In this document: positions 1-38,988 of the stretch, in pieces | Layout of the letters: the number at the start of each line of letters is the position of its first letter | How positions within the stretch are numbered: the first letter of the stretch is position 1 | DNA from: a virus | Strand: one strand, 5' to 3' | Length of the DNA: 38,988 nt | Virus record (IMG/VR): IMGVR_UViG_3300030419_007281 | Span: 1-38,988 of that record | Made by a program: the position numbers and the translations under genes | The notes under the pieces: generated by a model | Told to the model about the DNA's origin: nothing | Seen by the model: only the letters and a program-made list of their open reading frames with translations | Database searches by the model: none

Positions 1-3000
1 TTCTTCGCTTAAGTGCCATCCAGATTCTGTTTCTTGACCATAATCATAAATTGGAATATCCTTATAATCGTAATATGAAGTGCCCTGAAAGGTGTGAGAA
101 AACTTTTGATATCTAGGAAGAGGCGGGATTGTATCTAAAGGGGTTAATTTTGACGCACCTTTATACTCGAACCTCTTTTGATTGGCTGCCCAAGCTTGAT
201 CGAAGCTCATATCGGAATATTCAGTTGTAATGGTATCAACCGATGGCACAGGAATTTCTTTCGGAGCCTCTTCTGTAGTTTCTCCTTCGTTCTTTATCTC
301 TTCGATAATATCAGATTCAATCTTTGGAAGAGATATATCAAAAACCTCCTCTAAAGCCTCGCGTGTTTCTTGACTCTCATCGCCGGATTTAAATATACCT
401 TCAACAACTGAAATAAACAACTCTTTTGGTGAATCGTAACCCCCGTAAACTTCTTTCTTTACTTGTGCGTTAATCTCTTCTTCAGAAGAAGATGATGTCT
501 GATTTCTTAAATTTGATTCCATTTTATTTAAAAAGGTAACATAATTTTCGTAAAGGCTTGTTCCATCTGGCAAACTGATATCGACAACTTGTTTATAAAT
601 AAACTCGGACATTATTGAATCTGAAAAGACATCCTCAGATCTAAATTTCGAAAATATAAACAAACACTTCATTGTAAGTTCTGCAATATACAATTTTATA
701 TACGCCTGAATTGAACCTTCAAACATTGCATCGCCTAAGTGCTCTGTGCCTTTTCCGGGGTCAATGGCGTCTAAGTTCATATTCATCATATTTGCTTTCG
801 AAAGGCGATTGACACTATTTTTAACTTGATCTAAGCCTAAAACCTTTTCACCAACAGAACTAAAGTCCAATTCTTGAAGCTTTTCTAAATCAAAATACTC
901 AGACGACGCTATGATTTCCGAAATCTGCTCCAAATATTGCTCAAATATCTTATCATATATAAAATCTAGGACTGAAAAGTTTCTTTTGCCGGCCCATGGT
1001 CTCTCAGAAATAATAGGTAATAGGCTTTCGTTAAATTCTTGCGATGCCTCTGTATTGTTGGCGGAGGCTATTTCGCCCTTCAAAGCTAAATCAAATAAGG
1101 ATTGAAAAACAAACAATTGATAAGGCTTTTGAGGCCCTGCGCTTTGTTGATATTGTTCAATAAATGGATTATATTTCTCCAAAATTTCAGGGTTTTTGCC
1201 GGCGGGGCCTGTCTCAGATAAAAATATCTCATTATGATCATATCTTACGCTTGTTTTAGTTTTTTCTCCAAGATATGGATCGTGATAAACGGCGTCAACA
1301 ACTGTTGTTGGTACGGTAGCCTTTATCGCTAATGTATATTTATCTTTTTTACCTGTCTCAATCTTTTGTGTTGGAAGTATTTTGTAATTAATTGTCGCGG
1401 CTCCGGGTTGTTGATCACTTCCTCGCTCACCTAAGTGAGAGATTTCTGCTGAGCCTACGATATATTCATTAAATGTATCACTTGATGGGTCAAGATCTAA
1501 TGTTCCGGGCTTAAAGTCTAGTGATGGAGACCAAAGTGAGAACGAATGTTTACCTCCTCCTCCGACAGTAATAAAATTAGATACAGCATCATTTAGAATT
1601 TCAGCAATAGGCAATTTATCGATTTCTAGACCTTGCTCTCGGTACGTATTAATTTGTTCCACAATCAACGGTACAAGCTGAGTTACTTCATATGAAAATA
1701 AACTTTCAACTCCTTGAAAGGCGGCGTCTATAGCATAGCCTGTTTGTCTTGATGCTGACTCAGAACTTGCAAAAATTTCCCCCAAGCCCATAGAATCAGC
1801 GCCGATATCCCTATTTGAGCTTCTATTGAACGATAATAGGGAAGTTAAATCCGCTACTTGTTGCCTCTTTATATCTTTATCGAGTTCAATTTGCTCATTA
1901 ATTTCTTCTTCAGACAACCCTCTGGCCAACAAAGCTTCTCTTAAAGCAGCTTGGCGAGTTGTCTCTCCGTCGCGACAAAGATCTTGAAGTGGGGCTGGTG
2001 TGACGACAATATCACAAACAGACAAATCTAGATCCTCGCCAACTCTTTGGAAAAATGTTTTTAATTTATCATTTGTAGAGAATATTTTTGAAAACTCTGG
2101 AAATTCCCTTTCTGTAAATGATCGAATTGTTATCATTAAGGCTGCGGATGGCTCACCGTCAAAAAGCACACAAATCTCTTTTGTGCTTAAAATTGCAAAA
2201 AGAGCCTCTAAAAAGTTATTAGCGTCTGCTCCGGTGCCCCTGAACTTATCATTTGTCGCATTTGGTTCTGCTAATACTTCATTAACATCAACATTACCAA
2301 AGTCGCCTTCGTTATCGCACGCCTCAGTTATGGCCCTTAAAGATCGATTAAGCGGAATCCATATTAACGAATCTGCTTTAGTATACAAGTAATCTTCAAT
2401 TTGCTGAGCTATGAAGACCAGAAGAGTGTTCAAAGAGGGAATCGAATCGGGTATTTTAAATGTTAGCGGACAGCCGGAGACAACCGGGCGTGGATCCGCC
2501 TTATTTATATCTGGCTTGTTTTCTGCTGCTGTGAGTAGCAAATCGCCGAGAGAGAATATTCCGGCCATGATAGCCTCACATAACAGCCTCTTCCCGCTAG
2601 CGTTCATAGTCGTCTCTTCTATCGCGGCTCGATAAAACGGATCTTCCACACCTTGGCTGACGTATGCCGCCATCTTTTCACGGATTGCGATTGAAAGCTG
2701 CGCTCCGGAGACTACAGATATTCCTCCGGGTGAAAAAGTAGTACCCTCTACTAACCTCAGGGCTTCCTCTACTTGATCAGGGTCTGCGCCTATTTGCTTT
2801 AGAAATCCATCACAGAGCATATCGATTATATCATCAATTGATAATCCTAAGCCAATACATTCTAGAATTTCGGCTGCTATTGTTGTTAAGTCCACACGAT
2901 TTAAGACATATCCCCAAATATCATCCCAAGTTTTTATCTTATCTACATTCGCTGGTAGTTGTGCAAAAACATAATCTCCGACCTGATCACTGAAGTCTCT

Positions 3001-4509
3001 ATTTCTATTAGCTACTTGTCGTTTAAAGAACTCATCCTTTGTCAACTCCCTTTCAGATCTAACTTCTCTTGCTGACTTTGGCTTTGGTTCTCCGTATCCT
3101 AAACGTTTAAATAAGTCAAAAGCTTGTTTCGTGGTTTTTACTTTTATCTTTTTTCTTTGCGGCGTTGGATCTAGGAAATACTTCTCCACAAATTGTACAA
3201 CGCCTATTCTCTGCTTTTCTTCCCCGAGTGTTGGAGGCTTTGGAGGAGTGCCAGAACAAACTCTCTTTAAGACAGAAGCGTAGCTTGTGCCGGGTTGACT
3301 CAATATTGTTCTCATTTGCAACAATAATTGTGAAATATTACTATCATAATTTTGTGGCGCGTTCTTGACTCTTTTGAACCCTTTCCAGATAAAGTTCCAT
3401 TTTTCTGGATCTTCCTCGTTCCTTAAGGGTTTATCACCAAGTCTTATATAAGCTATGTGACCTCTGGTAGAAATCAAATCCTTAACTGTTGATGTTTTTG
3501 CCGGGTTGGTATATTCGGTCTTAAGTCTGAGGGCTATTGTAAACGGTTTGTCCAAGCCAACGTTGTTTAATTTTATAAAATCTTTTACCTCTTCTCTGAG
3601 AGCGGTTAGTTCTTCTCCGACGATCTTGAGATCAAAAGGTATGTTTGTTCCTGCGTGCACCATCTGAAATTCAGTAAGGGCTTCGTGTTCATTCTGGTAG
3701 TCGATTAAGACCAATCTAAGAGTTTCAACTTGTTTATGAAACTCACCAAGATTTTTGAAGCCAAGCTCAGTATAATTGTACGTGTTTCTTTCCCCAAGCA
3801 TATCGACAGACAATGGGCCATAGTCTTTATCATAAAACGGTCGTGGTGGACCCATAACCATGATCGGGGCATGGTCTGACTCTTTTCCGGGATAATACAA
3901 CCCTTCTTGAATTGGTGTATCAAAGTCGATATATTGTCCGGAATAAAAAGTTGCAAAAATATTATCATCAGATGGGAGTGACCGGGCGCGTTTAAAGGTT
4001 GTCCTTAGTTCTGGAATTTGCTTGCGGGCCTCGTCGGACATACCAGATGCAAGATATTCATTCCATACGCCTTCGAGTAAATTAAAACCTGAGGTTTCGT
4101 CTTGTCCGGAATCTAACCATGGGAGAACAGGCCAAATATTATAATGAAGGTCTATAAACCCCTTCAAGACTCCAACTTTGTATTTAGATGTCCTAGGGCG
4201 GGGGCGGGGGTCGATCTTTGGGCCAACTAGTAAAATACCTCGCTTTGCTAACTCTTCTTTGTTGCTTTTCTTGTGAAGGCCCTCGGGAGTAATAATTCCC
4301 GTGGTCACAGAATTTATCATTGGATCCGGGCCAACAAGGCGAGAAACATCTTTTCCATAGTGATCACCAATGGCAAGTAGGCCGGCGCGAAGGGCTGCTG
4401 CTCTACCGTCGTCGCCGGGAGAACTCTTCGTATGACCAATCTCAACAGTGACACTATAATATCTACCATCGGAATAAGGGGTATTTATTTTCTCGTTTAT
4501 CCAAGACAT
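1..4509 (-). CDS. Giant phage structural protein, C-terminus cut by window edge
   Basis: The minus strand is open without a stop from an ATG at 4509 to the left edge, at least 1503 codons. I translated it throughout and saw no frameshift. I recognise no enzymatic domain. The N-terminus is mixed alpha/beta (it begins MSWINEKINTPYSDGRYY). The middle is Glu/Lys-rich with predicted helices, and the visible end is acidic. It starts 8 bases after the stop of the spike-associated gene at 4518, with no clear Shine-Dalgarno, so translation is probably coupled. Its size and position right after the spike genes suggest a large tail or baseplate protein; this is inference from context. It could instead be a tail-fibre-like or internal virion protein. 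Confidence 0.8.
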   Translation of the reverse strand, partial: MSWINEKINTPYSDGRYYSVTVEIGHTKSSPGDDGRAAALRAGLLAIGDHYGKDVSRLVGPDPMINSVTTGIITPEGLHKKSNKEELAKRGILLVGPKIDPRPRPRTSKYKVGVLKGFIDLHYNIWPVLPWLDSGQDETSGFNLLEGVWNEYLASGMSDEARKQIPELRTTFKRARSLPSDDNIFATFYSGQYIDFDTPIQEGLYYPGKESDHAPIMVMGPPRPFYDKDYGPLSVDMLGERNTYNYTELGFKNLGEFHKQVETLRLVLIDYQNEHEALTEFQMVHAGTNIPFDLKIVGEELTALREEVKDFIKLNNVGLDKPFTIALRLKTEYTNPAKTSTVKDLISTRGHIAYIRLGDKPLRNEEDPEKWNFIWKGFKRVKNAPQNYDSNISQLLLQMRTILSQPGTSYASVLKRVCSGTPPKPPTLGEEKQRIGVVQFVEKYFLDPTPQRKKIKVKTTKQAFDLFKRLGYGEPKPKSAREVRSERELTKDEFFKRQVANRNRDFSDQVGDYVFAQLPANVDKIKTWDDIWGYVLNRVDLTTIAAEILECIGLGLSIDDIIDMLCDGFLKQIGADPDQVEEALRLVEGTTFSPGGISVVSGAQLSIAIREKMAAYVSQGVEDPFYRAAIEETTMNASGKRLLCEAIMAGIFSLGDLLLTAAENKPDINKADPRPVVSGCPLTFKIPDSIPSLNTLLVFIAQQIEDYLYTKADSLIWIPLNRSLRAITEACDNEGDFGNVDVNEVLAEPNATNDKFRGTGADANNFLEALFAILSTKEICVLFDGEPSAALMITIRSFTEREFPEFSKIFSTNDKLKTFFQRVGEDLDLSVCDIVVTPAPLQDLCRDGETTRQAALREALLARGLSEEEINEQIELDKDIKRQQVADLTSLLSFNRSSNRDIGADSMGLGEIFASSESASRQTGYAIDAAFQGVESLFSYEVTQLVPLIVEQINTYREQGLEIDKLPIAEILNDAVSNFITVGGGGKHSFSLWSPSLDFKPGTLDLDPSSDTFNEYIVGSAEISHLGERGSDQQPGAATINYKILPTQKIETGKKDKYTLAIKATVPTTVVDAVYHDPYLGEKTKTSVRYDHNEIFLSETGPAGKNPEILEKYNPFIEQYQQSAGPQKPYQLFVFQSLFDLALKGEIASANNTEASQEFNESLLPIISERPWAGKRNFSVLDFIYDKIFEQYLEQISEIIASSEYFDLEKLQELDFSSVGEKVLGLDQVKNSVNRLSKANMMNMNLDAIDPGKGTEHLGDAMFEGSIQAYIKLYIAELTMKCLFIFSKFRSEDVFSDSIMSEFIYKQVVDISLPDGTSLYENYVTFLNKMESNLRNQTSSSSEEEINAQVKKEVYGGYDSPKELFISVVEGIFKSGDESQETREALEEVFDISLPKIESDIIEEIKNEGETTEEAPKEIPVPSVDTITTEYSDMSFDQAWAANQKRFEYKGASKLTPLDTIPPLPRYQKFSHTFQGTSYYDYKDIPIYDYGQETESGWHLSEE

Positions 4510-4517
4510 CGTTTAAA

Positions 4518-5441
4518 TTACGTTAAATTAACATTCCTACTTAAGATATAGTCTTCACCTAGCTCATTTAGACAGTTAAACTCTAAACCAATTTTATTTG
4601 TTTTTGCAATCAAGAGAGAGGGGACGGTTCTAGTGCCCTGATTGAAGGTCGCTGTTGTTGCCGCGGCAATGGCGGTGGGCGACGGCCCCGTTAATGGAGC
4701 AACGAATGCACCCGCAACTGGGTGTATATGACTTCCCATAGCTGAATTAAATGCCATCTGAGAAGTTAAAAACCCGTTCATATTCTCTGTTAAATCTGAT
4801 ACCTGTTGAAGCAATTTTCTAAGCATGTTTGCCAGTTGTTTACCCTTTACTGCAGGTTCCAAAAACTCTGTATTGTTACCAGCTATTAAATCAATATTGC
4901 CTAGACTTTTAACGCGGCCACCTTGAGAATTTAAAGAGTCTGTGGTTGTTACTAGTTTAATGCCTTCTCTCGCAATGATGCGCACACCGTCTGCTTTAAT
5001 AGCCACTGCAGATTTTGTTTCAGACATTCCAAGGGTGCCCTCTGTCAAATTAAAATTCTCATCGACATCTGTTTTCTGACTTATGTAAATTCTGGCGGCG
5101 TCTGTTCTGAAATTAGGGTCAACATATGCATCGGAAATAGGATTGGCAGACATTCGGCCAACACAAAGATCAATACTCGCTGCTCCGGTATCTCCGCGGC
5201 CACCGTATCCGGAAGCGATGCCGCGAGGACGGTCGCGGCCTAAAACAATCCAAGAGTTATTTTTATTAGAAATAACATGCTCGGATTCTGTCTGAATATA
5301 GTTGGGTACCGCTTCTGGACGTGGTTCTCCAAAAGTACCCTCATTGGTAGACCCTCTCTGATTAGCGGGAATTCGACTTAATGCTTTAGTTTGTTGAGCA
5401 TTGAGTCCGCTTAAATTAACCGCTTTTTTCTTGTCTCCCAT
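4518..5441 (-). CDS. Baseplate spike/hub-associated structural protein with HxH motif
   Basis: This 307-residue protein has an N-terminal stretch (about 60-120) rich in Gly with LGRDRPRGIASGYGGRGDT, a middle part (about 140-190) of short beta-strand repeats (AIKADGVRIIAREGIKLVT), and a helical segment near 200-230. The motif SHIHPVAG carries His238 and His240, followed by a Gly/Pro/Ala-rich stretch. Spike tips of other contractile phages (P2 gpV, Mu gp45) hold a metal ion through an HxH pair. By analogy this may form or cap the membrane-piercing spike, although about 67 residues follow the motif here. From memory, close relatives occur in marine T4-like phages as unnamed structural proteins. 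A good ribosome site (AGAGGGT) precedes the ATG. It lies between the hydrolase paralogues and the giant protein. Confidence 0.65.
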   Translation of the reverse strand: MGDKKKAVNLSGLNAQQTKALSRIPANQRGSTNEGTFGEPRPEAVPNYIQTESEHVISNKNNSWIVLGRDRPRGIASGYGGRGDTGAASIDLCVGRMSANPISDAYVDPNFRTDAARIYISQKTDVDENFNLTEGTLGMSETKSAVAIKADGVRIIAREGIKLVTTTDSLNSQGGRVKSLGNIDLIAGNNTEFLEPAVKGKQLANMLRKLLQQVSDLTENMNGFLTSQMAFNSAMGSHIHPVAGAFVAPLTGPSPTAIAAATTATFNQGTRTVPSLLIAKTNKIGLEFNCLNELGEDYILSRNVNLT

Positions 5442-5497
5442 AATTGACCCTCTATGATATAAGTATCACGAATTGTTAAATTTGTTTAAGTTGCTTC

Positions 5498-7075
5498 CTA
5501 TACAACAGGCTCTGTAGTATCTGGTGCTGAAAAGACTGCTTGTTTCGCCGGAGGTAGAAGATAAGACACCTGACCTTTGGTTGTTGAAGTCTCTGAGTTT
5601 GAGTTAAGAGCTTGCACTAGATACTCGTAAGATTCTTGTTCGCTATATCCCCTTGCTCGGCAGGCACAATACATAGCAGTTGAAAAGCCATCAGACTTTC
5701 TAGCTACATAATTGCCGTGCGCAGTTATACCGCTTGCTCGACCGGGAGTTTTTGTGAAAAAGAAGCTTCCTTGTCGAGAACCAAAAAACTGCATCTTTAG
5801 TTTCGGAAATTTCTTAACCAACGCGGCCAACAGCCTATAACAAGCCTCGTGCTGTATTTGAGGTGGGTTGACATAGTTGCCCTTTCCTTGTCCAAATCTA
5901 GGTTTCGATATGATATTTCGATTATCCACGGTCTCGGAAGATTTTGCAGTCCATCTATTTAACATTTCTATACCGATAGATCTTCCGTTCATTCCTCCAC
6001 CCTCATCTCCGCCGCCTCCGTGGAAAGTAACAAATTCTGCAGGATCCTCGTGTTGGTGGACGGTGCCGTCTTTGCCCACGCTATAATGAATGGCAAGGCG
6101 TCTTCTTTCCAGCACGTTATAGGTTCTGTCGCGACCTCCATCAATTTTTCCGGGGCCGGTACCTTCGCCAACGACGCTTTCGTGGATTACAACTGTATCT
6201 ATTTCTTTAGTCCTAGCAACCTTACCGCCGGTAAACGGCCTGCCTTGTATAAGGTCAAACTCTAAGCCGGCGAAGGTATCAACTATTAAAGGCTTATCTA
6301 ACTCAACAGGAATTGCTTCAAACAACTCTGGTGGTGATGGCAAGTTAAAGGCGAAATTAACACTTAAAGGGCCTAGGTAAATTGGGCCAGTTTGAGTTAG
6401 TCTGTGCTCAAAATCAACATATATAATATCTCCGGGTTGTGGCAACCCATCTGACATCTTTGCTACGCTAGTATCTGAGGCTAGAAAAGTTGGATGTGCA
6501 TTAACAGCCACCCAGTCTGCATCAAAGTTTGGGTTATTAGCTAAAGGTAAGATTGCAGGCTCTGGTAAAGCTACGTGCAACTCTGGTATTCTTGCTTTAA
6601 CCTTTAACACTGTTTTGGTTGTGGGTTCTAATCCGGTTGGCCCCTCTCTATACACCTCGCCCTGCTCTTCTTCCCAAGCGTACAAAGCGATAGCTTTTAT
6701 AAATCCAGCATTTTTAATAATATTGTTCTCATATTGCTTTAAAGCATAGTTTTTGGACAGTCCCAAAAATGTTGTGTGATTTTTATCAACTGTTAATTCC
6801 GTTATTGCTCTTGTGGGTATAGGGTTTAATAACCCATCTATATAATCTCCGCGGGCGATGGCTGTAACAAGATTTATGTCGGTTGTTTCGCCTCTAGAAT
6901 CTTTCAATGCTGGGTCTTTATCCAATTCTGTTTGAAAGGTCTCTTCTTGACTATATTCTTGCGTACTAGTCTCACTCTGACTTTGGGCCGGGTCAAGCGG
7001 AGAAGCATCATCTCCCACACGGGCGTTGTCTGGAGGAGCTACTTGTCTTTCATCAAATTCGTCTTGTTTTGCCAT
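5498..7075 (-). CDS. Tail spike protein: gp5-like N-terminal domain plus N-acetylmuramoyl-L-alanine amidase
   Basis: This 525-residue protein has three parts. Residues 1-90 are acidic and probably disordered. Residues 95-240 are the domain shared with the next two genes (VDKNHTTFLG, LYAWEEE, ADWVAVNAHP, QPGDIIYVDFE, YLGP). Residues 290-480 are an Amidase_2/PGRP-type amidase that cleaves the bond between the glycan strand and the stem peptide. Likely zinc ligands are His298 (TVVIHES), His453 (ITAHGNY) and Asp462 (KSDG); His330 and GRSIGIEM also fit the fold. The shared domain resembles the OB-fold module of T4 gp5, which trimerises at the tip of the tail tube. The ATG is preceded by GAGGT at good spacing. 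The assignment of the enzyme domain is firm; placement on the spike is inferred from architecture and position. Confidence 0.85.
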   Translation of the reverse strand: MAKQDEFDERQVAPPDNARVGDDASPLDPAQSQSETSTQEYSQEETFQTELDKDPALKDSRGETTDINLVTAIARGDYIDGLLNPIPTRAITELTVDKNHTTFLGLSKNYALKQYENNIIKNAGFIKAIALYAWEEEQGEVYREGPTGLEPTTKTVLKVKARIPELHVALPEPAILPLANNPNFDADWVAVNAHPTFLASDTSVAKMSDGLPQPGDIIYVDFEHRLTQTGPIYLGPLSVNFAFNLPSPPELFEAIPVELDKPLIVDTFAGLEFDLIQGRPFTGGKVARTKEIDTVVIHESVVGEGTGPGKIDGGRDRTYNVLERRRLAIHYSVGKDGTVHQHEDPAEFVTFHGGGGDEGGGMNGRSIGIEMLNRWTAKSSETVDNRNIISKPRFGQGKGNYVNPPQIQHEACYRLLAALVKKFPKLKMQFFGSRQGSFFFTKTPGRASGITAHGNYVARKSDGFSTAMYCACRARGYSEQESYEYLVQALNSNSETSTTKGQVSYLLPPAKQAVFSAPDTTEPVV

Positions 7076-7084
7076 TTTTTAACC

Positions 7085-8632
7085 TCAAACTAAGTCCGGA
7101 TATTGACTGCTTACAAGTTGTGCAGCCACTTGCCTTTCGTACAAGCCCTCAAGTTCTCTATATTTTAACCAATTATAAAAAAGTTTACCGGCATATCCAC
7201 CGCAAGTATTTCTAAAATTCTTCAAGTTTTGTCCAGCATATTGTCTTAAATCGGGACATTTCTTTCTTTTAGAAGAATATGGTTTCTTTTTATCAGCTTT
7301 AAAGTGGGAATACGCGCTTCGGTCCCCATTAAATCGCCTAGCTATATATGCAAAATCAGGCAATGCGCCCGGGACGTAAGAAGCGGAGGCTGCTCTTTGC
7401 ACAAAATCTTTTCCTTTGGCCTTAATAATGGCGACCATACCGTGGTCACTAGCTTTGATTGGGTTTTCTTTATAAAGTGCGAGAGCTTTTTCAGCATGTT
7501 CTCGTGTCCACGTTGAATGATTATAAATACTCCCTTTAACTTCAGGGTTGGCTCCTGCTAGCAAAAACATCCCCAAGAACTGATATGCTCCAAAACTTGT
7601 TGAAAACAGAGCCCCAACTGGATCCTGAGCGAAAGCTCTTTGAAACGCTGCGGAGTTTGTTTCTTCGCCCCTAAAAGACACTCTCGTTTGTTTTAATTTG
7701 CCGCGGCGGACTGCCCAGCCATAACCCTTTTGCTTAAAGCCGGCAACATTTCCGCCGCCCTTATATGGTACAGGCATGGGGTATGGTATTTTATTGCCAT
7801 TTCTAGCTCTATTTGCTTTTTGATAAGAATTTGGGCCGGCACTTGTGTAACCATAAAAAACATGAGGTTCAAATCTTATTACGTTAGGGTTCCCACCGCT
7901 TTCACAAGCTTGTATTGAAAAAAGCATTCTTGCAGGAAAACCTATTGTGTCTGGGAAGATAAGTTTAGTTTGATGTTGGACCCATAGTGCTCTAGCTATA
8001 TCCTGCTCTGGTGAAGATTTGACATCAGGGAGTGTCATATCTCCTAAATCAAAATTTCCTAAAGTATCTGTTGGTACACCTTGAGTCCAAGTTACCTTTG
8101 GAGTTTCCAGCAGACCTGAGGGGTTTGGCATCTCGTCAACGTTTACGGGGCCAGTATATATGCCGCCGGAAAAATGATCCGCACTTATTTGTTCAAATGT
8201 AACATACACAATTGTTCCGGGGGCTGGGACTCCTAAATTTGATACTGATGTATCCATAGCTGCGTATGTTCGATATTGATTTATTGCTTCCCAATCGGCG
8301 TCAGCATTGCTGTTATTTGCAGCCGGGAGTTTTTGCGGAAACGGTATCTTATCAATCTCTGGGATTGCTGCTTTAATATAAACTGTTTCATATTCGCCTA
8401 GGCCACCCATATGAGTTGATGCATTTGTCTCTGGTGTTGGAGTCTCTTTCCAAGCATATAATACTATTGCTTTAAACCTAGTTACACTTTGAAAGACATT
8501 TTCTCTTGTCCCATCTATTACCTGTTGTTTTGCAAGACCTGTGAAGGTAGTATGATTTGGATCAACAAATGATTTCGTCGATGCTTGCGTTGTGGGGTTT
8601 AGTTCCCCGGGTTTTTTATAGAATGTAGACAC
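7085..8632 (-). CDS. Tail spike protein: gp5-like N-terminal domain plus N-acetylmuramidase (DUF3380-like)
   Basis: This 515-residue protein carries the shared domain at about 22-165 (VDPNHTTFTG, FKAIVLYAWKE, ADWEAINQYR, PGTIVYVTFE, YTGPVN). A muramidase-like domain follows at about 205-480. The signature is CESGG with the probable catalytic Glu244, then RFEPHVFYG, then SFGAYQFLG, and finally IARRFNGDRSAYSHF. These match the N-acetylmuramidase family found in phage endolysins, which cleaves the MurNAc-GlcNAc glycan bond. The start codon is GTG: an in-frame TAA lies nine bases upstream of it, and the next Met is inside the shared domain. There is no clear Shine-Dalgarno. It is a paralogue of its neighbours on both sides, with a different C-terminal enzyme. 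Confidence 0.82.
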   Translation of the reverse strand: MSTFYKKPGELNPTTQASTKSFVDPNHTTFTGLAKQQVIDGTRENVFQSVTRFKAIVLYAWKETPTPETNASTHMGGLGEYETVYIKAAIPEIDKIPFPQKLPAANNSNADADWEAINQYRTYAAMDTSVSNLGVPAPGTIVYVTFEQISADHFSGGIYTGPVNVDEMPNPSGLLETPKVTWTQGVPTDTLGNFDLGDMTLPDVKSSPEQDIARALWVQHQTKLIFPDTIGFPARMLFSIQACESGGNPNVIRFEPHVFYGYTSAGPNSYQKANRARNGNKIPYPMPVPYKGGGNVAGFKQKGYGWAVRRGKLKQTRVSFRGEETNSAAFQRAFAQDPVGALFSTSFGAYQFLGMFLLAGANPEVKGSIYNHSTWTREHAEKALALYKENPIKASDHGMVAIIKAKGKDFVQRAASASYVPGALPDFAYIARRFNGDRSAYSHFKADKKKPYSSKRKKCPDLRQYAGQNLKNFRNTCGGYAGKLFYNWLKYRELEGLYERQVAAQLVSSQYPDLV

Positions 8633-8658
8633 AGTAAATAATTAGTTTTTTATCAATT

Positions 8659-10122
8659 TTATTGGGTAGCGGAATCAGAAGTTCCCTCTAAAAGCTCTGG
8701 TGGAAGATCGGTTGTTCCTGTACCGGCTGGGGCTTGTTGCTCTTTTCTTTCCGGCATTATACGGTTTACCAATGTTAAAGCACCTTGACGATTCAGGTGT
8801 ACTCCATCGCCTGTAGATTCGCGTGTTTGATCGGACCACAAAGTAAATGAATTATAAGATGTAATTTGTGGATCGGCTGCAGCGAAGGAATCAAAGACGG
8901 CTGCAACGTTCGCCCTCTTTTGATTACCGGCTGCATCTTTTCGGAAATGCCTAGGAGGCCCAATTAAAACTATCTTAGTGTTTGGGCCGGCTGTTTTTTT
9001 TATGTTTTCGATAATCTCTCTCATTGCTTCAGTGTATGTGGATCTGCTATTGCCTGCCGAATTACCTCCACCAATCCAAATTACGTTCTCAACTTTATCA
9101 TCCAAGAACTTTTGTATTGTATTTGGGCCGGATATTCCATTGTCAGCGCCGCCGCTGTATATACCAGTGGATCTCAGCTTTCCTAGTTTGCGAAGACGAG
9201 GGGATCCCATTGGTACGAACTCCCTGATTTGTGCCCCCACTCTTGATGTGTTTTTTCGCACATACCCGCTCGGTGGAGCTATCCCATACTCTCGAAGGCG
9301 TGCCTCGACCGCCTTTCCTAATTGTCCGCGGGCCTGACTGTCTCCAAAAATAATATATCGCCCTTGTTGCAAGGATTCTGGAAGTTCGTCTGGTCCAAGA
9401 GGTTTTGCGCTGACTGGTGCCCCGCCAACGGTGCCAACTGGGGCTCCGGGGATTGGTGTTGCAGTTGGTGCGTTCGGGTTTGGAATAAAAACTTGTGTTT
9501 TATTAACTGGTCCTAAATACAGTCCTCCGCGGAAAGGGTTGATGCACTCATAACCTACATAAATAATTTGGCCGGGTTGTGGCAGGCCGTATTCTGAAAC
9601 AAGAGTATCTTTTGCAACATATATGGGATATTGATTAATAGCCGACCAATCTGCTTTAACATCTGTGGGGTTGTTTTCAATTGGTAAGTTAGTTGGCAGT
9701 GGTAGTTTGTGCAACTCTGGGATTCTAGCCTTAACATGTACGGCGTTAGTTATCTCCGGAAAAAGCGCTAAAAACCCGTGCGGGCTTGGCCCGGGCTCTT
9801 TCCAAGCATATAATACTTCAGCTTTGAAAACATATTGGTTTCCAAAAACGTCTTGTTCGACCGAATCCAACACGCTGGTTGATAAAGAACCGAGGAAGTT
9901 AGAGTGATTCTTATCTATAAACTCGCCTGTCTCTGCTCGAACCCAAGGATTTAGATCGCCATAAGCATATTTTTCAAAGATACTGCTTGCAGTTTCACGG
10001 TCTTTGGACTTGAGAACAGCTTCTGCTTTTTTATCTTCAGAAGTTTTAAGTGGATCTATCTCAGGAGGAAGTTGTGTCCCAGATGCAGTTCCAGAATCGC
10101 TAGTTTCTTCTCCATTGGCCAC
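8659..10122 (-). CDS. Tail spike protein: gp5-like N-terminal domain plus SGNH/GDSL esterase
   Basis: This 487-residue protein has a charged leader (1-65), the shared domain at about 70-206 (IDKNHSNFLG, AEVLYAWKE, ADWSAINQYP, QPGQIIYVGYE, YLGPVN), a Pro/Gly/Ala linker (about 210-245), and an SGNH hydrolase. The SGNH blocks are visible: IIFGDSQARG with Ser262, GGGNSAG with Asn354, and DGVHLN with Asp439 and His442. SGNH enzymes remove acyl groups from glycans and lipids. On a spike the likely substrate is O-acetylated peptidoglycan or capsule, which is inference. The start is GTG at 10122, with AAGGA supplied by the end of the preceding gene. It is the first of the three paralogous spike genes to be transcribed. 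Confidence 0.82.
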   Translation of the reverse strand: MANGEETSDSGTASGTQLPPEIDPLKTSEDKKAEAVLKSKDRETASSIFEKYAYGDLNPWVRAETGEFIDKNHSNFLGSLSTSVLDSVEQDVFGNQYVFKAEVLYAWKEPGPSPHGFLALFPEITNAVHVKARIPELHKLPLPTNLPIENNPTDVKADWSAINQYPIYVAKDTLVSEYGLPQPGQIIYVGYECINPFRGGLYLGPVNKTQVFIPNPNAPTATPIPGAPVGTVGGAPVSAKPLGPDELPESLQQGRYIIFGDSQARGQLGKAVEARLREYGIAPPSGYVRKNTSRVGAQIREFVPMGSPRLRKLGKLRSTGIYSGGADNGISGPNTIQKFLDDKVENVIWIGGGNSAGNSRSTYTEAMREIIENIKKTAGPNTKIVLIGPPRHFRKDAAGNQKRANVAAVFDSFAAADPQITSYNSFTLWSDQTRESTGDGVHLNRQGALTLVNRIMPERKEQQAPAGTGTTDLPPELLEGTSDSATQ

Positions 10123-10126
10123 TTGC

Positions 10127-10414
10127 TCATTCCTTATCGCCTTGGATTAGGTCATATAAGTCGTCTTTATCTGCGTTTGAAAGTCCTTCCGACTTTGCAG
10201 TAGCTTTTTGAGTCAGTGCTGCGATTTTTACCAACTGCTCGTTAGATCTTTGTAGTGTTTCGACATATTTTGCGGCGATAGCGCCGACCTTTTCGTAGGC
10301 AGTGCCATCAACAGCCAAAAGGCGCATAACATCTTTCAGGAGGTCATTCGTAACCTTGCGGTCATTGTGAATGTTCTCGATAGCTTCTTGTATATATTTT
10401 TCTAAATCAGTCAT
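10127..10414 (-). CDS. Small helical protein of unknown function
   Basis: The gene encodes 95 residues from an ATG at 10414 (MTDLEKYIQEAIENIH). An in-frame TTG at 10456 would add 14 residues but overlaps the sigma gene more deeply and is a weaker start. The protein is almost all predicted helix with heptad-like spacing and a charged C-terminus (DKDDLYDLIQGDKE). I recognise no family. It sits between the gp55-like sigma gene and the spike operon and ends five bases before the GTG of the esterase spike gene, so it is probably co-expressed with them. A structural or regulatory adaptor is possible but unsupported. Confidence 0.7.
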   Translation of the reverse strand: MTDLEKYIQEAIENIHNDRKVTNDLLKDVMRLLAVDGTAYEKVGAIAAKYVETLQRSNEQLVKIAALTQKATAKSEGLSNADKDDLYDLIQGDKE

Positions 10415-10434
10415 TTCTATAGTAACTAGATTGG

Positions 10435-11127
10435 TTAATATTTTCCTTCGTTCCAATCTACCTTAAATTTTTTATATTTATCTCTCATTTTATTCAAACA
10501 ATTAACAACCTGCTTGGTATTCAAGCCAGTTAGTTCGCGAAGGTAGAGATATACAGCCTTCTTATTGAAAATTTCAATATTATCAGAATTTTGTAAAATT
10601 ATCTTAACTGCTTCTAAAACTTTCCTTTCATTTTCTTTTAACTTTCCTGTGTCCCAAGACTCTATTTCTGTCCACAGATGTTCCCAAAATTCATTATATT
10701 CTCTCTGATCGTTGTACTCAATTTCAGTCGACAAATAATTTTGTTCAATATTCTTTGATAGATTGTCATAGTCAAGCTCTCTTCTGTTTTGTTGTGTATT
10801 TTTCTTTACTTTGTGAATAAACCAGTTTTTTGTAATCACACTAAAATAAGAAAAAGCTTTGGACCCCTTGTTCGGGTCATACTTGTCCAAAATGGTGGTC
10901 AACCATATTTTACAATCGTCTCTCAGGAGATCGATATTCGGCAAATTAGAGAATTTATAAGTGTAAACTATTTTGTCAACCATCTCGCTGAAAGCTGGTT
11001 GAATCCATTCAATATAAAGTTTGGTTCTTACTTCTCTGTCTTTTGTTGATGCATATTTGACAATTGCATCTTCGTGATCTTTAGTAAAATAATATCTATT
11101 CGATTTCTTGCTCTTCTTCCTCGGCAT
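10435..11127 (-). CDS. Late-transcription sigma factor, T4 gp55-like
   Basis: This 230-residue protein has a basic N-terminus (MPRKKSKKSNRYYFTKDHE). Residues about 60-120 resemble sigma region 2: DDCKIWLTTILDKYDPNKG, then FSYFSVITKNWFIHKVKK. The C-terminal part has a possible helix-turn-helix (KKAVYLYLRELTGLNTKQVV). The order and the aromatic/basic helix match T4 gp55, which directs host RNA polymerase to late promoters of the type TATAAATA. It overlaps the upstream membrane-protein gene by 32 bases and lies directly upstream of the tail genes it would be expected to turn on. I am fairly confident of the family because of the region-2 pattern; identity to gp55 itself is low. Confidence 0.72.
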   Translation of the reverse strand: MPRKKSKKSNRYYFTKDHEDAIVKYASTKDREVRTKLYIEWIQPAFSEMVDKIVYTYKFSNLPNIDLLRDDCKIWLTTILDKYDPNKGSKAFSYFSVITKNWFIHKVKKNTQQNRRELDYDNLSKNIEQNYLSTEIEYNDQREYNEFWEHLWTEIESWDTGKLKENERKVLEAVKIILQNSDNIEIFNKKAVYLYLRELTGLNTKQVVNCLNKMRDKYKKFKVDWNEGKY

Positions 11128-11410
11128 CCTCTAAGTTTCCTTCTTCGACTTCCCCTATTAAATATAAATTCTTAAATTCCCTCATCTCTTGCGCGGTGGC
11201 CTTTGCATGAGCAATTAAGTTTTGCAAGTCCTGATCACCATAATAAGTTTCAAGGCTGTGTAATCTTTCTAGATGTTCTGCAAAAACTTCTACGTTCTCG
11301 TTCATATCACCAATATCTTCTGAAAAGTATGCTAATTTTTGTAATAATTTTCTTGCATACCAAATTAATAAAATATTAAATACTAAAGATACTATCAATG
11401 TTGTTATCAT
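11096..11410 (-). CDS. Small membrane-anchored protein
   Basis: The 104-residue product opens with one hydrophobic segment (residues 2-18, ITTLIVSLVFNILLIWY) followed by basic residues. That predicts a single N-terminal membrane anchor with a cytoplasmic tail. The remainder is helical and strongly acidic at the end (EEVEEGNLEDAEEEEQEIE). The start ATG overlaps the stop of the zinc-ribbon gene as ATGA, so the two are translationally coupled, and its own end overlaps the sigma gene. I do not recognise a family. Its place between two likely transcription genes is notable, but gives no function by itself. Confidence 0.7.
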   Translation of the reverse strand: MITTLIVSLVFNILLIWYARKLLQKLAYFSEDIGDMNENVEVFAEHLERLHSLETYYGDQDLQNLIAHAKATAQEMREFKNLYLIGEVEEGNLEDAEEEEQEIE

Positions 11411-11658
11411 GGTTTATACTCCTCCTTACGGATTCTCTCTTTTTCTTCTTTCACTTCTTGTTTTACTTCCTCAATATGTGCTTTCACAACATCTCCAACC
11501 TTTTTCGTTCTAGCAACTTTCTTAACAACGTTACTTGGTACTCTGAATAGAGAATCGCTAGTGTTACAAGAAGGGCAATCTCTCCTTTTTTCACTCATTG
11601 AATGAGTTACTTCAAAAAAGTGATCACACTCCTTGCACCTGTAAGCATATCGAGGCAT
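11407..11658 (-). CDS. FmdB-type zinc-ribbon protein
   Basis: This 83-residue protein starts MPRYAYRCKECDHFFEV and has two CxxC pairs, Cys8/Cys11 and Cys28/Cys31 (CPSCNTSDS), the layout of the FmdB/CxxC-CxxC-SSSS regulatory family. These small proteins bind zinc and are thought to regulate transcription. The C-terminal half is a long Lys/Glu helix, probably a nucleic-acid or protein-binding arm. It starts two bases before the end of the intergenic gap after the gene at 11661 and overlaps the next gene by four bases. The family call is strong; a role in late transcription alongside the sigma factor is inference from position. Confidence 0.8.
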   Translation of the reverse strand: MPRYAYRCKECDHFFEVTHSMSEKRRDCPSCNTSDSLFRVPSNVVKKVARTKKVGDVVKAHIEEVKQEVKEEKERIRKEEYKP

Positions 11659-11660
11659 TC

Positions 11661-11918
11661 TTATTCTTCAGTCTCAGTTGCTGCCGCAAGAGTGTCCAAA
11701 TCAGAATTTCCAACCTTAAAAACTGGTGGGTTTACTACAACTAACTCTCCTGATGCATCTTCTGCTAGCCTGAACGCTTTCAGAGTGGGCACAATATCAC
11801 TTTGCTCTAATAGGCTCTTTTGGAGCGCCATCATTAAGGCCCCCAGCGCCTGATCGGAAAGGTTCATTTCCTTTACTTCCTGTTTTTGTGACCTGCCGTC
11901 TTTAAATTTAATATCCAT
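11661..11918 (-). CDS. Small conserved-looking protein, unknown function
   Basis: The product has 85 residues: a charged start (MDIKFKDGRSQKQEVKEMN), a helix (SDQALGALMMALQKSLLEQ), then a short beta region and an acidic tail (AAATETEE). It has one of the clearest ribosome sites in the region (AAAGGAGA upstream of ATG 11918). The gene starts four bases after the stop of the nucleotide-sugar dehydrogenase and begins the block that contains the sigma factor. From memory, similar short proteins sit next to gp55-like genes in marine T4-like phages; no function is known to me. Confidence 0.7.
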   Translation of the reverse strand: MDIKFKDGRSQKQEVKEMNLSDQALGALMMALQKSLLEQSDIVPTLKAFRLAEDASGELVVVNPPVFKVGNSDLDTLAAATETEE

Positions 11919-11922
11919 TACA

Positions 11923-12777
11923 TTAATCTCCTTTATCTTTTAATGTTACTGCTCGACCCTTAAGCTGTTCCCAGTCCTTTTCTGGTCGAACTTCTAGATT
12001 AGTTTGCCATGCTGCCTTTAAAACATTGACATTTATACCTTTATTATCCGCTAAATTTACAAAAGCGTTAAGGTCCTTCGGAAAACAAGAGCCTCCGAAG
12101 CCCATTTTACCATCTGGACCGGGTACATGAAGGTGTGAATCACCCACCCTGCCATCAGCAACGAACCCATACAGTGCTTCGTCCCAATTAACACCAAGCT
12201 TCGTGGCCATCATTTTCATTTCATTTGCGAAAGAAACCTTTACAGCAAAGAACAGGTTTCCAAAATATTTTATAAATTCTGCAGTTGTTGTATCTGTTTT
12301 TACAAAATTGCAATGCATAAATCTTTCTTCATAAACTCGCGTGATCAAATCTAGATTTTGCGACTTGCCGCCCAAAACAATTCTAGACTGATTATTAAAA
12401 TCAAAATGAGCTTTTCGCTCTGTTAAAAATTCTGGATTGTATACAACGTTTAAATTAGGGTATTTTTCAGAGAGTCTCTTGGTAGTTCCCGGTACAACTG
12501 TTGATTTTAAAACTATGGCACAATCAGGATTTGTTAATTTTGTTGATATTTCTTCAAACACTGATTCAACAATTCCAAGATTTATGGAGCCGTCATCATT
12601 CATAGGGGTTGGCACGCTAACAAATACAACATCAGACAAGTTAATGGTGTCGTCCAGCGTATTAAGTGATCTTAATTCGTTTTTATCATAGATTCTGACT
12701 TTACACGTAGGCGAGAAGCCGGCGGCGATGGCAGCGCCAACAAAACCATTTCCAATAATGCCAATGCTATACTTCAT
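11923..12777 (-). CDS. UDP-glucose/GDP-mannose dehydrogenase family protein, short form
   Basis: This is a nucleotide-sugar 6-dehydrogenase of 284 residues. The NAD site is IIGNGFVGAAIA, the central domain includes VVYNPEFLTERKAH and the lysine-bearing KYFGNLFFAVKVSFANEM, and the catalytic cysteine is Cys231 in GFGGSCFPKDL. Such enzymes oxidise UDP-sugars or GDP-mannose to uronic acids with two NAD+. Family members are usually about 390-450 residues. This one stops just where the third, nucleotide-sugar-binding domain would begin (QLKGRAVTLKDKGD), so it is either a natural short form or impaired. It overlaps the epimerase upstream by 11 bases and is the last glycan gene to be transcribed. Confidence 0.85.
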   Translation of the reverse strand: MKYSIGIIGNGFVGAAIAAGFSPTCKVRIYDKNELRSLNTLDDTINLSDVVFVSVPTPMNDDGSINLGIVESVFEEISTKLTNPDCAIVLKSTVVPGTTKRLSEKYPNLNVVYNPEFLTERKAHFDFNNQSRIVLGGKSQNLDLITRVYEERFMHCNFVKTDTTTAEFIKYFGNLFFAVKVSFANEMKMMATKLGVNWDEALYGFVADGRVGDSHLHVPGPDGKMGFGGSCFPKDLNAFVNLADNKGINVNVLKAAWQTNLEVRPEKDWEQLKGRAVTLKDKGD

Positions 12778-13621
12778 TTTTTACCCCTTTAAAACAGTTA
12801 GATACACCTGTTCTAATATCCATCTTCGCCGTCCAACCTAAATCAGACAAAGACTTAGTTTCAGCTTTTGTCAACTTTACATCGCCGGGGCGGTCATCAA
12901 CATACAGAAATGTGGTGTCGGGATGGTTTTCTAATACTATTTCTTTTAATTCGTTCAGAGATATGTTGTTCCCAGTGCCGGTGTCAAAATTTTGACCATT
13001 GAAAAGTCCTTCGTGTTCCATACAAAAGATATTGGCAGCTACAGCATCGTGGACATAAAGCATATCTCTTCTTTGTTCTCCGTCTCCCGTGATGAACGGG
13101 TCTTTTCCGTCACGTAAGTATTGCATCCAGTTTGCAACAGCCGTTGCATATGGGCCTTCAGCCTTCTGATCTTCTGAATAAACGTTAAAATATCGAAGAC
13201 ATACAGTGTCAATCCCAAAAGCCTTTGTATAGTTCTTGCATAAAGTCTCCGGTATCAACTTAGATGCACCGTAGGGGCTCGTAGGACCGTCTCCATTGCC
13301 ACGAACAGAGCTAGAGCTTGAATATATCACTCTTTTTACTCCGTGGATTCTAGCGAATTCTAAGACGTTTAAGGAGGTTACCACATTATTATACAAAACC
13401 TCATGAGGGTGCTCCATACTGTAGGCGACTCGGGGGATAGCTGCTAGATGAAATATATACTCTGGTTTGAACTCTTGATACTTAAGATCGTTCAAATCTG
13501 TAAGAATATCTTCGCCTTCCTTAAGGTCTATGCCTTTTACTTCATGGCCAAGCTCAATTAATTTCTTATAGATATGGGTACCAATATAACCCATATGGCC
13601 TGTAACCAAACATCTAGCCAT
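12767..13621 (-). CDS. NAD-dependent sugar epimerase/dehydratase (extended SDR)
   Basis: The protein starts at ATG 13621 (MARCLVTGHMGYIGTHIYKK); a longer reading to 13669 only extends into the upstream gene. Its 284 residues show the Rossmann motif TGHMGYIG, a conserved SSSSSVRG stretch, and the catalytic pair in SPYGASK. It also has LRYFNVY and a sugar-binding RRDMLYVHDA. This is the UDP-glucose 4-epimerase/dehydratase branch of extended SDR enzymes; the exact substrate cannot be read from sequence. It overlaps the glycosyltransferase upstream by 8 bases and the dehydrogenase downstream by 11, indicating tightly coupled expression for nucleotide-sugar supply. Confidence 0.85.
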   Translation of the reverse strand: MARCLVTGHMGYIGTHIYKKLIELGHEVKGIDLKEGEDILTDLNDLKYQEFKPEYIFHLAAIPRVAYSMEHPHEVLYNNVVTSLNVLEFARIHGVKRVIYSSSSSVRGNGDGPTSPYGASKLIPETLCKNYTKAFGIDTVCLRYFNVYSEDQKAEGPYATAVANWMQYLRDGKDPFITGDGEQRRDMLYVHDAVAANIFCMEHEGLFNGQNFDTGTGNNISLNELKEIVLENHPDTTFLYVDDRPGDVKLTKAETKSLSDLGWTAKMDIRTGVSNCFKGVKNEV

Positions 13622-14375
13622 TAGAAGCCCCCAAAATTTCCCTCTCAACAAACTTAATCCAGTCTGCATGCAGTGTTTTGCCGGGTTGACTGTATTCGCC
13701 CAGTGCCTTTCTTGTACCTCTTCCTAAATGTAAGAAAATAACATTGCCATTATCGTCTAAAGCTCTATCGGAGTGAAAGTTTGTATATGGCTCAGGAATA
13801 TCTCCCGTGTTTTCATTATGAGTATTATTACAACAATAATATTTTAAATCATTATCTCTACAATATTGAGTCCAGTTATCTCCAACGTCCATAATTTGAT
13901 TTCCATAATCATCATTAACTGGGTCAAACTCTACACTTTTTGCAATTTCAGATTTAATCAACATTCCACTAATATGTACAGCTTGGATGCGCACGTTGTC
14001 TAAAACTGTGCCAGCTAGTACGCAACCTTCTTCGATTTTTGAATATAAAAAACGCATCCAATCTGGGCTTGTAGCTACCACATCATTGTGGCACACAAAA
14101 ACATACTCAGACTCAACAACCTCCAAGCCCTTTTGCACGGCCTCGCCATTTGTAAAAGAACTTAAATAACGATGTTCACATTTATTGGTTATCCAATGTA
14201 TGTTTTCGTTTAAAGATACGATGTCTTCTTTATATGATTCGTCGCCGGCATTTTCAACCACTATATACCTAAACTCAAAATTTCCCTTATTCTTTTCAAA
14301 AGATTTTATTGCTAGAGCAGTTATTTCCTTGGACTTGTAAGATGGTATGATAATATCAATTTTCATTTTTTTCAT
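13614..14375 (-). CDS. Family 2-like glycosyltransferase (GT-A fold)
   Basis: This 253-residue protein begins with the GT2 opening IDIIIPSYKSKEITALAIKS and continues with IVVENAGDES. Its metal-site segment reads YVFVCHNDVVATSPDWM, where HNDV stands in for the usual DxD. The C-terminal part (THNENTGDIPEPYTNFHSD) probably forms the acceptor side. It would transfer a sugar from a nucleotide donor to a growing glycan. It may start at ATG 14375 or at ATG 14366. It overlaps the upstream oxygenase by 11-20 bases. The fold is clear, the substrate unknown. Confidence 0.8.
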   Translation of the reverse strand: MKKMKIDIIIPSYKSKEITALAIKSFEKNKGNFEFRYIVVENAGDESYKEDIVSLNENIHWITNKCEHRYLSSFTNGEAVQKGLEVVESEYVFVCHNDVVATSPDWMRFLYSKIEEGCVLAGTVLDNVRIQAVHISGMLIKSEIAKSVEFDPVNDDYGNQIMDVGDNWTQYCRDNDLKYYCCNNTHNENTGDIPEPYTNFHSDRALDDNGNVIFLHLGRGTRKALGEYSQPGKTLHADWIKFVEREILGASNG

Positions 14376-15024
14376 AAAGTTTGTAGTAGTCGCCTAAAGT
14401 AAAGCTTCTGCCAATTGCTACAGATTTCTTAGATGTATCTGGTTTATATTTATCGTATGGTAAAATTCTAAAATCAAAGCTCACTCTTGATTTTCCTGTT
14501 TCGTTGACCTTGTTACCATGTGTGCAACGATTACCATCAAATTGTATCATTTCTCCGGGCTTCATGTTAAGTGGTCGATAATCCTCTTTACCGGGTGAGC
14601 TTTCTGCCCAGATGCTACTAGTTTCATTCGCCTCAGTCAGACAAACAACAAAGTTCATCTCTCCTTCTGGATGATTGTAATCTATATCTTTGTGCCATCC
14701 TCCTACAGCAATATTATTCGGAGTGTGTACTCTAAAGGTTGGAGATTTTTGATACAAAAACTTATCGCCATCGATGTGTTTTGGGACCACTTCGTAAATA
14801 AACTTCTCATAAAGAGTTTGGAAATGCGAATTTCCCTCATTTATTGGCTTGTAAAATACTTGATGAAACCAAGTTTTGTTATCTTCGCCTAATTTATGTA
14901 ACTCATCATACCTTATGTGAGAAGGCAGCTTATCGTGTATATAGTGAAGATCTTGGCAGTCAAATAGATCTTCTACTATTTTTATAAAGTTGTAGCTCTC
15001 TAAACTGTATGTGTACTTCTGCAT
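14356..15024 (-). CDS. 2-oxoglutarate/Fe(II)-dependent oxygenase
   Basis: The 222-residue protein carries the iron triad of the cupin-fold oxygenases: His111 and Asp113 in GGWHKDIDYNHPEGE, His169 in RCTHGNKVN, with Arg180 (GKSRVSFDFR) placed to bind 2-oxoglutarate. It would hydroxylate a sugar, lipid or peptide substrate. Its start ATG shares one base with the stop of the 4,6-dehydratase upstream (TAATG). It is one of two unrelated oxygenases of this chemistry in the cluster; the other is at 21185. Placement among sugar-nucleotide enzymes suggests a glycan or sugar-nucleotide substrate, which is inference. Confidence 0.8.
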   Translation of the reverse strand: MQKYTYSLESYNFIKIVEDLFDCQDLHYIHDKLPSHIRYDELHKLGEDNKTWFHQVFYKPINEGNSHFQTLYEKFIYEVVPKHIDGDKFLYQKSPTFRVHTPNNIAVGGWHKDIDYNHPEGEMNFVVCLTEANETSSIWAESSPGKEDYRPLNMKPGEMIQFDGNRCTHGNKVNETGKSRVSFDFRILPYDKYKPDTSKKSVAIGRSFTLGDYYKLYEKNEN

Positions 15025-16031
15025 TAATCACCAAGCCACCTATTGTTTTCCAAACTCCATTCGACAACTTCTTTCAGGCGTTCTTTCAAAGGTTTCTCAG
15101 GCGTCCACCCCAATTTCTTCATCTTCTCTGAAGATAGGGCATATCTGAGATCATGGCCCGGGCGTGAAGAATGAAAGTCAACCAATTCATATTTTGCTTT
15201 TTTGCCCATAATGTCTGCAATCATGTTTACCAGTTCTTCATTGTCTGTCTCTTCCAATCCAGCTACATTATATTTTTCGCCACTAACGCTTACACCACTA
15301 TTAATAAGAAACAAGACTGCCGACGCGACGTCGCTAGCATGAATATAGTGCCTAGAGCCAGCTTTGGTACAGGCAGAGTTGGCATGTACTTGAATCATAT
15401 CTCCATCTCTAACGCTCTGTATGATTTTAGGTATGAACTTTTCTGGGTGTTGTCTAAGGCCGAATACGTTCATTGTGTGTGTTACGATAATGGGCATCTT
15501 ATAAGTGTTTTCATACGCAACACATAGTTCCTCGGCACCAGCTTTGGAAGCAGCATAAGGATTGCCTGAGCGATATCTATCGTCTTCTTCATAAAAAACG
15601 CCTTCAGGTGCAGGTCCAAATACTTCGTCTGTGCTGAAATACAAAAATAATTCTAAACTATCCTGTAAAAATTCTCTGGCGTAGTCAAGAATGTTGGCTG
15701 TCCCAACAACATTGTCCATAACGAACTCCATTGGGTATTCAATACTTCTATCTACGTGGGAGCCAGCGGCCAGATGAAGAACGTAATTTACTGGGCCAAT
15801 CTTTTTGCGGACCATATCGTTGAGTGGGGCTTTGAGATCATGCCACACAATACTAAGTCGGCCTCTCGCATTAGGGTTCGTTTCCAAAACCTCGGCCAAC
15901 CTATTCAAGTTACCTGAGACGTCTAATCTGTCAAGGGATACAATATCATAATCTGTCTCTTGTAAAAGCGTTTCAATTACATGATGTGCTACAAATCCTG
16001 CTCCGCCTGTGATTAATACTCTCTTTTTCAT
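15024..16031 (-). CDS. dTDP-glucose 4,6-dehydratase-like (RmlB family)
   Basis: A 335-residue extended SDR with ITGGAGFVAHHVIE at the NAD site, the family-defining FSTDEVFGPAPEG (Thr-Asp-Glu used for the dehydration), and YAASKAGAEE with the catalytic Tyr and Lys. SHVDRSIEYP and SRHYIHASDVASA also match RmlB. The enzyme converts an NDP-hexose to the 4-keto-6-deoxy sugar, the entry to deoxysugars. No RmlA, RmlC or RmlD is visible in the window, so the activated sugar must come from the host or from genes outside. It overlaps both neighbours by one to four bases. Confidence 0.85.
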   Translation of the reverse strand: MKKRVLITGGAGFVAHHVIETLLQETDYDIVSLDRLDVSGNLNRLAEVLETNPNARGRLSIVWHDLKAPLNDMVRKKIGPVNYVLHLAAGSHVDRSIEYPMEFVMDNVVGTANILDYAREFLQDSLELFLYFSTDEVFGPAPEGVFYEEDDRYRSGNPYAASKAGAEELCVAYENTYKMPIIVTHTMNVFGLRQHPEKFIPKIIQSVRDGDMIQVHANSACTKAGSRHYIHASDVASAVLFLINSGVSVSGEKYNVAGLEETDNEELVNMIADIMGKKAKYELVDFHSSRPGHDLRYALSSEKMKKLGWTPEKPLKERLKEVVEWSLENNRWLGD

Positions 16032-17548
16032 TCTGCACTCCTTTTGTGAATCTCTCCAGTATTTTTATCGACAACCATACCTTTTTTATATTTCGTAAAT
16101 TCCGGATTGTTTAAGTCTTGCCACGCTTTGTCTCTAATTTCTTCCAATTCTTGTGGTGGCACCGGAGTGTTTATCATATTTGCTTTCTGCCAATGCATTT
16201 TATCTGGACTAAAATCTCTTGGTAAAAGACCGTCTCTTATTGCATCATCAAACATTGGCGTTCCGGGTAATGGCATAACTAGAAAAAAGTTGGCTGCGTC
16301 TAAGCCATCTTTCATTCTGTCCTTAGCATATTCTACCGTATTTAAGACTTCTTGTTTAGTCTCATCTGGATATCCTAGCATAAAATTTCCTGCAACTCTG
16401 AGATTGTAATCTTTACAAACTTTGATCAGCCCAGTTACATCTGAGTTTGTAATATCCCACTTATTCGAAGCATATTTGCTTATCATTCTTTTGTTGGCAG
16501 ACTCAAATGGAAGTACGATGTCTCTAAAGCCGGCAGCCATGAGCACCTCGATCATCTCCCTGTCGGGTTTACCATCCTTTAATAGGTGGATGATATTAAC
16601 TCCGTTAACATCCAAGATATCAAAGCCCATTCCTATCATTTTTTTAATCAAGCGGATGGCGCGCTTCTTTTTGCCGAGCAAAGAATCATCTTCAATAAAA
16701 ATTTGCTTAACTCCCATATCTTTAAGGACGCTTAGTTCTTCCAGTACACGTTCATCAGATTTAATTCTAAACCTTCCTATTTCGCCTGATGTAGAACCCT
16801 TTAATTCTCCAGCAATATGACAAAAAGTACAAGCAAAGGGGCAACCCAAAGAAGTCATCATAGAAACGTATCTTAGTTCCTCATCTTCTTTAAAATGACC
16901 ACCATGTGGTCGACCAATTTTCCAATATCTTTCGTTTGGTAAAAGATGCCAAGCTGGGACCGGTAGATCGTCTAGGTCCCAAAAAATATCTCCCTTAGCT
17001 AAACTGTATTTGGGCGTGTCCCCATCTTTAAATATTAAGTGGGGTATGTGGGAATAATCACTGCTTCCAGACTCATGAGTATTGACTATGTTGATAATCG
17101 TAGCTTCTGCTTCTGATGTGCATATTAAATCGACACCAGCATCAAAAAATTGCCTAACCCTGTTTCTAGCATTCACACCACCTGAGACAATCAATTTTTC
17201 CGGAAAATGTTTCTTGATCAATCTTATTGTGTTCAAAACCATTGTTTCTTGGTGCGAAAATATAGACGTTATTCCAACAATCGTGGCATCGGATACCTTT
17301 TCCAAAATTCTTTCATCCGAAACTCCCGTTCGTAACATCCCCGTTGGTAACTCAGTCGTTGTATAAAACGTTTCTTGAAGATCATCCTCTTCATTTCCAA
17401 CACAAGCGTCATAAACCTCTACGTCCACTCCTGCTGATAAAAGCGCTGCACCCAACATTGGGTAGGCCAAAGAACCATTCGGCTTGCACATGGTGTCTGG
17501 CCAAGTTTGCTCTGGTGGGTATAATAATATTACTTTTGTATCTCTCAT
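16028..17548 (-). CDS. B12-binding-domain radical SAM protein
   Basis: This 506-residue protein has an N-terminal cobalamin-binding-type domain (about 1-150: VILLYPPEQ, YPMLGAALLSAGVDVEVYD, IVSGGVNARN). A radical SAM domain follows, with Cys236, Cys240 and Cys243 in SLGCPFACTFCHIAG binding the 4Fe-4S cluster. Later motifs are FIEDDSLLG and MLGYPDETKQE. The classic DxHxxG cobalamin ligand is not visible, as in the BchE-like subgroup. Members methylate or rearrange unreactive carbons in tetrapyrroles, antibiotics and glycans. Its location suggests an unusual sugar modification. It overlaps the dehydratase downstream as ATGA and the sulfotransferase upstream as TAATG. Confidence 0.85.
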   Translation of the reverse strand: MRDTKVILLYPPEQTWPDTMCKPNGSLAYPMLGAALLSAGVDVEVYDACVGNEEDDLQETFYTTTELPTGMLRTGVSDERILEKVSDATIVGITSIFSHQETMVLNTIRLIKKHFPEKLIVSGGVNARNRVRQFFDAGVDLICTSEAEATIINIVNTHESGSSDYSHIPHLIFKDGDTPKYSLAKGDIFWDLDDLPVPAWHLLPNERYWKIGRPHGGHFKEDEELRYVSMMTSLGCPFACTFCHIAGELKGSTSGEIGRFRIKSDERVLEELSVLKDMGVKQIFIEDDSLLGKKKRAIRLIKKMIGMGFDILDVNGVNIIHLLKDGKPDREMIEVLMAAGFRDIVLPFESANKRMISKYASNKWDITNSDVTGLIKVCKDYNLRVAGNFMLGYPDETKQEVLNTVEYAKDRMKDGLDAANFFLVMPLPGTPMFDDAIRDGLLPRDFSPDKMHWQKANMINTPVPPQELEEIRDKAWQDLNNPEFTKYKKGMVVDKNTGEIHKRSAE

Positions 17549-18429
17549 TACTCAAATATAGTTTTGGTGTAAAACTCTTTAAATTCAGCCAATTCTTTTT
17601 CTGTTAGAGCCAGAGCTTTCTCAATCTTATCGGGATTTGTTTGCTCACGAATAGAATCCACAACTTGTGTGCAGATTTTTTCAATTATAGGCTCTGGACA
17701 TTCTTTTATTTTATCAATCTCTGTCTTGTGGTCCACACTTCTCCACGGCTCATAATTGCCATAACCGGGCTTGAGTTGTTTAATGTCCAGTTCTTTTGTT
17801 GAATTTAAATTATCTAGATATTCTTTGTGAGATTTGATATTTCTGCATATCTCACTTCCATCCTCCAGATTCATGTTCTTGATCAGTTTTGTTAAATATG
17901 AAGCACCTTCTTTTAGATATTGCTCGTGATAAAACACATGAAATTCTTGACCGGTCAGCTTACATATCCCTATCGCCTTAAAGAGTTTTTCATAAATGCC
18001 AATCATATCAGTCAAGTTTTCGTTTTTAAAACCGTCGACATCCTTCCATGGGTTGGCTGGTCGTTTACCTTCTTCTGTAGCCTTATCAATATATCTCAAC
18101 ATCGATTTGTAGACCATATATGGGTGTCGAACTTGAAATACTATAATTTTATTTTGATTTTGAGCAGTTCTGTCTCTGTAGTGTGAGTTGCCAGTTCTTG
18201 TCCAAAACCTTTTCCAAACATGATATTTCGCTTTGTCATATCTGTCCTCGTCAAATTGTTCATCGGCACGATAGTTGCCGAATACATCATGGCGAGCAAT
18301 ATTGCCAAAGCCCTTTCGCTCAGAGTGGGAAAAGAAATGATCTTGGTAATGTAAGTTCGCTGCCAGATGATTTGAGCCTCCGCGGAAGAGGCAACAAATT
18401 GATATTTTAGCTGTTTTCTTGGGGTCCAT
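17548..18429 (-). CDS. PAPS-dependent sulfotransferase-like protein
   Basis: This 293-residue protein opens with KISICCLFRGGSNHLAANL, matching the 5'-phosphosulfate loop (R-x-G-S/T type) of sulfotransferases. Further on IVFQVRHPYMVYKSML matches the second signature, the 3'-phosphate loop with its conserved Arg and Ser. These bind the donor PAPS; the acceptor would be a hydroxyl of a glycan, lipid or protein. The gene directly follows, and overlaps by 23 bases, an APS kinase that makes PAPS, which strongly supports the assignment. The rest of the chain is divergent and gives no clue to the acceptor. Confidence 0.78.
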   Translation of the reverse strand: MDPKKTAKISICCLFRGGSNHLAANLHYQDHFFSHSERKGFGNIARHDVFGNYRADEQFDEDRYDKAKYHVWKRFWTRTGNSHYRDRTAQNQNKIIVFQVRHPYMVYKSMLRYIDKATEEGKRPANPWKDVDGFKNENLTDMIGIYEKLFKAIGICKLTGQEFHVFYHEQYLKEGASYLTKLIKNMNLEDGSEICRNIKSHKEYLDNLNSTKELDIKQLKPGYGNYEPWRSVDHKTEIDKIKECPEPIIEKICTQVVDSIREQTNPDKIEKALALTEKELAEFKEFYTKTIFE

Positions 18430-18964
18430 TTTCTATTGTATCGATTATAAAGCGCTTCAGTAGTTCAACAGATTCATCTAATGTTAACATATCGGTATCT
18501 ATTGTCAAGTTTGGATCCTTCGGAATTTCAAAAGGGTCGGATATGCCTGTAAAGTTGTGTATTTTATCCTTATGGCCATCTGGTAAGGTGGCCTTTTTGT
18601 ATAAACCTTTTGGATCTCGCACTAAGAGAGTGTTTATATTACATTTAATATATACAGTCACTATATTATCATACTTTTGTGTGAGTTGTAAACGAATTTC
18701 TTCATAAGGATTTATTGTAGCCATTATAGCGATAATGCCATTTCTAGCTAGAACATTGCCAACAAACCCCAGTCTTCTTATGTTTGTATTCCTATCTTCT
18801 TTAGAGAATCCCAAATCAGAACAAAGGCCGGCTCTATATTCGTCGCCGTCAAGAATCTCCACAGCATAACCATCCTTCTCTAAACTACTCGACACATGGT
18901 TAGCCAAAGTACTCTTTCCAGAACCAGATAGTCCTGTCATCTGTATCAACAATCCTTTTGTCAT
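18407..18964 (-). CDS. cysC: Adenylylsulfate (APS) kinase
   Basis: The 185-residue protein starts at ATG 18964; an in-frame GTG at 18979 is less likely because the ATG overlaps the previous stop as ATGA. It has the P-loop GLSGSGKST, then LDGDEYRAG, FSKEDRNTNIRRLG, VRDPKGLYKKA and FTGISDPFE, the complete CysC signature. The length is normal. It phosphorylates adenylyl sulfate at the 3'-hydroxyl to give PAPS. There is no ATP sulfurylase in the window, so APS would come from the host. The next gene is a sulfotransferase, so the product is probably used for sulfation rather than for sulfur assimilation. Confidence 0.93.
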   Translation of the reverse strand: MTKGLLIQMTGLSGSGKSTLANHVSSSLEKDGYAVEILDGDEYRAGLCSDLGFSKEDRNTNIRRLGFVGNVLARNGIIAIMATINPYEEIRLQLTQKYDNIVTVYIKCNINTLLVRDPKGLYKKATLPDGHKDKIHNFTGISDPFEIPKDPNLTIDTDMLTLDESVELLKRFIIDTIENGPQENS

Positions 18965-19569
18965 TTTTTCATACCGCACAATAATACATACAACTGTGGC
19001 TTGTCATCGGGCCATAAAGTTAAAATATCGTACCCCACCTCAAAGCGCTCTCTAATAAATTTCATATCTAACACTTTTGGCACTTCAAAAAACACAGCCT
19101 CTTCAATATTGTTATAATTAAACTTTCGAATGCTTTCTTGAAAAATTTTAAACTGTGAATTTTTTAAAAATGAGTCTTCCCAAACAGTCGACCACAAAAA
19201 GTTATCATCCTTGTATGCATACTCTTGTTCTCCATCTTTTACCCAACCAACTTTAAAATTATCAAAGCGCCAGTGATCACCCAAGCCCCAGTCTATATAG
19301 AGACGTCCATTTTCATTCAGATTGTCATAACATCTCTGAATGAAAGACTCTGGATCTTTGGCAAAATAAGGGCAACGGAGGGATATGATTGTATCATATT
19401 TTTTGTTTAACTGCCAATCGCTATTTATATCCCAATTATCAAGCTGTAAATCATAACAGTCGCCGGGAAAATACTGATTGTTTTGAAAGCCCAACAGAGC
19501 TACAGAGCCTTGTGGAGAAATATGTTTGTAGTAAAGATCGCTGTAAAGTATTGCGTCGGACTGACCCAT
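18961..19569 (-). CDS. SAM-dependent methyltransferase-like protein
   Basis: Starting at ATG 19569 (MGQSDAILYSDLYYKHISP), the 202-residue protein has a class I methyltransferase-like plan. A divergent motif I is VALLGFQNNQYFPGDCYDLQ, motif IV is YDTIISLRCPYFAKDPE, and motif V/VI is LNENGRLYIDWGLGDHWR. Motif I lacks the usual GxGxG, so the SAM site is altered. The start shares a base with the stop of the deacetylase gene (TAATG). An in-frame TTG at 19590 would overlap more and is not needed. It probably methylates a sugar or a glycan end. The family call rests on overall pattern, not on a perfect motif. Confidence 0.65.
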   Translation of the reverse strand: MGQSDAILYSDLYYKHISPQGSVALLGFQNNQYFPGDCYDLQLDNWDINSDWQLNKKYDTIISLRCPYFAKDPESFIQRCYDNLNENGRLYIDWGLGDHWRFDNFKVGWVKDGEQEYAYKDDNFLWSTVWEDSFLKNSQFKIFQESIRKFNYNNIEEAVFFEVPKVLDMKFIRERFEVGYDILTLWPDDKPQLYVLLCGMKK

Positions 19570-20291
19570 TACAATTCTCTCATAAAACAAAAGTCGATCT
19601 TTTCTTCATTTTTCTTAAGAAAGTTTCTTAAATCTTCGGTTTTATCTTTATCTAAAAAATTTTTATCCCACTCACATGCATGATATACGATCTCGGTTTT
19701 CGAACACAAGGTCAACGGATCAAAAGGCGGATTTACATTATAATATACGACATTCTCAAAATTGTCATCCTCTCCGCCATACGTCTGTTTGTAGTTTGGC
19801 TTTGCTGACAAAGCGAGAATCTCAATACCAAGCTCTTTGGCGGCCCTAATCGAATCGGCAGACATTCGCCACGCTGGTGGTCTGAATATCGGCTGCATGC
19901 TATCTTTGACGCCAGCCTTCTCGGCTGTGTCAAACATAAGCTTAAACCTATCTAATGCTTGCGGGTGACTCAGGTATTGAAATTCGTCATTATTACTTTT
20001 TCTTGGAATGCCGTGAAAATGGCCATGGTAACCAAGCTCAAAGTTTTTCTTTGGCAAATTCTTAATCTCTTCGCAAAACTCTGGATATAGATCAATTTGA
20101 AAAGGATCAGAAGTTCTAGTGTCTGGTCTTCCTTCTTGTGGAGGCATTGTCCTCCAGTAACTCGTTGGAACAAAGAGTGTGAATTTTATATCTTCGAACT
20201 CTTCAATCAATTCATAACACCTCTCAAGAACCTTTGTCGAAGACAAGGGGTGGGGCGATATATCATCTATACTTATATTAACATTAAACAT
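19569..20291 (-). CDS. Polysaccharide deacetylase-like (NodB-homology) protein
   Basis: This 240-residue protein has an aspartate-rich start (NISIDDISPHP), a histidine cluster with His89, His91 and His93 (ELGYHGHFHG), and the later FRPPAWR motif. These are the metal-binding and catalytic elements of the NodB/CE4-type deacetylases, though the spacing is closer to their distant relatives. It would remove acetyl groups from N-acetylated sugars. The gene overlaps the glycosyltransferase upstream by eight bases and joins the methyltransferase at TAATG. No signal peptide is present, so it would act in the cytoplasm on an intermediate. Confidence 0.75.
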   Translation of the reverse strand: MFNVNISIDDISPHPLSSTKVLERCYELIEEFEDIKFTLFVPTSYWRTMPPQEGRPDTRTSDPFQIDLYPEFCEEIKNLPKKNFELGYHGHFHGIPRKSNNDEFQYLSHPQALDRFKLMFDTAEKAGVKDSMQPIFRPPAWRMSADSIRAAKELGIEILALSAKPNYKQTYGGEDDNFENVVYYNVNPPFDPLTLCSKTEIVYHACEWDKNFLDKDKTEDLRNFLKKNEEKIDFCFMREL

Positions 20292-21204
20292 TCTCTATTA
20301 TCTCCACGTATTCTTCTATGGCTTGTTCCATATTCCTATGAAATCCCATAATATTTCGTTTATAGTGCTCAAAGTTCTCTTTTACTTTAGCAACTGCTTC
20401 AATCAAACTGTCATTAGAATCATAGCCGATGCCATAATCCTCGCAATAGTTCGCTATACTTCCGCCATTTTTGTGATATATCACAGGGAGGCCGGATGCC
20501 ATGGCCTCTAATACATGATTTGCGCCGGCTTCTTCCTCGGATGCTGTTAAATAAACGTGATTTTGCGACAACAAATCAGCTAAAATAGAATTATCTCCAG
20601 TTGGCGGGTGGTAATTGGCTTTCATAAATCTTAAATTGTCTGGTAATCTACCAATGTAAGTGAACGCCAAGTCGTTGTCATTTTCTACTATGTGCTTATC
20701 CAAAAACTTATAATACTCGAAACCTTTCTTAGGATTAGTCGACCAATGATGTGTTACGATTTTTAATTTACCAGATACTCCCGTGGAATGCGATCTACTT
20801 TTAAAGAACGTTTTTAGTGGAGCATTGTCTATCACTGTATGCGGTCGACTCAGGGGGCCTAAATACTCTTTAGCCCACTTACTCGGGAAGATTGCATAAT
20901 CTGAAAAGTTGATCGTCTCTCTAACAAGTTCTGTCAATTCTGGTTTTCCGTGTGTTCCCAAATCTCCAACGCGCTGGATTATCTTTGTGTCTTTGAAGAC
21001 GTACTTATAATCAACATAAGTTTGATACCACTCGCCCCTAGAGTTTGGTCGTGGATCAAAGCAGAAAATTATATCTAAATCTCTTGCAAGTTCATAAACA
21101 ACCTCATGACCACGTTGTTCCAGCTTATCAGCTAGCGCCGTTACTGTTTTGTTGCCGCCTCCCCAAGGGCCTGAAACTGGGGATCTATTTATGTAAATTT
21201 TCAT
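20284..21204 (-). CDS. GT-B glycosyltransferase (group 1-like)
   Basis: The 306-residue protein starts MKIYINRSPVSGPWGGGNK, a typical glycine-rich donor or acceptor loop at the first strand. Its C-terminal donor domain contains EEEAGANHVLEAMASGLPV, the E-x7-E-like motif of GT4 enzymes, followed by IYHKNGGSIANYCEDYGIG. It is shorter than many GT4 enzymes but both Rossmann halves are present. It overlaps the oxygenase upstream by 20 bases. Donor and acceptor are unknown. Confidence 0.8.
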   Translation of the reverse strand: MKIYINRSPVSGPWGGGNKTVTALADKLEQRGHEVVYELARDLDIIFCFDPRPNSRGEWYQTYVDYKYVFKDTKIIQRVGDLGTHGKPELTELVRETINFSDYAIFPSKWAKEYLGPLSRPHTVIDNAPLKTFFKSRSHSTGVSGKLKIVTHHWSTNPKKGFEYYKFLDKHIVENDNDLAFTYIGRLPDNLRFMKANYHPPTGDNSILADLLSQNHVYLTASEEEAGANHVLEAMASGLPVIYHKNGGSIANYCEDYGIGYDSNDSLIEAVAKVKENFEHYKRNIMGFHRNMEQAIEEYVEIIENV

Positions 21205-21922
21205 TATATTCTTTTAATTTAACCTTGTACATCTCATGAAGCTTGGAGTGTTCGGGTTCGCCATCCAACTGACTTTCGAGGCAAAAAGAATAAATTACCC
21301 TTAATTGGCCGGATTTTGATTTTGGAGGGATTGCGTGGTGAAAAGCAGATGTGTTTATCAGAGTATACCCTATATTCGAGTTTACAACAGTTACGACGGT
21401 ATCTTCGGTAATCTGTTTATAATCAAACTGCTTATCGGCGGAAACCCTTAGATGAGAGCCCATACAAAAGTGTAAACAGCTTTGCTCCTCTCCGGTTATA
21501 TTCGGATAAAATATTAACTTATAAACGGGGGGTATATTGCCGGATTGTTTCTCTCCTTGGTACCAATGTACATCGCGGTGCCAACTCATATATGAATTTT
21601 GTTCTTCCTCACCGGTATGATAACTTTGTCTAATCTGGGCGACAGATAGATACATTTCTTGCCCTAAAAGACCCCGCAACAAGGTTGGAACGTCGGCTTC
21701 GAATAAAACGTCAAGTACACTTTCATCATACTCGTAAGCGTTTGGCCTCAAGTCTGCCGTTGTCGGGTATTTTTGTTCTAAAGAAAATCCCTCTTTAAGA
21801 TTGTTGCTAGCAATGTCATCCAAGCATTTGATAAATCTTTTGTGCGCAGGACCTTCTTTAAGATTTATAGCAATAATTCCTTGATAATGAAATTGTGCGC
21901 GTATTGGGGAAGTCTCGTTCAT
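21185..21922 (-). CDS. Phytanoyl-CoA dioxygenase (PhyH)-like 2OG oxygenase
   Basis: The 245-residue protein has the PhyH-type metal site: His115 and Asp117 in SWHRDVHWYQGE, and His195/His196 in TSAFHHAIPP with Arg208 shortly after for 2-oxoglutarate. SCLHFCMGSHLRV between them matches the family's substrate loop. These enzymes hydroxylate small organic molecules and, in sugar clusters, sugar or lipid substrates. It overlaps the glycosyltransferase downstream by 20 bases and lies three bases from the one upstream. It is distinct from the oxygenase at 14356. Confidence 0.82.
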   Translation of the reverse strand: MNETSPIRAQFHYQGIIAINLKEGPAHKRFIKCLDDIASNNLKEGFSLEQKYPTTADLRPNAYEYDESVLDVLFEADVPTLLRGLLGQEMYLSVAQIRQSYHTGEEEQNSYMSWHRDVHWYQGEKQSGNIPPVYKLIFYPNITGEEQSCLHFCMGSHLRVSADKQFDYKQITEDTVVTVVNSNIGYTLINTSAFHHAIPPKSKSGQLRVIYSFCLESQLDGEPEHSKLHEMYKVKLKEYNENLHK

Positions 21923-21925
21923 ACT

Positions 21926-22864
21926 CTATCCTTTTATTTTTTCGAAAAATTCCCTGAATGGTTTGAAGCCATCTGGAATTGCATACTTCATTACTCTATT
22001 ATATATGAAATCTAAATTCTTGTTAGCCTTCCAAGCAGATTCAAAATCACTAGGAGTGTTGTACATATTGTTTGCCGCTAAAATTAACGGAGCTAGTCCA
22101 ACTTTTGTTGATATAATCGGAGTCTTTGTTAGACCACACTCTATGATAGATTGTGGACCGCCTTCATGACGAGATGAGACGATATATAAATCGAGACAGT
22201 TGTAAAGTTTATTTAAAATATCAAATTCAATGAAATCAAAACTCTTATAATCAATACCAAGCCTCTTCAAATGCCTAATTACATACTGACGACGGGGACC
22301 TGCGAGGGCGACAAAAAGATCTTTATTTGGGCGCTTTTTAGATATACTTTCCAAAATATCAATTAACTGGTCTGGGCCTTTTTCAAGTTTTGGGCTTATC
22401 AGATCATGGCCTTCTGTATCTCTCTGAAAACTTCCAACGATATAAGCATCTTTTGGAAGTCCAAGCTCTTCTCTTAATTCACCTTTGTTCTTCATCTCAT
22501 ACCACATATGCTGGTTGGCCCAGAAGGGTTGAATGAAAACTGGCTTGTCCGTATATTCAATTATTTGTTCTTTTGTGTTCTCGCAAGGAACATGATACCA
22601 ATCGACAAAGCGGTCTCTGAAAAGAAATTCTCCTCTTTTCTGCTCATTGAACTTCTCTGGTACAATATGGTGTACTGTCAAGACTGTTTTTTTAGACTGT
22701 AGGTATTCTTGTGGAATCCTGTTCCACTGCCATCCGGCCAATACCCAGTTAATATCGGCTGCCGCCAAGTCATCAGTGACAATATCTGAATTGTATTGAT
22801 TCCACTCTTCTAAAAACCTGTCACATATCCAGTTCTCTTGAGGAGGGAGGGAAAAAACTTTCAT
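21926..22864 (-). CDS. GT-B glycosyltransferase (group 1-like)
   Basis: This 312-residue protein has the donor-binding C-terminal motif LYIVSSRHEGGPQSIIECGL followed by TPIISTKVGLAP, the EGGPxxxxE form of GT4 transferases. The N-terminal half carries VHHIVPEKFN and AGWQWNRIPQ. The start ATG at 22864 overlaps the preceding stop as TAATG. It is one of four successive transferases, which suggests stepwise synthesis of one repeating unit or chain. The sugar is not predictable. Confidence 0.8.
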   Translation of the reverse strand: MKVFSLPPQENWICDRFLEEWNQYNSDIVTDDLAAADINWVLAGWQWNRIPQEYLQSKKTVLTVHHIVPEKFNEQKRGEFLFRDRFVDWYHVPCENTKEQIIEYTDKPVFIQPFWANQHMWYEMKNKGELREELGLPKDAYIVGSFQRDTEGHDLISPKLEKGPDQLIDILESISKKRPNKDLFVALAGPRRQYVIRHLKRLGIDYKSFDFIEFDILNKLYNCLDLYIVSSRHEGGPQSIIECGLTKTPIISTKVGLAPLILAANNMYNTPSDFESAWKANKNLDFIYNRVMKYAIPDGFKPFREFFEKIKG

Positions 22865-23838
22865 TATAATTCTCCAAGCATTTTAACAAATCTTTCAGCG
22901 TACTTTTCTTGAGTGTAGTTATCTGCCCATTCTTTTCCGACTGCGACTTGCTCTTGTCTTATGTCCTCGTTGTGTAAGAAATAGATTAATTTATCAATTA
23001 TTTCCTTATCTGTCATTCCTGTACTTATCTCTATGACAAACTTTTTAAAGTTTTCTTGATCTTCTCCGGGGATGTCGCCAGCAATTGAAGTTCCACACAT
23101 TGGCACTTCAATATATTTACCATACCTTGAGTTAGGTGCGCCAGTGCAGGTAATCGCTATTTTAGCCTGATTGATTGTTGTGGCGAAATCCTTGGCATAC
23201 TTGCTGGTATATGCATCCATATGTTCTCCACCCGGGTGGCGTAAGATACCACAATTATACCCCATTCCACTCATTGCATTAAGTATAGGAAACATACGAG
23301 TACGAAGAGGATAGTGATCTCCCAACATAGTCTGCACGCCCACTGCGCCAACCAAAAGACAATCGAACGGTCGGTTAGGCAGGTTTTGATCGTAAAATAT
23401 CGTTTTTTCAGCACTATGAGGAATGTTAACCATTTTAACATCAAAATCCAACGGGTTCTTTGCAAAAAGTTCTTCATATTCCCTCATATCGTTTAAATGG
23501 TGACAAATAATCACATCCGGCTTACTTCCGTTAATCTCTTCAAGCGTCCATTTATGGTCGTACATTTCGTTGTAACGAATGCAGGTTTTTTGCTCAACCT
23601 TGTCAAACTCTTTTAAATCAAATGGTTTATAAGCTACAACCAAATCTGGTTTATCTTGGCCTTCGTAAATTTTATCAATATTCTCTTGCACTGTCAATTT
23701 TTCGTCATAATTGGGCCATCCGGGTCCGGACCAGACAAAATCCGTAACCTTGGAGATCGCTTCCATAGAATGAAACCGTACACGAGACATTTTAGTTATA
23801 TAATATCTCTGTTGGCATAAAAACAGTACCTTATGCAT
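22864..23838 (-). CDS. Glycosyltransferase-like protein (GT-B)
   Basis: The 324-residue protein has a GT-B-like order: an N-terminal Rossmann-type half with VLFLCQQRYYI and KPDLVVAYKPFD, and a C-terminal half with IAITCTGAPNSRYGKYIEVP and MCGTSIAGDIPGED, where other enzymes have E-x7-E. It ends YTQEKYAERFVKML, typical of GT1/GT4 tails. The motif is divergent, so the fold is inferred from the pattern and from neighbours. Both junctions are TAATG overlaps. Confidence 0.7.
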   Translation of the reverse strand: MHKVLFLCQQRYYITKMSRVRFHSMEAISKVTDFVWSGPGWPNYDEKLTVQENIDKIYEGQDKPDLVVAYKPFDLKEFDKVEQKTCIRYNEMYDHKWTLEEINGSKPDVIICHHLNDMREYEELFAKNPLDFDVKMVNIPHSAEKTIFYDQNLPNRPFDCLLVGAVGVQTMLGDHYPLRTRMFPILNAMSGMGYNCGILRHPGGEHMDAYTSKYAKDFATTINQAKIAITCTGAPNSRYGKYIEVPMCGTSIAGDIPGEDQENFKKFVIEISTGMTDKEIIDKLIYFLHNEDIRQEQVAVGKEWADNYTQEKYAERFVKMLGEL

Positions 23839-24560
23839 TAAAGATACCTTCTTTTCAATTTCTCATAGAAAGAATTAGAAGGATAATCTTCGTCTTTATC
23901 CGCTCCGCCACGTCTCCACATTTCATTCCATAGATGCACAGCGTGAGTATCCTCCTTGAAATTCAATTCTATAGAGCCATCCAAGAACGCGGTCCAGAGG
24001 CATCCCGGGATGGGGCAAAACCAAGATGGTTCTTTTATAAAACTCTGCATATTATACTTTTCAACCATCTCTTTCACAAGACGGGGGCCGATTTCGCCCC
24101 ACACTAAATCCTCTGGTTTCTTGTTCATACAAATCTGAAACGCATCTTTAGTCAATATGTTGCCAGCAGGAGCCTTTATAACACAGGATCCAACGTGAGT
24201 GTTGCCTTCCCCTAAAGGATTAACTTCTTCAGAACAAATAACCAAAGGGTCTGGAATATTAAATGGTTTCAAGCAGATAACGTCAGTATCGACCCACCAG
24301 CCGCCCTTTTCACTGAGAAGCTTGTAGCGAAAGTAGTTTGAGAAGCCAGAGAAGCTCTTGTGGTGCTTGTATTCGAAAATCATATCCTCAGGCAGTATTT
24401 CGTTGCCATCGCGGATTACAACGCCATCTGGGACGTTTTCGATATCTTCATATGAGTAAAGCTCAATTGAGTGACCATTATGCACAAAAGAAGACAAACA
24501 CAGTCTCTCCATTGTGCTTAATTTGTTACCCACCCACAGCGTTTGTATTTTGTTGTTCAT
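23838..24560 (-). CDS. DXD-containing glycosyltransferase (GT32/Gly_transf_sug-like)
   Basis: This 240-residue protein begins KIQTLWVGNKLSTMERLCL and has FSNYFRYKLLSEKGGWWVDTDVICLKPF. The WVDTDV segment holds the DxD metal site of the GT32/capsular transferase family. The end (DTHAVHLWNEMWRRGGADK) contains the conserved late His/Trp. Enzymes of this group add mannose, galactose or related sugars in capsule and O-antigen assembly. It overlaps the double-domain transferase upstream by 35 bases. This is one of the clearest transferases of the cluster. Confidence 0.85.
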   Translation of the reverse strand: MNNKIQTLWVGNKLSTMERLCLSSFVHNGHSIELYSYEDIENVPDGVVIRDGNEILPEDMIFEYKHHKSFSGFSNYFRYKLLSEKGGWWVDTDVICLKPFNIPDPLVICSEEVNPLGEGNTHVGSCVIKAPAGNILTKDAFQICMNKKPEDLVWGEIGPRLVKEMVEKYNMQSFIKEPSWFCPIPGCLWTAFLDGSIELNFKEDTHAVHLWNEMWRRGGADKDEDYPSNSFYEKLKRRYL

Positions 24561-26664
24561 TAGCTCCTACCTTATTCCAAAAATTATTGCGTACAGATTT
24601 AAGATACCCTTCTATGTCTTCTAGATTGTCTGTATCAAACCAAGATTCGGTTGTATGCTGAACGTTCTCATTAAGGTTTAATTCACAACCCAGAAGCTTG
24701 GCTTCAATCACCAAACGAGGGCAGGTGTCTGCACCTGCAGGTAAAAAGCAAAGTCCTTTTGCTTTAGCTAAGGTCTCTAACAAATTTATATAACTCATGT
24801 TTGTTAGCTCGACAGTGTTGTGCTCATTCTTAGTGCACCACTTTTTAGCCTCCTCGGAACCTTTCACCCAAAGAGTCGATGTGGGAATTGCCCAAAAGTC
24901 CTCTTTCTTATCCTTATTCTCTTCGCGAAGTTCTTTAATCTTATCAAGCACGTTCTCATCAAAAACAGAAGATAACACTGAGCACTTGTCTTTTTCTAGA
25001 TCAGTTATAGATGATAAATGTATATCCATTTGTTTTTGAGACATAAAGAAAACATTACTTGCTGCTGTTAAGAAAGCAGAAATTCGTTTTCCATGTGGCT
25101 CATCAGCACAGGTGCAATCCTTACCTTCCATAGCTTTATGTAATTCTAAGTTCCTATATTTGCAGAACTTGTAATCAAATTCAACAATATTGATATTTAA
25201 AGAATCTTTGGATTTCAAAAGTTCTTCCATAAAACCTACTTGTAGTCCTGTATAGTTTCCAAAAACCCACTTTGAATCTTTATAGTATTCTAAATGTTTC
25301 TCTGATACATTGTCGGACTTGACTTTAACCTTTGTGCCAGAGCAAGAATTTATTAGAGACTCAAAGCTCAGTTCTGCTCCGCCGGCATATTCATCAGTAA
25401 AGAAATCACTCACAAAAACGTAATCGGCTGGTTCTAATTGCAGCTTGGCACCATAACAAATTTCTGCAAACCTGCCATAGAGCTTTTCCGGAGAGAAGTT
25501 CTTATCGACGTGCTTCTTCAAAGCCTTTGCTAATTTATTATATTTTCCGTTATTTTTGAAAACATCTCTCAAAGCTTTTGTGTAGCTAACCTTTTGAGGG
25601 TACGCCCACATAGAATCTTCAATTAGCACAGGATGCCATACAGCCTCTTTCTGAATTGGCTGAATTGTGTATTCAACACTTGCAAAATGAGGCCGTTTTT
25701 TAACCTTTTTGGTCTTCTTGTCTTTTTGTGGCGCATACAGATAATCTGTGTGGCCTGACCAATTGGGTGCTAAGACAGGCAACTCATTTTGAACCGCTTC
25801 AAACATTGGAAGCCCGAAGCCCTCACCGTGAGCAAGATTAATTAAGCACTTGATTTTTGAATTTTGATAAAGAGAGGTCATCTGTCCATCAGTTAAATCT
25901 CCATGGAGAAGATGGATTTTACACTTTCTCTTACCTTTGGTGTCATCAATCAAAGATTTCAATCTTTTTCTTGTGAACTCACTGTCTTTAATGGAATTGT
26001 TTTTAGTATTCAGTTTTAATACCAGCCCAACATCATCATTCTTAAACTCCTCAATAAACCACCTGACTGTGTTTTCAATGTTTTTTCTTACAGACCATTG
26101 AGATACCATCAAAAAATTAAAATCATTGGGCAGATCCAGATCAAGAGGTTCTGGTTTGACAGTTCTCGTGGCGAAACCGATTGTTTCCAAAGGAGTTGCG
26201 CAGCGATAACCAGATCTTTTTTCGCCGGTAGTGTTATCGATAACATCGTATACGCTGTTTTCAAAAGCTGCCTTTGTGTGGTCTGAGACAGTTATGATTT
26301 TGTCGACTTCGTTACATTTACCAATCCATTCTCCAGAAATCTTGGTCGTCTCAGTTCCTGCTGTGTATCCGATATTAACTTTACCGATATTCTCCCACTC
26401 CTGTGGGATAGTGACTTGAACGGCTACGTCATACTGGGGATTCCTTTGGGAATAAGATATGGTTTTAGCCACCAAGCTATCCATCCACTTTCTTTCCTCA
26501 TCATCATCTGATAACCATCCTGTTTGGCCCCAATTAAGAGGCTCAAAGTAAATATCGAAGAACTCTTCATGAGTTTTCAATGCTCTCAAAGCAAATCTGG
26601 TTTGCTCACCATACCCGGAGCGTGTTAGGCCGGGACCTCTTACTAAAATCTTTTTTCTTTTCAT
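24526..26664 (-). CDS. Two-domain glycosyltransferase (GT4 plus second GT-B-like domain)
   Basis: From ATG 26664 the protein has 712 residues, about twice the usual size. The first half (about 1-410) is a GT4 enzyme: KKILVRGPGLTRSGYGEQTR at the start and INLAHGEGFGLPMFEAVQNE at the donor site. A Lys-rich insertion lies before VSYTKALRDVF. The second half (about 415-712) begins YVFVSDFFTDEYAGGAELSF, like a new GT-B start, and ends with FLPAGADTCPRLVIEAKLLG, like a second donor motif. It therefore looks like two transferases fused. An in-frame TTG at 26685 is possible but the ATG overlaps the previous stop as ATGA. It probably adds two sugars or one sugar processively. Confidence 0.82.
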   Translation of the reverse strand: MKRKKILVRGPGLTRSGYGEQTRFALRALKTHEEFFDIYFEPLNWGQTGWLSDDDEERKWMDSLVAKTISYSQRNPQYDVAVQVTIPQEWENIGKVNIGYTAGTETTKISGEWIGKCNEVDKIITVSDHTKAAFENSVYDVIDNTTGEKRSGYRCATPLETIGFATRTVKPEPLDLDLPNDFNFLMVSQWSVRKNIENTVRWFIEEFKNDDVGLVLKLNTKNNSIKDSEFTRKRLKSLIDDTKGKRKCKIHLLHGDLTDGQMTSLYQNSKIKCLINLAHGEGFGLPMFEAVQNELPVLAPNWSGHTDYLYAPQKDKKTKKVKKRPHFASVEYTIQPIQKEAVWHPVLIEDSMWAYPQKVSYTKALRDVFKNNGKYNKLAKALKKHVDKNFSPEKLYGRFAEICYGAKLQLEPADYVFVSDFFTDEYAGGAELSFESLINSCSGTKVKVKSDNVSEKHLEYYKDSKWVFGNYTGLQVGFMEELLKSKDSLNINIVEFDYKFCKYRNLELHKAMEGKDCTCADEPHGKRISAFLTAASNVFFMSQKQMDIHLSSITDLEKDKCSVLSSVFDENVLDKIKELREENKDKKEDFWAIPTSTLWVKGSEEAKKWCTKNEHNTVELTNMSYINLLETLAKAKGLCFLPAGADTCPRLVIEAKLLGCELNLNENVQHTTESWFDTDNLEDIEGYLKSVRNNFWNKVGANEQQNTNAVGG

Positions 26665-27914
26665 GGTATTTCTATTAATCTCCAAGATTGATAATTTTTT
26701 CTAGTTTCCCAAGAGCCGTGAGTTTCGTGAACTTTAGTTAAAAGCTCATCCCATTTTTTCCCATACTCTTCGAAATTATAGTTCTTTTCAACGTGGCCGC
26801 GGCCAGCAAGGCCGAGACCCTCTCTTTGTTTTGGGGTCATATCGTATATTGTGCGAAGGGCGTTAATAAAGTCTTCTTTCGCCACTCGATCTTCATAAAT
26901 CCAAGGAACGTCCTGAGAGCCGATGATAGCTCTTGATGTGGGGTTGATTCCGACACCGAACCATTCTTCTCCATCAGTAACCTGTTCTTGGAGGCCACCT
27001 GTCATGTTAACGACAATCGGAGTGCCGCAGCATAAAGACTCAAAAGTGGCCAGTCCGAAACCCTCTGCATCAGAGATATTGATTGTGCAGTCAGCCATAT
27101 TATATAAACTGGCTAGTCCTTCTAAAGGATATTTACCAGTTGAAATGGAGATCTGGCCGTCGAGAAGACGCAGGTCATCCAAAATGGCGTACATGTCTTG
27201 ACCGTGAGGGTCATGAGGGTCGGTATGCATAACTAACATAGCCTTGTCGTGGCCGACTTCATCCAAAAACTCTTTAAACCAAAACATAATACTACCAGTC
27301 TGTTTACGACGGGCATTTCTGTTATTCCAGAAAAAGATTACTTTATCGCGATCTTCTTCACGGAGGTTTTCAACTCGAAAAGTTGCTTTTTCAGCAGCAG
27401 CGAGCGGCTTGAAGATATCCGTATCAACAGAGTGTGGAAGATAAACGCATTCCACTTCTGGAGCGACATTGCGTACTACATCATCTGTAACTTTAGAAAT
27501 TGTTGCGATGAGGTCATTTGAAAGATATGAAGGTCTATTAAATACAGGATAAGGTTTGTTATCCCACACATGGTAATATACCATAGGCAAGTTTGCCCTT
27601 ATTTCATTTTCAATGTCCCAAAGCCAGCCATAAAATCTCGGATCTGTCATAAACCAAAGAATATCTGGTTTCTCATTACGTATCACCGAGCGGATGGACT
27701 CCTGTGTTCCATATCCATCAACCGGAATGACAACCCAATCTTCGGCTATTTTCATAGGTTCATAGTTTTCGTGCTTAATAGCTCCGCCGAAACTGATAAT
27801 TTCATATTTACCTGTCTTAAGCAGCGCATCGATCATATATTTTGTTTGAGTTCCCACGCCGGATGGGGAGAGCGGGTGGTCACTTAGAGTCAGAATCTTA
27901 ATTTTTTTGTTCAT
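26661..27914 (-). CDS. GT4 glycosyltransferase
   Basis: From ATG 27914 the protein has 417 residues; a longer reading to 27977 has no support. It opens IKILTLSDHPLSPSGVGTQT, has the donor-site motif INISDAEGFGLATFESLCCG followed by TPIVVNMTGGLQEQV, and ends with a long amphipathic helix. A ribosome site AGGAAG lies just upstream of the ATG. It is related to the first half of the double-domain transferase that follows. It is the first glycan gene to be transcribed, eight bases after the RecB-like nuclease gene. Confidence 0.87.
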   Translation of the reverse strand: MNKKIKILTLSDHPLSPSGVGTQTKYMIDALLKTGKYEIISFGGAIKHENYEPMKIAEDWVVIPVDGYGTQESIRSVIRNEKPDILWFMTDPRFYGWLWDIENEIRANLPMVYYHVWDNKPYPVFNRPSYLSNDLIATISKVTDDVVRNVAPEVECVYLPHSVDTDIFKPLAAAEKATFRVENLREEDRDKVIFFWNNRNARRKQTGSIMFWFKEFLDEVGHDKAMLVMHTDPHDPHGQDMYAILDDLRLLDGQISISTGKYPLEGLASLYNMADCTINISDAEGFGLATFESLCCGTPIVVNMTGGLQEQVTDGEEWFGVGINPTSRAIIGSQDVPWIYEDRVAKEDFINALRTIYDMTPKQREGLGLAGRGHVEKNYNFEEYGKKWDELLTKVHETHGSWETRKNYQSWRLIEIP

Positions 27915-27922
27915 ATCTTCCT

Positions 27923-28705
27923 TTATGTACAGTGTTCTGTTTTGTAAAACTCGCACGGACCATATGGACCTTGGCATGCAAGTTTGTTCTTTGTATACTT
28001 TTTATTAGTTATATTATATAACGCCGCGGCTAATAATTTAATAGCATTTTCAGTTCTTTTTTTGCCACTAGTAATTTTAAATAATTCAACGTGCTCTTTC
28101 TTGGCCGTTCTCTTTAAAAGACCGAAGTGTACATCGATCATATTGGGGTCGATATTATGCTTTTTTGCATAATAATGTTTATAATAGATAAGTTGATATA
28201 TAATCATTGGTTCAGCCCTTTTGCGAGCGTCCCAGCCCCAAGAGCAGGTCTTCCAATCGATAATATGATGTCTTCCGTCGCTAGTTTTTACAACTAAGTC
28301 AATAAAGCCTTTGAAGTTATATTCAGCATCTGTATATTCTTCAATAGGAGTCATAATTGGCTCTTCGGTAGAAACCACTTCATATTCTCCAAAATATTCA
28401 TCAATCGCAGGGATAATATTGGGAAGCAGATTCTCTCCTTGAGTTTTCATATCAACAGCCAGCTTCTTTCTAATTTCCAAGTCTTTTGGAAGATTTCTTA
28501 GCTCCTCACTAAAACGTTGAAGAAAGTACTCCTCTGGATTAATTGATTCTTTTAAGAGAAGCTTCTCACACACATCGTGTACGGCTGTGCCGAAAGCGGT
28601 ATACTCATTCCCTTCAAACGCCGTGAGGCGGTCGATATAAGTAAGCTTGTGATAGAATGCACAAGTGCTCCAGTTTTTAAGTTCGGAAAATGAGATGTGA
28701 GACAT
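27923..28705 (-). CDS. PD-(D/E)XK nuclease, RecB/Cas4-like with Fe-S cysteines
   Basis: The 260-residue protein starts HISFSELKNWSTCAFYHKL, then FGTAVHDVCEKLLL (motif with His), NFKGFIDLVV with the catalytic Asp, and HIIDWKTCSWG giving the DxK pair. Four cysteines, one near residue 12 and three in LACQGPYGPCEFYKTEHC, fit the 4Fe-4S clamp of AddB/Cas4-type exonucleases. It probably acts on DNA ends in replication or recombination, or degrades host DNA. The gene is the junction between the DNA-metabolism block and the glycan cluster. Confidence 0.85.
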   Translation of the reverse strand: MSHISFSELKNWSTCAFYHKLTYIDRLTAFEGNEYTAFGTAVHDVCEKLLLKESINPEEYFLQRFSEELRNLPKDLEIRKKLAVDMKTQGENLLPNIIPAIDEYFGEYEVVSTEEPIMTPIEEYTDAEYNFKGFIDLVVKTSDGRHHIIDWKTCSWGWDARKRAEPMIIYQLIYYKHYYAKKHNIDPNMIDVHFGLLKRTAKKEHVELFKITSGKKRTENAIKLLAAALYNITNKKYTKNKLACQGPYGPCEFYKTEHCT

Positions 28706-28717
28706 GATATACCTTTT

Positions 28718-29407
28718 TTAGATTTTAGAAATTTCTGTGATCTTAGAGTATAGATTAGGACACAATGTTTTTACGTATCGAGCGTCCTTGAGAAAGTAAT
28801 TTTCAAACCCAATCGCGAAGTATTCTCTAACAGATGTAGCAGAATACGGACTCAAGAATAAACCTTTTGTGAGGCCAGAAACTTTTGGGTACCCGACTTG
28901 CTTATATAAGAAATCGTCATATTGTTTCGAAAACTGCACATTACTATACTCTTCTTCGTTTACATTATAACCTTCCTGTTCCAATAAGTCAAGCAATCTT
29001 TTCTTTTTTCCTAAAAATTCATTTACAAGACTTTGATCCTGATATATAGCCATATTATACAGAGATTCTACAGAATGAGCAATCTCGTGCACAATATCGT
29101 CAATCATGTCTTCTTCGTTATCTTGAAAATTACTGACGTAAATGGTTTGGTCCCTATACAGGGCATTGATATTTCTTTCATCAAAATCTTCCAAATGCTC
29201 AATATAGATTGAATCAATCCCAAAAACCAAGTGTTCTGGTATGGCATCAACTATTCTGTCAAGTACTCTCCTTATATCAACATTCTCTGGAAGAGGGTCA
29301 ATGACTGACACCAATATTGTTCCGAAGAGGGTGTGTTCCTTGTTGTTTTTTAAGCTCTTGCCATGTGATTCGAATAAGAAATCCTCGATATTATTCCTGT
29401 TCTTCAC
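28718..29407 (-). CDS. Putative zinc metallopeptidase (HExxH)
   Basis: The protein carries MIDDIVHEIAHSVESLY with the zinc motif His107-Glu108-x-x-His111 (numbering from GTG 29407), and a later REYFAIGFENYF whose Glu is well placed as third ligand. The N-terminal third (ILVSVIDPLPENVDIRR) is alpha/beta. There is no signal peptide. The start is uncertain: an ATG at 29464 overlaps the upstream gene by 74 bases, and GTG 29407 by 17; neither has a good ribosome site. I chose the shorter overlap. Possible roles are cleavage of a virion or host protein. I recognise no named family. Confidence 0.68.
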   Translation of the reverse strand: MKNRNNIEDFLFESHGKSLKNNKEHTLFGTILVSVIDPLPENVDIRRVLDRIVDAIPEHLVFGIDSIYIEHLEDFDERNINALYRDQTIYVSNFQDNEEDMIDDIVHEIAHSVESLYNMAIYQDQSLVNEFLGKKKRLLDLLEQEGYNVNEEEYSNVQFSKQYDDFLYKQVGYPKVSGLTKGLFLSPYSATSVREYFAIGFENYFLKDARYVKTLCPNLYSKITEISKI

Positions 29408-29717
29408 TTTGGGTATCCGTCTGCACTCTACCAAATTGAGAAAGAAAACCAGAGGGTGCACCATTGTCTACATCATACAACGCTTGTTGATATCCTCTAA
29501 TAAAGTTTTCTTCTGCAACGGCTAAAACAAACTCTGGGAATTCTTTTGCCAAAGTTTCCACAATCATATGTACGGTTACGTCGTTACTTTCTGGATTGTG
29601 TTGTTCTCCAACATAGTTTACCAAAATCTCTTTAAGATTGTTTTCAGGTTCTACAACCTCGTTAAGAGTACTCGTTGTGTCGAGATTATTATCATCTTTA
29701 AATTCGATATCTGCCAT
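29391..29717 (-). CDS. Small acidic protein, unknown function
   Basis: The 108-residue product starts MADIEFKDDNNLDTTS and has a conserved-looking core (VTVHMIVETLAKEFPEFVLA, then AEENFIRGYQQALYDVD) predicted as helices. It ends in a Gln/Glu-rich tail. From memory, proteins with the core AKEFPEFVLAVAEEN occur in many marine T4-like phages without a known function. It starts nine bases after PhoH and overlaps the metallopeptidase gene, so it is likely in the same transcript. Confidence 0.72.
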   Translation of the reverse strand: MADIEFKDDNNLDTTSTLNEVVEPENNLKEILVNYVGEQHNPESNDVTVHMIVETLAKEFPEFVLAVAEENFIRGYQQALYDVDNGAPSGFLSQFGRVQTDTQSEEQE

Positions 29718-29726
29718 TTTTCATCC

Positions 29727-31037
29727 TTATAATACTTTTGCAGCTAGAGTCGCAACCTTTGAGCGTTCACCTTTTCTAAGTGTTATATGGCCAGCGAGGT
29801 CATAGTCCTTGAACTTTTCAACAACATAAGTCAACCCATTTGAGGTTTCGTCGACGTAAACATTATCAATTTGTTCAATGTCACCGGTGAATACGATCTT
29901 TGTTCCTTCTCCTACTCTTGTAAGTATAGTCTTTATTTCATGTTTTGTTAACTGTTGAGCCTCATCAATAATAAGAAAGGCGTTTGCAATTGAGCGACCT
30001 CGAATATAAGTCAAAGCCTCAACCTCGATTGTACCGTTTTCAATATACAAGTCCAAAGTTCTTTTATCACTCATAAGAAACTCTAAGTTGTCCTGCATTG
30101 GCATCAGCCATGGGGCCATCTTCTCTTCCATTGTTCCCGGGAGATAGCCAATATCCTTACCCATTGGTTGAATAGGTCTTGAAACAATAATCTTTTTATA
30201 CCGGGGCTCATCGCTTTCTAAAGTCTGTTCAAGCCCTGCTGCGATAGACAAAAGGGTTTTTCCTGAACCAGCCTTGCCAACCAAGCTCACAACAGGAACA
30301 TTTGGATCCATAAGTACATCGAGTGCGAAAGCCTGTTCTTTATTTCTAGATCTCACGCCCCAAACTCCATCATAATTAATGATTCTTCTGATGGGCTCAT
30401 TATATCTTAAGAATTTACCAATTGCAGTTTTCTTATTATTCGAATTAGAAACCAGCATAACAAGTTGGTTTGGATATAGTTGAGCCTCGTCCTCTGTGAT
30501 TTCTATTTCGTCCCCAGCATAAAACCTATCGATAACTTGGTCGTCGACGAGATATTCGGTTAAACCGGAAAAGAGAGCGTCACTATCTAATACAATCTGA
30601 TCGACGTTAAAATCTTCTGAGGGTAACTCTAGAGCATCACATTTAATTCTCATGTTGATGTCGCGAGTAACGACAATAATTTGTTTTTTAGGATTGTCTC
30701 TTTTTTCAGCTAAAGCTGCGCTAAGGATTGTATTATCTGAATCGTTTTTATCCAACTCCTGTGGTAATACGGAGTAGTCTTGAGGGCGAGCAAAAACAAT
30801 GCCCTTGCCCTTTCCTATACGTACGCCCTTTTTCAGGCCGCCTTTTTGGCGTAGTTCGTCTAACGTTCGAATAATCAAACGGGCATTTAAGCCAACACTA
30901 TCTTGGCGCTTCTTGTGCTTGTCGATTTCTTCCAATACCTTTAAGGGTATCAAAATGTCATTGTTGCCAAAAGAACTTATCGCAGTGGCATCTGTTAAGT
31001 AAACGTTGGTATCTAGAACATAAGTTTTTTTAGGCAT
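29727..31037 (-). CDS. phoH: PhoH-family ATPase with N-terminal PIN nuclease domain
   Basis: The 436-residue protein joins two domains. Residues 1-140 are a PIN-type RNase: acidic residues lie in YVLDTNVYL (Asp9), VLEEIDKHK, NDSDNTIL and VVTRDINMR (Asp126). Residues 240-436 are the PhoH ATPase with Walker A GKAGSGKT (Lys260) and Walker B AFLIIDEAQQL. This architecture is that of bacterial PhoH2/YlaK proteins, described as ATP-dependent RNA-unwinding nucleases; many phage PhoH proteins lack the PIN part. It has a good ribosome site (AAAGGTGA) and its own leader. Confidence 0.9.
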   Translation of the reverse strand: MPKKTYVLDTNVYLTDATAISSFGNNDILIPLKVLEEIDKHKKRQDSVGLNARLIIRTLDELRQKGGLKKGVRIGKGKGIVFARPQDYSVLPQELDKNDSDNTILSAALAEKRDNPKKQIIVVTRDINMRIKCDALELPSEDFNVDQIVLDSDALFSGLTEYLVDDQVIDRFYAGDEIEITEDEAQLYPNQLVMLVSNSNNKKTAIGKFLRYNEPIRRIINYDGVWGVRSRNKEQAFALDVLMDPNVPVVSLVGKAGSGKTLLSIAAGLEQTLESDEPRYKKIIVSRPIQPMGKDIGYLPGTMEEKMAPWLMPMQDNLEFLMSDKRTLDLYIENGTIEVEALTYIRGRSIANAFLIIDEAQQLTKHEIKTILTRVGEGTKIVFTGDIEQIDNVYVDETSNGLTYVVEKFKDYDLAGHITLRKGERSKVATLAAKVL

Positions 31038-31081
31038 GGTTCACCTTTGCTTATACCCTAATTAGGTTAAAAAACAATATT
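31038..31081 (-). promoter_or_regulatory. Leader and likely promoter of the PhoH gene
   Basis: The 44 bases between the stop of the 31082 gene and the PhoH start contain TATAAG 15 bases upstream of the ATG, in a context (TATAAGCA) that resembles a late promoter TATAAATA at 6 of 8 positions. A 10-base palindrome CCTAATTAGG (31057-31066) lies directly before it, possibly an operator or weak stem. The Shine-Dalgarno AAAGGTGA follows. No convincing -35 is present, which would suit a gp55-type sigma. Confidence 0.35.
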
Positions 31082-31384
31082 CTACTCGCTGCAGGCGTTG
31101 GAATCTCTCACAATTGGCTCATATACGTCTTCGATTTCACCGTGCGCATCGTATACGATCACGTTCATCATATATGCTCTAGTTTCATCCTCTTCAGTAT
31201 TGATACCAAAAGGCGTATAAAAATAATCTCGGTGATCTTCTTGTACTTGTTCCTCTTCTAGTGCGGCAAGCTTCTTAGTGTTCGTGAGCGGGGACACGCA
31301 AGAACAAAAAGAGCAAAGTGCTACGGTAGATAAAATTGCGGTTGTAGCTGATAAAGTGATTAAGTATTTAGTAAAGTTGGGCAT
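31082..31384 (-). CDS. Small secreted or lipoprotein-like protein
   Basis: The 100-residue product has a signal-type N-terminus (residues 5-28, ITLSATTAILSTVALCSFCS) with three cysteines (24, 27, 29) at its end. None fits a perfect lipobox, so lipid attachment is possible but uncertain. The rest is acidic and soluble (ALEEEQVQEDHRDYFYTPFG). It is transcribed away from the plus-strand protease gene, sharing an 86-base divergent region with it. It could act in the host envelope during infection. Upstream, TATAAACA is a candidate late-type -10. Confidence 0.65.
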   Translation of the reverse strand: MPNFTKYLITLSATTAILSTVALCSFCSCVSPLTNTKKLAALEEEQVQEDHRDYFYTPFGINTEEDETRAYMMNVIVYDAHGEIEDVYEPIVRDSNACSE

Positions 31385-31470
31385 GGTAACATCTCTTGTT
31401 TATAGGGGTATATAGTCTTTTATTTTCTGTTAATCCTATTCTTTTCTAGTTAAATAAAGGAGGGTTCGAA
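31385..31470. promoter_or_regulatory. Divergent intergenic region with plus-strand ribosome site
   Basis: This 86-base AT-rich region separates the minus-strand lipoprotein-like gene from the only plus-strand gene. On plus, AAAGGAGGG (31456-31464) six bases before ATG 31471 is the strongest Shine-Dalgarno in the window, with TTAAATAA just upstream as a possible late-type element. On minus, TATAAACA lies about 18 bases before ATG 31384. No clear -35 elements are present on either strand. Confidence 0.5.
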
Positions 31471-32253
31471 ATGTTTAAAGTTTTTTCTAAGTTTTTTATT
31501 GTATTATTTTTGTTTTCTGCATCGTGTGCTACCGTAAGCTGCAACCAAGGGTCTTGTGGGGGTGCTGATGATGTTGGGAGTATTTTACCTAGGACTTCCT
31601 TCGTGAAGATTGAAAAAATTATCGAAGTAAAAATTTGTGATCCAACGGAACCCACAGACTGCTTTACCAAAGCTCTGTTATCTTCTGGTTCTGGTTTCGT
31701 TGTAAGAAACGACAATGACGGTTCTTATATTTTCACGGCTGGTCATGTTTGCGACGATAGTGATGTTATTGCTAGATTTACCGCTGCCGGGGCTCAAGTC
31801 ACGAAACAAGAATTTGTTGTTATAGATATTAATAAAAATCGATTTAAGGCAAAAACGATTGCGTTTACAATGTGCGAAGATATGTGTGTTGCATACGCTG
31901 CAGGATTCTATCGCCCTCCTGTTAAGATTGCACAACTCGCCCCACAACAAGGAGATGGTGCATTAAATTTAGCTGCACCTCTTGGTGTTTTTGACAATGA
32001 GATGATTCCTATTTTACACGGACACTATAGCGGAATAGCTTACGAGGGTAAGGCAATCTATACGATTCCTGCTATTGGAGGAAGTTCTGGTTCCGGAATC
32101 TTCAACAACAGAGGAGAGCTTATAGGTATGATCCATTCTGCTCATATCAGATTCCCTTTTCTCTCGCTTTCACCAACGCATAGAGAGATTGTTGATTATA
32201 TCTTGACCTATGCGAATAGAAAAGCTTTGTTAAAGAAGTTGATGAACGATTAA
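31471..32253 (+). CDS. Secreted trypsin-like serine protease
   Basis: This is the only plus-strand gene. Its 260 residues begin with a hydrophobic signal (FSKFFIVLFLFSASCATVSC) that may be a lipoprotein or Sec signal. The catalytic triad of the chymotrypsin/trypsin fold is readable: His92 in FTAGHVC, Asp137 in CEDMCVAYA, Ser206 in GGSSGSGIFN. The fold opening SGSGFVVRND precedes the His. Cysteines at 56, 64, 94, 135 and 139 suit an oxidising compartment. The ribosome site is very strong. It probably acts in the periplasm or at the host surface, for example in lysis, exclusion of other phages or trimming of surface proteins. Its stop overlaps that of ClpP on the other strand. Confidence 0.85.
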   Translation: MFKVFSKFFIVLFLFSASCATVSCNQGSCGGADDVGSILPRTSFVKIEKIIEVKICDPTEPTDCFTKALLSSGSGFVVRNDNDGSYIFTAGHVCDDSDVIARFTAAGAQVTKQEFVVIDINKNRFKAKTIAFTMCEDMCVAYAAGFYRPPVKIAQLAPQQGDGALNLAAPLGVFDNEMIPILHGHYSGIAYEGKAIYTIPAIGGSSGSGIFNNRGELIGMIHSAHIRFPFLSLSPTHREIVDYILTYANRKALLKKLMND

Positions 32254-32894
32254 ATAATCTCGTCAACTAAGCCGTATTCTAAACAAGTCTCAGCGTCAAA
32301 CCAAAGATCTCTCTTAAGCATTTCACGGAGTTTTCTTTTTGGAATCTTTGTATGCTGCTCATAAAGATCTTTAATGACCCCCATTAACATATCGTTGTTT
32401 TGCATTTGATCTTTCTGCTCTTCATATTTCCCCCACATTCCTGAGGAAAGTTGGTGAATTAGCATAAATCCATTCTTCCGAATAGCACGACGAGTTCCAA
32501 CGATACTAATAAGAGTGGCGGCAGAGGCCGCACAGCCTTCTACAAGCGTACAAACAGGTACGTTGGAGGCTTGGATAGTATCGACAGCCGAAAGGCCCGC
32601 AAACACGCTCCCGCCAAAGCTATTGATATGAAGGTAAATGTTTCCGGGAGATTGCGTCTTCAAAAGATTTGTTTGGTTGACCAAGTTGGTGCTTAAATTA
32701 TTAAGATTCTTATTTAATTCCAAAATTTTAGGTCGTGTAACCTCTGAATAGAAATAAATCGTATTATTAACAACATCAACAATATGATCTTTATCTCTTG
32801 TCACGTTTGTTGGCGACGAAGACTGACTGCTAGGTAGAGGTGGTGGTGCCGCTGTTCTTTTACGACCAGCAGCCCAAAAATAATCTTGATCCAA
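32250..32894 (-). CDS. clpP: ClpP-like serine protease (TTG start)
   Basis: The 214-residue protein has a Pro/Ser-rich N-terminal arm (about 10-30) and then a ClpP core: INSFGGSVFAG, the nucleophile Ser124 in GCAASAAT, His147 in MLIHQLSSG and Asp196 in LKRDLWFDAE. It may serve as a head-maturation protease or act with a host Clp ATPase. The start must be TTG at 32894: no Met precedes the core, and AAGGAG (32901-32906) sits six bases upstream. The stop shares the TTAA at 32250-32253 with the convergent protease gene. Confidence 0.88.
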   Translation of the reverse strand: MDQDYFWAAGRKRTAAPPPLPSSQSSSPTNVTRDKDHIVDVVNNTIYFYSEVTRPKILELNKNLNNLSTNLVNQTNLLKTQSPGNIYLHINSFGGSVFAGLSAVDTIQASNVPVCTLVEGCAASAATLISIVGTRRAIRKNGFMLIHQLSSGMWGKYEEQKDQMQNNDMLMGVIKDLYEQHTKIPKRKLREMLKRDLWFDAETCLEYGLVDEII

Positions 32895-32900
32895 AATAAA

Positions 32901-32906
32901 CTCCTT
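32901..32906 (-). promoter_or_regulatory. Shine-Dalgarno fixing the TTG start of ClpP
   Basis: AAGGAG lies six bases upstream of TTG 32894. Because no ATG or GTG exists in frame before the catalytic core, this site decides the start. Confidence 0.75.
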
Positions 32907-32909
32907 GAT

Positions 32910-33152
32910 TTATCGGCTTAATAGCATTAAAGCTAGTAAAGCGCCCGATACTAAATATGCATAATAATAGAATTTATCTAATTTTCTATCATAGCATCTC
33001 ATTGCATGTTTCTTTAAAAAAGCCATTCCGAGAACCAAGGGAAGGGCCAATAACATATTGTTGCTAGCTATGCAAAGAAGTAAGCAAGCTGCAACCAAGA
33101 TTGTAATAACTGCCTCAAGTTCTGGTGATAGACATGGTTTCTTATTTTCCAT
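32910..33152 (-). CDS. Small two-helix membrane protein
   Basis: From ATG 33152 the protein has 80 residues and starts MENKKPCLSPELEAVITILV. Two hydrophobic blocks (VITILVAACLLLCIAS with MLLALPLVLGMAFL, and YYYAYLVSGALLALMLL) predict two or three membrane passes. An in-frame GTG at 33167 would add five residues. No ribosome site is present. The ATG is exactly where transcription from the TATACT box upstream would begin. Function unknown; small membrane proteins of this kind in phages can be holin-like or superinfection factors, which I cannot show here. Confidence 0.68.
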   Translation of the reverse strand: MENKKPCLSPELEAVITILVAACLLLCIASNNMLLALPLVLGMAFLKKHAMRCYDRKLDKFYYYAYLVSGALLALMLLSR

Positions 33153-33158
33153 ATTATT

Positions 33159-33186
33159 AGTATACACTAATTTTGAAATAAGTTAA
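33159..33186 (-). promoter_or_regulatory. Candidate sigma70-type promoter of the membrane-protein gene
   Basis: TTAACT (33181-33186), a 16-base spacer and TATACT (33159-33164) form a sigma70-like promoter. The predicted first transcribed base is the A of ATG 33152, implying a leaderless message. The -35 overlaps the end of the HNH gene. Confidence 0.45.
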
Positions 33187-33710
33187 ACAAAACATTTTTG
33201 CCCAATAAATATTTTCCAATCCGGGTGCATAATCTTCGAAGGATATAAGCCATAGTATAAATCATATAATGGCTTGGTTGGTTTGTTGATAAGCTTCATA
33301 TCGATCTGAGATAAAAGTTTGTTGTTTTTTTTATTATTACATTTGTAACAAGCCGTAACACAGTTCTCATAGGACGTCTCTCCGCCTTTTGAAACCGGTA
33401 TTACGTGATCGATTGTCGTATTCTTCTTAGTAGGAGTCTTGCCGCAATATTGACAAGTATAATTATCCCTACGTTTAACCATTGCTTTTGAGAAATGAAT
33501 CTTTTTACGAAAATAGTGGACTCTATTTTTTAACCTTAGGGTTGATGGAAGAGAAATGGTGCCATCGACTGAACGAATGACTGTATCTCCCCACTCTGAT
33601 ACAATATCCACTTTTCCGCGATACATAAGTTTCAGGGCTCGGCTCCAGTTGACAAATCGAAGCGCACGATAATCAGAATTTAAAAGCAATATTTTCCGAT
33701 CATCTATCAT
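33183..33710 (-). CDS. HNH endonuclease
   Basis: The 175-residue protein has an N-terminal domain (LLLNSDYRALRFVNWSRAL, YRGKVDIVSEW) often found before HNH nucleases, and the HNH core. The core has a zinc pair in YTCQYCGKTP, the catalytic His in TTIDHVIPVSKGG, and the second zinc pair in NCVTACYKCNNKKNN. It is probably either a free-standing homing-type nuclease or a phage DNA-processing enzyme; nothing suggests an intron here. A TATAAT box lies eight bases upstream of the ATG, with no good Shine-Dalgarno. Confidence 0.88.
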   Translation of the reverse strand: MIDDRKILLLNSDYRALRFVNWSRALKLMYRGKVDIVSEWGDTVIRSVDGTISLPSTLRLKNRVHYFRKKIHFSKAMVKRRDNYTCQYCGKTPTKKNTTIDHVIPVSKGGETSYENCVTACYKCNNKKNNKLLSQIDMKLINKPTKPLYDLYYGLYPSKIMHPDWKIFIGQKCFV

Positions 33711-33731
33711 ATTCAGTAATTATACCATAAA

Positions 33732-34295
33732 TTACCAAGCTTTACAGGACCAATATCTTGCTTTCCATTTTGGTCCGGGATTATCACAGTTATGTCTTGC
33801 TCTAAAAGACTTACGTCGTTTAGGGTTAGACTTCTTGATTCTCATATTTGGATCACCAAAGTTTACTTTAACAACATTACCTTTTGCGTTCTTTACATAA
33901 ACCTTTGATTTTTTAACATCACCCTTCATTGGCTTATTTAAAGTAACCTTTCGGCCTTGGTATTCTGCTTCTTCAATAACATCGTCCCAAAATTCAATAT
34001 CTTCAGCGACGGTGCCATCATCATAAGTTGCATCTGAAATGTGGTAATATTCTTCTTCTATACCCATTCTTTCTTCTCTACGATCAGACAAAGAGTTTGC
34101 AGCCTGTAATAAAAGATTTTCATAAGCTTCTTGTTGAACAGGGCTTAGTTTGGTGTGAGTCGACAGCAATTGATGTGCTGTTTCGCGAATCATATTATTA
34201 AACGCATCTCTTTCATCTTCAGGCGTTGTTTCTGATAAAGTATTTTGTAATTCTTCGCGAATTAACTCTCTAATTCTTGTTTTAGTAATTTTCAT
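33732..34295 (-). CDS. Virion-type protein with RxRxxIREEL motif, unknown function
   Basis: This 187-residue protein starts MKITKTRIRELIREELQNTL. Such openings recur on several proteins of marine T4-like phages (from memory) and may be a sorting or binding tag. The middle is helical and acidic. The end, NPKRRKSFRARHNCDNPGP followed by ARYWSCKAW, is a basic, aromatic two-Cys module I have also seen on phage virion proteins. It overlaps the upstream gene as ATGA. Both termini look like recognition modules; no enzymatic domain is visible. Confidence 0.7.
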   Translation of the reverse strand: MKITKTRIRELIREELQNTLSETTPEDERDAFNNMIRETAHQLLSTHTKLSPVQQEAYENLLLQAANSLSDRREERMGIEEEYYHISDATYDDGTVAEDIEFWDDVIEEAEYQGRKVTLNKPMKGDVKKSKVYVKNAKGNVVKVNFGDPNMRIKKSNPKRRKSFRARHNCDNPGPKWKARYWSCKAW

Positions 34296-35227
34296 TTCTT
34301 TTTACCCCATTTTTCACCTTTCCCGGGAGAATCGCAAGCAGATGGAGTTGGTCGACATGATGGGTATTTCGCCCTCTTCTCCCCTTTTTGCCTTCCGCAT
34401 GCCTTACAAGTTTTCTTACCTGTCTTCTTGTCTTTACGGCAAGTATTACAGTCTACCCACCCTTTTGACTTGCCTTTTCCGCCTTGTCGAGAGAACCACT
34501 TGTGAAGACCCTCTTTTTCTTTTAGAAAGGAATCAAGCTCCTCTTCGATGATTTCTCTAAGTCGACTTTCACTAACGCCTTTCCAAATCTTACCTTGTCG
34601 ACACTTCACAACCGCTCCTGAAGCATATGCGGATGGCCATACATCATATTTACGCTTTGCAATGCGAGTGCAGCGGTCATCTTTCTTTTTCTTCTTTTTT
34701 TCCTCTAAGTCAATGCCTAGTTCCTCTGCATCTTCTTTTCTATCCTCGCGATCAGAAGCCTGATATTGTTCATCTTCTTCTTGAAGACTGGTCTTATTCT
34801 TTTCTTGCCACTGATTAGATGTTTTGTCTTCGGAGATTGGACCTCCGGCAGCCCAAGTAAAACAAGATCTTGCAGAGTGACACTTAAAATGGTGCATCCA
34901 ACAATAACCAAGTTTTCCCTCCGCATCTTCAATCGGCTCTGATACCGGGCCGGGGAGGCACTCAAGCATTCTCGGTGATACGTCAAAAGCAATACAATTT
35001 CCACAACGAGACTTCTTAGCAACCTCAGAATTAGTATTCCAATGTTTGGCTGCTTTCGCCCAATATCCTTCGTCTTCCAAGTTCATAGGCCCATACTGAA
35101 TGTGTTCTGCTCGAATTGCAGCGTCTCTGTTCTTTGTATTGAGTTCTAAGTCTTGTGTAGATGGAGGGCAAGGAATCGAATCAGCCTGCTCCATTACTTT
35201 TCGCCAGCTTTCAAGTAGCTTCTTCAT
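34292..35227 (-). CDS. Cys-rich multi-module protein, probably virion-associated
   Basis: The 311-residue protein has four visible parts. Residues 75-122 form a Cys cluster (Cys75, 78, 90, 109, 116, 122) in RCGNCIAFDVSPRMLECLPG and FKCHSARSCFTWAAGG, possibly a metal or Fe-S site. An acidic then Lys-rich linker follows. Near residue 222, SRLREIIEEELDSFL repeats the motif at the start of the next gene's product. The C-terminus (WVDCNTC, CKACGRQKGEKRAKYPSCRP) resembles a short Cys/Pro module of the DUF5872 kind, from memory. The function is unknown; two genes with the same tag suggest a common partner. Confidence 0.7.
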   Translation of the reverse strand: MKKLLESWRKVMEQADSIPCPPSTQDLELNTKNRDAAIRAEHIQYGPMNLEDEGYWAKAAKHWNTNSEVAKKSRCGNCIAFDVSPRMLECLPGPVSEPIEDAEGKLGYCWMHHFKCHSARSCFTWAAGGPISEDKTSNQWQEKNKTSLQEEDEQYQASDREDRKEDAEELGIDLEEKKKKKKDDRCTRIAKRKYDVWPSAYASGAVVKCRQGKIWKGVSESRLREIIEEELDSFLKEKEGLHKWFSRQGGKGKSKGWVDCNTCRKDKKTGKKTCKACGRQKGEKRAKYPSCRPTPSACDSPGKGEKWGKKK

Positions 35228-35240
35228 ATTTTTAAGTAGT

Positions 35241-36179
35241 TTAAACTACTCTGTTTTTACTTAGAAGATCTCTCATTTTGAAGAGACCGATCTCCTTGTG
35301 TTTACATTCGAGCATAACATCGACGCTATGGTTATATGTGTTAACAGGAATCCAGTACGAATCAGAATGAGCGTTAGCACGAATTTTTGGATCATTTTGT
35401 TCATCAGGTCTAGATTGTGAATAATGCACCACAGGTTTGACGTCTCCCCAAGTTTTGACAGCTAAAGAAAGAGCTTCTTTATTAGTCAAACCGCCTGTAC
35501 AAAAAAGATGGTGGTGTAAATCGTGTACGATGGGGATACCAATGCGTGAATACACATTGTCATAAAGTTCTTTGGTAGAGTACAGGCTAGGCTTGTCATC
35601 GTTCTCGACAGTAAGACGCGACTGTACCGCTGGCGATAGGCGCTCGAAGTTGCGACAAAAGTTGTCGACAGCCATTTGTTTGTCATTGTAGTGTGCGCCG
35701 ACATGAATGTTTAACTTGTTGTATGGTGTGCGTGATAAGCCAAGCATATCGAACACTTGACCATGAGTCTCAAGGTCTTTGATTGTATTTAAGACAACTT
35801 GTTCTCTTGGCGAGGTCAACTTATTGAATGGCCCGGGATGACTAGTGACTCGATGGCCGTGATCTTCAATATAATCACCAGTAGTTTGAAGAACGTCACA
35901 AATCTCATCAAAGTCTGGGAGGTCGCACAGATTATAATCTGAGGCCCAAGGAAACAAGTCTGAGGATAAACGAAAGAATCTGATACCATGAGCTTCGTTC
36001 CACTCTAGAATCTTAATAAGATCTTTACAGTTGGCCAAAGCTAACTCAGAAGCGTATTTGAGACCTTTAGCCTTGAAAGTGCGTTTGATCATTGAACGAT
36101 TAGTTGTAATGCGCTTGGCTTTGGGCGCGTTGGATAATTCCATGTTTATGCAAGCATAGCCTAAGTTGTAATCTTTCAT
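35241..36179 (-). CDS. uvsE: UV-damage endonuclease (UvdE/UvsE family)
   Basis: This 312-residue protein opens LGYACINMEL, then FFRLSSDLFPWASDY, RVTSHPGPFNKL, NIHVGAHYNDK, RLTVENDDKPSLY and PIVHDLHHHLF: the TIM-barrel metal-binding His, Glu and Asp residues of UV-damage endonucleases. It would nick DNA next to pyrimidine dimers and other lesions, protecting phage DNA in sunlit water. Length is normal. It has no Shine-Dalgarno; a sigma70-like promoter places the first transcribed base at the A of its ATG. Confidence 0.92.
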   Translation of the reverse strand: MKDYNLGYACINMELSNAPKAKRITTNRSMIKRTFKAKGLKYASELALANCKDLIKILEWNEAHGIRFFRLSSDLFPWASDYNLCDLPDFDEICDVLQTTGDYIEDHGHRVTSHPGPFNKLTSPREQVVLNTIKDLETHGQVFDMLGLSRTPYNKLNIHVGAHYNDKQMAVDNFCRNFERLSPAVQSRLTVENDDKPSLYSTKELYDNVYSRIGIPIVHDLHHHLFCTGGLTNKEALSLAVKTWGDVKPVVHYSQSRPDEQNDPKIRANAHSDSYWIPVNTYNHSVDVMLECKHKEIGLFKMRDLLSKNRVV

Positions 36180-36185
36180 AGTAAT

Positions 36186-36214
36186 AGTCTATCAAATCAA
36201 GTTAAGAAAGTCAA
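36186..36214 (-). promoter_or_regulatory. Sigma70-type promoter of the UvdE gene, leaderless geometry
   Basis: TTGACT (36209-36214), a 17-base spacer and TAGACT (36186-36191) make a strong host-type promoter. Six bases separate the -10 from ATG 36179, so the predicted +1 is the first base of the start codon. Confidence 0.6.
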
Positions 36215-36222
36215 ACTATTTT

Positions 36223-36297
36223 TCAGGTGCGGTAGAACGCTGAAAGATAAATTGATATGCCTAGACAAATTGTCCAAAATATAATATCGTTGCTCAT
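36223..36297 (-). CDS. Possible 24-residue membrane miniprotein
   Basis: A short frame reads MSNDIIFWTICLGISIYLSA and ends FYRT. It is a single hydrophobic helix with a basic end, the form of many phage membrane micropeptides. GAGG lies nine bases upstream of its ATG. A second, overlapping frame from ATG 36301 (34 residues) is less protein-like. It sits between tRNA-Thr and the UvdE promoter. Real expression is uncertain. Confidence 0.35.
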   Translation of the reverse strand: MSNDIIFWTICLGISIYLSAFYRT

Positions 36298-36323
36298 TCA
36301 TTTCTACCTCTAACATAACTAGG

Positions 36324-36396
<73 letters not shown>

Positions 36397-36398
36397 GA

Positions 36399-36475
36399 TG
36401 GCACCCTCTATTGGATTCGAACCAATGACCTACAGATTAGAAGTCTGTTGCTCTATCCTACTGAGCTAAGAGGGC
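36399..36475 (-). tRNA. tRNA-Arg (anticodon UCU), CCA encoded
   Basis: A 77-base cloverleaf with acceptor GCCCTCT/AGAGGGT (one G-U pair), D-arm GCTC..GAGC, anticodon stem ACAGA/TCTGT with loop CTTCTAA (UCU, reads AGA), T-arm ATTGG TTCGAAT CCAAT, and an encoded CCA. AGA is used very often by the phage genes here, so it plausibly supports late translation. The promoter upstream predicts transcription starting at its first base. Confidence 0.93.
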
Positions 36476-36481
36476 ATTGAT

Positions 36482-36511
36482 ATAATAACATAAGATAATC
36501 TTAATTGTCAA
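36482..36511 (-). promoter_or_regulatory. Strong sigma70 promoter of the tRNA pair
   Basis: A perfect -35 TTGACA (36506-36511), an 18-base spacer and TATTAT (36482-36487) drive the two tRNAs. Six bases separate the -10 from G1 of tRNA-Arg. Confidence 0.65.
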
Positions 36512-36516
36512 GTGTT

Positions 36517-36846
36517 TTATTCACAGGCGCATGCGCCGCAATAGCAAGGAGCATTTGGGCAGCTTAAGTTATTATCTTTTATGTATTGTTCAACAGTGTA
36601 TGCATCATCGACTGGATTTTTGTTATGGCCGCAGACTAGTGGCCACCAAACATTGAAAGTTTCTTTATGACACTTATCTTTTATAATTCGATAAAGTAAG
36701 ACTTGGTTTTTAGGGTCAACAAAAGTTTTGTATACTTCTGCCGCATTGTGGATTTCCTCTTTAGTTAATTTTGGCTTTCTCTCTTGCCAAGGATCAGGTA
36801 CCACCGGGACCTCCTTAAACCAGTCAGTTGCTTTCTTGTTTTCCAC
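36517..36846 (-). CDS. Small protein with Cys-rich C-terminus (GTG start)
   Basis: The 109-residue product starts at GTG 36846, supported by AAGGAAG (36854-36860) at seven bases. It begins MENKKATDWFKEVPVVPDPW, has a helical middle (TKEEIHNAAEVYKTFVD), and ends with a Cys-dense tail (SCPNAPCYCGACACE) that could bind a metal. It overlaps the 66-residue gene by 23 bases and is the last gene of the FtsZ-like transcript, just before the tRNA promoter. Function unknown. Confidence 0.7.
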   Translation of the reverse strand: MENKKATDWFKEVPVVPDPWQERKPKLTKEEIHNAAEVYKTFVDPKNQVLLYRIIKDKCHKETFNVWWPLVCGHNKNPVDDAYTVEQYIKDNNLSCPNAPCYCGACACE

Positions 36847-37024
36847 TTTTAAGCTTCCTTGATTTAACTACAAACTTTTCATTTGCGCGCTTTCTTACTT
36901 TAGCTTGATGAGTTCCTTCTGCAAGAATTTTCGTTCGTTCACTGTCAGCTTCTTCAAAAGAATCAAACGTGCGACTAATAGTCCAAGGACGTCCCTGCTT
37001 CTTGACTTCTACTTCTACTTCCAT
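36824..37024 (-). CDS. Small basic protein downstream of the FtsZ-like gene
   Basis: The 66-residue protein starts MEVEVEVKKQGRPWTISRTF and continues DSFEEADSERTKILAEG. It ends strongly basic (KVRKRANEKFVVKSRKLKSG). A beta-hairpin followed by a helix and a Lys/Arg tail suggests nucleic-acid binding. It overlaps the FtsZ-like gene by 10 bases, so the two are translated together; a partner or regulator of the filament is possible but is only inferred from position. Confidence 0.65.
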   Translation of the reverse strand: MEVEVEVKKQGRPWTISRTFDSFEEADSERTKILAEGTHQAKVRKRANEKFVVKSRKLKSGKQESN

Positions 37025-38055
37025 TCTAACCCGCCCATAGTCATAATAGCAATCAGGCCGGGTAGACCTTCTTTAATGTATACGCCTGAGAAAAGAGTTT
37101 TAGTCCTGCCTCCGACATACGCTGTCGCTGCATCAATATGCTTGCTGATCTCAGGATCGTTTGCCATTTCTGGAGTGATCACGAACAAAATTGCTCCTGT
37201 ATCCGGCTTTCCCCGTGGAGTTGGACAAGGAGACCGCTTAATACAATTCTGAAAGATTGTTGCCCCCAGATTTGATTCTGAGGGATCCGTTACCAACGTT
37301 GTACCAAGCACCATTCTCTTTTTTGTTAAAAGACACTTTTCAAGATCTTTAGAATCAAATGTTTGAATTGGAGATGTTTCAGAAGACAACTTAAGTACTT
37401 GAGCCATCATTTTTGCGAAAGCTGTATTTGCTGCTGGATATAAATTAAGCATTCCAACTTTTCCTCTGAGCATTTGAACCTGCTTTTCATTACTGAGAGC
37501 GATATGAGGAAGAGCGGAGACGTCCTTAAGTAAGGAATTCGCATTGCTGCTAATCGTGTCATTAAGTGATTCTTGGGCTGTGGGAACCGTCACGACATAG
37601 ACAACAGTACCAGTGGCCTGATTTGATTTAAGGTATCTTGCAAAAACGTCTTTAAGCGCTCCAGATGCAGAGCCGGTACCTCCACCGCCTCCAGCGAGCA
37701 CAAAAAGCCAGTCGACTTTTCCGAGCTTTGTACGCAGGGCATCTTCAACTACAGTGCCGTTATCTTTAAGCACCTTTTTACCAAAGTTAACATCTTTTCC
37801 AACCCCATCTGAATCTGGGATCAATACAAGATGTTGAGGATCGACGCCCTCAGGCTGATCCTTCTCTGTTGTGTTAACCAAGAGGGTTTTAGTAAACCCA
37901 ATGTCGATAAAAGCCTTTGCTAGCTTTCCACCTCCGCCTCCAACGCCGACGAATCCAACGTTTAAAGCCGAGATAGCTGTATTTTCAGGTAGTAGATCTC
38001 CTCCGGTCTCTTCGACTTCTGCACCGTAATGATCTACAAAATCAAAATCACTCAT
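37015..38055 (-). CDS. FtsZ/tubulin-like GTPase
   Basis: The 346-residue protein has the FtsZ/tubulin layout. The nucleotide-binding first loop is FVGVGGGGGKLAKAF (about 35-49). The tubulin signature is at 121-132 (AGGGGGTGSASG; FtsZ has GGGTGTG). The catalytic T7-type loop is FDSKDL at 233-238, which keeps two acidic residues but lacks the usual Asn. It has no long C-terminal tail, so the FtsA/ZipA-binding peptide of host FtsZ is missing. Polymers of such proteins position phage or plasmid DNA (PhuZ, TubZ). The ATG has GGAGA at seven bases and follows a long leader. The family call is firm; relation to PhuZ, TubZ or FtsZ cannot be settled by eye. Confidence 0.85.
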   Translation of the reverse strand: MSDFDFVDHYGAEVEETGGDLLPENTAISALNVGFVGVGGGGGKLAKAFIDIGFTKTLLVNTTEKDQPEGVDPQHLVLIPDSDGVGKDVNFGKKVLKDNGTVVEDALRTKLGKVDWLFVLAGGGGGTGSASGALKDVFARYLKSNQATGTVVYVVTVPTAQESLNDTISSNANSLLKDVSALPHIALSNEKQVQMLRGKVGMLNLYPAANTAFAKMMAQVLKLSSETSPIQTFDSKDLEKCLLTKKRMVLGTTLVTDPSESNLGATIFQNCIKRSPCPTPRGKPDTGAILFVITPEMANDPEISKHIDAATAYVGGRTKTLFSGVYIKEGLPGLIAIMTMGGLEWK

Positions 38056-38088
38056 GTTTTTTTCTCCATTAAAAACGCCAACAGCCCA

Positions 38089-38121
38089 AACCCTCTGTCA
38101 GCAAAGTCCACCCGTAGGGTT
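38089..38121 (-). promoter_or_regulatory. Leader hairpin near the FtsZ-like start
   Basis: AACCCT and AGGGTT form a perfect six-base stem with a 21-base loop, ending about 34 bases before ATG 38055. There is no U-tract, so it is not a simple terminator; it may affect translation or RNA stability. Confidence 0.35.
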
Positions 38122-38242
38122 CAATTCACTAATAATAACCTAATATGAAATAAAGTTTAAGTATATATCTATATATCTATGAGTTGGCTTTTATCTCGCT
38201 CCAAAGCCATACTAGCCTCTCTTCACATTTCGCAATACAATA

Positions 38243-38314
38243 GCTGGGTTTCGTTAGAGACAATGAAAACCGACATTCGAAGGATACTCATAGAATAATG
38301 CCCAGCGACTAACG
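38243..38314 (-). ncRNA. Candidate pseudoknot element in the leader
   Basis: On the minus strand CGTTAG (38309-38314) and GCTGGG (38301-38306) are followed downstream by CTAACG (38252-38257) and CCCAGC (38243-38248). The order a-b-a'-b' is that of a pseudoknot, or of two mutually exclusive stems. GCCC at 38328-38331 can also pair with GGGC at 38300-38303, giving a third, competing helix at the predicted 5' end. Only 6-base helices are involved, so chance is not excluded. Confidence 0.3.
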
Positions 38315-38404
38315 CCTCCTTTCTTCAGGGCACAAAAATTATAGCTAAATCATAATCATCCTCAGTTTGTTTGTATAGTAATATAGCTTAAAAAAAAGTT
38401 AAAG

Positions 38405-38752
38405 TCAATCTTTTTCTTCAAAGTAAGATTCAATCTGGTATTTCTTAACCAATTGATTAAACCTATTTTTATCTAATCCAAGGAACCTAGCAGCTTCCAT
38501 TTTGGTTGATGTAGCTGAGTATGCATATTTTAAAACGGCATCGTTAGTAATGTTCTTAAGAGAATACCAAATTGGTAGACCATAGAGCATACCTCCAGCC
38601 GCCTTAGCTGCTAATTCTAGCTTGAGTCCAATAACTTCTTCAAGACTTAAGTTATTTAACATAACTTCAAATTCGTCGGTAGTTTTATTTTGTTTCTGAA
38701 GTTTTTTACTTAAAGAAGACTGACTGTTTTTTCCTTGAGTTTTTTTATTCAA
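38405..38752 (-). CDS. Fis-type helix-turn-helix DNA-binding protein
   Basis: The product has up to 115 residues. The first 30 are Lys/Gln/Ser-rich and probably disordered. The core LSLEEVIGLKLELAAKAAGG is followed by YGLPIWYSLKNITNDAVLKY. The C-terminus TKMEAARFLGLDKNRFNQLV is a Fis-like helix-turn-helix. The start is TTG at 38752 (an in-frame TAG lies 24 bases upstream); ATG 38662 would give 85 residues and keep the whole core. Neither has a clear ribosome site. From memory, similar small HTH proteins are common in T4-like marine phages. It would bind DNA, perhaps as a regulator of the genes that follow. Confidence 0.72.
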   Translation of the reverse strand: MNKKTQGKNSQSSLSKKLQKQNKTTDEFEVMLNNLSLEEVIGLKLELAAKAAGGMLYGLPIWYSLKNITNDAVLKYAYSATSTKMEAARFLGLDKNRFNQLVKKYQIESYFEEKD

Positions 38753-38830
38753 TTTACTTTGTTTGCTAAACTAACCAAGTTAACTAGTGAGTTTCAATAG
38801 GGTAGCATATATTTTAAATTTTGTTAAGAG

Positions 38831-38988
38831 TTAAAGACCTAATTCATCTTCGAACTCAGGTTCTTCTTCAGGCTGGTTAGCTGGCTCAGGTACACTTGGT
38901 TCAGGTAACTCTTGCTGCAACTCGTCTTCGAACTTCTTAAAATAAAGATCTAAGTTGATTAAAAGATAATCATAGAAAATATCACGAT
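38831..38988 (-). CDS. C-terminal end of an acidic protein, cut by the right edge
   Basis: The minus strand is open from the right edge to TAA at 38831, at least 52 codons. It reads DIFYDYLLINLDLYFKKFED and then a Pro/Glu-rich tail (PEPANQPEEEPEFEDELGL). The composition (helix followed by an acidic Pro-rich end) is protein-like. No family can be assigned from this piece. The 78 bases between it and the HTH gene hold only AT-rich sequence with a weak promoter-like pair. Confidence 0.6.
   Translation of the reverse strand, partial: RDIFYDYLLINLDLYFKKFEDELQQELPEPSVPEPANQPEEEPEFEDELGL

Follow-up and report, generated by a model that had tools for sequence, protein, structure and literature searches.

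Why a phage that looks T4-like should carry a tubulin, and which kind of tubulin this is, are the questions raised by a gene in a 38,988-bp IMG/VR virus record, the whole of which was analyzed here and is referred to as the window. Phage tubulins have been described in two settings, as PhuZ in nucleus-forming phages and as TubZ in a plasmid-like prophage (PMC7950403), and in a survey of marine jumbo phages tubulin was reported from the phiKZ-like cluster and no other (PMC9123017). A first-pass annotation of the window had called an open reading frame (ORF) at 37015-38055 an FtsZ/tubulin-like GTPase gene. We recovered an ORF with exactly these coordinates, which is the single tubulin-type gene of the record and has an ATG start codon and a GGAG 5' of the ATG. 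The gene and its upstream signals are:

37015-38055, minus strand: predicted tubulin/FtsZ-superfamily GTPase, type I, placed in the TubZ clade, 346 aa (ORF, Pfam, PDB match, AlphaFold, tree)
38064-38067, minus strand: Shine-Dalgarno-like GGAG, 8 bases before the tubulin ATG, read from the sequence
38056-38404, minus strand: non-coding gap of 349 bp 5' of the tubulin gene, with a promoter-like TTGACT-17-TATATT at its far end

The product matches the Pfam Tubulin family (PF00091, Tubulin/FtsZ GTPase) with an E-value of 5e-7 and 30.5 bits, slightly short of the 33-bit cut-off, and its best sequence match in the PDB is CetZ 3zid (E 2e-9), followed by many FtsZ proteins. Shine-Dalgarno-like sites precede ~60% of the genes in large relatives of the window vs ~10% of control positions. 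Between the window gene and its nearest relatives dN is ~0.035 while dS is ~1.9 (dN/dS ~0.019), which shows strong purifying selection on the protein. The ORF is confirmed as real and its match as beyond chance. In the upstream gap we detected neither iterons nor an unusual RNA fold, and both iterons and structured RNA were ruled out as its content. The T4-type late promoter TATAAATA was also rejected; its frequency in the window is not above chance, and none lies at the tubulin gene.

We then asked whether the protein has the fold and the active site of a tubulin. An AlphaFold2 model calculated with 28 family members as input is a complete two-domain tubulin fold with the central helix H7, predicted with confidence (pLDDT 90.9, pTM 0.88) except for residues 1-18, which have a pLDDT <50 and are taken as disordered. 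In Foldseek and VIA-align 2 the top structural matches of this model are TubZ, CetZ, and FtsZ (VIA Z 27-33), and not a non-polymerizing Rossmann protein. TubZ 4ei7 (Z 32.6, rmsd 2.3, 311 residues aligned) and CetZ 4b45 (Z 32.6, rmsd 2.5, 293 residues aligned) lead, and FtsZ structures lie near 29; because 4ei7 and 4b45 tie, structure alone cannot choose between TubZ and CetZ. In alignments with FtsZ, CetZ, and PhuZ, no nucleotide loop of the GTP pocket (T1-T6) is missing, and both acidic residues of the T7 loop are retained. Three of these loops correspond to the motifs GVGGGGG, GGGGGTGSASG, and FDSKDL of the first-pass annotation, which we find as part of T1 (residues 37-43), in T4, and as T7, respectively:

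37921-37953, minus strand: T1 nucleotide loop FVGVGGGGGKL, residues 35-45, aligned with FtsZ, CetZ, and PhuZ
37669-37692, minus strand: T4 tubulin signature GGGGGTGS, residues 122-129, with GGGTGS in 86/86 members
37342-37359, minus strand: T7 loop FDSKDL, residues 233-238, with catalytic Asp 234 and 237, aligned with NVDFADV of FtsZ

All 86 full-length members of the type I family that we examined have both GGGTGS and D-[ST]-[KR]-D, and the residues that are invariant among them are enriched in T2, T4, T6, and T7. The T7 loop lacks the usual Asn, as had been noted at the outset; type I members have Ser or Thr at this position. Because PhuZ has Ser (or a Gly-Arg-type sequence) and CetZ has Val there, the missing Asn is no argument against activity. 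To our knowledge, the D-x-x-D of T7 has a function only in contact with the nucleotide of the next subunit, as established for FtsZ and tubulin; its invariance in 86/86 members, therefore, argues for polymers. GTP binding and polymerization, which the first-pass annotation had deemed plausible, are plausible also in view of the predicted fold and the intact loops, and on the same grounds we infer that the window protein is probably an active GTPase that polymerizes.

The label FtsZ did not survive comparison with the superfamily, while membership of the superfamily itself is upheld by the fold and the loops. Against the FtsZ equivalog model TIGR00065 the window protein scores 32.2 bits, where the cut-off is 295.2. 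To place the protein, we collected relatives from viral contigs, with 36 loci from a first scan and 261 contig stretches from a profile scan, of which 80 were kept. These type I proteins are 60-95% identical to the window protein. Contigs with a related terminase yielded another, divergent type (type II; L233:10043-11185, 380 aa), which is homologous to type I from end to end (hhalign E 4e-32 over 336 columns), matches TubZ 4ei7 with an E-value of 2e-14, and scores above the cut-off for the TubZ-like C-terminal domain PF22453, to which the window protein has no match. A profile scan with type II returned 136 relatives, including a third type (type III) at 36-39% identity, and tubulins of Bacillota plasmids also match type II. 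Type III distantly matches gp138 of Bacillus phage G (~24% identity). Viral tubulins of the TubZ clade thus fall into three or more divergent types, which together occur on hundreds of viral contigs.

In a first tree, the type I family fell outside FtsZ and PhuZ, and a smaller tree grouped types I and II with TubZ at 95/92. In the full tree, types I, II, and III, plasmid TubZ, and phage G gp138 form one clade (98/95), from which FtsZ, haloarchaeal CetZ, and PhuZ are each separated at 100/100, with the limits that the tree has several long branches, that its TubZ references are few (PDB 4ei7 and Bacillota plasmids), and that the plasmid proteins are named TubZ by homology and by a grouping with 4ei7 that is weak at 91/55. 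CetZ 3zid is not firmly placed. Judged from sequence and tree position, the window protein groups with TubZ and not with FtsZ, a label that is wrong for it; the bit scores and the position outside FtsZ rule out an FtsZ orthologue. The protein nevertheless differs from each of its closest known counterparts. With TubZ of Bacillota plasmids (4ei7, 2xka) it has the GTP loops and T7 aspartates in common, within the best-supported clade, but only ~16% identity, and TubZ is carried by plasmids or plasmid prophages whereas the carrier here is a T4-type phage. Archaeal CetZ (3zid, 4b45, 4b46) is as close in structure and provides the best single-sequence PDB match, but haloarchaeal CetZ forms its own clade. 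FtsZ has the same GTPase core and fold but has a C-terminal tail and the T7 Asn. PhuZ is likewise a phage tubulin, but of a separate clade. Finally, gp138 is a phage-encoded member of the same clade, but gives no tblastn match to type I and belongs to a very different phage of 497 kb. Of note, this protein (78686-79816 of the phage G genome), annotated as putative FtsZ-like, itself falls with TubZ and the uncultivated phages and not with FtsZ or PhuZ.

Because these relatives come from viral contigs, we searched databases of isolates. Types I and II have no convincing match in 50,697 phage records, and type I has none in 72,556 plasmids; among isolated phages, the distant gp138 alone was found. 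The nearest isolates by TerL and MCP, Flavobacterium phage immuto and Microcystis phage Mel-JY01, have terminase and capsid proteins 43-48% identical to those of the group and no detectable tubulin. The terminase and capsid proteins of a 484-kb uncultured phage, LR756508.1, are 44-53% identical to those of the group, from which we conclude that relatives of the group reach very large genomes; no tubulin of the type I family was found in it. Two further phage proteins in the structure library, at 17-19% identity, are annotated as FtsZ or cell division protein, and phage tubulins outside PhuZ are, therefore, already in databases. In the openly licensed literature we found no published description of a T4-type group with TubZ-clade tubulins; earlier work may have been missed.

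What kind of phage carries the gene? The type I relatives examined are T4-type, with homologues of the gp17 terminase, gp20 portal, gp21 protease, and gp23 capsid protein, in agreement with the initial reading of the window as T4-like; neck and sheath genes are also present, and contigs reach 205 kb. The gp55-like late sigma factor that had been reported is found at 10435-11127 (phrog_234, E 1.7e-5). Type III carriers are known from their tubulin neighborhood. As the window itself is only 39 kb, we searched eight large relatives by sequence for chimallin and the phage RNA polymerase beta subunit and found neither, while a phiKZ control was positive; together with the separate clade, this agrees with the earlier view that the carrier is unlike known PhuZ phages. 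Some large relatives by TerL (G018, G020, and G022) have no detectable tubulin, and the tubulin may, therefore, be non-essential to such phages, although these records may be fragments. To judge from IMG sample numbers, the contigs may be marine. All four tubulin matches in GTDB genomes lie on contigs of Flavobacteriales metagenome-assembled genomes (L125-L128). A Flavobacteriales host conflicts with the use of Shine-Dalgarno sites, which precede 1/26 genes in Flavobacterium phage immuto vs ~60% in the large relatives of the window; the binning could be in error, or the host could be an unusual one.

Next, we considered the position of the gene. In the window, the order is HTH gene, tubulin, tRNAs with UvdE and others, ClpP, trypsin-like protease, and PhoH, and in other phages the same HTH/ClpP/PhoH slot holds type II tubulins. 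The flanks of the slot are:

38405-38752, minus strand: small protein of 115 aa with an HTH-like C-terminus (read by eye, no family match), cluster c40, upstream flank
32250-32894, minus strand: Clp-like protease (PF00574, E 4e-31), downstream flank by synteny
29727-31037, minus strand: PhoH-like protein (phrog_2765, E 1e-115), further downstream flank by synteny

Within the slot, a UvdE-type UV endonuclease gene (35241-36179, minus strand; PF03851, E 4e-60) lies beside two tRNA genes (Thr-TGT and Arg-TCT, 36322-36475), and the trypsin-like protease gene (31471-32253, plus strand) is on the strand opposite to its ClpP-like and PhoH neighbors, an order kept in distant relatives. Elsewhere in the window, a block of sugar genes (11923-27977, minus strand) encodes a UDP-glucose dehydrogenase-like protein, two nucleotide-sugar epimerases, and at least four glycosyltransferase-like proteins, and possibly serves glycosylation of the virion or DNA. 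In 28 of the 51 loci where the tubulin gene is flanked on each side by four or more genes, a head or neck gene lies no more than three genes away. Three places are seen, one between the genes for the major capsid protein and a neck protein, one directly before the prohead protease gene (gap of 1-4 bp in 10/11 loci), and, in a single locus (L085), one between prohead protease and scaffold. The remaining 23/51 loci, some of them in close relatives of the window, have no head gene nearby, nor does the slot of the window itself, and other tubulin loci adjoin an SbcD-SbcC gene near the terminase. In one lineage, the adjoining gene (L019:3589-6696, with homologues in L009 and L022) encodes a protein of 1035 aa whose first third matches SbcD and whose remainder matches SbcC, so that both nuclease subunits appear to be united in one chain. 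Hence, the tubulin gene moves between genomic places, and its frequent placement in the head block suggests a late, assembly-related role.

The two ends of the protein set it apart from TubZ and FtsZ. The window protein stops at the last strand of the core in both the AlphaFold model and the alignment, and has neither the long C-terminal helix and flexible tail of TubZ nor the FtsZ-type C-terminal tail with its partner-binding peptide, bearing out the earlier remark that the host-division tail is missing. It has an acidic N-terminal motif instead:

38023-38049, minus strand: DFDFVDHYG, residues 3-11, in the predicted disordered tail (1-18), supported by family conservation and pLDDT

The core [DE]F[DG]F is found in the otherwise variable acidic N-terminal tail of 85/86 type I members and is usually followed by xDHYG; in relatives, extensions of variable length precede the motif, which is doubled in some members. 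The N-terminus is IPDLDIEDFD in type II and MPxIPIP-like in type III, and some Bacillota plasmid relatives have acidic-aromatic C-terminal ends (DDIDF, EDFDEDLIF). That a partner-binding motif was swapped from the C- to the N-terminus is a lead, not a result. Cleavage of the N-terminus by the prohead protease at LLPE/N was considered and rejected: the site follows a conserved pattern, L-x-[ED]-N, but with Asp in place of Glu in several members, and residues 19-31 are confidently modeled as packing beside the core, so that structure explains this conservation better. The TubZ tail is reported as necessary for filament dynamics (PMC5322520).

Based on these observations, our working hypothesis, which we consider probable, is that the product of the gene is a TubZ-clade phage tubulin that forms a GTP-driven dynamic filament and, late in infection, positions the DNA or capsids of the phage. 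Specifically, the tubulin would bind GTP and stack head to tail into filaments in which the T7 aspartates of one subunit complete the GTPase site of the next; the filament would turn over dynamically and move or arrange phage DNA or capsids, probably in the late phase of head building; and the acidic N-terminal motif, rather than a C-terminal tail, would tie the filament to its cargo or anchor. PhuZ places both DNA and capsids in phiKZ-like phages, and it has been argued that large virions may need such transport (PMC7950403). Centring of replication, as envisaged in the first-pass annotation, is a possible function. The 23/51 loci away from head genes, the large relatives with no detectable tubulin, and the absence of the TubZ tail speak against this hypothesis. 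More tentatively, the carriers may represent an undescribed, widespread T4-type group that, without a phage nucleus, produces a TubZ-type tubulin along with its head proteins and employs it as a cytoskeleton in virion assembly or packaging, the N-terminal motif replacing coupling through TubR and the C-terminal tail.

Membership of the TubZ clade would also fit partition of the TubZRC type, which would maintain the phage through host cell division in a plasmid-like or pseudolysogenic state, as TubZ of phage c-st does (PMC7950403). We regard this as unlikely: centromere repeats were not found in 38056-38404; sequence comparison identified no TubR neighbor and ruled out the upstream HTH gene for that part, as it is no constant partner and lies far from the tubulin gene elsewhere, e.g. 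on the contigs of L067 and L016; neighbors vary between lineages, unlike a fixed tubR-tubZ operon; and the C-terminal tail is missing. If, by contrast, the protein were a virion part or an assembly GTPase with a tubulin fold but no cytomotive filaments, it would make sense that many relatives have the gene between those for capsid and neck proteins or within a few bases of that for the prohead protease, but the invariant T7 aspartates would be left unexplained, as would the lineages, including the window, with the gene outside the head block; such a head-morphogenesis protein seems improbable to us.

Inhibitors of host division are common among phages, and a member of the FtsZ superfamily could act as a decoy that poisons FtsZ. 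This block of host division, raised in the first-pass annotation, found no specific support; the protein is distant from FtsZ in sequence and tree, and its fully kept GTPase and T7 sites are unexpected for a mere poison, making a decoy very unlikely. A PhuZ-like spindle serving a phage nucleus is brought to mind by a phage-encoded tubulin in genomes up to ~205 kb, but the position outside the PhuZ clade, the T4-type head genes, and the lack of chimallin and RNA polymerase beta in the eight large relatives largely refute a nucleus-forming phage and leave this role with hardly any probability. We, therefore, favor the dynamic filament that places DNA or capsids. If this is correct, cytoskeletal organization of infection would depend neither on a phage nucleus nor on lysogeny. 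This reading suggests that many ordinary-looking phages may organize infected cells with a cytoskeleton of their own, and raises the testable question of whether large virion size or head assembly alone selects for a filament system.
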